64,000 nt of DNA from Cymbomonas tetramitiformis (taxonomy: Eukaryota; Chlorophyta; Pyramimonadophyceae; Pyramimonadales; Pyramimonadaceae). The stretch lies in NCBI GenBank assembly GCA_001247695.2, contig LGRX02029324.1, positions 1 to 64,000 on the forward strand. The letters are read 5' to 3'. The stretch's first letter is position 1. Each line of letters begins with the position of its first letter. Below the pieces are notes generated by a model. The model was not told the DNA's origin. It made no database searches and was given only the letters and a program-made list of their open reading frames with translations. The translations under genes were made by a program, and so were the position numbers. This document shows, one piece after another, positions 1 through 64,000 of the stretch.

Positions 1-91
1 GCTGACGAGTCAATGGGCGCATTATGGTCCCTTTTGGTGGAGTGATTGACACGCCGCTGACGAGTCAATGGGAGCATTATGGTCCCTTTTG
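1..91. repeat. Two copies of a 36-bp direct repeat
   Basis: Copies lie at 1-36 and 56-91 and differ at one base (c/a). They are 55 bp apart and begin at the window edge, so this may be the end of a longer array. No coding signal was seen. Confidence 0.7.
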
Positions 92-839
92 CCGAGTTTA
101 GTATTTTAAACTTTCAGGTTTGTATAGTTTCTTTGGATCTGCCAATGGTATGAAGACTTTGATTGAGATTGTGCAGATGTGGCACGTTTTAAAAAGATCC
201 TCGGGGGGGCTGATTGACAGGGCTACGGGGGAGGCCCTCGGAAATGCTTGGGTGCGTGTGCTTGCTGCTCCCTTGGAATTGCGATTTCGGATGTAACTGT
301 ATTCTTACTTGATTGATGGTGCAAGTGTAAAGGATACTATGTGTCACCGAGTTTTGAAACTATCTCGCATGCTTTGGTTGGTGTACAATGATAAAAGAAT
401 ATGGAATGTTTGTGTTTTGGTCGCCTGTTTTGATCGTAAAGATGTTCTCAAATCTGCATACTTAACTGGAGTTGCCACTGAATGCCCTCAATGCGTTGTT
501 GCCAATGTGTTGTGTACACTACACAAATCGGGATTTTGATGTGCCTAAGCGCGAGGTGTTTCAGACCGGATTGTGCTTCGCCGAATGTGCAGGTGCAGCC
601 TTTGCTGTTACTGAGATGAAAGTATGTCTAGCTGTCTGGTTGAGGAGTTATCAATGGCGCCTGAAGCCTGGGCAAGACCTAACAATGCTGACGGCACCAA
701 CCTTGCATCCAGCAGATGGCCTTCGTGCAGATTTTGCAAAGAGAGAAAGAAGTCGGTTAGATTAAATGAATCAATATGTCATCAATATTTCAATATTTAA
801 CATTTTTTATTCTTATTATTTTTATTTTTGGGTTTAATG
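92..839. other. Unassigned sequence
   Basis: Only short overlapping open frames without recognisable motifs are present. I see no RNA gene and no clear repeat here. Confidence 0.4.
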
Positions 840-1000
840 TAGTATGCGCGTAGGCAAATGCCATGTATGGTAGTATGCGCGTAGGCAAATGATGTTAATG
901 GTAGTCTGTGCGTAGGCAAATGGATTGAGTGGTCATCTGCCCGTAGGCAAAAGGATTTAATTGTCATCTGCCCTTAGGCAAAAGAAATTAATAGTGTGAT
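840..1000 (+). repeat. 31-bp tandem repeat, about five copies
   Basis: The unit has the core GCGTAGGCAAATG and starts near 840, 871, 902, 933 and 964. Copies diverge progressively to the right, where CCCTTAGGCAAAAG replaces the core. Minisatellite-like; function unknown. Confidence 0.8.
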
Positions 1001-1043
1001 ATCCGTAGACAGACCGTGAACAAGCTTGATAGTACAACGCGTG

Positions 1044-1077
1044 TTGTGTTCGGTATACAATTGTATGCCGAACACAA
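1044..1077. repeat. 34-bp near-perfect palindrome
   Basis: The sequence TTGTGTTCGGTATACAATTG and its continuation reads almost identically on both strands, with a single mismatched pair. It could form a cruciform or be a dimeric protein-binding site. Confidence 0.7.
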
Positions 1078-1389
1078 TACAAGTTTGCATATTAATTCTT
1101 CAGTGTCTTAATTGTATAATATGTTTGGGTGGACATTTATCCTAAAATAGAAAAGTGATAATCCTAGAATACAACTTCTGATTTTTAATTCCAGGATACA
1201 AACTGAAATTTTTATATGGTTCCCCGAAAAATTACTACAAACATGTCGCCAAAGGGATATATGTACATCGGGAAATATTGGGGAAATATTTCGCGATTCT
1301 CGGGACTTGTGCACCACTACGGTGAGGTCAGCTCACCAAAGTGATTTATAAAATCCACACTGCTGTCACCACGCCATCGAAAATGATCG

Positions 1390-1647
1390 GTGACATACGA
1401 CGGATGTGACGGAGCCCAGGGCGGCTTATTTCACGGAAGCTGGCGCGAGCGGGCAGGTTGCACGCTACTCAGGACATCTAGAGCATGGACCCATTGGACG
1501 CAGGTGTATGTGGGTGTTGGTGCGTTCCGTAACTGCAACTCCAAGGTCAGCGCCAGGATGCTAGGCAAAGGCGAGCAGCAAGGAGTAGGGATATATGCGA
1601 TGAACATCGGAAAGTTTGCTGCGGGAGGAGTCTTCACAGCAGCTTGA
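1390..1647 (+). pseudogene. Decayed C-terminal fragment of a DNMT-retroelement relative
   Basis: The plus-strand frame ends with residues matching the extreme C-terminus of the large polyprotein at 2811-9662: here ARMLGKGEQQGVGIY then GKFA, there [15 protein letters not shown] then GKFA. The upstream part ([13 protein letters not shown] region of the polyprotein) is recognisable at nucleotide level, interrupted by frame changes. It lies in opposite orientation to the intact element, so it is a separate old insertion of the same or a sister family. Everything upstream of the C-terminal methyltransferase-like region is missing. Confidence 0.75.
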
Positions 1648-1650
1648 GAG

Positions 1651-1893
1651 CAAGGCTCTATATCGATATTTCCGATAACCGATATTATCGATATATCGTA
1701 TTGATCGCCGATTATCGGATTGCAATGTCTAACTATCGATTGTGCAGGTTTTGGTGTTCCATATTTAATTTATAACAAATTACATATAAATGTCCAAGTA
1801 ATCGATTATTTATCGATTGTGCCGATTATCGATACCGTTTTTCGGATATCGGATTGTATCGATACCGAAAAACCAAACCGATATAGAGCCCTG
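1651..1893. mobile_element. hAT-type MITE, 243 bp
   Basis: The terminal inverted repeats read CAAGGCTCTATATCG at the left and, in reverse complement, CAGGGCTCTATATCG at the right. They are flanked by an 8-bp target duplication (CTTGAGAG at 1643-1650, CTTCAGAG at 1894-1901; 7 of 8 identical). TIRs beginning CAGGG with 8-bp duplications are typical of hAT elements. The interior is rich in ATCGATA/CCGATA motifs and has no coding capacity. Confidence 0.85.
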
Positions 1894-1939
1894 CTTCAGA
1901 GTTGCCTGGTGCTCGTTGATTTTAATTACACTCTGGCTT

Positions 1940-2163
1940 TGTCGCGAACTTATGCACGAAGCGTCCACACAAAGCACAACTCTCTAGCCCTACTACTAGA
2001 CAGTCTTACTTATTGTCAGTGCCTATACAACACTAGCTCGACTTTGCATATGTTTCCTTATATGACTGCACAGTTATCTTGCTACTGTAGCTATACAAAA
2101 TCTCAAAATTTTTGATATCTCTTTATCTCTTCTCACCACTTGTGCAAGCTCTTTTTCTCAACA
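1940..2163 (-). repeat. 224-bp repeat X, outer copy
   Basis: Nearly identical to 2552-2775. Bounded by TG and CA. It abuts the 389-bp repeat Y on the far side from the retroelement body. It may be the start of another LTR or a leftover of a second copy of the element. Confidence 0.7.
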
Positions 2164-2552
2164 TTTGAAAAAGACTGTTAATTACAGTTCTGACGCAGTC
2201 GCACAAGGGCAAGTCCACAAATGTATATCTTTACAAGCATAAGAATACTGTATCTCATTAATTATCTCATAACACTGCTGTTTTCGCGGTCTCAAGCGAG
2301 TCCTGGTTATTCTCGGAATCACTGTTACGAAGGCAAAACAAAAATGAGCGTCTGCTCACTCTCACTACGCCGCCCTACTTATTCTCGCTATCTCCAAACA
2401 AGTGTAACACCCATCCGTATTTCCGTATCTCGTCACTGTCATAACTCCTCGCGCGTATCGTACTGCGCGTGTCATACGTTCGTCACAGAGACTGCTACAG
2501 CAAGTGTCACAACCCGGCTGAGGTACACGATAAGCCGTGGTTTGTGACAGCT
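2164..2552 (-). repeat. LTR-like repeat Y, downstream copy
   Basis: 389 bp, matched without indels by 17048-17436. On the minus strand it begins TGTCACAAACC and ends near TTTTTCA, consistent with TG...CA LTR ends. It is flanked on both sides by copies of repeat X. Confidence 0.75.
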
Positions 2553-2775
2553 GTCGCGAACTTATGCACGAAGCGTCCACACAAAGCACAACCCTCTAGC
2601 CCTACTACTAGACAGTCTTACTTATTGTCAGTGCCTATACAACACTAGCTCGACTTTGCATATGTTTCCTTATATGACTGCACAGTTATCTTGCTACTGT
2701 AACTATACAAAATCTCAAAATTTTTGATATCTCTTTATCTCTTCTCACCACTTGTGCAAGCTCTTTTTCTCAACA
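2552..2775 (-). repeat. 224-bp repeat X, inner copy
   Basis: Same length as 1940-2163 with only isolated substitutions. On the minus strand it starts TGTTGAGAAAAAG directly after a purine-rich tract. It is either the first part of a composite LTR or 3' untranslated sequence of the element. Confidence 0.7.
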
Positions 2776-2787
2776 TCCCCCATCTGT
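2776..2787 (-). promoter_or_regulatory. Polypurine tract of the retroelement
   Basis: On the minus strand CAGATGGGGGA directly precedes TGTTGAG. This is the expected plus-strand priming site next to a 3' LTR. It marks 2775 as the likely true LTR edge. Confidence 0.55.
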
Positions 2788-2810
2788 AGCTGCCACTGGT
2801 AGCACAGACA

Positions 2811-5800
2811 TTAGACAAGAGCTTGCTCAGCATCTTCTGTTGTAACGCCATCCATTGCGAACTTGCCCATGCTGAAGGTAAACATACCCACTCCAGAAGC
2901 TTCCCCTCCTCGCAACATCCTGGCTCTTGTCAAAGGGTTGCGAAACACCATGACCCACATGCATCTTCTGCCAATAGGTCCATGCTCCAAATGCCCAATC
3001 ACATGTAAACGTCCAGCGTGACACAGCTTACGAAAGTATTGTGCCCTGCTCTCTGTCATATCTGTCATGTAGTGCGATGGCACATGAATACAAGCCACCA
3101 CTCGGCTGGCCAGTACTGCCAACGGCAACGCAATATCCAGCACTGCGAACCAGGGTGAAGTTACCACTGCGTCACACACCCCATACTTCTCCTTCCAGGC
3201 TCGATAATTGCCCGGTTGTAAAGCATTAAGGGCTTCGTGCCACTTCAACTGCGGATTCCAATCATTATTCATGACCTTCAGATGAGGCCACTCCAGTGAC
3301 ATAACCTTGCCAATGACACCTGTGCCAGCCCAAGGATCCCATACCTGTGTGATCTTCTCCCAAGTCACCTCGTGCGCCAAACGCCTGACCTCCTGAGGAA
3401 CTGTCATCACCAACTCTAAGCCCCAATCCAGTTGACTGGCAATCTTCACCTGAGCTCTGCTCAGTTGTGTGACATCTCCTCTCTTCTGAACTTCCTCGGG
3501 GCTCATGGCCTGCACCGTGGACGTCTTGCGGAGACTTCTCGCGCGAGCGTGCTGTTCTGCACACTTCCTGCTCAAGATGGTACGATGGCCCTCATGCCAG
3601 AATCCTGGCATCACTTCTGTGATCACTCTGCTGAGCTCCTCCTGGCTTCCCCAGGCCACTCTGTCAGGAAGATTCCCCATGCTCCCTTCTCTGCTGAGCA
3701 TATGCCGCGAGCTCAGCGCCTGCCATGGGTCTTCACGTCCCGGCCTCACTGCACGATGCGGACCCACGTCTGCAGGCAACAATACCACATCTGATCCCAG
3801 CTTCTCTCTCAACTGCAACTCCATGGCCGCCATCTTGTCAACGATTGACGCGCTCACCTCGGCGGCAGCTGCCACCACAGTCCCACCTAAGCACTTGGGA
3901 CATTGCCAGTCCCCTTCAGGTACTCCATCCAGCGCCGGATTCAGACACCACGTGTGATAACCACGGTTACAGGTGTCACACAGCAACATGGCTGCCTCCC
4001 CATCTGTCCGCATACACACCTCACACGCGAGATGCTTGCTGGGAATGGCTGCACTGCAGTCGTACTGGTCTTTCACTTGTAAGTGACATGGCGCAATACT
4101 TTGTACTGTGCTCTTCTCCCGCAGCTTCGTGCTGTCCTCCAACACTACCACTCCATCTCTTTGCACCTTGACTATCTTCAGGATGGCTGACTTGGTGGCC
4201 ACCTCCATGCCAGAGCGCGGTTGTTGGCGTATATATACGAAATCGCCTGCCTTGAACTGGTGCGGCTTCGGCTCGTAACTGCCACTCCTCCTGTGCTCGT
4301 ACCGTAAAGTGTCGCGGTGCTGAGCGATCTCCAGGTTGCACCCTGCATGCACCATGAGCCTCTTCACGATGGCGGCTCGCTGTAACAGGTCATCAGCCAG
4401 TGTCTTCTCCTCCTGCTTCCCAAAGTCCAACTCGGGTCGAGCACGAAGATCCGGTGGCACCGTGGCTTCCTGAGCGAACAGCAAGGTGAATGGCGCCCCT
4501 CCAGTGGACTGCTGCCTAGCTGCGTTGTAGCTGAGTACGAGTGACCAGAGCATCTCATCCCACTCGAAGTCCAGGCCCTTGTCGAGGGCCATCTTCTTGA
4601 AGCAAAACTTGAGGGTGCGTACCACCCGTTCAGTCAAGCCATTGCTCTCTGGGGAACTCGGTGAAGTCACTCTTCGGTCAATGAGACACTGCTCGCATAG
4701 AGCAGAGAACTCACCTTCAAACTCTGTGCCCCCATCCACCAAACATTCTGCAGGCGCCCCAAACACGGATAGGACATGATAGCGAAATGCGTTGGCGATG
4801 GTGGCGGCCTCCTTGTCGGGGATTGGAACGCACACGACGAATCGCGTGTAGTGCTCAATCATGACCAAGACGCGTTGGTTCCCAGCCCTCGTGATGCGTT
4901 TCGTAGGCCATGCTAAATCCAGGGACCAGCGATACATGAAGGACTTGATCTCCAGCGGCGTGAGATTCGCCTCCTCCCGTGCATAGTGCGTCTTCACCCT
5001 CTGGCAAGTCTGGCACTGAGTGACCACTGCTTGCACATCCTGTTTCATGCCTGCCCAGTAATGGCGTTGCCACAACAGGTTCAGTGTCCGCCTGATGCCC
5101 CAATGGCCGGTCCTCTCATGGTGCTCACGCACCAACTGAATCCTGTCACAGGGCTTGGGCACCAGCAGCTCCTTACCACTGACGGTGACCATGTATAACT
5201 CGCCCATGAGCTCGTCCCAACGGTGACGCGCTGCCCTCTTCCTTACCCTGTGATATTCCTCCTTGGGCACCTCCACTCTTCCTCCTGTCTTGATCCACGC
5301 GAGGCATAGCTCGTCCTCGTGTATATCGGGGTATCTTTCTCGGAATGACTCCTGGTTGGTTACGCTGGCTAGCATGGCAACCATTCTCGTAGTGTCGGGC
5401 AGCTTAGGCAGCCTCATCTCTTTCTCCTTTGTCACTGGTGCCCATTCTGGGGCTGAGCTCGTCTCTGCTGGCTTGCCTCCAGGTCTTGAAAAGGCCTGCT
5501 GGTGACGTGCCTCGTAGCCCGCGAGCTTCATGGAGGCCATCTTCCACTGCCTGCGGCGTGGAACTGCGTCGGCGGTGCCTAGCCCCTGCGTACCTTTCTG
5601 TCCTTGGCTGCACATGCGTTGCAGTCGCTCTTCCCAGTCCTGATGGCTGAGGCGTCGCGCGACTTGCTGGGTGTAGCCGCTGGAACTGGTGATCCACTCT
5701 GCTAGTTGGGCTCGCACCGGCTCAGCCGTGCCCTCGGAGGTGGCAGCCACCTTGGTGGCTTTCACGATGGGGATGGCAACTAGCGTGCCATGTTCCTTCT

Positions 5801-8800
5801 CCTCACTCTCCTCACTCATCGGCAGTTTGGTCGTGCTGACCTCGGCAATCGCATACAATAGCTCCATTGCTCTTCGGTCCATAGCAAGGCCAAGCACTCC
5901 TGCCAATTCTTCGTCTTTCATGCCATGTGCCGCGCGCAGCTCACCTGCGCTGTACCCCATGGCCACTGCCTTCTCGTCCAGGTTGACCTCTCTGGTCTCC
6001 CCCACTTCATCATCATCTCCCTTCCTCACCACTGTGCCTGCGCGAGGCGCGCGAAAAGCACGAGAGTTTTGTGTCGCCAAGATGGTTGGCAATACTCTCA
6101 TAGGCTCTCCTACAACGTTGGCGGTGTAGTGAGGCTTCCTGTCTCCTGTGACGACCCTGCGCGGCTTCCAGCCTCGCTGCAGAATGTCGCGCACGTATCT
6201 GTCTGGTGGTCTGTCCACCCGCTCCATCACCAGATTGAACTGCTGATTCTGGAACAGATTGCTCCAATATGCTCGTAGACGATGCGCGTATGATCCCGCG
6301 CGCGCCGCGTCAAAGGACACCGGCTGGCCCACCACGCTGTTGATGATGGGGAACACCTCCTTCCTGATCTTCGAGTTCTCCTTGTGTGACAGCGGAGAAA
6401 CGTTTTCCAGCACATATGCTGGCGGTCTCTGAGGCTGCAGCTGTTGCAGCGTGGAGAGGACTCGCACTGCCTGGTAGAACAGTCTGCTGTGCATGCCCTC
6501 CAGACCAGCCAGCTTGCCAGCTGGTGACAGGTCCTGGCATGGATATCCACACACCATGACCCACTGCTCTCCACTCAATGCCCCTGCATGTACAAGGTCC
6601 ATGAGGCTGGTGTCTTCGATGTTGCTGGGCAGTTGCTCCAAGTGGGCTGCCTCGGCACGGAACAAGTCAGGATGACGGCGACTGAGCGCCATGCACCTGG
6701 CCCTGGCTACCGTCTGGCTGGACTTCGAGATGTCCTGGTAGAGGTACTTGTTAACCTTAACTCCGCAGCGCAAGAGCATCTCTAGTCCAGCACACAGGCC
6801 CCCACACGGCTCATAGCAGACCACGCCCTCTTCTCTGGCTTCCCGGAAGAAGCTCTTGTCAATCACTCTCGTGTCGATCTTCTTCGGCACTTTGAGCTTA
6901 CCACCCTCCATGGTCTCGTCGCCGTATATCGCTGGTGAACCTCCGGAATGCATACCCCTGATCGGCCGTACCTGGCTGAGGGCATCCCAGGCGACCCGAG
7001 TCAACCTGCCCGAGCACCTGGCCACTTCCGGGTGGTCAGTGTCAAACATGACCCCCTTGTTACACTCCCGCTCTTCTTGGTAGTGTACATCAAACAGTCG
7101 ATGGACTGCACTGGTCCCCAGCTGCTCCCTGACCATGTTCTCGCAGTAGTTGGCCACCTGAGCTTCTGGGCTCACTTCGGGGCCAAGTGGTGGCTCCCTG
7201 GTCACTTCCCAGCAAATGGCGTCTGTGAAGCAGCGCGTTGGCCTCTCGGCACGCCCCGCTTCCCTGGCTCGGTCCCCTTCACGGTCCAAACGGGCACCAG
7301 TCTCGTCTGCGGTGCTGGGCAGTGGATACCTGGATGGCACATCCGCGTTCTCATTCTTCGGACCTGGTCGGTACTGGACCGTGAACTCAAACTCCTGGAG
7401 GCTGATGGCCCAGCGCAGGTGTTGACCTTGTAGGTCACCCTTCTCCATGAGTGTTGTGAGCGGCGAATGGTCGGTGATCAGCGTGAAGTGGACCCCGTGC
7501 AGGTACTGTCGTAATGTGCGGATGGCCCACACCACTGCCAGCATCTCACCCTGGAAGCTCGCGTACTGTCTCTCGGTTTTCGACAGCGAGCGGCTGATGA
7601 CCACACAGATGTGTTCTACGCCATTCTCGTCCTTCTGCCCCAGCACTGCGCCAATGCCATGGTTGCTCCAGTCTGTGTAGAGGAAGATGGGCTTGCTGTA
7701 ATCAATGGGCTTCAAACATCTCCCCGAACACAGGGCATCCTTCAATGCTTGTAATGCCTGGTCCTGATCCTTCCCCCAAGCTCCCTTGACATCCAACACT
7801 TCCTTTCTGAGCAGGTCGTTCAATGGTCGTGCCATCTCTGAGTAGTTGGGTCCCATGGGTTCCCCCACCAGACCTTTGTAGTAGTTCATGAGTCCAAGGA
7901 TGGAGCGTACTCCAGGTTTGTCCTCGGGCTTGGGCAGCTCTTGGATGGCCTTGCACTTGATGTCCTGCGCGCCAATGGTGTTATAGCCGATGCGGTAGCC
8001 CAAGAAGTCCACCGTGGCTGACCCGAAGGTTGACTTGCCCGAATGCAGACGTATCCCTGCATCCCCCAAAGTGCGAAGCACGGCTTCCACATCCTTGATG
8101 TGCTGCTCAGCGGTGTCTGAGTATATGCACACGTCATCGACGTACGCCACCGTGCAGTGTTGCAGATGACGTAGCTCGTAGTCCATGATCCTGATGAAGG
8201 CTGCGGTTGCTCCAGCTGCTCCAAACGGCATGGATGTGTAGCGATAAAGCTGGTTGCCCCACCAGAACGCTGTCTTGTCCCTGTCCTCCTCAGTGGTCAT
8301 GGGAATTTGGTGGAACGCCTTGGTCGCGTCCAGGGTAGTCTTGAACTTGGCCTTGGCCACGCGCTGGTAGAGCTCTTCTGGACGGTGTGGTAACGTATTA
8401 TCCTTCAGCGACAACCGATTCGTAGATCGGAGGTCGACGCAGAATCTCGTCGAGGTCCACTGTCCAGTGTCGTGATCCTTCTTCCCTGCAACCACCACGT
8501 TGCTGGCGTGTCTGCAGTGCTGCGAAGCCGGCTCGATGAAGCCATATTCCAGCAGTTCCTTGCAGTGCAGGTCGACGATCTCCTGCTCTCCCGGGCTGTA
8601 CTTCCTCGGTCGTTGGTAAGCTACCTTAGTCTCGTCCTTGAAAGGGATGGCGAAGGTCGCATGTGTCGCGCCCCCATGGTAGCCTTTGATGTCCTGCGGC
8701 TTGTTGGCGAAGCAGTAGCTGCACCTCCTTACCACGTTGCGCATCTCCTCCCAATTCTCCTCGGTGAACTCGGGATGTCCTCCAAAGGTGGCATTGAGCT

Positions 8801-9662
8801 CGGTGTCCAGCCACGCGGCCTCGTCCTTGGTGACCCTGGTTGTGCCCCCTGGCTGTAACGTGTCCAGCACCGTGTGCGGAAGCACCTCGTCCTGCTCTGC
8901 CACCATAGCCTCCCATCCGGTGTCCCATAGGCGCGAAGACCTCTGGTCTTCCCAGGCGGTCCTGGTAGATCTGATCGGCGAGCTCGAGCACGTGTCCATC
9001 GTCAGCACGCCCTGAGGCTCCCCAGGGGCCACGACGGCCACCCAAGCAGCCACCGCTAGCAGCAGCAAAAGTTTTAAAATTCTGCCGGTACCCACTGGTT
9101 TAACTGGAGGGTGAAGGGTCAGTATGCAAGTCAACATCTTCCACCCCCCTTGCATACGGCCCAGGCCTCCTCCTGCAGACACGTAGACCACCAGCGCCAA
9201 GACTGATATCACATAGACACAGTGCGCCACTCGGTAGCAAGCGGCAGTGAACTGCAGGCGCTGCAGTCGAGCGGCAAAGCGCGGCTTCTGCATGCGCCGC
9301 GGGACAGCGGCCAGCGTAGCCGGCCCGGCGGCCAAGATCCGCTGGGCGACCGCCAGCGCGCGACCCACCTGAGTCTCCAGCGCGGCGGATGTGCCACCAT
9401 CTTGAACTGAGCCGGAGCATGGCAACCCATGGTGGACAATGTGGGCGCCAACCGTCAAGACGCACCCCAGAGTGCCGACCATGTGTGTGAAGTGCATGGC
9501 GAGCATGACGAGGCAGAACCGTATCAACGGCACGTACCACAGCCCACGCCGAGCGTGATGGAGCCCAGCTACCTCAAGAGCGCCCTTGGTCAACAGCAGT
9601 AGGTGCCTGGCCAGTGCCAACAGCACTCGGAGACTCGGAGAGGCGCCTGTTGATGTGCCCAT
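2811..9662 (-). CDS. Retroelement polyprotein: TM segments, RT, RNase H, DNMT, integrase, PHD, second MTase-like domain
   Basis: 2283 residues. Residues about 1-220 hold several hydrophobic segments. RT follows with YVDD near 505. RNase H has YTDWS near 657, GEM near 700 and TDH near 733. A C5 DNA methyltransferase spans about 945-1270: CGGLCAGLE (motif I-like), GYPCQDLS near 1039 (catalytic PCQ), ENV near 1087 and AYWSNL near 1130, a spacing and style closest to DNMT3. Integrase has an HHCC finger near 1511-1560 and catalytic D near 1579, D near 1648 and E near 1671. A Cys4-His-Cys3 PHD finger lies at about 1879-1924. The C-terminus has a Rossmann methyltransferase signature, DPWAGTG near 2107 and TSPWF near 2171. 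The frame is fully open, so the protein may be functional. The start is the first Met of the frame; it could instead be entered by frameshifting from upstream ORFs. Confidence 0.9.
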
Positions 9663-9862
9663 GGCTCGAGTGGCGTCGCGCGCACGGCCCCCAACGCGCG
9701 TGCCATGGCTCTGCGGGGCGCCTCAGCGTGGAATGCCCAGCAGGCGACGACCTCACCAAGAAACCTGAATACCTCCATAGCCATCCATGCTGCCATCACT
9801 GCAAAATGAGGCAGCTGCGGCCAATGCAAGCGCACGAACACCCCCACGAGCAGGAAGCACAC
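9590..9862 (-). CDS. Possible small membrane ORF ahead of the polyprotein
   Basis: A 90-residue open frame overlapping the start of the large polyprotein in another frame. Its first half is strongly hydrophobic (MCFLLVGVF, then [12 protein letters not shown]), like the membrane segments that follow in the polyprotein. It may be a real leader, part of one membrane domain broken by a frame change, or chance in G+C-rich DNA. Confidence 0.3.
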
Positions 9863-9927
9863 CTGAGTGCGCTTCGCCCGCCTATCATTGGCGGGCTGCG
9901 TGCCCGGCTTCTCGCCGGGGCTGCTTC

Positions 9928-11025
9928 TCAGTGACGGGCGTGCCGGGCTGCAGCCTGCCCGGTGCCCCCTTGAAAAGGCCCCAGGGCGCTCTCCCTTCTC
10001 CTTTCCTCCCAGATCTCATCATAACTTTGGCGTCTCTGAGGAGCACGCGACGCGCCTTCCCTGGGGCTCGGAGATCTCCTCCTGCGCTGACCAACCCGTG
10101 GTGAACGCTGCTGTGCGGCACTCTCAGTTGGACTCTGCGGGCGCGCTGTAGGATGGCCTGGAGGTCGAGTGCCGACCTGCGCAACGAAGCCACTGGAACG
10201 CTCCGGGCTGCTGGGTGCTGTAGAGCTCGGGGTCGATGGCACGTATGAAACGGAGAAGTCCTGCTCTTGTGCTGCTGGAGGCACGGCTTCAGTCTGCTGC
10301 GTGCAGATGGAATGTGCCGGGGATCCCAGAATGTCGTTGATTGAATGGTGCTCAGGTCTCTGTGCCATGTTGCACTCCAAGCCCATGGTTGATATCCCGC
10401 CGAGAACTCGGCCAGAGTAGGGTGTCGGCGTGGTCGTGGCTTGCGTGCCACCACGACCATCAAGCCCCGGGCAGTCTGGCCCAAGCGTGCTCATTCCCGC
10501 TCCAATCCTCGCAGTTGCGCGGGCAGTACGAGGTCGCTCTTCATATTCTCTGATGATCGCCTGACGCGCCTGTATCGATTCCGAGAGAGCCGCCATGGTG
10601 AGGTGGTTTGCCGCGAGCTCGGCTTCCCCGTGCGCCAATCTGGCAGACAGCCCAACCAGTCTTTCACTGATGACCTCCACGCTGTCTTCATCCTCTGTCA
10701 GCGGCGACGGTGTTCTGGTGCGACCCGTGTGAGTGCTCACACCCTCAACAGCCGCGAGGTCGGAAGAGTATCCTGAGATGCTGCCGTCTCCCTCCTCACT
10801 TCCTGCATCCCCTCCCTCGATTGGGTCCAGGCACCTCATGAAGTCGTTTCGAAGACGCGCCTGCACCTCTGCCCGACGTGCCTCAGCTAGCAACGCCGGG
10901 CCCACCGAGGATGTGAACGCAGACAATGGTTCTCGGTGCATCACCGCCACCTTGTTCCAGGTCTCCCAGCTGCAGCAGTCGAACTTGCGCGTACCTGAGG
11001 AGAGGTACTCCAAGGTGAACGCCAT
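9928..11025 (-). CDS. Retroelement ORF of unknown function, 365 aa
   Basis: Overlaps the end of the protease ORF by 85 bp in the -1 frame, which suggests translation by -1 frameshifting or restart. It is Ser/Thr/Arg-rich with a predicted helical stretch around residues 115-160 (ERLVGLSARLAHGEAEL) and an arginine-rich C-terminal part (RVGQRRRRSPSP). I recognise no domain. A basic, low-complexity tail fits a nucleic-acid-binding structural protein. Confidence 0.6.
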   Translation of the reverse strand: MAFTLEYLSSGTRKFDCCSWETWNKVAVMHREPLSAFTSSVGPALLAEARRAEVQARLRNDFMRCLDPIEGGDAGSEEGDGSISGYSSDLAAVEGVSTHTGRTRTPSPLTEDEDSVEVISERLVGLSARLAHGEAELAANHLTMAALSESIQARQAIIREYEERPRTARATARIGAGMSTLGPDCPGLDGRGGTQATTTPTPYSGRVLGGISTMGLECNMAQRPEHHSINDILGSPAHSICTQQTEAVPPAAQEQDFSVSYVPSTPSSTAPSSPERSSGFVAQVGTRPPGHPTARPQSPTESAAQQRSPRVGQRRRRSPSPREGASRAPQRRQSYDEIWEERRRESALGPFQGGTGQAAARHARH

Positions 11026-13709
11026 GCTGCTGGGCCCCGCTCACTGTAGTAGCGATTGTCCTCAAAGAGGTAATACACGGCCTTGGACCGGGCGTTGGCA
11101 CGGGTCTTGAAAACCCGTAGGGTGCCCTGCCGTGGGCCATCGCTCAAATGGTCTCTGGCGATCCCCAAGAGCTGAGTGCGATCAACCAGATGCGTCATAT
11201 GTTTCTGCAAGGTGCCGAGGAGTCCTCCCGTGCAGCCTTTCGACTGCCCACCCAGAGGCAGAAACTCTTCCCTTCGTCCCACTCCTGCGGAGGAAGCGTA
11301 CCGGTGCAGGGTCTGGTTGCTGAGTTGCTGCGTGTGCACCCCCCTTCCTCGCTGCGCGAAGGGCTTCCCGAGCTGGAACTCGATCTTGCCCATGAAGCAA
11401 CGGTACTGGATGAGGAAGACCGTCTGTCCATGCAGCGCCATGAACTCCGAGATCTCTCCCAGATCCAGCCAGTTGGCTTCTCCAGCTGTGTTCTCGCTGC
11501 GAGTGGGCGACTCCGGCTCGTAGGTGCCCTGGAACACTGCAGCGTGGTAATCCAACATGGCAGGGTCGAAGACGCCGTTGGGCCAGGTTTGATGCCGTAA
11601 ACGAAGCGGTGCAGAAGATGGTGGCGGTGCGGAGCCAGATGGCCCTGCCTCATCCCCCCTGACCGTCTTCGACGTCTTGAGAGTCTTGGATGTGCGCACT
11701 GGAGGGTTTCTTCTGGCCCCATAAGTGTCCAGCGCGTCCCGTGCTTGCTCCTCTGTCTTGCATGCTCCGAGCATCACTCTCGGGTTGTCCCCCAGATGCA
11801 GGTACTCCACGGCGGCAGCGTTCGTGCTAAACACCTCGCCATCGCCTCCTTCCCCATCTGTCACCGGGTAGAACTTCCCCACCTTGTCCTGTGCGTCTGA
11901 CAGCGTGAGCTGCGGGATCACTTTCACATCCACGCCCTCCACACCAGTCACCTCCACGTCGTACCTCACCTTCAGTCGAGCTCGAAGGTCAGCGACGTCC
12001 ACTCGCTGTACATACTTTAGATGCTGGTACTGCCAGCGCTGGTCCTTCTCATAGTAAAAAGGCAGCTGGAACTCGCCAGTCATCTTGCCCATGGGGTTCA
12101 TGATGGTGACGCCTTCCATGGTGTGACGTACCATGCGCTCCATGAGATCCCATTGGGCGCGAGTGTGCTCGCTGAGTCCGCAGAACTGGCGCGCCACCTT
12201 GTCCCACATGAGCTTGCCCGTCACGACTCCTGGGTACGTCTGATGGGTGTTGAGGACCTCCTGAACACTCGCCATCGTGTACCTTCCTGCCTCCCGATGG
12301 GCACCACAGTCAGGGCGTGGGACCTGGTCGTTGTCCTTCCTGCCGCTCGGCCTCGTGGTCCAGGTTTCTGAGGGTATCTTCGTCTCCTTGTCAACCTTCT
12401 GGTCCACCAACGTAAAGTCGGGCCACAGTAGCTCCGTCTCCAGGATGGTCTTGTATTCTCCACATCGCGGGAACTTGACCTGCACAAATCCTGCGTCCAC
12501 ACCACCTCCATCGCCCTCCTCGCAGAGTGTGCACAGACGAGCATAGCCCGTGCGGTCGATGTACAGGCGCTGCTGAGTCCAGCTGCTCTCCTTGTCTTGG
12601 TGGTCCCACGGGTTCACTGCCATGCCCTCCCATGGCTGCACGCTGGCCAGCTTGAAGGCAGCTTCGCTCTCGGCCTCCTGTCTCAGCGTGAGGTCTGGAT
12701 AGCGAGGGTCTGACTGAGTTGTGGTCAGGCTGGCTGGCGTGCGGGACCCCCTCGTATCTGGCTCTTCAGCACTGGACCACTCAACTCTGGTCGCCACATT
12801 GGCTTCCCGCTGGCTGCGTGATGATGCTTGCAGCATGCCCAGCATCTGGTCTGTCAAGGACGTACCAGGCGGCGGAGGTTCGTACGTCGAGCCCTCGGTG
12901 TGTAAGCTGACTCGCCCATTGAGCTCGACTTGCATTATCGAGCTGGGTCTCAGGAAGCCCGCCTGCACCATGGACTGGCAGCGCGCCTCAAGTCTCTCCC
13001 TCTCATCCGAGTTGAACCTTCTCAGCCTCATCTCCTCTAGCCATGACGCCAGGCTTTCCATCAGCTCGGGGTGGTTTCGCGAGAATGCACAAGGTGCAGG
13101 CGCACACCTCTCCCCTGCGAGGGCCAGACGGTCTTCTCCCCTTGCGCCCAGGGACACTGCTTCACGTGGTGGTAGCTCGCAATCATCAAAAGCGGGGGCA
13201 AGAGTGCGCGCTGTCGTGGCATCAGCGTCGAAAATCTCGGTCGCCAGGCACACTCTCGGGTCTTCATTCCGCTTGCTCCTTGCATCGACGGGCGGCGTCA
13301 ACTCGATCAATGGCAACGTGACCTTCTCCTTCATACCCAGTGACACCGCGGCCTCAGAAGTAGCAATGCCTCTGTAGAGGTCGATGGTCAACTTGAGGGC
13401 GTTCTTCAGGGGTCCAGTGCCCACCAAGAAGTCCCACGTCGTGTCATTGGTGTAGGTGACGAAGGCGTGGAGCCGATGCAGAGTCATGTACGGCGTGCCC
13501 GCGGCGAGAACCACATCCACGTAGCAGTACTTCGTGAATTCCGCAGGGCTGCCATCACATCTCGCCACCCTGGCCCCTGTCTCTGCATCAAAGATGGTCA
13601 AGCCCAACCTGTTGGCTGTCCTGATTGGGATAATGTTGCAGTTGGCCCCCGTGTCCAGGAGAAGCGCTTTGTACAACATAAGCAAGCCTCCAGAGGCCAT
13701 CAGCGCCAT
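10941..13709 (-). CDS. Retropepsin-containing ORF, 922 aa
   Basis: The N-terminus carries an aspartic protease: LLLDTGANCNIIP near residues 17-29 is the DTG active site, followed by VGTGP near 95-100. The frame is open upstream of the Met, overlapping the end of the preceding ORF, so a -1 frameshift from 14821-13730 could feed it. The remaining roughly 800 residues are not recognised; they are acidic and proline-rich in the middle (YEPPPPGTS). It sits between gag-type ORFs and the RT polyprotein, so protease is encoded apart from RT. Confidence 0.75.
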   Translation of the reverse strand: MALMASGGLLMLYKALLLDTGANCNIIPIRTANRLGLTIFDAETGARVARCDGSPAEFTKYCYVDVVLAAGTPYMTLHRLHAFVTYTNDTTWDFLVGTGPLKNALKLTIDLYRGIATSEAAVSLGMKEKVTLPLIELTPPVDARSKRNEDPRVCLATEIFDADATTARTLAPAFDDCELPPREAVSLGARGEDRLALAGERCAPAPCAFSRNHPELMESLASWLEEMRLRRFNSDERERLEARCQSMVQAGFLRPSSIMQVELNGRVSLHTEGSTYEPPPPGTSLTDQMLGMLQASSRSQREANVATRVEWSSAEEPDTRGSRTPASLTTTQSDPRYPDLTLRQEAESEAAFKLASVQPWEGMAVNPWDHQDKESSWTQQRLYIDRTGYARLCTLCEEGDGGGVDAGFVQVKFPRCGEYKTILETELLWPDFTLVDQKVDKETKIPSETWTTRPSGRKDNDQVPRPDCGAHREAGRYTMASVQEVLNTHQTYPGVVTGKLMWDKVARQFCGLSEHTRAQWDLMERMVRHTMEGVTIMNPMGKMTGEFQLPFYYEKDQRWQYQHLKYVQRVDVADLRARLKVRYDVEVTGVEGVDVKVIPQLTLSDAQDKVGKFYPVTDGEGGDGEVFSTNAAAVEYLHLGDNPRVMLGACKTEEQARDALDTYGARRNPPVRTSKTLKTSKTVRGDEAGPSGSAPPPSSAPLRLRHQTWPNGVFDPAMLDYHAAVFQGTYEPESPTRSENTAGEANWLDLGEISEFMALHGQTVFLIQYRCFMGKIEFQLGKPFAQRGRGVHTQQLSNQTLHRYASSAGVGRREEFLPLGGQSKGCTGGLLGTLQKHMTHLVDRTQLLGIARDHLSDGPRQGTLRVFKTRANARSKAVYYLFEDNRYYSERGPAAWRSPWSTSPQVRASSTAAAGRPGTRWR

Positions 13710-13729
13710 CCCTTGTGCCAGAGACTCGT

Positions 13730-14821
13730 TCAGGAGCTTGCATACGGCTGGACCTGCGCCATGGCAGTGAGCTGTTCCTCTGTAAGACCACTGAGCATCT
13801 TCTTCTTCAATAGCTCGTACGCCTTGGTCTCCATGGTCCCTGCGTGCAGCTCCCCCCTCTCGCTGAAGTCTCTCACGCCGTAGCTCTCCTGGACGGTGGC
13901 AGCTGCAGCTGTTACACGCACCGTCGTCCTCTCCTTCCTGGGCTGCTCCACCATGTCCTCCGGCATCTCATCCAGAGGAATCTCTTCTTCGTCACTGTCG
14001 TCGCCCGACTCCATGCCCGGGCAGTCATCATCCTCGTCGCTGGTGTCCTGGCAGTCTGCTGCTGAGGCTGTCGGCACGGGGAGCTGGTTGTTCTCAGCCA
14101 GTTCCACCAAGGTCTCCACACCCCTTGGAGCTGTTATGCGACCTTCTGCTACGAGTCCAGCAGCTAGCTTGCGGAAAGCTGCTCCCAGGCTCTTGATCAC
14201 GGAGGCCATGAGCTGCACCTTCCTCTGCATCTCGTCCGCCGCAGGCGCCATGGGCACCTGTGCGTCTGCCTCGTACTCCTCGGGTGTCTTCACTGGGAAG
14301 CCCCTCATGCGCTGGGTACTTCCCAGGGCTACTGCTGGAGCCGCCGTGAGTTCAGACTCCACACTCTTGCACAGCGTCTCGGGGAGTGCCCCCAGACCCA
14401 AGGTGTTGAGGGCGCTCGAGAGCTCCTCTTCGCCCATCTCCTCGGCCATGGCTGTGAGTAACTCGGTTGGAGGGCCAGACGACACTCCTACCCCTGCGCC
14501 GCCATGGTGGTGCGCGCATGTGTCGACGGTGTGCGTCTCCCTCTCCGCGACGTGCGCTGCGACTGGTTCCCCGTCGGAGCCCTCATCCTCGGACAGCACC
14601 TGCGCCTTCACGCTGCCCGCACGACTGGCCGTCTTCCTAGCAGCCACCATGCCCTGGTACTCTGCTTTCAGCGCCTCGGGATTGCCAGTGGTGCTCTTCT
14701 GCTTGTCCTCCGGTAGCTGTTTGGCTCTGTACTTGTCCTTTTCTTCGTTGGACAGCTGCTGCCAGTCCGTCACCAGGATGCCCCAGTCAGAGTTCTTGAA
14801 GCGGTTCTTCAGGTTATACAT
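13730..14821 (-). CDS. HMG-box-like ORF, entered through a UAG codon
   Basis: 363 residues from the first Met. The N-terminal WGILVTDWQQLSNEEKDKYR resembles the HMG-box/YABBY pattern of W..LS.EEK..Y. The centre is acidic (DTSDEDDD, DDSDEEE). It is in the same frame as the gag ORF upstream and is separated from it by one UAG at 14852-14854, with the frame open across the gap (WWDAENAALRM). The HMG-like region may therefore begin before the Met, and the protein is probably made as a readthrough extension of gag. Confidence 0.65.
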   Translation of the reverse strand: MYNLKNRFKNSDWGILVTDWQQLSNEEKDKYRAKQLPEDKQKSTTGNPEALKAEYQGMVAARKTASRAGSVKAQVLSEDEGSDGEPVAAHVAERETHTVDTCAHHHGGAGVGVSSGPPTELLTAMAEEMGEEELSSALNTLGLGALPETLCKSVESELTAAPAVALGSTQRMRGFPVKTPEEYEADAQVPMAPAADEMQRKVQLMASVIKSLGAAFRKLAAGLVAEGRITAPRGVETLVELAENNQLPVPTASAADCQDTSDEDDDCPGMESGDDSDEEEIPLDEMPEDMVEQPRKERTTVRVTAAAATVQESYGVRDFSERGELHAGTMETKAYELLKKKMLSGLTEEQLTAMAQVQPYASS

Positions 14822-14851
14822 GCGCAGAGCGGCGTTCTCCGCGTCCCACCA

Positions 14852-16303
14852 CTAGCTGGAACCAAGCCTGCTTTCGTGGAATCCAGCAGGCATCTTGACG
14901 TGTTTATAACCACTCCTGCACTGCTCGGGATCGGACTCATGCCAGCCCCCTCCAAAGCAGCGCAAGCACTTGGGCTTGTCGTTCGTACGCACGCCCTCTG
15001 CTGGCGGTGGCGTCTTGTTGTAGGAGGCCTTCTTAGCTCTTTCGGCCACATTCACCTCCTTCTTCATCTTCTTAGAAGGTGATGCATCTACCTTCTTGCT
15101 GTTCTCTGGTTCGCCTGACTGCGCCACCTCAGAGGACTCAATCTTCTTGATCGAGTTCTTTATGGCCTTGAGGTCAAGGCCATGCTGTCGCGCCTCCCAG
15201 GTGGAGTACTGGCAGCCACATCGTCTGGTGATCTCCTGGAGGAAGGTGAGGATCCAAGACTCTGCATCGCCCTTGAGCTTGTCTTGAACCTCGACGATGG
15301 CCTCCAGGTCCTTCCAGGTCACCCGATTGGGTGGCGGGAACTGTGCCCTCAGTTGCTCCTTCACCCGCGTCTGGAAGATCTTGATGCGCAGGTTGTCTAC
15401 GCAGTCCTCGATGAAGGTACGCAGCTCTTCATCGCTCAACACCTTCCCAGTGTTGAGCTGCATTTCCCTGCGTTGGCACATCTTCATGTAGGTCAGCCCA
15501 TCCTGCCCCACCTCTTGTGGCTTCTGTGTCAACAGATCCACTTTCTCTTGAGTCCCTTTCATCATGAACTTCTTGTCAAGGGCAGCGATGAAGCCCCTGA
15601 GCGCGTAGAAGTACTGGGTATCACGGGTGCCATCACGTCCCGTCAAGCCTTTCAGGGAGGTTCCATCAGTCAGATATTCGTCGGAAACCTCCCCTTGGGT
15701 GTCTTGGTTCGTCACCGGCCTCGCTATCACCCACGTGGCGCCAGTGTTCATCTCATTGAAAGGGGGCCTAGCGCATGGGATGGTACCCTCGAGTGGGCCA
15801 TGCTCGCTAGTGTCCTTCAGGACTCGGTCCATGTTGGAGGTCACTACCCCCCCTCTTTCATAGTTCTCGCGCCACCAGCTGAGAGCTTGTGAGTTCTCTC
15901 CAGCCAGACACGCAGGGATCATGTCCCACAGGTATTCAAAGTCAGGGGGAGTCTCTCTCAGGGTCTTCATCTGAGCTTCGGTGAGGGTGCCAGCCCCGGA
16001 CCTGAGCCTCTTCCTGACGTTGGCGTTGTGCTGCCGTACGAAATTCTCGCACATGTCGGCAAACTCCCTCAGGAACTTGGGCCGATCCTCTTCCTTGGTG
16101 CCCGTGTAGTTGGGCAGTGTACCAAGGTTGACACGAGCGTAGTCAGTATACTCCATGTCTTCTTCAAAGATTACTAATGGCTCCTGGGCTTGGGCTTGCA
16201 GTTGGACTGGTGCTTGTGCCTCAGGCTGTACTAGTGCTTGTGCCTCAGGCTGGCCACCGGCAGCCCCTTCCTCTCCCTCCAGCTCTGAGAAATGCTGGCT
16301 CAC
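14852..16303 (-). CDS. Gag-like protein with variant zinc knuckle, 483 aa
   Basis: First ORF after the upstream repeat and leader. The N-terminus is rich in Gln/Ala/Pro repeats. The centre (NYTGTKEEDRPKFLREFADM and following) has the helical character of retrotransposon capsids. The C-terminus has a Cys-His motif, CLRC then five residues, His, six residues, Cys, near residues 447-463. This is a spaced-out form of the CX2CX4HX4C zinc knuckle. It ends at a UAG followed by in-frame coding sequence. Confidence 0.75.
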   Translation of the reverse strand: MSQHFSELEGEEGAAGGQPEAQALVQPEAQAPVQLQAQAQEPLVIFEEDMEYTDYARVNLGTLPNYTGTKEEDRPKFLREFADMCENFVRQHNANVRKRLRSGAGTLTEAQMKTLRETPPDFEYLWDMIPACLAGENSQALSWWRENYERGGVVTSNMDRVLKDTSEHGPLEGTIPCARPPFNEMNTGATWVIARPVTNQDTQGEVSDEYLTDGTSLKGLTGRDGTRDTQYFYALRGFIAALDKKFMMKGTQEKVDLLTQKPQEVGQDGLTYMKMCQRREMQLNTGKVLSDEELRTFIEDCVDNLRIKIFQTRVKEQLRAQFPPPNRVTWKDLEAIVEVQDKLKGDAESWILTFLQEITRRCGCQYSTWEARQHGLDLKAIKNSIKKIESSEVAQSGEPENSKKVDASPSKKMKKEVNVAERAKKASYNKTPPPAEGVRTNDKPKCLRCFGGGWHESDPEQCRSGYKHVKMPAGFHESRLGSS

Positions 16304-16399
16304 TCGTATCGCCCTCTGGGCACGCCTCTCTGCCCGTTGCTGTTCCTCGCGGTCAGCCTTGGATTCCGTTGCTACCTTTCTGGTGAAGAAGAAATACTG

Positions 16400-17000
16400 G
16401 TGTGAAGGCTCTTTTCACTCCACACTTCCCAGCTTACCAGTACGGATGAATCCGTCCCTGGCCTCACCTTTCAGTGCTTTGCTCTAAGTAGCAATCACTG
16501 CCAGCATAATCTCGTCCACGACTGGTGAGCAAGGTTCCATCTGTGACCCGGTCTTATATTGGCTCTCCCAGATGTCCAGCAGGGTTGCCTCTGCACTTAG
16601 TGTCTCTGGTCCACGCAGTAAGTCAGTAGAACGCCAGCATGAGTCAGGTGACCACAAAGAATGCTGTCGTGAAGATGCCCACTGACAGTCCTGTTTCGCT
16701 CCACGCCTTCAGGCGTACCAGTACGGATGAATCCGTCCCTGGCTTTACCGTCTGGTGCTTTGCTCCAGCAGGATGTCACTTCCCGAAATAGCCCAGTACA
16801 TAATTCTCAACGCTGCAATCATGTTCGTAAAATTAGCAACTGGTTCTGCTGTGACCGCTGTCGCTGTACTTCGCAAGACTGGTGAACTTCGAGTGTCGCA
16901 ACAGCCTGCTTCACTCAACCTCTTCCAAGGCTTACCAGTACGGATATATCCGTCCCTGGCATCACCATTCAGAGGTCTCGTTCTTCAGGACTGCTGTTGA
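16400..17000 (-). repeat. Three-copy leader repeat with a hyphenated palindrome
   Basis: The leader between the upstream LTR and gag has three diverged copies of a roughly 80-100-bp unit centred near 16440, 16720 and 16940. The most conserved core reads CCAGTACGGATGAATCCGTC (third copy GGATATATCC); its GGAT and ATCC arms form a short hairpin or a dimeric binding site. A CTCCA-type stretch precedes each core and GCTTTGCTC-type sequence follows two of them. Likely regulatory or packaging related. Confidence 0.75.
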
Positions 17001-17047
17001 ACTCTCAGCATTACAGACGACATGTCTGTAATAAGGCACATTTTTGT

Positions 17048-17436
17048 TTTGAAAAAGACTGTTAATTACAGTTCTGACGCAGTCGCACAAGGGCAAGTCC
17101 ACAAATGTATATCTTTACAAGCATAAGAATACTGTATCTCATTAATTATCTCATAACACTGCTGTTTTCGCGGTCTCAAGCGAGTCCTGGTTATTCTCGG
17201 AATCACTGTTACGAAGGCAAAACAAAAATGAGCGTCTGCTCACTCTCACTACGCCGCCCTACTTATTCTCGCTATCTCCAAACAAGTGTAACACCCATCC
17301 GTATTTCCGTATCTCGTCACTGTCATAACTCCTCGCGCGTATCGTACTGCGCGTGTCATACGTTCGTCACAGAGACTGCTACAGCAAGTGTCACAACCCA
17401 GCTGAGGTACACGATAAGCCGTGGTTTGTGACAGCT
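17048..17436 (-). repeat. LTR-like repeat Y, upstream copy
   Basis: 389 bp, same length as 2164-2552 with one difference noted. It precedes the leader and gag, as expected for a 5' LTR. Unlike the other end it has no adjoining X repeat. Confidence 0.75.
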
Positions 17437-19275
17437 TACTACAAAGCGACTGGTGCTCGTTGATGATTTTGGACGTGGTGGTTCACCAGTGCAAAAGGGG
17501 GGAGTGAGACGAGACACGTGCCTAAAGAGTTTTGCGCGTGGGTGTTCATACGTAACGAATTCGGTCGGTTATCCGTGAGATCGTTGCTGCCAGTGTGAGT
17601 TCAACTTAATAAGATGTGTTCCAGCGTGAGTACATATGAAAGAGTTGTTTTGAATTTCCTGCACCAATACGGGACTGCTAGGCGTGCGATACGAATTCGC
17701 TGCGATGGTACGTAGTCGTGACACAGTAAACACGGCACCATCATGGGAGCTGGTACACAGTAGCTATTCATGTAATCCCCCAGACATTCGATCCACGCGA
17801 TTTATGACCGAGCACGCACAAAATATCAGCCAGAGCGCCAGACCATCCAACATTTATCCATTCAAGGTCAACGGAGCGCTATAGATCATCCATACCGGGT
17901 TTCAGTATAATAATATAAAGAGGTATCAGAAACTTTATATCATCATATATAACTTTTTATTAGATGATCCATACGCCATACCTGTATTCGTCAGATCAGA
18001 CATTCAATACCTGTGTGGACTATCTCTGTCCACTCAGTGGTAGACAGACTACGTTCTGTGAACGCCAATCTTACGCCAATCTTAACGCCGCAGTCGCGGT
18101 CAGTCGCGGTCAGTCGCGGTCGGCATCTTCAGACATCATACCAAATCGTCGCGTCGCGTGGCTCGTCGATGACATCTTTAATGGGATGGCAACATATAAA
18201 TGGCTAACGCCATCTTCAGGTGCTAGGGTATCGGGCATTAATAAAAAAAACAGTCATAACTTTTACAACATTTATTTTTTGGTAGTACCGCCACCTCGCA
18301 TGCGTTTTTTTACAAAAATACTACACGTCTCCTCCTTAAAAGGGCATCCCCTAATACACATTCATTGAAATTTCACTCGCACGGACCTCCCCTTGGGGCC
18401 CAAAACATTGTAAGGACCTTAAAGTTAATTGATACTTGTGTCGTTTACCTTATTTTAGAGCGTTGGGGATTAATCACTTTTACTTTTTGTTTTTTTGGAC
18501 AAAACAATTCTTGCAAAAGTAACTGGAACGTGTGTAGAGGGTTGACCGTTACAAAAACAATAAAAGGTTCACGGTAGCCTTCGTAGCTTTGCACCCGAAA
18601 AATGTAGTGCTTTGGGGGAGGGCTTTGAGTGAAAGCCTCCATACATGTTTCGAGTCTCATCTCTTGAAATTCGACGTTTTATATACCCCCTATGCCTTCT
18701 GCGACACACCTCCGTCCTTACCAGTTACCACTATGAAGTCTTTTAAACCAAGTCAACCCAAAGCTTATACTACAGTTAGAAAGGGAACTTCCCGCTGCAC
18801 AACACATATATAATGCCATGCACTTAACTTGACCACCATGAATGTTGCATCAGCGCCGTGTGTGTATGCGCAGAGTTGATTACTTGTTGTGCATGCGTAT
18901 CCACTCTCGTCATCGCCACAGGTATGCATGTGACAATATCAAAACTGCTTGGGCGCACTTTTCCCGAAATTGCATTTCTGTTCTCACTGCAGGTTAGGTG
19001 TTCTATCAGTGCAGTCTTGCCAATTAAAAATTTGAACCAGTTTGGCTGCTGTATGTACCTTCTCAAGTACTATCAGTCAGTCTATATAGCATATATAGAT
19101 GTCTCACATCTGCATGATGAGGGTCAAAAGCAAAAAATACAGGCCCTCGAGTCTTTTAAGGCAACCAAAATACAGCAGTAGATGCCACTCTCCATCGCAC
19201 CCCTTGCTCGCATACGATTGCACAATTAAATAGAGTGGTGGGTTAGCAAGGTTACTACTGTACTCTCACAGATGC
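17437..19275. other. Intergenic host sequence
   Basis: No convincing gene. Contains three tandem copies of CAGTCGCGGT near 18092-18121 and AT-rich stretches around 17890-17960. The interval ends at the stop codon of the JmjC gene. Confidence 0.4.
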
Positions 19276-21499
19276 TCAAGTTTGCTGGATGTCTTGTAAT
19301 GCGTGTAACATATCACTTGGCAAACGAGAGCGCCACGCCAATGCGCCTTCCTTGTCAGTCCCCTCGTAATCTCTCAAGGCTTTCAGGAAACCATGACGAT
19401 TGAGAGCGTTTTGTGTGATGCATACTGTAAGGCTGGTATTCATGACGATGTGCCACCATTGGTGAGGCACATAGACCACGTCTCCTGGCTGTTGGATGAA
19501 CTCCACCATCCCCAGTTCTTCTCGGCGCTGCACGACTCTAGGATAGACCTGGCGCCCCTCCACCGTGTACCTTTGGTGGTCAATCTGGGCGAGGAACCAA
19601 AAGAAGACATACGCTGAGTGCTAGAATGCCCATAAGAAGCTCTTGCATCTATGCACCACCAACCCGCCAGAATTGATTTCTACGACATTTAGTACCGGCG
19701 GGAAAATCCACGTGCCAAAAGCATGTCGCAGGCTTGAAGAACACACCACTGCTACTGCAGCAAGCTTTGGCATTTAGACTACAGTCCTATCCGCTTACCT
19801 TGGCAAACCAGTGCGATGCAGCCCGCTCCTTTTGTACCGCCTCTTGCGGCAATTCTTCACAGCCTGCTTCGCCATCGCTGCCGTGGCCTGCGCGCTTTCC
19901 TCAAGGTTTCATCAGTTGCCACCCAGGTGTGTCTTCCCTGCTTTTAGGAGTGCGGCGAGGTCCCCTGCGAGTGAAGTCCGAGAACTGTGATATGGTTGTC
20001 AAGGGGCTGAGGAAAAAAATGTATGAAAGCGGCGGCGACGCACTGGAATCGCACCCATCGTGCAGCAGCGCTTCTGAGGTTTCGGGCGGAAACAGCACCC
20101 AGCGCTTGGTACCTGCAGGGTATCCGACACAGCCCCGCTCATATCTATGTATACGCTGTATATACATACGTATATTATGTATATGCAGTCGCAGAGGAAG
20201 AAACGCTGATTGAAGGCGTACACGTCTATTTCCATTATCCCTTACTTTTTCTTTTCGATCGTAGAAGCAAAATGGCCCTCGCCACGTGCAAGCACAGAAG
20301 GAGCGCGCCGCACCAGAAAGGAAATAGCTATCGAAGTTCTATGTCTTATCGCACGCGACGAAAGCAGAAGAATTCAATCTTTGGTAAGACCCAACGGGTT
20401 CCAGGTATGGATCTGGATAGGGGCTGGCACACACGAGATCCGAAAAGTAGAGCGGCAGCCTTCACCAGGCTGGGACAACCTGAGATGAGAGCATTCCAAG
20501 CAGAGGTATAAAAGGGATCGCGATGAATCCAGAACCCTGAGCGCTCGCAGCCAACGAGAAACCAACGGTAATCGGGACGCAGCATAGGAGACGAGCTCAA
20601 GTATTTCAAGTAGTCCTCGGTGAAGAGCTCGGGTACACTGCTCGCCCTCAGCTTTAACCCAGACCTCACCAACGCCGCTAGTCTAAAGCGCAAAAATGCA
20701 AAAAGCTGATCTAAAACAAAGCGTCGTACGCTCGGCCAGGAGTATTTGATCAATCTACTACTCCAATTAAGCGCAAATATCGACGCTCCCTTTTGTCTTG
20801 GACAGCGTACTTACCTGTAGTGCTGCAGCATTTCCGGATGCCGTTCCCCATAGTGAGCATCAAAAATATATAATGGAGCATCATCCTGCCAGACCTCGTT
20901 CTGTTGGTCAGCGGTTGGGAAATAGTACTTTTAGAAAACTGCTTTAAAATGTAACAGGCGAGTTCAGCATGAAGGTGCAGATGTGTGGCCCTCGTTGCAG
21001 GTGTCTTTATGTCCGCCTCTCCCTCCACAACGACGACCAAGAAACACAAAAAATGTCATAGAATTGTTTTTGCCGGATTTTTACGAGGCTTCATCATGAG
21101 GGGACAAGCCGTTCGTACGTCGGTGGCGGACGCATATGCAAGATATGAAGACAGATCCATCTTCACCACGTCTTCGTCACCAACGTCGAAATCACATGAT
21201 CCAAGATGGCTGTTGGCCAGGGCGCTGGGCTCCCATGTCTGTCTTGCTTCCCAGTCATCCGACAAACCTGTCAGCACGACTGGTTGAAACGTATTTTCAT
21301 ACCTCTCACGAAACGACGCTAAGTCCAAGTCCCGCGCGTCGACCACGTCAATATCCGTTGCACGTCCGTCATATTCCCCCTTCCAAACTGACGGTGCCTC
21401 TTTAGCGTATCCGTATTTTCTCCATCCAGTCGTCGGCAACCAGGGTCGCGCTTGTTGTTTCACCGTTTCGATATCCAGTTTCATTCCTGCATATCGCAC
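19276..21499 (-). CDS. JmjC-domain 2-oxoglutarate dioxygenase, JMJD6-like, six exons
   Basis: Exons on the minus strand: 21119-21499, 20815-20900, 20638-20637 boundary region with exon three at 20480-20637, 20044-20112, 19799-19887 and 19276-19584. All introns have GT and AG ends. The exons total 1092 nt, an exact multiple of three, giving 363 residues. Exon 1 encodes the N-terminal region (FQPVVLTGLSDDW). Exon 2 encodes PLYIFDAHYGE. Exon 3 has the iron-binding HxD (WIHRDPFYTSAWNAL). Exon 4 encodes KRWVLFPP. Exon 6 has the distal iron ligand in YVPHQWWHIVMN. These segments match the order of JMJD6/PSR-type proteins, Fe(II)/2-oxoglutarate hydroxylases acting on proteins or RNA. Substrate specificity cannot be read from the sequence. 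Confidence 0.9.
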
Positions 21500-21832
21500 T
21501 CAGAGCCCGTCCAAACTGCACAAACGAGTGGCTCAAGCATGAAAAGGTACAGAATTTGTTGATCTGTGTCACTCTCTTGTCTCTAGCTCACGATCAGAGA
21601 ATCTGAACAGTATCTGACCACTATTTTGTATGTAGTAAGGCTGAACGTACGAGAGTAGGCTAGAGACACAACATACACCGGGACACCTAGCACACAACTT
21701 CAACTACAAGATCAACACACGACAGCTACAACCGAAGGACAACAAACGACAGCGACATCACATATCTTAATCTAGCGCGGAACCAGACCGAGTCGAGAGG
21801 TGCGGTGCGTAGCTCGGACACAACTACGAACT
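21500..21832. other. Upstream region of the JmjC gene
   Basis: Probably contains the promoter and 5' untranslated region of the minus-strand JmjC gene. No TATA box or other clear element was recognised. Confidence 0.3.
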
Positions 21833-22876
21833 AGCTAATTGCGGAATTATTCAACACAATTGCTTATATTCGAGATTTTGGCGACTAAAATGTTAAAATC
21901 TGGATTAAAAATTGGCTATTTTTTACCTTTAACCTTAGGAAAATTGGCTATTTCATACCTTAGGAACATCCCACGGGCCCCACGGAACCCCCCTCAAGAA
22001 GCCCCCTCAGGAACCCCCCACGTAAACTAGAAATACGCGCGACTATCCCCGGGCCTGGCCGGAGACGAAAGGCTTGACTGCCACGCACGAGTTCCCCAGA
22101 CAAATTCTCGAATCGGCGTGTGCGGCGTTGAAATTCTGGCTTCAAATTACGGACGGAATTGCATATTTCACTCGGCCGGCGCGCTGTCGTCGTTTCGTGA
22201 TGTTTGGAAATGTACTTGTAGCGGTGATAGCACATTTGACGACACGATGAGAAGTCGCGGGGACATGCGGGATGTTGACAATCCACGATGACCTCAACAA
22301 TCAGCACAAGGAGCTTGAAAACGAAGTGCATGCCCGCTTATGTTGTCCGCCTGCACCACAAGCCCAACGACACGCACCAGGTTGTCCGCAATTGGGCTAA
22401 GTCGTTGGGGGATAAAACCTAAAACGCGTGAGCTCCTTCGTCTCTAGTTACAATCATATCGATACGGTGTGTCAACGCGCCCGGCCATACTTCGGCTTGG
22501 AAGGTGCGCGGCGCAACGCAGCGCGAAAACCCGCGACTCACCTGAAATTTGGGAAGGAAGTAAACAGATAAACAATACTTGTACCAATCAGCCAGTCCCG
22601 TCCAGTCCCGCAATCCGCCAATCCAGTCCGAGCCCAATCCATCCAGTGTCCAGCCCAGTCCAACCCAATCCAGGCCAAGTCATGGGCAAGACGTTGGATC
22701 GCGATGCTCGCCCAAAGATCTAACGTCTACTTGCCCATACGGGTTGTAGCCCCCTAGCATTGAGAGCACGACTAAATCTTTTATTTGCCAACCGACTAAA
22801 ATAATTAATTAAGCCCCCCTGCGGTGACTAATGGTTTTTAAAATTCGGTGCCCGACTAGTAATTCCGCAATTAGCT
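21833..22876. mobile_element. Possible non-autonomous element with 17-bp inverted ends
   Basis: AGCTAATTGCGGAATTA at 21833-21849 is exactly inverted at 22860-22876. The interval has no coding capacity. Homology does not extend past 17 bp and no target duplication is obvious, so the element call is tentative. The interior has short direct repeats (AAAATTGGCTATTT) and AATCCAGTCC-type repeats at 22580-22690. Confidence 0.45.
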
Positions 22877-23532
22877 TGTACCCCGTGCCCGTGCCCCGCC
22901 CCGTCGCGTGACACCCGTCGCCGGTCGCGTGACACGATAGCGATAGGCGGTAACACGCGGTGCGGTAGGGCCCGGCCCGTCCGCGTCGCGTCGCGTCGCG
23001 TCGGAACTAGCACTATAGTCGTAGTCACTACTAGTGTGAAGTGTCACACGACAGGGCACTCATTTGGTCAGGTATTGCCGTATTTAAATATACCACATCT
23101 GGGATGTCAATCATGCATGCATCGTTCATGTTACAAAACATGTTCCAAAATTTAAAATTTGCATGTGGAATATTGGGGGCAGGCCAAGCCGGCAGCTACA
23201 ACGAGGGGAACTCAACTACGTATTTTCAGAGGCTGACTTTGATATTATTACCTTCATGATGAGGTTGGCGAGCTAAGTGAGTACCCTTCATTCAGAATAA
23301 TGTGGGTATTGCATTTACGCATCAAAAGTGACTTCGGAGAAAAAGAGTAAGGCAGCAAAGTTTTGCGTTACTGCTGCCGATAACTACCATGCATGACCAC
23401 TCATCTACCTTCCCCCCCTCGTGTGCCCGAGTGAGTATTGCCTTTCGCTCGAGGCATGGGTCTAATTCAACATACTTGGTGACCAAGCGTAGTTTCAACT
23501 CGGACTCACTTTTCTATTCGCCAATCCCCGTC
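22877..23532. other. G+C-rich host sequence flanking the nested block
   Basis: Contains a (GTCGC)n run near 22981-23003. No gene seen. CCGTC at 23528-23532 is the left target duplication of the chromovirus. Confidence 0.5.
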
Positions 23533-23844
23533 TGTTACGGCTAAACATACAAGCGCCGCGATATATTATCAATATACAAAAGTAACACTGCAAAGTTGAA
23601 CAGCAATGCAAGTGTACGTATGAGCGGAATTTTGTGAGTGCAGTCTCCGTAGAAGATCTGCTGAAGCACAACGCTTCCTCACTTTTATACCTACGTCACC
23701 CATCATCTTAGATGGTACCGCCATTGGGTTGTGAACCCGAGACGTAGGTTGAACGACCAGCATGGTAGTAACGACTAGTTCGTTCATGCTGCACATGCGA
23801 GTTCTGCGCATGCTGAAAGCTAAAGATGGTTCTTGGTTTGTTTC
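23533..23844 (-). repeat. Chromovirus 3' LTR, distal part
   Basis: Matches 51422-51733 of the 5' LTR closely and is interrupted at 23844 by the CACTA element. It continues at 31308-31605. Confidence 0.9.
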
Positions 23845-23869
23845 CCCTACGTTTCTGGACGCCTGCAAT

Positions 23870-24690
23870 ACATCGTATTGAACACATATTGCAGGCATAT
23901 TGCACGCGTATTGACAATAAATGTTCAATACAATAAAAAATGTTACAATATGTGTGCAATATGCCTGCAAGCGCTCCAACATGTGTGCAACATAGTATTA
24001 GAATGAGCCCTCACGTATTGGAGACATATTGAAGTTCTGATGCAGAGAGTTATTTCAATATGCCTTCAACATATGTGTAGTATAGGGTTGGAGACATGCA
24101 CCATGCATGTCGCAAACACTATGAAGGCATGTTGCAGACATATTGCCCACATATTGTATACATATTGTATACATATTGTAAGTCAACATTCAATATGTTG
24201 GATACACACTGCGGACCTACTGCATACGTATTGAACATGTAAATTCAATATGTTGTATATATATTGTGGACCTATTGAATATGTATTGAAACGGAACATT
24301 CAGTATGTTGGATACATACTGCGGACATATTGCATACGTATTGAACATGTAAATTCAATATGTTGTATATATATTGTGGACCTATTGAATATGTATTGAA
24401 ACGGTACATTTAGTATATTGGATACATACTGCGGACCTATTGCATACATATTGAACATGAAAATTCAATATGTTGTATATATATTGCGGACATATTGCAT
24501 ATATATTGAAACGGAACATTCAGTATGTTGGATACATACTGCGGACCTATTGTATACGTATTGAACATGCAAATTCAATATGTTGTATATATACTGTGGA
24601 CATATTGCATATGTATTGAAATAAAAGTTGCCTATGTTGGATATATATTATAGACCTATAGCATACATATTGCACATTTGCAACATGCAG
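23870..24690. repeat. Left subterminal repeat array of the CACTA element
   Basis: Dozens of short motifs related to CAATATGTTG, GACATATTGCATA and ATTGAACATG occur in both orientations. At 24230-24620 a longer unit of about 120 bp (TTCAATATGTTGTATATATA followed by TTGTGGACCTATTGAATATG) repeats three times. In CACTA elements such arrays bind element-encoded protein. Confidence 0.85.
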
Positions 24691-24699
24691 TGTGTTCAC

Positions 24700-24945
24700 T
24701 ATGTTTCCACTATGCGTATGCTATGCGAGATAAACAAAATAAGAATAGTAGGGAACACTCGAGCATCTTTACTACGATTAACATGTATCTAGCTAGGCAG
24801 AAAGGAATACGAATGGGACTATCAAATTTTATCATACCAACGAATACACAAAATAATGTTCTACTCGTGCACTTTCTATTTACAATACGCAAAATGATGT
24901 TCTACTCGTGCACTTTCTATTTACAAGATGCCAACCTAAAATCAA
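24700..24945. other. Non-repetitive stretch inside the CACTA element
   Basis: Contains a 30-bp direct duplication (ATGTTCTACTCGTGCACTTT near 24858 and 24897). No coding motif recognised. Confidence 0.5.
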
Positions 24946-24949
24946 TGTA

Positions 24950-25290
24950 TTCATCTAGAACGCTTGACGGGATGCTTGAAGTTGACGTTGTACTCGAGGC
25001 GGTCGATTTTCTCCATCTCGCTTCGCTCCAAAACAACCGATCTAAAATGGAAAGTAAAGAGCCAACACTTAGTAAAAAAGCGGAAACGCACAAAAGAATA
25101 TTCTATTGAAAACATAAAGGACTTATCAACCTAGAATGTTTGAAGGGATGCTTGAAGTTGACGTTGTACTCGAGGCGGTCGATTTCCTCCATTTCGCCCT
25201 CCTCGAAAACAGCCAATCTGAAAAGGAAAGTAAAGAGCCAACACTTAGTAAAAAGCGGAAAAGCACAAAATAAACCTTTATTGAAAACAT
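24950..25290 (-). CDS. Tandemly duplicated exon-like segments, minus strand
   Basis: Two roughly 150-bp copies (about 24955-25110 and 25132-25285) each have, on the minus strand, a pyrimidine tract plus AG acceptor followed by an open stretch. The shared peptide in one frame is IDRLEYNVNFKHP. The first copy in reading order could splice out after HS; the second ends at a stop after KRSR. This resembles a second CACTA-encoded gene with a duplicated terminal exon. Another frame is also open, and upstream exons were not identified. Confidence 0.4.
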
Positions 25291-25474
25291 AATTAACAAC
25301 CGAGCAACCTCAAATAAATGCGAATATGAACGCGAGATGAAAACCTAATATGACTTCGCCACGCGAACGTTTTCAGCGGATCTGAAAAACGAAACCAACC
25401 AACTAACGTTTAGTAAAGAAGAAAGAAATTAGCAGTCGTCAACGAAAGAAGCAAAGGAAAGTAAAAGGGGGATG

Positions 25475-25542
25475 TGGAGTGAGTTGGATTTGAACCAACT
25501 ATATCGAGTGCAAAGGACTCGCGGGAATTTCCCGTTCACTCC
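25475..25542 (-). tRNA. Compact tRNA-like cloverleaf
   Basis: On the minus strand a 7-bp acceptor stem (GGAGTGA/TCACTCC) is perfect. It is followed by a 5-bp hairpin with a 3-nt loop (CGGGA AAT TCCCG), a 5-bp stem with a 7-nt loop (CGAGT CCTTTGC ACTCG), five variable bases, and a perfect T arm (GTTGG TTCAAAT CCAAC). The D loop is far too short and position 33 is C instead of U, so it is not a canonical tRNA. It could be a decayed or organelle-derived tRNA or a tRNA-like structural element. Nominal anticodon TTT is unreliable. Confidence 0.5.
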
Positions 25543-25949
25543 CTAGTCAAAGTTTCACGCATGCCAAGTATGAGCGCGCGAAGCACACACAAAATAATAC
25601 ACACGCATAACCAAAACATGCACTGCAAACCAGTGCCATATTGCAACCTGTGAGAATTAAAAATATCACAGCACGCAACTCACTGGCGAGGCTGCTGCAA
25701 CATTGCTGACGGCGAACTGTGAAGAGTGCAATAACGTGAGTTTGAACTTGACCGTTCAGAAAAATCGAAGTGCTCAAAAACTTTCCCTGCCGTTCAGAAG
25801 TCACATCGGATCGACTCGTCATCGTCATGCGAGCACGATCGACGATGACGACGATGATGACGATGCGATGCGATGCGATGTCTCAGACTCTCAGTGACAT
25901 TGCATAGGGAATAATTAGAAAAGACTACGCTCATCGAAATCAATCCATT

Positions 25950-26020
25950 GTAATGGTGTAGTGGTTGAGCGTTGGTCCCACACCCTTGAGGTGATGGGTT
26001 CGAGTCCCAGTGAAGGGTTT
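25950..26020 (+). repeat. tRNA-derived sequence, SINE-like
   Basis: An A-box-like TGGTGTAGTGGTTGAGCG and a B-box GGTTCGAGTCC are spaced as in a tRNA gene, with a 4-bp T stem around TTCGAGT. The acceptor stem does not pair (3' strand TGAAGGG has no 5' partner). Best read as a tRNA-derived promoter fragment. Confidence 0.5.
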
Positions 26021-26167
26021 TTCCAGAACATATTTTGGGCCATTTCGGGGGAACTTCTTGAGTATTTTGGGGGTACTTCTTGAGTTACGATTTCGGCCGT
26101 TCGATTCACGAACGAGGGGTGCAGATTCTCCTAAAAATTAAAATTCCAAAATTGTTTCCCCGAAAAT

Positions 26168-26428
26168 CGTTCAATCTGTTCAATACTACTGCAATACGTG
26201 AGGGCTCATTCTAATACGTTACCGCTTGCAGGCGTATTGAAATGGCGTATTGGAGATGGGTCGAAAAAGTGCCAAGTCAGTTTTGCGAAGATCCGTCTGA
26301 CGTGGCACTGGCAAAGCTGACATCAGCAGTTTTCAATACATCTCCAATACGCCATTTCAATACGCCTGCAAGCGGTAACGTATTAGAATGAGCCCTCACG
26401 TATTGAAGTAGTATTGAACAGATTCTCC
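26168..26428. repeat. Long hairpin with roughly 85-bp arms
   Basis: The left arm from TTCAATCTGTTCAATACTAC to GTATTGGAGATG (to about 26257) is inverted at about 26338-26428, separated by about 80 bp. The arms carry the CACTA subterminal motif CAATACGTGAGGGCTCATTC, also found in opposite orientation near 23995-24025. Either a foldback MITE or an inverted duplication of the element's own end. Confidence 0.8.
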
Positions 26429-26511
26429 TCTAAAAAGTTTTTTAAATTTTTGTAAAGGTCAATATGCGTGCAACCGCGTGCAACCGCCTGCAGAGCTCAA
26501 GGCAGGGATCA

Positions 26512-26591
26512 CTTCAATACGTGAGGGCTCACTTCAATACGTGAGGGCTCACTTCAATACGTGAGGGCTCACTTCAATACGTGAGGGCTCA
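26512..26591 (+). repeat. 20-bp tandem repeat, four copies
   Basis: Four contiguous exact copies of CTTCAATACGTGAGGGCTCA (the last ends CTCA then AGACC). They are built from the same motif as the neighbouring hairpin, flanked by inverted GCTCAAGGCAGGG / CCTTGAGCCCTGCC. Confidence 0.9.
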
Positions 26592-26911
26592 AGACCTTGA
26601 GCCCTGCCTTTAGCCCCCCCCCTTTCAGTATGTTGCGGAAGTGTTGAAGTGAGCCCTAAAAAAGTTGAAAAAACATGTTCTTCAATTCTGGTGAGACTTG
26701 TTATATGGACTCAGGAGCTATATTTTGCGACATAGCTTGTGTGCGTTTTTTGTGGGGGGGGTCCGAAAACCTACTTTTGGGTTATTGCTTTACTTGAAAG
26801 TTCCTTCAGCATATCGTCAATATGTCCGCAGTATATGTCCAACATATTACAGCATAGTTGCAGTACATTTTCGAAGGGTGATGGGCGTGGTAAAGGGGAC
26901 TTCAATGCAGT

Positions 26912-29900
26912 ATGGTCCGAGGAGATCAAATTGTTCATGGTGAAAAGCGACCTCGCCATGAACGATCCCCTCAATCATCATCACCAAGTGATGCGGAGCG
27001 ACATCGAACCGGCTTGCCTTCGGCTAGAGCCGCCGCCCTCGTCCAAGGGAAGGCGGCCCCCCCCGTACAACAATCTTCGTTAGCCAAGCGCGCGATGAGA
27101 AATCCCGCGCAAGGCGGGTGCTTAGCCGATCGAGAGCCGATCAAACCTTCCAATGCTCAGGAGGGTACATCGCTCAAACCCCCTCCCAATATCAAGCTCA
27201 TATTCCCGGAAGGTTGGAGTACCGCGGAAGGCTTCCGCGACCCGGAGTATGAAACGATTACGAAGAAGGAACGCCTTTTGGCATGGATTGCGCCTCCACA
27301 TCTTCCAATATCTACGAGGGAACTGGAGTTGTCCGCGAGGTAGCACCCTTTCTCTTTCTTCTCGACGTTGAGGTTGTGTCTTTCTTGCTTCACAGGACTC
27401 TTTGCTACATGTATGCAACATGGTTACCATATGTTGCATACATATTGAGATTATATTGTAGGGATCCTGGAACACATTGCAGGAAAGTCGATGCGCACTA
27501 TGTGGAAGTGGACACGGTATGGCATCATAAGTGGCTGCCAACGCGACTGCTCCCGCACGATTTCTCCAGATTGGCGCACGATTTATCTCCAGACAATACC
27601 GCGTGGCCGACTTGGTTACCACCTTCCGACATCTTGGAGCTAGAACCGGCAACGGTAACCTTTAAGGGGAAATCGTTTCGACTTGTTCCACCGGTGCCTA
27701 ATTGCTTGCAACGGATTGTCGAAAGGATTCGTGGCATGCAAGAGGCAAGGTAAGGGACTCTCGCGGGGCATGATTTCCCTCCCACCATTCATCACGTGGC
27801 TCGCTGCAATAGTGCTGCAGTACGCTATCGTGATGGTTGCAGCATGTTGATGGGATGTTGAAAACATGTTGGGACGATATTGTGCAGAGATGCGGGCGAG
27901 GCGCCCCCGAGGCGCACGAGGCCCAAAGCAAGGAGTCCCCCCCGCCGCCCAATGCTGAGGCACCCACGAGCCCTCCACTAGCCGGCGGGAGTGCAAGGTA
28001 AGGGATTGTTTGCAACATGTTTGCAACATGCATCAACATGCCTGCAACATACCACATATATGTTGTATTACTTGTGCACGTGCCATGCAGGGCCGCCGGA
28101 GAACTACACGCATGAGTTTGTCAAGCGAATGGACGAAATACACGAGGCACTTTCCAAATCAGGTTGGTCGAAAGCGGACATGGCGGAACGTTTCTCGGCC
28201 ACCGGATTCAAGTTGCCCGCCGCATTCGCAAGGTTGTCGTACTTTAACTTGGCGTTGGATTGGCTCTATGATCCTATGCACGAAATCATGAACTTGGGAA
28301 ACAGGCTTGCGACAACGCTGCCTGGGCTGGATTTCAACGAGGCCGCGCGCAAATTTGCCGAGGAGGAGGGCCTGCACCCAGAATGGGGGCAAACGGAGTG
28401 GGTGCAGAATTCGAAAGGTGAGTTTTGTATTAGTGCAACATTTCTGTAATTGTGTTCAATATGTCATACATGTGTTGACGGTATACGGCAACACGGACAG
28501 GGGAACCGCATGAGGTGTACAAAATGACAAACGGTCCATGGGGGATCCCACCGCGTCCGAAGGCTTCGACCACCTTACGTTCTCGGGAAACAGCACTCGC
28601 CTTCTTGAAGGAGTTGCGGGGAGTCACCCGGTGGGGCGATGGGCATAAGCATTTGTTGCGCACCTCAACCGCCTCCAACGGCGCAAAATACGCAAAGCAC
28701 CTCAAGGCGCATGCGGCTTTGAAGGCTTTCGAGTCCAAGTTGTTGGCGGTATTGTCCTCTTGGCCTCGCGATGATGGTGAAGTCGACAATGCGGCGCTGC
28801 AGGACATTGTGTCCAAACTGACTATCATCATACGGGAATGCACTGCGCATTCCATAGAACCTCGGGTACGTATTCAATGTTGGTGTGATATGAGTTCCAC
28901 ATGTCACAGGTATGTTGAATATATGTTACAAACGTATTGAATCGTACGTGCAGGATATGGAGTATTTGAGAGAGCAGACCAGACTTTTCTTTGAGGACTT
29001 GGAAGCGAATGGTCCTCCACATTGGCTTGCAATCAACACCCATAAAATCTGGCACTGGGCCGATCTGCTCCTGCGATTCGGACCTGTGCGTGAATGGTGG
29101 ATGTATGCCTTCGAGTCCATGAATGGCAAGCTAGCTAGGTGGGTGAAGAACAATGCGTTCCCCGTGGCAAGCATCATGAACGGCTATCTAAGGTTGAAAA
29201 CCTTGCGCTCCCTACGAGGCATCCTGACCATGCTTTTGAACCGAGAAAGAGCTACTGCCGGCCGTGTCCCGCGGGCTTTGATGGCGGGCCCCGCTCCCGG
29301 CATCGTGGTCACTACCTTCGGGGAGAAGGGCAAGCCATTGGAGCTAACGTCCTTGGAGATTGACCAACTGACCCGCTGGATGCGAGCGAGTATTCCCGCT
29401 TACCGAAAGCTTTTTCAACAACATGCTGAGTACGACCTGTTCCGGCGGAGGTGCAACCTGCAAGCTCGCACGCATGTACTATCTGTAGTATACCTGCAAC
29501 ATATTGTCAACTTGTTTCTGTATGTTTATCATATATTGTAAGTATACTAAGAATATGTTGTCATCACAGGGAGAATGCCGCGCGCTCTAAACAAGCACTG
29601 CGGTACCGACAAGAGGTGGGTGTTGTGCCCGCGATCGCGTTCGGTCCATTGGAGGACCCTGAAGGATGGCTTGGTCGTCAATACACGGCTTACGAGAAGT
29701 CGCTCATGATGGGTCCCGAACCCATGTGTTCCAAGTACAACAAGGTGAACATCGGCGGTGTCTTCTATCGCACTAGAGACGGGGACAAAGGGAAAGTGAC
29801 AACCCAGTGTTTCGTCCGCGCATCCTTCCCCAAGAATGATGCCGATGCCGATGACGAGTGGGAGGACAGGTACGACCTCAACCACCAGTTTGCATGCTTC

Positions 29901-30502
29901 TTTGCCTTTTCGTATATCTCTGCAACATATATGCAATACGTCCCCAACATATTGAGGGTATGTTGTACGTATATTACAAAAACATTGAACATTTCGTGCG
30001 CAGGTATGGTATCATCAACGCCATTCTGCGGGTTAGCATTGGCGGTGTGCTCTACACTTTTTTAAAGTGTGATTGGCTACCCGTGCCCACGGAAGCTCAG
30101 ATCGCAAGCTTCAAGCTGAAGAACTCCATCCTCGGCGTGGACAAGGTGTCCAAGGCTTACTACACCTTCAACCCATGGGACACCTCCAAGTACACTATGG
30201 ACAACCGAGAGCCCTACCTACTGGCCAATCAAGTCCAAGCGCAAGTAGTGATAGTCAAACACCCCTGCATGGATTCAGCGGTGATACTTGATACGAGCGA
30301 CCGCAATATGGAGAAACTTGCACTCGTTGATAGGCCCGTAGGTAGTGATGGTCACTTTGACACATGCGGGAAGTGTAGAGTCGGTGGCGAGCTCCTTCTG
30401 TGTGAGAGGGCAGGCTGCAAAGAGGCTTTGCACGTGCGATGCGCAGGGCTCACCGACATCCCCACTGGAATGTGGTACTGCAGAAAGTGTGATGACGCAT
30501 AG
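26912..30502 (+). CDS. CACTA-type transposase C-terminal region with PHD finger, multi-exon
   Basis: Coding segments with GT/AG borders and continuous phase: 28091-28417, 28501-28865, 28954-29450, 29570-29869 and 30004-30502. Earlier segments 26912-27339 and 27462-27749 join each other in phase; a link exon near 27888-27997 does not resolve (stop after a 7-C run). YDPMHEIMNLGN matches the end of the tnp2 domain. WWMYAFESMNGKLARWVKNN matches DUF4218. GIINAILRV and FLKCDWLPVP resemble DUF4216. The C-terminus is a Cys4-His-Cys3 PHD finger (CGKC, CERAGC, HVRC, CRKC). Start and N-terminal catalytic region are not seen. Confidence 0.75.
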
Positions 30503-31300
30503 TAGTGCCTCTGTACACATTTGATATACCTGTAATATACCAGATACGTATTGCGGACATATTGTAAGTATTATGCAATATGTGAGCAGCAGGGGGGTCT
30601 TACCCCTTTACCCCATGCAGTCATGTGTTGCATAATTCACTCTGATTGTAGACATATTGCACATGTACTAAAGATATTCTGCATGAGGGAATGTTTCAAT
30701 ATGTGTTCAACACATATATTGCAAACGTGTTGAATGATTCATCTGATTGTAGACATATTGCACATGTACTAAAGATATTCTGCATGAGGGAATGTTTCAA
30801 TATGTGTTCAACACATATATTGCAAACGTGTTGAATGATTCATCTGATTGTAGACATATTGCACATGTATTGAACGATTCCTTATGCGTGAATGTTTCAA
30901 CATGTGTTCAACACATGTTCAGTACGTGTGTTGCAGGCGGTTGCAGACATATTGAACACCCCTCCAATCGTTTTGCCTTATTTCAATACATCGGGGCCCC
31001 AATTCAAAAAGCCCCCCAGAACCGACTTCTGCGATACGCGTCCAAATGCCGTGAAAACTTGTCCCCATAACGCTAGACCCTTCCTTAGATGATACCAAGT
31101 GCTAGTGGGTGAGTCTGACACCATTTGGGTGCCCATGCTAGCATACTCATTTTCGCTGTGTCCAGGCTGATCGCGGTTCAATAGTTTGGCCAATATGTTA
31201 CACGTGTATTGGAATGTCCAGATATTAGCATACCGTCTTCAATATGCCTCCAATATGCCTCCAATACGTGTTCAACACGTGTATTGAACCCGTCTAGAAA
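30503..31300. repeat. Right subterminal repeat array of the CACTA element
   Basis: CAATATGTTG/ATTGCAC motifs in both orientations. A 101-bp unit beginning CTGATTGTAGACATATTGCA repeats at about 30642, 30743 and 30844, the third diverged. A non-repetitive patch lies at about 30980-31180. Confidence 0.85.
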
Positions 31301-31307
31301 CGTAGGG

Positions 31308-31605
31308 TTCCAAGATGTATCTTTGCTTTGCCATCTTCGAGTTCAATCATAAGAACTCTCGATGACAGGGATGCCTGATGATATGACATAATCATCTGGC
31401 GACATGTACAGTCATCGTCGACCGTACTGACGACTGTCATAAATGTATGACGCGACTCGACCTGTACAGTCATGATCGACCATACTGTCGACTGTCATAA
31501 TAATATATGACATGACATGACATGACATGACATGGTATGACATGTATGACAGGTATGACACGTATGACATGTATGACACATATGTCATCGGTCATAACCC
31601 TGACA
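31308..31605 (-). repeat. Chromovirus 3' LTR, proximal part
   Basis: Continuation of the LTR after the CACTA insertion. Ends CCTGACA and is followed by the polypurine tract. Contains TGACATG/TGTATGACA microsatellite runs. Confidence 0.9.
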
Positions 31606-32315
31606 GATCTCCCCTCTTAAGAGAGTTGTGACCTCACAACGGGCATACCTTTGTATATGTCTTTGATGTCTTTGTTGTTGTCGCTTCTTGCTGGTACCAG
31701 TCTTCTTACACCGATTTGAGGCGTCCCTCATGGTGTTTTTAGGTCATTGGGGGGAACTGAGTCCACTTTAGTCCCTCACCTTAGGCATTTAGCCATACAG
31801 TCCTTAGGATGCAGCCCACCTTTCCGGAAATCGTATCGTTGAGTGACGTTCCAAGGTTCAATGAAGAGCGTTTTCGCGATACAATCCTACGCTGGATTAC
31901 TGTTTGATCCACACGTTATCATGTATGTGCTAGACGATTCAAAGCATCCGAAGTCTACGTTACGGATTATTTGCGCTAGCCGTCGTCGCCTTTGCGCGAT
32001 CGATGATCCCACGATTATAACGAATTATATTCGAACGATTCTCGGCCTGATATAGTGCACCCAACTCTTCCTCCCCTCCTTAAGCTACTTTGGAGGATCC
32101 TAAGCGGTGATGGGGAGCCCGATTTCGATAATAAACGAACAAAGGGGCTTGTTTTAATGCAAACGGAGCGGCCCTGCTTAACGGAATTGGACTTATAATC
32201 CTTAACCGGTCTGCTCAACTCCTCAATATTTTTGTCCAGTACGCACGCTTTGACGAACATCTATCGCGATGAGTGAGAATGAATTCGCCACGTACTAATG
32301 TGAAATTTATTTAGC
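31606..32315 (-). other. Chromovirus 3' internal non-coding region
   Basis: Minus-strand polypurine tract CTTAAGAGGGGAGATC lies next to the LTR at 31606-31621. The interval is homologous, in opposite orientation, to 41313-42037 of the inserted sister element. It ends at the insertion point of that element (TTAGC at 32311-32315). Confidence 0.8.
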
Positions 32316-32939
32316 TGCCAGGGTTATGACCGATGACATATGTGTCATACATGTCATACGTGTCATACCTGTCATACATGTCATACCATGTCATGTCATG
32401 TCATATATTATTATGACAGTCGGTCATGTCATATATTATTATGACAGTCGACAGTATGGTCGATCATGACTGTACAGGTCGAGTCGCGTCATACATTTAT
32501 GACAGTCGTCAGTACGGTCGACGATGACTGTACATGTCGCCAGATGATTATGTCATATCATCAGGCATCCCTGTCATCGAGAGTTCGTATGATTGAACTC
32601 GAAGATGGCAAAGCAAAGATACATCTTGGAAACAAACCAAGAACCATCTTTAGCTTTCAGCATGCGCAGAACTCGCATGTGCAGCATGAACGAACTAGTC
32701 GTTACTACCATGCTGGTCGTTCAACCTACGTCTCGGGTTCACAACCCAATGGCGGTACCATCTAAGATGATGGGTGACGTAGGTATAAAAGTGAGGAAGC
32801 GTTGTGCTTCAGCAGATCCTCTTACAGAGACTGCACTCACAAACCCGCTCATCCGTTCACCTGCATTGCTGTCCAACTTTGCAGTGTTTCATTGTATATT
32901 GATAATATATTCACGGCGCTTGTATCTACAGCCGTATCA
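32316..32939 (+). repeat. 5' LTR of the non-autonomous element
   Basis: Starts TGCCAGGG (sister copies TGTCAGGG), ends CCGTATCA. Includes a (TGTCATAC)n block and an internal open frame shared by all LTR copies. Confidence 0.9.
32775..32790 (+). promoter_or_regulatory. LTR promoter: TGACGT box and TATA box
   Basis: TGACGT at 32775-32780 is followed at once by TATAAAA at 32784-32790. The same pair lies at 42506-42522 in the 3' LTR. This is a plausible RNA polymerase II start about 30 bp upstream of the transcribed R region. Confidence 0.6.
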
Positions 32940-32940
32940 G

Positions 32941-32950
32941 TGGTATTCTG
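32941..32950 (+). promoter_or_regulatory. Primer-binding site
   Basis: TGGTATTCTG begins one base after the LTR. The resident chromovirus has the same TGGTATTCT at 51412-51420 on the minus strand. It would pair with a tRNA ending AGAATACCA, not the usual initiator-Met TGGTATCAGAGC. Confidence 0.6.
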
Positions 32951-35900
32951 AAAGTCGTCAAGGCACGATACTCGAGAACCCAAGTGGGTGCAGTGATAGA
33001 CATAGCATATTTAATATTGTTCGCAGGTTTGCAGGAGGGCGCACATACGACAGCGTTCGCATAAATTGAATATCTGCAGCCCGAATAATATACGTTCGCA
33101 TATCGACAGCACAGAAATTGCGCGAGAAGATTTTCCGCAGCGTACTCGCAGAAACAGCTGATCGCACATATACGCGATAAGGTGTGCATATGGCATATAT
33201 CGGCGCAGCAATGAAATGTACACGATAAATGGTTCGCGGATATATGTATGTTCGCAGATGCGATAAATCATCAGCAAAATCGTTTCCGCGCGGAAAATCA
33301 TCAGCGCAGTATCGCAATTTTCATGATTGCGCTGAATTGCTTTTTGTACGGCTTCATATATGTTGATGCGCGATGGTCGCATACTGCGCGATGGTCACAT
33401 ATTTTGCAGAAGTTGATCGCAGCATGCGCGCGCTTGCAAGAATCACGTTCGAAAATTGTCTAGAATAATATATGACATAATGGTCATCGACAGAATTTTG
33501 ATTTGTACACATGTCAGCGCTCGTATCATATGCTGATGAATGGCGACGACAATTCATACTTTTCATCAGCAGCGCGCTCGCATTTGTATACAACGTACAT
33601 CAGCGATTTTTGCAAATCATCTCTACGCACTGTTTACAATCACTGCGTGCAATGATTTATGGCCTGTCAGCATAATATATACCTTTCATGATTTCATAAA
33701 ATGCGAGGAATGCTCGATTTTAGCACGTACAGTTTTAATGTGTCTACATGCAGTGAGAAGCACACATGTGTACGCGCGATGAAATCATATGCAGAATGAT
33801 TGTATATATGCAGGAATGCTAAGAGCACATGATCGCTATGCTGTGGATACATACTGCTGTGAATGCCTTATTATCACACTGCAGCAGATTCCAATGTTCT
33901 GATGACCACACAAATACTTTTAATCATCAGCATTATACTTATCAGCAGCACAATGATCTGTGCACAATATGTGTGTGCAGATTAGCACACACACACACAT
34001 ACACTCATTTCACTTACAGCAATCATCAATACACAGTGCATATACTTCTATATCATGCACACATCTTATGCTGAATGATTGCAATGTTGTGAATGGTACA
34101 TACTTTATTATACTGTACAGCTTGATCACGATAACAGCTGTAGTACATAGAGCATAAGCATATTGCAGTGAATGCTAGTCTATATTCGAATCCATGTTGC
34201 AAAGGGTGCCTGACAGTAATCTCAACACCATAATTAGTTTGTCGTGCCCTGGTGGAGCCGAGATGCTCTCCAGGTAACATGTACATTCTATGGTGGATTA
34301 CTTGAAGGAATGCTCAGCTGAGCTTCATGTAAAATCTATCAGTAACTCATTTCGTAATGAGAGTATCATGGAATTACAACAATCCCTAAACTATATATAT
34401 CATGTTAGATGTAATCAATACGTGGTATGCTGACAATCTGCATGATAGGTTGTTAGGATATTGTGATATCCATAAAGATCTTGCAAAGTGTGTGCAAGTA
34501 AACACACACACACACACACTAGTACTAATCAGCACAATACACTGCACAAATACTAGCATTCATTATACATGTTGACAATACACTGACTCCAAGTGTAATG
34601 ATCAAGTATTGTATCAATACATAATACATAGATACCATCCAGCAAACACATGTGCGTGCTGGATGTCAGTGATGGCGATAGTAATGGTAACAGGATAAAA
34701 CAACATGCTGTAGGGCTGGATGGAGAATATCTCCAGACCCGAAGGCAGTATCAGTGTTCAATATGCAGCTGGTAACTGCTGAACACTGTCCATGCCATTT
34801 TCACTATCGCTGGAGCAACATCAATATCTACATTGCATTCTGACAGTTGATACAGATGATCACTTCACATGCATGTACCAACTCAGATCAGCAACCATTC
34901 ATGAATTGACAAAAGGTGGTTGTGGACGTACACACACACAAACATTGTGTTGTGTAAAAACTGCTCAGATTACATCTAGCAGTGTCCAGATGTATTTGAA
35001 CACAGAGATATCACTTGATATACTCGTTGTATACATCCAAATATATCATAGGATCTGACACAACTGTGAATTCATTTACAGTTGATTTATCTTAAATATC
35101 ACCAGAGAGTGCATTTGCCTCCATGAGTTTTAATCAGAAAAACCCACATTACATGTTCACTATACATGTTGATTTTTTGAGATATTCACTGTTGTGCCAT
35201 GAAAAATATCATGTGCAAAAGTGAAGAATGTTGCAATATTTCTGTAGCTTGCAACACACACACACACTGAGATATGATATATATATTATCCGAAACATGG
35301 CTGAAAAAGGCTGTAAAATCGGTGAAAAATGCTGGCGATAAATTTCAAAACTGAAATTTCGACCTCATTTTATTTCAAAAAATATTTTAATACCTATTGA
35401 GGTATGTGAAAATCACAACAACCATGGTCATATCTCGTGTAACACCCTAGATATTAGGTGTGTAATATATAGGGGTGAACATATTGGCTGTAACGAGAAA
35501 TCGGTCAAAATACAATACGTGTAATCTTTTGCAAATTCGGGATTGATTTTTTTTGCTATAATGGATATTTATCTATCAAATAACAATCCCTGAAAGACAT
35601 AACACGTGTAACACCCTGTAACACCCTAATATTTGAATGTGTGTGTCAGGGGTGTAACGTACCCTCTGAAAATCACTTAACATTCACTTAGGTATTGAAT
35701 GCAGTTTTGCTTAAAAATCTTTGCAAAAACGTTATACTGCTTATTTTTTACCTGTATTAGGGTTACTGATATCAAGTAACACCCTAAACACTGTATTGGG
35801 TGAAAGGGCCACTGTAACGAGATATGCCCTAAATGCCACCTATTTATTGGATACACTTCGTGTTTGGCATTAACATATCATGCTGTAATCAGCACGGACA

Positions 35901-36110
35901 TGATTATATATCGGGCAACAACCCAAGAACTGTCGGGCAACAACCCAAGAACTGTTGGGCAACAACCCTAAAACTGTAACAGCTGCTTCCTATAAGGACT
36001 GCATGCTATAACCTATAAGCTATAAGCTATGAAGTATATAGGCAACTGACTGCCTATGTGTTCACACTTCCTCGAGGGGGGAAGAAGGTGGATAGGATTA
36101 TACACATATC
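32951..36110 (+). other. Long non-coding leader of the non-autonomous element
   Basis: Homologous, in opposite orientation, to 48280-51411 of the resident chromovirus. Contains CA microsatellites, GTAACACCCTA motifs near 35430-35800 and three tandem 22-bp copies of GGGCAACAACCCAAGAACTG near 35928-35995. Ends with CTTCCTCGAGGGGGGAAGAA near 36068. Confidence 0.75.
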
Positions 36111-38214
36111 CATTTTTCCGATCTGGTGATTATGATGGATTGCTTTTGATAAAATCACTGCATCCACAAGTAACGTTGAAATCTGTACAACGTCAAAACC
36201 ACCATCACTAATAAAGTGTAAACTCGGATGGGAAACTATATCCCAATGACTATAAGTTGACTCTTGCTCAGCATTTACATTCTCGAGTAAGTTTGAAATG
36301 CTGAACTATATACATAACATATAACCTGATACCATGCTTAATTGCATATCCTGGATCAGAAGATGATAGTTATATAATGTATATATATATATATATATAT
36401 CCCACCTGATACACTTTGGCACTATAGCTGTATATAAGAGTGGGAAGGACAAGTGCATCGCTGTAAGACTGGTTGATATAGTCCCAGTGCTGAAGGCAGA
36501 ATTTGGCACCTGAATAACAGCTGATAACTGTTGGTGACCACCATGCAAGACCTTCCAAGCGTAACTCCTTTGTCCTGAGATGCAAGTGAATTGTTCATAA
36601 TATGTTGACATCACATAAAAGCATTCTGATAAAAACCCTATATATTCACATGAGTTGTCATCACTACAATGACATGGGTTTTTGAATCGTCGAAATGAGT
36701 ATAACTCCGATGAATTCATTAGTACAGAATAAGCTGTTGGGATTATTCCTCCGGCTGGATTGCAATCATTCACAATCCCTGTACATCCCGGTGACAAAAT
36801 ATTGCACTGGACTGATCACCACATTTGGTATAATCTGTGATATATAAGTCACCAGAGAAAGCATTGCAATCAGCACAATGCTGTCTAGACTCACAAAGAT
36901 GAGTAACATATATTCTCATATGTAATAAACAGAGGCACAATGTGACCTACGCTAAAATCGCGTATGCTCGGGCAATGTATTGTGACCTGCGCTAAGATCG
37001 TGTATGCATGGACACAACATGACTCGTGCCAATGACGTGGACATAATTTATGCCACGACATCACATCTGAAATCAATAAATCACTCAGAGAAAAGGTGTT
37101 GACATCAGTATAGCACCATTATACATATAGTCATGAGGATTTTAAAGAAGACACAGTCTCTCCGATATTGACAAACATGGTACACATATTACCATGCTTT
37201 CTGATCATATATTTGATATCCCACAGCATATAATGATGGTAATAATAAACCACTTCGCTGGAGGGTAGTGTTGTATATATATAGCACATGCTTGGGCACT
37301 ATATGACCCACGCTGATGACGTGAATTCGAGCTGCATCCCAATAACTGCAATGCACCTTAAATTAAATGGGCTGCAACCCGAGAACTGCTATCCAGCTTC
37401 ATAGTAAGCTATCACGTCATCACATAGAGGTTGGACCTCTGTTGTATTTAAACGGCGCTTGACAACCGCCTAGCAATACACTTCCTTGAGGGGGGAAGAT
37501 GGTAAGCTAAAAATACAACTAAAAACCAAATAAATAATAAAGACAAATAATAAAAATAAAACAAAATAAAACAATTAAGTTGCATCATTGTTTTTGTTTT
37601 GGTAAGCCTGACTATATACAGTCAAACCATGCAGAACTCCATGAAGTTGACACATATATGTATCAAACATTTCTAAGGTCATCAGCCATGACATACATAT
37701 GAACTTGATTTTGAAGACCTAGACATTGTATACATCCAATCTAACATGTATCCAAACAAGAATTATATATTGACATGGTGCAAGTACTATGGCCTCTGCC
37801 ACCGATGATCATTAAAAAGGGCAACCATTCTTGATACTTCATGCATATCATCTGATTGGATCATTTAAGGTGTCAAGATTACTCAATGCAATATGCAGGC
37901 CACGGCCTGAGTACAACACCTAGAAAGGTCAAAGCCACTGAGCTGACCAATGCAGCATAAATACTAGCTGCCTTGAAGGCTATACAATAAGCCTATTGCC
38001 CTTATGTCTTGATATGTATCCGTGTATTGGCATCTCTTTGAGGTAAGTATGCCTACTGAATGAGCCATACCAACCATCGTGTCTTCATTGATCATTACAT
38101 ATCTGATCATATCGCCATTGAGCAATGCCTATTCTGTGAGATTATATATCACGAGGCATTTCATTAGTGCACATTAAACAATTATAGTGCAACAAAGATC
38201 ATCAGCTCTTCATC
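36111..38214 (+). other. Decayed internal region, non-coding
   Basis: Replaces the gag and early pol position of the autonomous relative. Has a TATATA run near 36380, GGGCTGCAACCCGAGAACTG motifs near 37340-37400 and another CTTGAGGGGGGAAGATGG tract near 37482. No usable reading frame. Confidence 0.6.
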
Positions 38215-38485
38215 CTACCAAAAGGTTGAGTTGTTGTCAATTGATTTTTCAGACACCATTTCTCAGAGGTCTATTCATCATGAAAGACAGAGTCTGTGCA
38301 ATCATGGCTATTCAGCCTCCGACATAGCTGACATAGCTATTTAACTTATGACCCAACCGTTGTTAAGCAGCCTCCACGCTATATAGCTGAAAAATGGCAA
38401 GCAATCTCTTCGGTCATTCATGGGCATAGAGCAATCAAGCACAGCCAATCCAGGATGTTTATCCCGAAATTCTCCAAGAGTTATT
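38215..38485 (+). pseudogene. Decayed reverse transcriptase remnant
   Basis: Translation in shifting frames gives KVEL, then ATGGCTATTCAGCCTCCGA (MAIQPP), then FIPKFSK, in the same order as VELFVKSIDF, AVMAIQPPV and FIPKFSK of the resident chromovirus RT/RNase H junction. Multiple frameshifts and stops. It shows the element descends from an autonomous copy. Confidence 0.75.
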
Positions 38486-41170
38486 CATGTTTTTCATGTG
38501 TCATATGAAAATAGCTAATATACCGCCCTATGATGGGAGTCATCTCCTTCAGCGAGGGGAAGTGGTTATGCTGTAAAGTTGACCAATATGATCATCATAA
38601 AAGTGACAGATTTGAGAAAATCGATTGAAACTTGTATTGAAAATAACTATTCCTTACAATAAGGTATTGCACCTAAGGAAATAAGGGTTTCATCGTCTGA
38701 AATAGGAAAAGACTTTTACATTGACTATAGTTCCTGAATCCAGAATCGCATAGAAAAAATGTTATATCCTGTGCATATAGAAAGCACATTAGATTCAGAT
38801 TCTGAGCATACAAATGGACTTGAATGCACTCAGGTTTGTACTAAGTAGCAAATTGTCCAAAGTTTTATTCTGACATCACTATTTATTTGTGGAATAGCAT
38901 ACAATGGTATAAACCATCCACATATAGATTGACACCATATTTGTAATTTCATAACATTTTGGCACATAAGACACGCATGCTTCATTGAGGAATAAAGACT
39001 CTTTGAAAGCTCATTCGGGAGTGTTCAGAAATTTGTTGCCTCTACCATTAGGCCACGAAGTCTTGGGAAAAGCCATGGCGGAACTCGAACCCGCAATCTG
39101 CAGCTGGTTTCCAAGCGCAGTTCATCCTCATTCTGGAAAGTGACAGAAATTTTACAGTCATAAAACAAGTCACAATTCTATCGGATTGAAATGACACATT
39201 CATCATTCATACTTCTTTATCATAACAAGTCTCTGAATAGTGTTTGCCCAAAAATAAAATGGGCACCATTGAGATAAGTGATCATGTGCTGAAGAATATA
39301 CACATATCACTAGGCAATGCCATGTTTTATTCATAATGAAATGACATGTCAGCCATCCATCAACTACGAAAATACAACTCGTAGTAAGTTGTTGTCATTA
39401 CGGACACTTCTTGATTGACTCTCCATTAGCTTCGATACCAAAGTTAACTTCGGTAACTCTCCATCACTGATTTCTTTGTTCATCATGGCAATCATTTTCC
39501 AGAACCATTGTCTAAGTTGGGTACACTATAGTGACCCTGAACTGACAAAGTATGTGGGCTGCAACCCAACAACTGCATTTGACATCATCTGGCATTTGCC
39601 ACATTCAAAAACGTCAGGCATATTGCCAATATGACGTAGAGAGAATCAATGTTCAGATTGATATTGTTACCTCTAAAGCATTCGATGAGTAATCTCAGTC
39701 TGATTCTCTATCAAACCATTTTTTACATAACATAATGATTGAATAACATCCTCCATCACCATTTAATTGGTTTGATACATCTCTTTTTTCGAGGGGGAGG
39801 AAGAGTATAGATTCATTCATTTTCATACAGCTGCCACAAATTGATTTTACATCATTGTGATTTTGCTTGGAAGATTAAAAATCTTATCAAAAGTTCCAGC
39901 ATTTGTATATAGCAGCCATAAGTTGATGACACGGTACATCATGCCGATTGAAACATCAAATGAAGTCTTATTTGATTAATTGACACATAAAGTTCATTGT
40001 GAAGAAATCATAGATGCATTTTTCTCCGGCTCTATCATATTATATGAAGGGCACTGACATAGGAGAACGATGGTTTTTCAAATGTGAATAAGCTATATTG
40101 TAAGCTTACGACCATCACTTTGACGTCAACAGCCTGGGATGCTGATTGTCGAAATTCAAGAGTTGAAGAATTCGATGAATCAACCTTGATACATGTGTTT
40201 TGATTGATGAATTGTTGATCCATGGTTTCTCCCCAAATTTAGAGAAGCTGGCACACAAGTTGTTGCCAATGTCTTAAGGAGAGCATCTGAGCAAAGGATT
40301 GCCAGTTGTGCCATCAGGCATCGAATTCCATAACAGCAAAGCCGAGTGATTGAGATCCGCCACTCTAGCTATTTGCCCGTCATTCCTTCCAGGTTCATGA
40401 CAAGAGACAATTCATCAAAATCATACACCAATGCATAAGTCACATGCATGGTTGCACAGTTTGTATCCGAATGCCATCCCATCAAGGTTAAGCATCTAGA
40501 CAGTAACTCCGGCCAACCAAAAGCCTTCCTGTCTTCGGATATCTTGAGCATTCTCATTTCCAGCTCCATTATGGACTAGGAAGCATCATGACTGTGCCTC
40601 GCCAGGACGCTGATCCTCAAAGCTGCACACTTGAGGCGAGCTTTATGAGACAGTGACCTTTGGCCTGTGGGGCGTCAACCCCTTATCAAATCCTGAACAC
40701 TTGTTGACACCTGGATAAATTTATCATGATGCAACTTAAGTGGGATTATAAGTTCCACATAATCATATTGTCTACGTATGCTGAAGGCATAACTGCCGCA
40801 TATGATTTCAATAGGTCGCAGCTTCTATAATATTGTGGCTTCTAAGTCAAAAGCTGATAGCCGATGACTTTTGCCAATAATTGCCGACCAAATAATAATC
40901 AGGCCGTGGAAACATGTACCCAAGAGGTTTTCGTCCATCGGTCACATATATATCAGGGCTGCATCCCAAGAACTGCAGGGCTGCATCCCAAAGACTGCGA
41001 TGCACCTTCGGTGCAATGGGCTGCAACCCGAGAACTGCAGGGTTATATCCCTAACATTTTTTACCCTGCATCAAATTGATATGACAGGAGCAGGAATTGA
41101 TCCTTCCTTGCTAAGGTGTAGTGAGCCTTGTATAAATCATACCCTTACACAGATACGCATATGCGGGTAC
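38486..41170 (+). other. Decayed internal region, non-coding
   Basis: No intact gene. Purine tracts recur near 38550 and 39787. A tRNA-like T arm lies near 39070. GGCTGCAACCC/GGGCTGCATCCC motifs cluster at 40960-41060. Confidence 0.5.
39021..39140 (-). other. tRNA-like boxes in inverted order
   Basis: On the minus strand a good T arm (GCGGG TTCGAGT TCCGC) precedes a good A-box/D arm (TGGCCTAATGGTAGAGGC), the order seen in permuted tRNA genes. The acceptor strands (CATGGCT and GACTTCG) do not pair and no anticodon arm closes. Probably decayed tRNA-derived pieces. Confidence 0.25.
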
Positions 41171-42037
41171 CAATATCTGTGAAAAACTGCTAATGCTACC
41201 TTTGCCAAAACCGTGGTTTGTCATCGGATTCTTGGCCAGTCATCCGAGCTACCGGAGATATCGACTGAGGTAGACGGAGTTGTGATCCTAAGTTGTGCTT
41301 GACAAACATAACTAAAGAAATTTCACATTAGTACGTGGCGAATCCATTCTCACTCATCGCGATAGATGTTCGTCAAAGCGCGCGTACCGGACCAAATATT
41401 GAGGAGTTGAGCAGACCGGGTAAAGGATTATAAGTCCAATCCCGTTAAGCAGGGCCACTCCGTTTGCATTAAAAACAAGCCCCAAAAATCGGGCTCCCCG
41501 TTGCCGCCTGTGAACCTCCATAGTAGCTTCAGGAGGGGAGGAAGGGTTGGGTGCACTATATATAACTGTGGAAACATGTACCCAAGGGTTTTCGTCGATC
41601 AGTCATATATATAAGGCCGAGAATCGTGCGATTATAAATCGTTAAATCGTGGGATCATCGTTCGCAAAGAACGACGGCTAGCGCAAATAATCCGTAACGT
41701 AGACTTCGGATGCTTTGAATCGTCTAGCACATACATGATAACGTGTGGATCAATCAGTAATCCAGCGTAGGATTGTATCGCGAAAACGCTCTTCATTGAA
41801 CCTTGGAACGTCACTCAACGATACGATTTCCGGAAAGGTGGGCTACATCCTAAGAACTGTAAGGTGAGGGACTAAAGTGGACTCAGTTCCCCCCAATAAC
41901 CTAAAAACACCATGAGGGACGCCTCAAATCGGTGTAAGAAGACTGGTACCAGCAAGAAGCGACAACAACAAAGACATCAAAGACATATACAAAGGTATGC
42001 CCGTTGTGAGGTCACAACTCTCTTAAGAGGGGAGATC

Positions 42038-42671
42038 TGTCAGGGTTATGACCGATGACATATGTGTCATACATGTCATACGTGTCATACATGTCATACA
42101 TGTCATACCATGTCATGTCATGTCATGTCATGTCATATATTATTATGACAGTCGGTCATGTCATATATTATTATGACAGTCGACAGTATGGTCGATCATG
42201 ACTGTACAGGTCGAGTCGCGTCATACATTTATGACAGTCGTCAGTACGGTCGACGATGACTGTACATGTCGCCAGATGATTATGTCATATCATCAGGCAT
42301 CCCTGTCATCGAGAGTTCGTATGATTGAACTCGAAGATGGCAAAGCAAAGATACATCTTGGAAACAAACCAAGAACCATCTTTAGCTTTCAGCATGCGCA
42401 GAACTCGCATGTGCAGCATGAACGAACTAGTCGTTACTACCATGCTGGTCGTTCAACCTACGTCTCGGGTTCACAACCCAATGGCGGTACCATCTAAGAT
42501 GATGGGTGACGTAGGTATAAAAGTGAGGAAGCGTTGTGCTTCAGCAGATCCTCTTACAGAGACTGCACTCACAAACCCGCTCATCCGTTCACCTGCATTG
42601 CTGTCCAACTTTGCAGTGTTTCATTGTATATTGATAATATATTCACGGCGCTTGTATCTACAGCCGTATCA
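42038..42671 (+). repeat. 3' LTR of the non-autonomous element
   Basis: TGTCAGGG start, CCGTATCA end. Nearly identical to 32316-32939; preceded by the polypurine tract. Confidence 0.9.
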
Positions 42672-43015
42672 TTAGTCATGTTTGTCAAGCCCAACTTAGG
42701 ATCACAACTCCTTCTACCTCAGTCATTATTTCCAGTAGCTTCGGATGACTGGCCAAGAATCCGATGACAAACCACGGTTTTGGCAAAGGTAGCATTTAGC
42801 AGTTTTTTATTTATCCACAGATATGATATCTCGCATGTGTGCGTATCTGTGCAAGGGTATGATTTTGAACAAGGCTCACTACACCTTTAGCAAGGAAGGA
42901 TCAATTCCTGCTTCAATGCAACATAATGATAAACATTAAGAGCAAGGTTGTATAGATGATCGACATGTATTAGTATATATTACAAAAAGTAAGGGCATAA
43001 GGCTTAATATAATGT
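42672..43015 (-). other. Chromovirus 3' internal region, resumed
   Basis: Sequence homologous (inverted) to 41170-41310 resumes exactly after the nested element, confirming it is the interrupted partner of 31606-32315. Confidence 0.8.
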
Positions 43016-44449
43016 TTAGCCTTCATAGGCAGCTATAATGTCTGCTGCATTGGTCAGCTCTGTGGCTTTGACCCAGGTGTCATGCTCAGGACCGTAGCCT
43101 GCATATCGTACTAAATAGTATTTGACACCTCTAGTGAACTTATCCGAGAGTATGTGTGATATCTCAAATAGTGGTTGCCCTTCTTCGGTGATCATCTGTG
43201 GCAGAGGCAAAGGTGCTTGGATCGAGTCATTGTACAGCTCTAATCTGGAAACAGGCTGTACCGGATGAATACGGATATCAAGATTTTCGAAATCTAACTC
43301 GTATGCACGTCCATGGCTAAGCACTTTGGAAATAGTGAACGGCCCAATATATGGCTGCTTAAAGTGTCTGCCTGCCTCTGTCAAACCAGTCCATTGTATA
43401 AACTCGGTCCGTAAAAGAACTTTCTGCCCGACTGCGAACTGCTTAGGCATGTGAGTCTTATTGAATCTGGCTTGGCTAATTTCTGCTGCTCGGAAAATGT
43501 TGTCTACCGCGTTGGCATGAACAGCCGAGTACTGGTCAAAATGATCTCGAATAGCTTCTTGTATTCGGAACAGGAGCTTCTGGCGGAATAGTAATAACCA
43601 GATCATGAGGCGAGAGTGGTTGCGCCATCGAGTCGAGATAAAATGGTGAATAACCAGTTGATGCAGAAACGGTTTTGTTAATTGCAAACTCCACCAGAGG
43701 CAACTTGTCCTCCCACGAATTGGCTGAAGTATCATTGCAACAACACCTGAAAATGAAAATGCTACTAATCAGTTTGTATACCAGAGGATGGTGAAATCAT
43801 ATCATGAATAAACAATTTGAAAAAAATACCTGAGGATGTCCTCAATGAAGGCATGGCTCCTCTCATTGGCAGCATTTGACTGTGGATGGTGTGATGACGT
43901 CATGGACAATCTCGTACCAGTAGATTTCCACAGTGTCTGCCAGAATGTAGAGGTGAATCTGGGGTCTCGATCTGAGATAATGTTCCTCGGAAGACCATGG
44001 AGCTTGAAGATATGCTGCATATAGATAGAAGCAGTATGCTGAGCTGTCCAGGTCATGCTGAAAGGAATGAGATGACAACGATGGGAGAATTGGCACATTA
44101 CCACAAATATACTGTCGTGCCCATTAGTGGTGATAGGCAGATCAGTGATCCAATCAAGAGATACATCAAGCCATTTTGTCTTAGGCACAGAATATCGTAT
44201 GTGTGCCTGACCAAAAGGCTTGTGTCGCCTCGTTTTCTGGCGCTGACAAACGGGGCACTCCCGAATGTACTTGATAGCTGCCGTTGTCATTCCTGGCCAA
44301 TAATACCGGCTACGCAGAAGATGACGCATGCGATTTTTGCCTACATGACCAGAAATAGTGGCTGAGTGGCACTCATGAAGGAGAATGTGGCGAAGCTGTG
44401 TGATCTCACCGTCATCTGTGGGGACTTTGGCTGTAGGTGGAATGTACAG
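43016..44449 (-). pseudogene. Chromovirus integrase with chromodomain, interrupted
   Basis: The zinc finger (HECH, then CPVCQ) lies just downstream of a UAG at 44450-44452. The catalytic core WLDVSLDWI, NIISDRDPRF and HHPQSNAANE supplies the D, D and E. A probable intron follows, then WEDKLPLVEFAIN. A further frame change occurs before the C-terminal part (RAAEISQARFNK). The C-terminus is a chromodomain (YYLVRYAGYGPEHDTWVKA), which in chromoviruses targets integration to marked chromatin. The nonsense codon and frame change make this copy inactive. Confidence 0.85.
43747..43829 (-). other. Probable 83-bp spliceosomal intron in integrase
   Basis: The frame stops at both sides unless CCTCAG|GTATTT to TTTTCAG|GTG is removed. 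Splicing restores a typical integrase passage (EDILR then CCCNDTSANSWED). The GTATTT donor is also used by exon 1 of the host TRM7 gene. Confidence 0.6.
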
Positions 44450-45340
44450 CTATCTGCCATATATGGTCTTGCGGTAGATCAACCCCTGAATGAGCTCGAA
44501 GTTGTAGCTGCTGACTGACTGTGATGAAGTCGATGATGTCAGCTTAGCCAAAATAGTCTGTGCAAATGTATCACGATCATATTCGGATATAATGATGTCG
44601 TGTAGCTGATGAGCTGATGAAGAAGATATAAGAGCAATGAATGTAGGATCTGCGGATGGAATGACTTCACTGATGTCCATGTTTTGAAGACAATCAGTAA
44701 GTTCAAAAAGTGTAGAGATACGCGTGAGTGTGTCTGCAACCTTATTCTTCTCGCCAGCAATGTGCTCTATACGGAAGTTGTACTCAGAGAGCTCATCCAA
44801 CCACCGTGCCTGTTTGGGGCTCAGTGTGGATTTGGTCTGGAAATAAAACAGTGGCTGATGATCTGAGCGTACAATAGTCTCAGGAGCTCCCAACAAGATG
44901 TGGCGAAAGAATCGGAAGCCTTCCACAATGGCAAATAGCTCGATCTCAGGAATAGGCCAACGTCTCTGTGTATCGGATAGAGTGACGCTGTGATAGCCAC
45001 ATGGCTTCATACCTTTTCCTTGATCATGGAGTAATACTTGGCCAACGTGTGTGCCTGATCCATCGACCTCCAAAATAGATGGCAGTTTCTGATCTGGAAG
45101 TTGTAATACTGGAGCGTTACAGATGGCACTTTTGAGGTTATCAAATGCCTGCTGCTGCTCAGTTTCCCAGACAAACTCTGCATTATCTTTAAGGAGACGA
45201 TTGAGAGGTTCGGCAACTTTGGAGAACTTTGGTATGAATCTCCTAAATTGACCAACCAACCATGCCCAAGAATGACCGAAGGGATGACTTGCCATCTGTA
45301 GCCATACGGCGTAGAGGCTGCTTTCCAACGGTAGGACCAT
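44450..45340 (-). pseudogene. Chromovirus RNase H region
   Basis: Covers the end of the RT thumb (RRFIPKFSKVAEPLNRLL) and RNase H (ILEVDGSGTHVGQVLL, IVEGFRFFRH, RSDHQPL). Joined to the RT ORF by a frameshift at about 45245-45260 and ended by an in-frame UAG at 44450-44452, beyond which integrase continues in the same frame. Part of one broken pol gene. Confidence 0.85.
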
Positions 45341-46793
45341 AAGACACTGGAGGCTGAATTGCCATGACTGCTCTGATCCTGTCTTCGATGATGGATAGAC
45401 CTGCTTCAGATATGTGATGTCCGATAAAATCTATAGATTTGACGAACAACTCCACCTTGGAAGGCCTAATGAAGAACTGGTGATCTCTGCAACGCTGGAG
45501 GAACTGTCGAACATGTTTCACATGACTGTCAAAATCTGGACTGTATACAATAGTGTCGTCCATGAATATGACAAGGAACTGGTCGATGAAGTCGAAAAAT
45601 GCCCGATTTCCTTCACGAAGTGCTGTTGCAGGAGCATTGGTCAATCCGAAAGGCATAACTGTCCATTCATAAGAACCGTATCTGGTGCGAATAGCAGTTT
45701 TATGTATATCATCCGGATGAATGGGGATTTGGTGAAAGAACTGGTTGAAATCAAATCTACTGAACCATCTTGATCCCTTCAACTGCTCTAGTAGGGTGTC
45801 ATGTGGTGGTAGTGGATACGTGTCCTTGATGGTGATGTTATTCAGCGCACGATAATCACAACACATCCTCCACTTTCCCCCTGGCTTAGGAGCGAAAATG
45901 ATTGGGCATCCATATGGCGATGATGATGGACGAAGGATACCCAACTCGACATATTTGATGATTTGCCGTTTGAGTTCCTCCATCATGGGTGCTGGAATGG
46001 TGCGTACTGGCTGTGAAGGAGGCTTATGTCTAGGTTCGATGTCGATTCTATGATATCCACCTTCAAACCGCTCTGGCCTATGACCAGCCGGAAGATCCTC
46101 TTGGAAAACGTCTGAAAAGTCTTCTCTCACTTGATCACGTGCTGCTGTGACCTCGGGGTCTTCCATTGTGGTGTCCGAGTCTGATGCTGCAAAGACCAAT
46201 TCACCATCGACCTCGGAGAGGAAAAAGAGATATGCTACGGCTTCTTCAGCCGAACCACTGGATCGAATGCGACGGAGATGTTTCCTCATAGTGGTGGCAC
46301 TGACCAATTCCATTTCAGGAAGGCCATCTGAGTCTGGAGTCTGCTCAACTCTGGACAATACTGTGCGAATACTGGAGCTTGATGAATGCTTCCTAGTGAT
46401 CGTCAGATTTTTGGTCTGAAAGTCAATATGTGGATTCCTCCTCTCCAACCAATCTTGACCCAGAATGACAGTGAATGGTTTCATGTCAATGATGTAGAGA
46501 TCTACTGAATCCTTATACTTGCCCAGCGTGAATGTAGCATTGGGAAGATAGGATGTACAGGGTAATTGGCTTCCTCCACCCAACCCCACTGAGAATGATG
46601 ATGAATCTGATGGTGATATACCCAGCTGAGAAGCAAATTGTCTGTCGATAAAAGATGATGTGGCTCCTGGATCAACCAAAATGTGAGTATTCTGTCCATG
46701 GACTTTTCCCTTATACAGCAACAGCTTTTTCTGCGATTTCAGCTGTGCTGTCTGAGATTGCATCTGTGCGATGTTTTCTGTGGGATTATCCAT
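45243..46793 (-). pseudogene. Chromovirus protease and reverse transcriptase
   Basis: The aspartic protease has ILVDPGATSSFI, then VILGQDWL. RT follows with YRALNNITIKDTYPLPP, SRFDFNQFFHQIPI and the active site FMDD. The frame is open upstream of the Met to overlap the end of gag, in the +1 relation expected for gag-pol frameshifting. The ORF ends early at GMVGWSI because of a frameshift; RNase H continues in another frame. Disabled copy. Confidence 0.88.
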
Positions 46794-46902
46794 CTGCTGA
46801 AACTGTAGTGTCAGTCTGGATAGGACTTCCTCTGAAATACTCTCTATCTGGCCACTTGCTTCAGTGGCATTTTCTGGCTGATCTACCCTCGGGGTGCTCT
46901 CA

Positions 46903-48273
46903 TCACCGGTACTTGTGCAGTACCCTGAGAATTTCCCTGAGCTGGAGCTGCTGGAACTGGAGCTGCTGGATCTGAAGTTGCAACTGCTGCATTGATACTT
47001 TGCTGATTTTTAGTTCCTTGACCAGGGTGTTGATTGTGTTAATGAGTTTGTTAGACCCATCTTTTGCACCCTGATTCTTCTGTGGCTGTCTCTGATTCTG
47101 AAAGGGATTCTGTGCTGGTGGCTTGCCTTTGATCTGCTTTCCATCATTGGTAGTGGTGGCCCAACAATCCTTCTCGATGTGACCTGGTCGATCACAACGA
47201 TGGCAAGTCTTATTCTGATTCTGTTTCTGTGATTGTCCTTTTCCTTTTCCTTTTCCCTTGCCTTTGCCACTTTTCCCTTTATTCCTATTCTGATTGGACT
47301 TCTGACTGTCATTCTGTTTCCAATTCTGATTTTTGGATCTGTCATATGGCTTATTGTCACGTCCTCTGTCCTTATCCTTTTTGGCTGGCCCTCCAGATGA
47401 CTGTTCCTTCTGCCCTCGATAATGAAGAGTCTCTGATTGCTTCGAATGAACAACATAGTTCAAGTCGAGCAATATCTGTGTGGTTAGTGACCACGACATA
47501 TTATTCCTTTCTGTCTCTGTCAGGAATCGTAAATGAAACTGTCTGCGAAGTTCCGGATCTACGCTGTTGACGAATCTGTCCTTTATCAACACATCTTCCA
47601 GTTCAACTGCTGCCAGTGCAGCCAGTGAAGTGAATGTGCGTAGATAATCTGAAAAAGTCTGGTTTTCCTGTTTCAGTGACATTAGGTGTTTTTTAGCCAC
47701 TGACCTTTTATGGGGGTTACCAAACTGTCTGAGGAAAATCCCTCTGATTCCTGCAAATGTGGCATCTGGTTGATTTGCCACGACCTGGAAATAGTGTCGA
47801 TCATTATTCTGTATGAAGGTCAGGAAAACTGTGATCAAGTCTTTATCTGGAACTCCTGGATACGTGAATTGGAATTATCTATCCACGGTTTCCAACCAAA
47901 CCTCTGCGTCCATTCCTGATTTGTACTGGTTTGGTGGTGCCATTTTCACTTTGGGAACCAAACTGGATGGAGATGGTGCTGGTGCTGTATCTGGATCTGT
48001 GAAAATCATTGGAGGATTGTCTGCAGTATATTCTTCATCTGGTTCCTGAGGCTCGTTTTCAGGATCTCGATATTCGCTCATATCAGGCTTCATTCGGCTG
48101 ATATTGTCGAAGAACCCTATCTTGTCGAATCTGGTCTGGGTATTATCATAACCAGCGTGCCATTTCGGGATCTTGAAACGACGGTATGCATCATATGAGC
48201 CTAAGATGTCAAAGAACCATGTAGACGGATCTGCATTGATGGGTGGAATATCTGGATCTTCTGCTTCTGCCAT
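46903..48273 (-). pseudogene. Chromovirus gag with one nonsense codon
   Basis: Two same-frame ORFs (48273-47875 and 47838-46903) are separated only by a TAA at 47875-47877. The flanking sequence reads WLETVDR, stop, FQFTYPG, so a single mutation broke the gene. The capsid-like region is followed by a Lys/Gly/Gln-rich linker (KGKSGKGKGKGKGKGQ) and a canonical zinc knuckle CHRCDRPGHIEKDC. Confidence 0.88.
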
Positions 48274-51200
48274 CTAATAAAGACAAAACACAACACCAAA
48301 ATCTCTTCAGCTAAATGTGTTGTGTGAAGATATATATATACCTATGTTATATATGGTATATCTGTATATTATGATGAGGTTATGCATGTACATATATCCA
48401 CCTTCTTCCCCCCTCAAGGAAGTGTGTGATACAGTGGCAATTGTCAATTGCCAATACCTCATTCAGCATGCATTCCTTATAGGAATCAGCTGTTACAGTT
48501 TTAGGTTTGCAGCCCTACAGTCCTTGGGTTGTAGCCCTGCAGTTTTTGGGTTGTTGCCCTACAGTTTTAGGGTTGTTGCCCATAGTATTATCATGTCTAT
48601 GATGATTTAGCATGATATAATTATAATAGAGCATATATAGTTACAGTGGCCCTGTTACTCTACACAGTGTTTAGGGTGTTACTTGATATCAGTAACCCTA
48701 ATACAGGTAAAAATAAGCAGTATAACGTTTTTGCAAAGATTTTTAAGCAAAACTGCATTTAATACCCACATAAACGTAAAGTGTTTTTTAGGAGGTACGT
48801 TACACCCCTGTTACACACATTTAATTTTAGGGTTGTTACAGGGCGTTACACATGCTGCATAAATCAGGGATTGATATTTGATATATAAACATTCATTTTA
48901 TCAAAAAAAAATCAATCCGAAATTTTCAAAATGTGTTTTACGTACATCATTTTGAGCGATTTATTGCCATAGCAATAGCGTTACCCATATATATTCAACA
49001 CCTAATATTTTAGGGTGTCACACTGATATGACATGTGTCATTATGATTTTCTGATACCTTAATAGGTATAAAATCATAATCTTACATAAAATGGGCACAC
49101 ATTTTTCATTTTGAAATTAAACGTGGAGCTTTTTCACCTATTTTATAGCTTTTTCAGCTGTATGAAATATTGCTGTGGTGACCTATTTCAGTGTAAATGT
49201 GAAATGTAAGTACAAAATCATTACAAGGAACTTCACTTTTGCATATGACATTTTTTTATAGCAAATAAGTGAGTTGTGCTGTATATCAACATTTACAGTT
49301 GACAGCATTCTGGGTTTTACTGATTTAAACCCATGCACAACAAATGTACTTTTCTGGTTATGTATATATTAATCAACTTAAGTGGAAACAGCCACTTTAG
49401 TGATATTTCTCAACCTATGATTTGTTTGAGCATAGGTCTGTGCTCTTAAGATTTATCAAAGTGATATATCTCATTTGGAACAAATCTGGACTTTGCTGGA
49501 TACATTCACAGCAACTTCACACAACACATTTATGTGTGTGTGAATGTCCTTTACACTATTGTCAGAAATCATGTGAAAACTGATCTGTATGTTACATGCA
49601 AATTGAGTTGATCAATTCTGAATCAACTATCATAATGCAATGTACTTGTTGTAGTTGCTCCAGCTGATATGTGAGACGAATGGACAATGCTCAGCAGTGA
49701 CCAGCTGCTTATTTGAGCATTGTATAATGCCTTCGGGTCTGGAGATATTCTCCATCCAGCCCTTCAGCATGGTTTCTTATCCTGTTCCCTTATGTATCGC
49801 CATCACTGACACTTCCACGCACATGTGTTTGGAAGTGGGATCCATATTATCATACATAATATAGTTAATTTATTCACTTTGAGTCAGTGAATCTTAACAT
49901 GTATGATGAATGCTTGGTGATGTGCAGTGTATGGTACTACTGATTAGTACCTAGTGTGTGTGTTCACTTTTATACACTTACAAGAAGATAAGTTCTGGAT
50001 ATTTCAACATTCCTAAACAGTTTATCATGCAGGATGATAATCAGCATACCATGTACTGAATGAATCTAGCATGATATATATCAGGTTAGGGGTTGTTGTA
50101 GTCCTGAGATCATCTTATTCACAATAATGCGTTGCTGGTTTATTTCACATATAGTTCCGGTGAGCAATCCTTTCAGTGATCCACAATAGAACGATATGTG
50201 GTCCGAAGAGTATCTCGACTCCACCGGATCATAACGAGCTAATTATTGTGTTGAGATCATTGAATAGGCACCTTACACTATATGGGTTCGAATATAGTTA
50301 ACATGCACAGCAAGTATGCTTATGTGCATGTCTGATGCATTGTAATATAATGTCACATATTCCAGCTGCTAACGTGATCAAGCTGGTTATACATAACATC
50401 TGCTAACGTGATGCATACACAACTTACAATATTGCAGTCACTCAGTATAGAATGTATACATGGTGTAATGCTGCATGTTGGTGCGTGCTGCATGCTGGTG
50501 TGTGCTGCATATACTCGTGTGCTGCATGTTGGTATATAATGCAATCATTGCAAACTCGGTATATACATCTTTTGCACACTATATTGCAATAAGCATACAA
50601 ATGCTGACGGTTTGAAATATTTCTGCAGTCATCAATGTGTGGTGTAAAATGCTGCAGTATAGTAATCATGTGTCCGTCATGCATCCATCCAAAATATCCC
50701 TGCGAGTATACAATTATTCTGCAAAGGATATTGACGCGCGCAACATGGCATATGTACGGATGGCGGACACCGTAGACAAATGAATGTCTCGCTGCATGTA
50801 GATACATCAGGAATCATGCGCCCTAAAATCGTGCGTTTATTGCATCCGATGAAATCATGACAGGTGCACATCGCGCTGACGAGCTAAAAATCATCGTACG
50901 AGCGGATTATTGTATACGATTCATTTGCGAAAATCGATGTTGCCAATTATTTCACAAAGTATCTCATTGTCGCCGGTGTATTGTCGCATAAATGAATGCG
51001 ATCGCGCTGTTTAACGAAATTTCGTACGTCCATTCGCAGCTGATGCGAATCATACGTACCGACGGTCATTTTTCACTAGCGCATCTGCATCTCGCATACC
51101 GTGACAATCCTGCGAATTTTGACATCATATGTATACGATCCGTATACTGTGCGCACACCTTGTCGCTTATAGTATTAAGACGATTTCTCTGCGAATGCTG

Positions 51201-51411
51201 TCAGCTGCGGATATGTTCGCGATGATCAATCCTCGCGCAATCCGTATGCTGTCGATATTCGAGCGTATTTATTATTCGGTTTGCAGATATTCAGTATAAC
51301 TGCGAGCGCTGTTGCTTGTATGCGCGAACCTGCAACCTGCGAACAATGTGATATATACAATATCTAACGCTGCACTCACTTGAGTTCTCGTGTTCGTGCC
51401 TTGACGAGTTT
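48274..51411 (-). other. Long non-coding leader of the chromovirus
   Basis: A 3.1-kb leader between the primer-binding site and gag. Contains four copies of GGGCAACAACCC-type motif near 48500-48590, the purine tract TTCCTTGAGGGGGGAAGAAG (minus strand, near 48400), GTAACACCC motifs at 48650-49030 and microsatellites. Homologous to 32951-36110. Confidence 0.75.
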
Positions 51412-51421
51412 AGAATACCAT

Positions 51422-51972
51422 TGTTACGGCTAAACATACAAGCGCCGCGATATATTATCAATATACAAAAGTAACACTGCAAAGTTGAACAGCGATGCAA
51501 GTGTACGTATGAGCGGAATTTTGTGAGTGCAGTCTCCGTAGAAGATCTGCTGAAGCACAACGCTTCCTCACTTTTATACCTACGTCACCCATCATCTTAG
51601 ATGGTACCGCCATTGGGTTGTGAACCCGAGACGTAGGTTGAACGACCAGCATGGTAGTAACGACTAGTTCGTTCATGCTGCACATGCGAGTTCTGCGCAT
51701 GCTGAAAGCTAAAGATGGTTCTTGGTTTGTTTCCAAGATGTATCTTTGCTTTGCCATCTTCGAGTTCAATCATAAGAACTCTCGATGACAGGGATGCCTG
51801 ATGATATGACATAATCATCTGGCGACATGTACAGTCATCGTCGACCGTACTGACGACTGTCATAAATGTATGACGCGACTCGACCTGTACAGTCATGATC
51901 GACCATACTGTCGACTGTCATAATAATATATGACATGACCGACTGTCATAATAATATATGACATGACATGAC
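51422..51972 (-). repeat. Chromovirus 5' LTR, proximal part
   Basis: Contains the TATA box and the intact CACTA target. Interrupted at about 51972 in the TGACA microsatellite by a LINE and completed at 59177-59252. Confidence 0.9.
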
Positions 51973-53116
51973 TAATATTTTTATTATCCCGGACGGCCCA
52001 AATCGGCCCCCGGCTACCAAATAATTTACGGTGTCTCCTACCCCTAAAACTCAACGTCCAAATCAACAAACAAGGCTTGTAGACTAGGCTAACTGCAAAT
52101 CACAACAGGACATCCGCTACTATCTCCACGGATGAGTAATAACTATAGCTAGCAACTAATAATCTCCGCGCACTATACATGACCGACCATCTCCTTCTCC
52201 TCCGCACAACCGTACCTGCCAACCACACCCCCCACACCCCCCCCCTTCGCCGACCGATGTCCAGCGTTAACTAATTTTGTGATACTCGAGCCCAATCAGA
52301 GTAGTCGCGACCCTCTGTGGGACCAGCTCAGGGTGGGGGTGGAGATTTGATGTCACCGGGGAGAGGGAGGGTCCTACGCGCCTGTTGTTGGTTTATATGT
52401 CAAGACCCGAGTCGACAACGCTATTCATTCGGCTAATTTCGGTTCAAAAAATGCAACATAATGATAACAGAATGTGCTATTATAGTAAGCAAATTGGTTA
52501 TAGACGCGGGGCAGACAAGGTTTCATATTTTTAGCACCAAGGTATATTAGTTTGTTCATAACTATGCCCCACAAGGTAATGCTACGGTCACTGTAACTCG
52601 CGTAAAATAACATAACGCGACGCCCATTTCCTTTACACTTTTGCCATAAACCTTGTGCACCCGGTGTGCTAGTGTGCATTCGCGTTTGACCATTATATCC
52701 GTGTATGAACACCAAAGTTCAAAATAGAAATCTCGAACCCATGTTTGCAATCGGGAACATATTATTTGTCCTGCAACTTTATGCTGGAATCTGTATAGGC
52801 AGCCCTGACTGGGAGTCCCGGTGCAGGCCCCTATGACAGACCCCTAGGCCAACACTGGACTGCTGACTGATCTGTAGGCTCGTACTGTGACACAGCGTGT
52901 GTCACAGGTAGGCTAGACTCCGTTACCGTTGCGAGACCGTTCGGGGTATATCTAGCTTAGGGTTTATATTATTAGAGGGAGTTTTATCCACACACAGTTC
53001 GAGACCCTCTGATATCTTGTGAACTAGGATATTCCGGTACTTTATATGTGTAGTGGTGAATCAACCATTCCTTTAACGATAACGGAATCCTTCCATGCAA
53101 GGAATCCCCACGGTGC
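51973..53116 (-). other. LINE 3' untranslated region
   Basis: No coding signal. Includes a C-rich patch near 52220-52250 and a short palindrome GTGACACAGCGTGTGTCAC near 52889. Confidence 0.5.
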
Positions 53117-56100
53117 CTAGGTGAGAACCACCGCCGCCAGCAAGGTTGTGTCAAGTCTCGTGCCGCCCGGGGGGAGTGAAGCGTTTAACTTCTCAGTTAG
53201 CACCTCTAATCCTTTGGTACGCACGGATGCGATCGCTGGACACATACTCAATATATGATGCTCATTTGCGATAGCCTCGTCATTAGGATGTAAAGGACAA
53301 TGACATCTCGGATATAAATCAGGATAGTTTCGCATGTTTGTCACTTGAATATTCCTAGGTGTGGGGAGACTGCCTACCGATAACTTTGCCATAAAAATAT
53401 CTTGTTTACATAGCCCCGCCCAACCTTTGCGCGACGCCTCATCCCACATGTCATCTCTTACCAGATACCGCAGATGACTTGTATCTTTCGTTTTGGCTAA
53501 CGCCTCCCGGAGCATCGCATCGTCCAACATCGAATACACAAAACTGTGTGAAGCGTGTGTCCTAATGATAGGACCTCTATCTTGCGAAGTCTCGTGGTTC
53601 TCTTTTCTTAGATACAAACGAGGCAGATATATAAAAGGCTCTCTAAACAAGCACGGTGCATCTCTCGCCGTTCTTGCGATGGCATCAGCCTCCCGATTCA
53701 AGTTACTTGTCATATCGATATTCTTAGTGTGACCCTTGACATGTTTGATATGCGTGTAGGCCCCCAAAACCCGGCGTTTATCAATAATGCGCACGATGAG
53801 AAGATACATCGAATAATTCGGCGAAGTCTTCCACAAGCGCGGGTCTTCCGACACTCGCACTTTATCTATATATTTTATGGATCGCTTAGAGTCACTGTGG
53901 ATCGTCAAATCATATTCTAGTTTCTGAATTAGTAATGCGTGTAATATGCCATACGCCTCGGCACGCTCAGGCGATTGTTCTCCCGGAATAGAGGAGCTCA
54001 AGGCCACACCTTCACCGATGACGGCACATCCAGCCTTGTTAGTAAGAGGGTTGAAACTACCATCGGTCGCTAGATCCAAACTTGTCGAGAAAAATACACC
54101 ATCGTTTGTATCACGCAGGATGCCCGTGGCGGACAATGTGATAGGGCAGTTCCATGGTTTGTTTTTATACTCTCGACACAAATCCCACACAATGCATATA
54201 AGCCGGGCGCGTGATTCGACGTTAAGTTGGCGCGCAGCAATCGAGTTCCCTAAGTCGATATCCAACATGTCCTTAAAAGAGTTAAAAGAAATCTGAGAAG
54301 TCGGCGGTGCCTCTTGGGACATGCATCTGTCAAGTGGGCCTCCTTTTGCGCTCCCGAGGGGGAAAATACTCGCAATCGACCAATGCCCGCATTTTCCTAT
54401 AAAGTCTCTGAGGTCTTGGGCACGAGAAAACGCCTTGATCGAAATCCCTAAGAAATCTCGCAACGTACATCCATGTCTGTCAGCGTGGTGTGGGTTATAT
54501 TCGATAGTCAGTTTATTTTTAGCAAGCCCTATTCCAGCCTCTCTCAAATACGCCGGATATGTCTGGCATTTCTGAACTGACGGCATCTTATTCGTTTGGT
54601 TACCCGTCTCCCCATTTAGTAGATTCCAACCCGTTTCGGCCCTCAGCTCCTTTATCGTATCAATTGTGGTTATATAACAGTATTTACTCGGAGAATGCAC
54701 CGCGTGCAGCAAATTATCTATCTTCGAGGTGTAATATGTCGCCATTACGTTATCGACGCCAAACCCCCGTCCCGAGGATTTGTTGAAAACTGCCCCCCTA
54801 GGGGTGCATAGCATGCATTTGAGTTTTTTGCTAACCAATTCCCAGACCGCCTGGCTTAACCCGTTCACCGTATTACACGAGGCATCCCCTTCTTCATTTC
54901 TCTTCCCTGCCGTCTTCATCGCCATCCAATTCCCTGCAAAAAAGTATCCGAGAATGCTATGAATGTCCGCGTTCACAATGCGTACCACCTCCGTCTGGCG
55001 GAAGGAACTTAATTCCATTCTCTCTATAGCTTTTGTAAATTTTCTCACCAACTTCATGTTATGATGTTTCCAAATTGCGGCGGCCCCCATGTTGGTATCG
55101 CCAATTACCATAAGGTATCCTAGATATTCGAACGGTATCGTATTCGGCCTGTGTGGAATCGCGCATGCATTGCCCATGTGGTCGGGTACACAGATATCCG
55201 GTGGGATTTCGCCGTTCGGGATGAACGTCGTATAGTGACACTTCGATGGCCCTAGGTTCAATCCCACAGCCTTCAAAAATACTGAGAAAAGGCCAATCAT
55301 TTTCTTAAATTCGTTCGGGTCATCGCTCATAATAAGATTATCGTCCGCGAATGCGCAACCTGGGATATTCAAAATATTTCCGGTGTCGCCTTGCCGCCTC
55401 ATCCCTTCAGGTATTTTGGCGTGTTTGACTTCCCACTTATAACCCATGTTATTGTGCTCAATAAACTTAAGGAAGATATCATATACAATATTAAAACGCA
55501 ATGGCGAAAGAGCGCACCCTTGTTTGCAACCTTGCTCGACGGGGAAAAACTCGGTGTATCCCATAGGCGAGCGTACAGTACAATTAAAACCAGACCGCTG
55601 AAGATTGTGGATCATATGTCTAACCTTTTCGTCAAAGCCGATATGCGATAACGAGTTCAAGAAAGCATCGAAATTTACTGTGTCGAATGCCTTCCGTACG
55701 TCCGTGGACAATATGTAGAGAGGCTTGTTGTGTCTGTGCGCGTGCTTGATCACGTTCTGAAGTACATTTACTTGCGTCAAACAACTAAAGTTTGGACGTC
55801 CGGCCGCCTGTATATCGGACATACCGTTCGAATTTGAAATAACCTTCATCATCCTATTGTTGATAATCTTAGTAACCAATTTGTATAAAATCGGCAATAG
55901 GGTGATGCCTCTGTAATTGTTGAGGTCTCCGTTGTCCCCCTTTTTAAATAGAGGAACTATCACCCCGTTCAAAAAAGCATCCGGGAAAACTCCGGTGGTA
56001 ATAATTGCGTTTGTTAACCCAAGGATCAGGGTTTTGAGTTGTGCGCAATTCTCCTGGCATAATTGGCACATAATTGGGTCCAAGTCGGCGTCTTTTGGGA

Positions 56101-57538
56101 CCTCGGGGCGGTCGGCGAGCTCAAAAATTAATTTCAATGTGGCCACTTCCACGTTATCTAATGGATTCCCTGCTCGTTTTGGAGTCGACCTAATGACATC
56201 ATGCAGCTCCTCTTCTCCAACGTTTGCGTACACTTGGCTTGATCGTGTCCCAACCTCATGCTTTAACGACGCATATTCGGGAACATCCCTGACAAAATCC
56301 TCGAGCTTCGGGCTGTCGCCCCCTGACGAGTTATCCTGATGCGAGGCTTTTGCCAATTTAGCCCAACTCTCCTTGTACGCGTTCTTAATCCCGTCTCTGT
56401 CGACCACGAGTTCATCCCCGTTTACTATCACCGCCATGGCCGATTCTGAATGGTTCTTAGGATAACACATTACTCTCAATTCGTGGCTATACTTTGTAGC
56501 TTCCTTCTTATATCGTTCTATGAATTCTTTAGATTTCGTGTCCCGAAACTCTTTCTCACGCTCTCTATACTCATGCCACAAAGCTTTCCTTTTCGTCTCC
56601 ACTTCCTTCATCCATTCGTCTACCTCTTCTTCTCCCATATCGAACCTTCTATGTGTAAAAAGCGGTGCCCTTATAGTTTCAACAAATCTAGCGTTCCGTA
56701 TAATATGGCGGGCAGCTGTGACTATCTTGAAGGTCACAGATGTGTTTGCCTCTTGATTTGTGGTATAACTATATTTATGTATGGCACAAACTGCTCGACG
56801 TACTGCTTTAAGATGAGCGATACGCGCCCGTACTTTCGACATTTCTTTACTCCTAGGGATTTTGATGATGCCCGGTCGAAACGTATGTTGGAACGGATGT
56901 GGTAATGAATTCCCTAATATGTCTTGAAGTCTTGTGGTATATATATCCAATTCCTCCTTGGTGGCTATTTCGTTGAAAAGCCCCGGATTTTGCATTAATA
57001 ATTTACTGCCTTCGTCCAAATGACGGGTGAACGTACTGAATTGCGAAATGACTTTCGGATTTTGATGTAGCACTCCCTCCTCAGGGTATTTTGTCTTAGT
57101 CATAGTAGGAAGGTTGGTGGTGTCAGGCCGCATGGCTCCCGCAAGCGTGAAGAGATTCAAGCGCATTGATATAGGTACATGGTCGGAAAAGGAGTCATAC
57201 AAGTCGGGTGCCACTTCTAGAGGGTTCACGAGATAAGTAGAGTCAATATAGGCTTCTTCTACCCCTTGCAAGCTGCTCGCCAAAATGTAATCGATCCGCT
57301 TATATGTAAAGTTCCTCCTATCGTTTACGTCATTGTTGGTCACGAAAGTCCAATGCGTGGAGGCGTCCCGGCCCTCTATTATTTCCCCGATGTCGTGTAA
57401 TTTTAGTTCATTAGTTAATTTCTGCAACATTCTGTCACAAAGAGAGTACCTAGGTGGCAAAACCTCGTTGTAAAAATCCCTCTCATGGTTTAACATCCCG
57501 TTGAAATCGCCCATGACATAATAGTAAGGTGTGTCCAC
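53117..57538 (-). CDS. LINE ORF: endonuclease end, reverse transcriptase, RNase H
   Basis: 1473 residues. Begins inside the APE-type endonuclease (YYYVMGDFNG, catalytic Asp/Asn). RT has NYRGITLLPILYKLVTKI, LSTDVRKAFDTVN, QGCALSPLRFN and FADD near residue 727. RNase H has ATDGSF near 1154, RAEAYG, HSDSKRS near 1214 and NREADAIAR. The C-terminus has a Cys/His cluster (CHCPLH then HHILSMC) near 1405-1425. An APE endonuclease with C-terminal RNase H fits the I/R1/Tad group. The frame is open throughout; the N-terminal part of the endonuclease is in the neighbouring ORF. Confidence 0.88.
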   Translation of the reverse strand: MDTPYYYVMGDFNGMLNHERDFYNEVLPPRYSLCDRMLQKLTNELKLHDIGEIIEGRDASTHWTFVTNNDVNDRRNFTYKRIDYILASSLQGVEEAYIDSTYLVNPLEVAPDLYDSFSDHVPISMRLNLFTLAGAMRPDTTNLPTMTKTKYPEEGVLHQNPKVISQFSTFTRHLDEGSKLLMQNPGLFNEIATKEELDIYTTRLQDILGNSLPHPFQHTFRPGIIKIPRSKEMSKVRARIAHLKAVRRAVCAIHKYSYTTNQEANTSVTFKIVTAARHIIRNARFVETIRAPLFTHRRFDMGEEEVDEWMKEVETKRKALWHEYREREKEFRDTKSKEFIERYKKEATKYSHELRVMCYPKNHSESAMAVIVNGDELVVDRDGIKNAYKESWAKLAKASHQDNSSGGDSPKLEDFVRDVPEYASLKHEVGTRSSQVYANVGEEELHDVIRSTPKRAGNPLDNVEVATLKLIFELADRPEVPKDADLDPIMCQLCQENCAQLKTLILGLTNAIITTGVFPDAFLNGVIVPLFKKGDNGDLNNYRGITLLPILYKLVTKIINNRMMKVISNSNGMSDIQAAGRPNFSCLTQVNVLQNVIKHAHRHNKPLYILSTDVRKAFDTVNFDAFLNSLSHIGFDEKVRHMIHNLQRSGFNCTVRSPMGYTEFFPVEQGCKQGCALSPLRFNIVYDIFLKFIEHNNMGYKWEVKHAKIPEGMRRQGDTGNILNIPGCAFADDNLIMSDDPNEFKKMIGLFSVFLKAVGLNLGPSKCHYTTFIPNGEIPPDICVPDHMGNACAIPHRPNTIPFEYLGYLMVIGDTNMGAAAIWKHHNMKLVRKFTKAIERMELSSFRQTEVVRIVNADIHSILGYFFAGNWMAMKTAGKRNEEGDASCNTVNGLSQAVWELVSKKLKCMLCTPRGAVFNKSSGRGFGVDNVMATYYTSKIDNLLHAVHSPSKYCYITTIDTIKELRAETGWNLLNGETGNQTNKMPSVQKCQTYPAYLREAGIGLAKNKLTIEYNPHHADRHGCTLRDFLGISIKAFSRAQDLRDFIGKCGHWSIASIFPLGSAKGGPLDRCMSQEAPPTSQISFNSFKDMLDIDLGNSIAARQLNVESRARLICIVWDLCREYKNKPWNCPITLSATGILRDTNDGVFFSTSLDLATDGSFNPLTNKAGCAVIGEGVALSSSIPGEQSPERAEAYGILHALLIQKLEYDLTIHSDSKRSIKYIDKVRVSEDPRLWKTSPNYSMYLLIVRIIDKRRVLGAYTHIKHVKGHTKNIDMTSNLNREADAIARTARDAPCLFREPFIYLPRLYLRKENHETSQDRGPIIRTHASHSFVYSMLDDAMLREALAKTKDTSHLRYLVRDDMWDEASRKGWAGLCKQDIFMAKLSVGSLPTPRNIQVTNMRNYPDLYPRCHCPLHPNDEAIANEHHILSMCPAIASVRTKGLEVLTEKLNASLPPGGTRLDTTLLAAVVLT

Positions 57539-57558
57539 GTGCTTGCGTATGCATTCCT

Positions 57559-58101
57559 TCAGTCGAGCATAGAAAATTTAATTTGTTCCGCCGTATATCC
57601 CAACGACCTGTCGGGACAGTAAACCCCAATAAACCATCCCTCCGTTCTAGGAAACTCTTGACTGGGAGGGTTAAAATCTAGTTTCACTCCCGCTATCCTG
57701 CCCACTAATATTGGATGTATATCTTTCCAATGCGCAGAGGTTTCCCGCACGCATGTGTTGGTCTCGTGCATGAAAATTGAAATTCCCCATTTCCCTTCCG
57801 GGTGTACGTGATGGATTTCGTTATGGTCCGGAAAGAAACGCTTTTGTCTTCGCTTTTTCAATGTTTCGTTGCTCAATTTTGTGTCCACGAGGATTGCAAG
57901 GTCGTGCTTGTCTAACCACCCGCGTTTACGCCTCCTATCCGGATCCGACAAAGTCTTGTAATGTCCCATTAGCGAATTGATATTCACCATCCCCGCATGC
58001 ATGAGGTGTGGTAGTTTGTTATGCGTGCCACGCGAGTTGCAAGGTCCAACAAGAGTCGGGTTCATATGGTTGCTATTTCCACAAGTCTCGTTTAGTTCCA
58101 T
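57559..58101 (-). pseudogene. LINE endonuclease N-terminal part, frameshifted
   Basis: 180 residues including GMVNINSLMGHYKTL and DLAILVDTKL, the start of an APE endonuclease. The frame leaves the main ORF near 57575-57590, in a TTTTC run, consistent with loss of one base. Upstream of the Met there is no further coding match, so this is the likely start of the protein. Confidence 0.75.
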
Positions 58102-59176
58102 AGTGTATTACGATTTATTGGACTCGTTGTGGGAAAAAATAAAGAAAGAAAAAATAATTAAAAAATATATAATATATAATATATATATAAATTCTCATTC
58201 ACGATTTTATACAGACCCAGTAGGCGCGCAAAAGGTACCGACACATATATAATTATATTCATATAATTGTACCGATATATTTATGTCTAGGGATATGAGG
58301 CGATATAAATATTGAACGTTGATGCCCTTTTATTTGTTTATATTTTACTGCCGGGTTTCTGTCGGTCCAAATATTTTAAAAAACAGTTTCAATTATAACC
58401 GCTATAAATTTGAAAGAATATATACCGATATAAACAGTTGAATATAATAAATACCCAAATGATAAAATATTGAATAATTTTAAAAATATATTGAGCACCT
58501 GATATCGTACTACAGTATACTCAATTTTTGTGTAGTACTTGTCGTACTATCTCAGTAACAGTGACACAGTGTCACTCCGGTGACCGTAAGTTCATAAAGT
58601 ATTGTTAATTGTATACGTATAGTGACACCAGTACTCAAGCCGAAGTGTCACTGTCGTGTACTGTCACAGTGCAAGTCGATGTCTTTCATTCGTGATTTCG
58701 ATTCTTCAATCTCGATTAGATTCATGAACCAGCCGGTGTCATGAGAACGCGAACGTTTGGGGCACGTGACAGCTAACCCCAAAACTTTAACCTAATTCTG
58801 TGATGGCGTTCACAAAAGTGTTTTTGTGACCGCTCCAATTAGGTTAAATAACTTGTACATGTAATAAAAAACGTTATAGTTTATCAAACTGCGTCAAATA
58901 AATTTTGGCTGATACATATTTCCAAACCCTTTCGTCTCGTTGTGACACAGATCGGGGGGGGCGTAAGGGTCGAAACGACGTAAAACGGGTATCCGGTCCT
59001 CGGGATCTCGCCCTTAAAAACCCGCAAATATGGCTAGTGGGTTTCCCGTTAAACTTTGCGATATCTGAGTTCCAAAATGAACCATCCTATGCAGCTATGA
59101 GATGAAAACACGAAGAAACAACTAAAGAGACCTTGCATATGTTGTAACCGGTAGTGTTTGCGAATACCACACAATG
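58102..59176 (-). other. LINE 5' region
   Basis: Mostly A+T-rich with GTGACA/TGTCAC motifs at 58560-58680. Assigned to the LINE because it lies between its ORF and the right-hand target duplication; it could contain an older nested piece. Confidence 0.5.
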
Positions 59177-59252
59177 TATGACATGACATGGTATGACATG
59201 TATGACAGGTATGACATGTATGACACATATGTCATCGGTCATAACCCTGACA
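59177..59252 (-). repeat. Chromovirus 5' LTR, distal end
   Basis: Last 76 bp of the LTR (TATGACATG... ACCCTGACA), the part missing at 51972. Followed by target duplication CCGTC at 59253-59257. Confidence 0.9.
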
Positions 59253-59257
59253 CCGTC

Positions 59258-60384
59258 ATGGCTCCCTTGGGTCCTGGACTAGGTGGAGTGCAACCATCAC
59301 TGTATCATAAATCTCACACCCGAGGGGGCAAGCTTGTATGATTACGCCCTTAAGCAAGCGACATTCCAACATCCAAAACACACTTCCCAGCCTCGTATAC
59401 CCGAGTTGACATGTATGGTGGTGCGCACAGGCACACGCAAATGTAATGTGCCGGCTTCGTTCTTCGCAGCGCAGAAGCCCTTGTAAAGTGCAAGGCAATA
59501 CTTGTCAAGCTTTACTCGGGTGCAACGATGGATGAAAAATCACTTACGTGGTGAAATCTAATAGCAGGGAGTGCGGAGCAACAACATAGAATACCCATAT
59601 TGCCATGCTGTTTCAATTACATGTACGTTAACACCTTATGTCAGCTTATGTCGGCTGTCCGAGGCTGCTGCCTCACTCATACCGTCCTACAAAAGTCATA
59701 GTCAGAGATTGCCGTGGTGAATCCACATGGCAGCGTTTTGTGTACTCTTGAGTAGTATGATCTCGTAGTGCTCTTCGCTAACACACAAGTTGCAGCGAGG
59801 AAGGCGTCATTAAATTGAACCTTGGAGAACGCTTGTTTGAAGTAAGCGGTCTTCAAGGTAGAAAAATACAACAGCAAGGCGAATGTGCAAACGGTCATAA
59901 AAGTAGCTGAATCTGTGCATGGACGAGTTTATTACGGCACTATGATTATGGTCGGGCTCGCCACGATGATTGCAAGAATTCGTATCCAAGCCAAGGCACA
60001 TTTACTTGTCAAGAGCTGAGTGGAGTTTTCTTGCGTCATGCCCCGACTTTTTTCTCAGCATCATAGTATCCTACGGCTGTACCTTGTGCTTTCCCCACAG
60101 GGAAACCTCTGACTGACGTCCTGTCCTGGCCGTGGACATATTCACGTGTAATGTATGAAAGCCTTGCTGAAGATATCTGTCAACAGCTTGAAGGCGAATA
60201 CAGTGGATATGGGAACAAAAATAACCCTCAAAGTTGTTGAACACTCACGGCATATAGTGAGGAGCGATTTGGTCAGGAAGTTGGTAAAAAAAAAAGCCTA
60301 TTGGAGTGACGAAGTAAATGGTTCCGGTATGATTTCGCCCAACACGAAAGCGAATCGTGCCTGGTAAGGCGGCTCACATCTAAA
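59258..60384. other. Host sequence without a firm gene call
   Basis: Several short frames without motifs. One plus-strand frame at 59283-59486 (LTPEGASLYDYALKQATF) looks exon-like but cannot be assigned. Confidence 0.3.
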
Positions 60385-60630
60385 CTACTTTCCCTCCGAC
60401 CCTCCAAACCCTCGTAGTAAACTTTTGGCATGTTCGTCATCCATCCCTGCCTTGTATTCTTGTAACCTTCGCAGGTCATTTTCTGACACTTGCACACTAT
60501 TGTTTTGTAGAGATCTATTAACGTCTATGGTGGTAATGGCAATGACTGCGCACCCAAACGCGAAAATAGCTGCGGCTTCCAGGTTGGATTTCGGATAAAT
60601 CATATCCGTGCTTTGTGCTTGACCTGTTCA
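60385..60630 (-). CDS. Possible terminal exon of a small membrane protein
   Basis: After a good acceptor (GAACAG at about 60631-60636) the minus strand is open for about 80 residues to a stop. A hydrophobic segment AAAIFAFGCAVIAITTIDV is followed by a charged amphipathic stretch (ENDLRRLQEYKAG). Family not recognised, upstream exons not identified. A start at the Met encoded at 60601-60603 is also possible. Confidence 0.35.
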
Positions 60631-61253
60631 GGTCCGAAGTTACCTCGAGAGTATACGAACGCGTTCTTCGTTTGTGTGCGCGTGGGAGAATACCTTTCCA
60701 CTTGGGGGGAAATGGCACATGTAACAAGTGTCGCTAATGTAGAGCTGGAAGAGCCAGTTCTTTCAGTATTCTGCTTCTCGGTTGCTATCTGTGCAAATAA
60801 ACCCCACAGGAATCCCGTTTCTATTGCTCCACAACTGGTGTCACACCCGCACCCAAAGGAATGCGGATGGAGGAGAGTTGGAGAGATGGAGACATAGAGC
60901 TAGACGGTAGGCACGGTAGGCCTACTGTACCCGACTGTTGAATTTTAATTTCATGATCTGCTCACATCTTGCATTTCTATTTACTACCAATAACGACAGG
61001 GCACTCATTTCGAGAGTCGTGCGCCACGCCGCGCCGTGCAGCTGTCTACGATTTCGATAGGTATCTGGCGGGCGGGGTTTCGGTTCAGAAAACTGGAGAA
61101 AAACGGGAGTTCTCATCTATTCTGAAGGCAACTCAGTTCTGAATTCTTTCTCAAGTTCTCAGTTCTCATCACTTCGGAATTCATCCTCTTGATCTAGAGA
61201 TCATCGTTAGGTGTAAAACACAAACACCCACGCAGCATATTTTCGTCACAGTA

Positions 61254-63747
61254 TGGGAAAGGCATCGAAAGATAAGAGGGTATTTGGCTCCCCTTATTGT
61301 CGGTTTGCTGGGTTCATAGCAACTTAGCATTGTTTATTCCACACTAAGGTTGAGACTGTTTGTCATGCAGTGAACTCGTGAACAACTCACGGGGATCTTT
61401 GGGCTTCAGGATATATATTACCGGAAAGCGAAGGAAGAAGGTTGGCGCGCCCGGAGTGCATTCAAATTGTTGCAAATTGACGAAGAGTTTAATATTCTTC
61501 AAGGTAGACAAGCTCGAGCTTTGTTTTGCAATATTTTTCCGCTAAATGCGCCTCCCTACGTGAGGATTCGATATGATATGACAAGTTTGTTGCGCGCTGA
61601 CCACATAACGCCGCTCTCTCGCTCCCTCCCTCTCTCTCTGCGCGTATACTTCACTGCAGCTTGTGACTTGCCACATCAAGCACTTGACGGTTTTTCTGCT
61701 CTTGTTGCTCCCTGCGAGAACCGCATTCTGTATCTTATTGGCCTGCTGCGGAGCAGTTATCAGTGTCTTTCAACGAGGCAAAGCCGTTCATGTAGATTCA
61801 CTTTCTGCTTATTTGTTGACTTGTTGGCTACTCCTGATAACTGCTTCGACTGAGTTCACACACCCCACACTAAACGACGTCCCTTTCCTTGTTATTGGCT
61901 TCACTGTATTTCCGCGTATCAAAGCAATTCTTGTATCTCCTTCTCTTTGCCTCGACTGCATGTGCACATCTCAAAGTACAACGTGCGTCTCCTTGTTCTT
62001 ACCTCGACCATATTCACGCACTTAAAAACACTACTATATTCTGAGATTCTGCACGGGGTTCAGGGTGCCACCGTGTTGTTGACTTGTGTGCAGCGCCAGG
62101 GAGTTGGAGTCAGGTGAGCTACAGTTTCTGAACTGTCACTTCATCTCCAGTTCTTGCCTTCACGTTGCAGTCTGAACCTCCACGCAGACACAAGTCTCCG
62201 CACGCACGTCTGCGGGCAAGTTGCGCGTATATGGCAGCCATCACGGCAACACTTGTTTTGAAATCGTTCAAAGCCGGTGACCTGAAGTGGCGACATTTCT
62301 TTCAGGTTTTGAGCCGCCATTTATATCTCCCAGCAGTGGCCGCCGGGAAAACTGGGTTAGTATTCGTATCACCAGCATCTATGCCTATGCCCTGACTTTT
62401 CCCTGCTTGACCAGTTTTTGTGCTGTCTTTATCCTGGGTGGTTTCAGTCTTGTTCGCCTTCATATGATGGCGACTTATACGAATCAGCCGACTTAGACAC
62501 GGGGTGTCCATCCCCTGCTTTAACGGCCCGGTTCCTCCCGAGAAAATATAGATCCTCTTCCGTTTAGAAGACGTTTTTGTGGCAGGGATGAGCTTCCGAA
62601 GCTGGTGGCGGTGGATCTACAACCGATGGCTCCCCTCGAGGGCATCATCGAAATTCAGGTAACTCCAGTTCGCGAGAGGGTACCAGCACCGAAACCCTGC
62701 TTCGTCCTTTCCTGCTTTGGTCACCGCTTTTCACCATATCTCCCATACTAAGTTTCTAAGGGTCCTCCTGTGCGCCCGCTGCAGGGGGACATCACAAGCA
62801 CCAGCACGGTAGAGGAGGTGCGAAACTGGCCTCAAAACTAGGCTCGGATGAAAAGCCTTTCTGACTGTGCCGTTTTCGTCGCTTGGAAGACGGTACACCG
62901 CGTTGCGCCAGCTCCAAATATCCTCGTTTTTCATTTGACTTGGCCAGTAGCTCGCTCCATTCCCCTCTGCTGCCTTCCTATCACAGCCGATTCGGCAAGC
63001 AAGTAGTCTGATAATTCGTTTACTTTAAATGATCGAATAGGGTTTGCGACTTGTTCTCGTGCCTTTTGTGCGCGTAGTGTCCACCTGTGCTTGCCAGAAG
63101 AAGTGTGCCAATGAGCACATCCCACACACTGCCGCCAATAAATTCAACGTTGGGCGGGAGCTTGTCTTGCAGGTGATCTCGCACTTTAATGGGCATCTGG
63201 CGGATCTGGTCATTTCTGACGGCGCCCCCGATGGCAAGACCTCGCACCTCCCCACCACCACCTTGTTTGTTGTTTGTGTGAAGCATATTATTGTTGCCAG
63301 TTGCCCACGTCTAGCTAGAAAATGTGTAATCTTTTCGTAGTCTTTTTCGCTATGGGTAGCTGACACCTTTCATCATCTCAAGTTCTCGATAACAAGCTTG
63401 ACGATTCTGGTTTAACTTTTGACTTCTTAGCTGAGGTGGTTCGAAAGCTGAGAAATCCTTTCAGGCATCCTCATATCCACCACGTACCCCCGCTTTGTGC
63501 CGTTTCTACCACCGCACTTTGTGGAGCAGCATATTGAATGCTGATTATTGGACAGTGCACTGGCTGTACACTTCCATGCATCTTAAGCCCTTGTTAATAA
63601 GAACCTTCGGCCAGCTGGAGGGTGGAGGTGACACTCCTCTGAACACGCCTCGAGGCTTAATATCTGTTTGAAACTGGTTGAGGGTTGTCTGCAGTAACCG
63701 GCTTACACGACATGGATGAGTTCGTGCAGTCCCAGCTTATCTTAGCA
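61254..63747 (+). CDS. TRM7: tRNA 2'-O-methyltransferase TRM7/FTSJ1, first eight exons
   Basis: Exons: 61254-61280, 61410-61503, 62064-62113, 62306-62355, 62586-62658, 62785-62817, 63173-63233 and 63695-63747, total 441 nt with consistent phase. The 147 residues begin [20 protein letters not shown] and include ARSAFKLLQ (catalytic Lys of the K-D-K-E set), [13 protein letters not shown] (SAM-binding motif I), [23 protein letters not shown] (catalytic Asp) and [17 protein letters not shown]. This is the FTSJ1/TRM7 family, which methylates the ribose at positions 32 and 34 of tRNA anticodon loops in the cytoplasm with partner proteins. Seven introns are seen; intron 7 has a GC donor. The gene continues beyond the window. 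Confidence 0.93.
63234..63694 (+). other. Probable GC-AG intron of TRM7
   Basis: Exon 7 ends GATG and is followed by GCAAGA; exon 8 begins after CTGCAG. Joining them gives APDVTGLHD, the conserved family sequence, so the donor is GC. Confidence 0.8.
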
Positions 63748-63837
63748 GTGCGTATTTTGCTCCATCTTGCACCGGCAGTGCTCTGCGCGCTCAGGGGCCA
63801 AGCAGTACTCGCGAGGAGTGTACCACGCCACCGATCA

Positions 63838-64000
63838 CGCGCGCTCAGGGGGCGACGCGGTGCGCTGAGGGGGGGGGTTGCGTGCCCCTGGTCACGCGCG
63901 CTCAGGGGGCGACGCGGTGCGCTGAGGGGGGGGGTTGCGTGCCCCTGGTCACGCGCGCTCAGGGGGCGACGCGGTGCGCTGAGGGGGGGGTTGCGTGCCC
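63838..64000 (+). repeat. 57-bp G-rich minisatellite
   Basis: Units start with GCGCTCAGGG at 63841, 63898 and 63955, with a diverged precursor near 63790. Each has GCGCTCAG and its near-inverted GCGCTGAG and a run of 7-9 G. It lies in the next intron of TRM7 and continues past the window edge. Confidence 0.85.

Follow-up and report, generated by a model that had tools for sequence, protein, structure and literature searches.

Retrotransposons that have captured a DNMT3-class cytosine methyltransferase were described in 2018 by de Mendoza et al. (PMC5890265), and a 2025 survey cites them as earlier reported (PMC12344493). As described in the 2018 paper, KnitGypsy-Dnmt3 of the charophyte Klebsormidium nitens combines a Gypsy-type pol and a Dnmt3-class domain with conserved key residues in one ORF, and the Fig. 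4 legend gives its Gypsy domains together with DIRS-like repeats (PMC5890265). SymbioDIRS-Dnmt3, from the dinoflagellate Symbiodinium, bears its Dnmt3-class domain in pol as well, within split repeats of the order A-coding-B-A-B, which is the repeat order of DIRS elements, and has a tyrosine recombinase in place of an rve integrase (PMC5890265). In yeast, SymbioDIRS-Dnmt3 gave rise to de novo CG methylation; none was detected for KnitGypsy-Dnmt3, a result that the authors regard as inconclusive since human DNMT3B failed as well (PMC5890265). The same source reports DIRS elements with split repeats, a tyrosine recombinase and a methyltransferase of another kind, a Dam-like adenine enzyme (PMC5890265).

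Here, we describe a retrotransposon with a Ty3/Gypsy-type pol from the prasinophyte green alga Cymbomonas tetramitiformis, located on the minus strand of a contig stretch of 64,000 nucleotides (the window), which carries a DNMT3-class C5 methyltransferase within pol. Compared with the published description of KnitGypsy-Dnmt3, rather than with its sequence, the element shows the same combination of Gypsy-type pol, Dnmt3 domain with its key residues in one ORF, and DIRS-like repeats. It differs in its prasinophyte rather than charophyte host and in possessing a PHD finger, a term absent from the main text of PMC5890265; the consulted sections of that paper also make no mention of a second methyltransferase. 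With SymbioDIRS-Dnmt3 it shares the domain in pol and the repeat order, but it has an rve integrase and a host that is not a dinoflagellate; with the Dam-carrying DIRS elements it shares the union of retroelement, methyltransferase and split repeats, but the methyltransferase is of another kind and the integrase again of the rve type. The coding features of pol are as follows.

2811..9662, minus strand: pol ORF, 2283 aa, with RT, RNase H, DNMT3-class domain, integrase, PHD and C-terminal methyltransferase-like domain
9024..9533, minus strand: three hydrophobic stretches that resemble membrane segments, ahead of RT at pol 44-62, 145-163 and 195-213 (Kyte-Doolittle scan)
7989..8396, minus strand: reverse transcriptase core, pol 423-558 (Pfam RVT_1 2e-21)
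7389..7703, minus strand: RNase H, pol 654-758 (Pfam RT_RNaseH 1.4e-32)
5808..6830, minus strand: DNMT3-class C5 cytosine methyltransferase domain, pol 945-1285
4989..5147, minus strand: integrase zinc-binding domain, pol 1506-1558 (Pfam Integrase_H2C2 3.7e-16)
4650..4931, minus strand: rve integrase core, pol 1578-1671 (Pfam rve 1.2e-6, below the curated cut-off)
3891..4025, minus strand: PHD finger, pol 1880-1924 (Pfam PHD 1.2e-10)
2814..3680, minus strand: C-terminal methyltransferase-like domain, pol 1995-2283 (predicted fold)

An earlier note, made from the letters alone, had claimed a DNMT3-like methyltransferase captured inside a retroelement pol, lying between RNase H and integrase in an uninterrupted frame. 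The claim of capture is borne out by profile, predicted structure, motif conservation and distances common with RT and integrase; the reading frame is open across all of pol, and the Pfam order (RT, RNase H, DNA_methylase PF00145, integrase zinc-binding, integrase core, PHD) places the domain where it was said to be. The order RT-RNase H-integrase is that of a Ty3/Gypsy pol, with a strong H2C2 match and an rve match under its cut-off. Pfam found no ADD or PWWP domain in pol. The PHD finger, the second methyltransferase-like domain and the split repeats were absent from the earlier note. Our main reading, to which we give roughly even odds (about 0.5), is that the element belongs to a green-algal group in which pol has long carried a DNMT3-class methyltransferase, and that it combines this enzyme in active form with PHD-guided integration and a second methyltransferase-like domain.

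We then considered the ends of the element, which are marked by two split repeats.

17048..17436, minus strand: first copy of repeat A, forming the element's 5' end (1 mismatch to 2164-2552)
2776..2784, minus strand: polypurine tract GATGGGGGA (one T, otherwise purines), read from the sequence
2552..2776, minus strand: repeat B, first copy, directly after the purine tract
2164..2552, minus strand: repeat A, second copy
1940..2164, minus strand: second copy of repeat B, forming the element's 3' end (2 mismatches to 2552-2776)
1906..1920, minus strand: flanking 15-bp direct repeat ATCAACGAGCACCAG
17450..17464, minus strand: flanking 15-bp direct repeat, other side

Read on the minus strand, this one copy has the order A, leader and coding region, purine tract, B, A, B, that is, the A-coding-B-A-B arrangement of DIRS elements. 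Between the two copies of A there is a single difference in 389 positions, a transition that falls on a CpG, and between those of B there are two in 225, both transitions. The 15-bp direct repeats stand 13 and 19 bp from the element ends and have no further match in the window with up to 2 mismatches. Two full LTRs were not found, as one B+A unit lies at the 3' side and A only at the 5' side, and the designation Ty3/Gypsy-type therefore applies to pol only and not to the whole element. The 60 nt that run from the final bases of the 5' A repeat contain no TGG, so that the usual tRNA primer site is not seen there. Among the five minus-strand ORFs of the element that were scanned, Pfam matched no tyrosine recombinase, the rve integrase being present. 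A hairpin with which repeat A begins shows no clear gain in stability over shuffled sequences (z -0.67).

For the ends only, an explanation that falls somewhat short of an even chance is that the split repeats are not a feature of replication: a normal LTR element (LTR = B+A, ~612 bp) may have integrated in the form of a permuted two-LTR circle, or rearrangement or misassembly may have affected the locus. The first B and second A copies alone resemble a full normal LTR (TGTTGAG...CTTTTTCA) that reads TG...CA right after the purine tract, as an ordinary 3' LTR would, and a two-LTR circle opened within one LTR would yield A-coding-B-A-B, with a single copy here to judge from. What speaks against this is that KnitGypsy-Dnmt3, too, is stated to have a DIRS-like repeat arrangement (PMC5890265).

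Upstream of pol, four further ORFs were observed.

14852..16414, minus strand: gag-like ORF, no Pfam match
13730..14851, minus strand: ORF in the gag frame, one stop codon apart from gag
10941..13709, minus strand: ORF whose start bears a weak aspartic-protease signature (Asp_protease_2 0.0077, gag-asp_proteas 0.0095, both below cut-off)
9928..11025, minus strand: ORF between pol and the protease-like ORF, in a different frame and without a Pfam match

The copy had been called intact, which holds for pol but not for the gag/protease region with its stop codon and frame changes. In the Cymbomonas relatives P0001 and P0002 the gag-like ORF runs on into the next ORF without the window's stop; the protease-like ORF and those after it use other frames, and P0001 and P0002 aligned to the window switch frame at these places. 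Damage, frameshifting or splicing may each explain the upstream breaks, and the P0001 and P0002 models may contain predicted introns. The hydrophobic stretches at 9024-9533 sit between protease and RT; a scan of 13 relatives showed them again in, for instance, P0003, P0004, P0007 and P0031, and none in P0033. In the leader (16413-16982, minus strand) a 72-nt repeat occurs three times, its copies being 68-100% alike and sharing a hairpin GCCAGGGACGGAU..AUCCGUACUGGUA (fold z -5.3, -1.8 and -1.9), which is possibly a packaging or dimerisation signal.

Other repetitive and coding features occur elsewhere in the window. A second Ty3/Gypsy-like element extends over several frames at 43016-47874 (minus strand; protease and RT 45246-47009, chromodomain 43019-43768), and at 53117-57577 (minus strand) a frame open for 1486 aa, in which RT and RNase H are encoded, is probably a non-LTR retrotransposon. 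Neighbouring frames at 28894-30502 (plus strand) match DUF4218 and an NSD-like PHD and perhaps represent a transposase gene with introns. Tandem arrays are found at 24085-24689 (55-bp unit, ~11 units) and at 839-993 and 1-91 (five 31-bp tandem repeats; a 36-nt repeat spaced 55 bp). Rfam at gathering thresholds and ARAGORN returned nothing across the window.

Turning to the methyltransferase itself, the domain contains, in order, the C5 motifs I, IV (catalytic Cys), VI (EN), VIII (RxR) and X, and its similarity to the C5 methyltransferase profile is significant. The PCQ and ENV motifs named in the earlier note are present in the window copy.

6516..6548, minus strand: motif with the catalytic Cys
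6396..6416, minus strand: motif VI, YVLENVS
6255..6296, minus strand: further motif

The catalytic domain of DNMT3A/DNMT3B is the first-ranked match by both profile and fold, and DNMT3 is nearer than DRM, HhaI or DNMT2 (DRM and DNMT2 compared by profile only), which places the domain in the DNMT3 class. Unlike DNMT3A and DNMT3B, to which it is 19-22% identical in the fold rows, it resides in a retrotransposon polyprotein without an ADD or PWWP match. Chance occurrence of the motifs is ruled out by the Pfam, profile and fold results. The possibility that the C5 domain came from bacteria or phages was likewise rejected, as profile scores rank DNMT3 above bacterial enzymes. In viral contigs, the best 80 of 279 stretches encoding a C5-domain relative are all 23-31% identical to the query.

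Residue conservation was counted over 80 rows, namely 79 of 82 homologues (70% coverage rule) and the window. The catalytic Cys is present in 73 of 74 ungapped rows (6 gapped), Glu and Asn of ENV in 75/75 (5 gapped) and both Arg of RxR in all 76 (4 gapped); the catalytic residues are thus not lost in all other copies. The 18 Cymbomonas-labelled rows, comprising CYMTET-named proteins, the window and the EukProt proteins P0008, P0027 and P0078 (these three assigned by identity), show PCQ in 11, a gap in 6 and EGV without Cys in 1; given the gapped rows, some Cymbomonas copies have therefore lost the motif by deletion. Among the 62 rows without this label, the proline of PCQ is kept in 10 (PCQ 8, PCE 2) and replaced in 52 (ECQ 40, SCE 7, ECK 3, ECT 1, DCS 1), a sequence pattern that appears to count against simple activity.

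In mammals, DNMT3L exemplifies a DNMT3-type protein that serves for DNA binding or oligomerisation. The domain could similarly have ceased to be a DNA methyltransferase, or be one in some sublineages only, and persist in the integration complex to bind DNA or to oligomerise, which we consider unlikely. Such a role would fit the replaced proline and the yeast result for KnitGypsy-Dnmt3, for which no activity was detectable (PMC5890265). However, the catalytic Cys, Glu and Arg are near-invariant in ungapped rows, where a pure scaffold would not need them, and the window copy keeps PCQ.

At the C-terminal end of the protein, pol 1995-2283 matched nothing in NCBIfam and, in Pfam, only PGA_cap (0.0083, below cut-off); against PDB sequences there was no significant match, the best being a ribosomal protein at E 0.041. 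Relatives share the conserved blocks DPWAGTG, NND, ALQPGNY, SPWF, HVPSHY and GRRCMW, three of which are located in the window as follows.

3318-3338, minus strand: DPWAGTG motif
3261-3269, minus strand: NND motif
3147-3158, minus strand: SPWF motif

The predicted model (pLDDT 82, pTM 0.82) has a class I Rossmann methyltransferase fold with motif I. When the fold matches were re-aligned, the top Z scores belonged to Listeria lmo1582, a putative class I enzyme, and METTL5 (12.9), with restriction-modification M subunits reaching 12.4 and M.TaqI 12.0, and most of these top neighbours act on adenine amino groups. Fold and motifs together make us lean toward an amino-methyltransferase type, a lean and not a proof, because Z falls merely to 10.5 by row 50, with KsgA, TrmR and MtmC in between. 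In the Foldseek ranking, O-methyltransferases and other types lead, and all 50 rows listed superpose poorly (rmsd >5); our fold reading leans on the re-alignment rather than on this ranking, and absence from the fold lists was not counted as evidence. The usual motif IV of amino-methyltransferases is (D/N/S)PP(Y/F/W), whereas the window has SPWF; Trp replaces the second proline in this way in 15 of 42 rows including the window, and SPPF occurs in 3. Lacking the usual motif IV, the domain is therefore not filed as an amino methyltransferase, though it may work like one; its identity to M.TaqI, type I modification subunits and METTL5 is 11-15% in the fold rows. Of the 42 rows (41 of the 82 homologues and the window), 30 have all three motif stretches, and 17 of these, the window among them, pass a simple motif test that 13 fail. 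The region is barely recognisable in several relatives (17-29% identity where aligned), and its pairwise distances correlate less tightly with those of RT (r 0.47), integrase (0.45) and DNMT (0.50). By its predicted fold the domain is likely a second methyltransferase, and by sequence comparison it seems dispensable in part of the lineage. No prokaryotic or viral relative was confirmed among 22 pattern matches in genome contigs and 15 in viral contigs. Ahead of the fold, a conserved LMPGxW..H stretch (~3558-3650, pol ~2005-2035) gave a histone H2B match that is not significant (E 0.13).

The C-terminal fold neighbours include the rRNA m6A enzymes METTL5 and KsgA, and a role on RNA has been proposed by others for SymbioLINE-Dnmt (PMC5890265). 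Along these lines, the DNMT3-class domain could methylate RNA, either genomic RNA or a primer tRNA, and not DNA; we hold this to be quite improbable, since the C5 domain is nearest to DNMT3 and not to DNMT2.

Finally, we asked how the domain is conserved within its family. The closest homologues over the queried region are the C. tetramitiformis proteins P0001 (98%) and P0002 (90%); further relatives are P0057, P0059, P0061 and P0077, named as Haematococcus lacustris, P0083 labelled 'Chrzof1', which we take to be Chromochloris zofingiensis, and many metagenomic proteins. Alignments A1, A2 and A3 comprise 16, 17 and 4 sequences. No K. nitens protein was seen and no host DNMT3 recognised among the homologue matches, including those of a search for proteins with DNMT and integrase; the homologue searches began from the DNMT domain, and relatives without it are invisible to them. 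Identities were compared for 19 chosen relatives of the 82. In 14 distant ones, DNMT (38-43%) is conserved like RT (34-41%) and integrase (38-44%), with the linker behind it at 15-25%; in five close Cymbomonas relatives, DNMT (68-69%) is less conserved than RT (78-84%) or integrase (77-79%) and well above the linker (38-44%). Among proteins with at least 80% of each domain (61 per comparison), pairwise distances correlate at r 0.76 between DNMT and RT and 0.78 between RT and integrase, values reached by 0 of 2000 permutations; without Cymbomonas they are 0.64 and 0.70, also unmatched by permutations.

Judged by these alignments, the DNMT domain is a constrained, long-held part of the element. 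Since the distances are shared by DNMT, RT and integrase, the simplest reading would be one capture before the lineages parted, followed by joint descent. Retroelements do capture host genes, but a neutral passenger picked up by chance is scarcely credible for a domain that is as conserved across distant relatives as RT and integrase.

Under our main reading of an active enzyme with PHD-guided integration, the DNMT3-class domain would be a de novo cytosine methyltransferase acting inside the particle or pre-integration complex on fresh double-stranded cDNA or on the insertion site, self-methylation of the cDNA being the leading candidate mechanism. Chromodomains guide integration in chromoviruses; the PHD finger behind the integrase might read histone H3 tails and guide it here. 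The new copy would arrive pre-marked, resemble host DNA and be tolerated, at the cost of being expressed less. The Rossmann domain at the C-terminus would provide another methyltransferase, with the amino type (N6-adenine or N4-cytosine; DNA or RNA) the likeliest, or may alternatively be a decayed enzyme that now only binds. Class, residues, constraint and architecture are observed here, and all that concerns timing, target and benefit is inferred. CpG depletion is not diagnostic as a methylation footprint. By analogy, the precedent for cDNA self-methylation would be SymbioDIRS-Dnmt3 in yeast, but no methylation was detected there for KnitGypsy-Dnmt3, the closest published architecture (PMC5890265).

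It is tempting to go further and to see an old, widespread green-lineage retrotransposon group as a self-contained chromatin kit, with a DNMT3-class 5mC writer, an amino-type methyltransferase (6mA/4mC), a PHD reader and DIRS-like split repeats despite an rve integrase. We think this rather doubtful; if true, it would mean an unusual way of making and inserting element DNA.

As far as the literature searched shows, prasinophyte and chlorophyte elements with a PHD finger are new, as is the second methyltransferase-like domain, for which we found no report in the same protein. The finding suggests that retrotransposon-borne DNMT3 extends beyond the two published lineages and that it forms a constrained component of elements occurring in a prasinophyte, a chlorophyte and many metagenomes. 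The Cymbomonas copy is young enough for testing, and with a parasite that would write the very mark used for its own silencing, the question of silencing or camouflage becomes directly testable.
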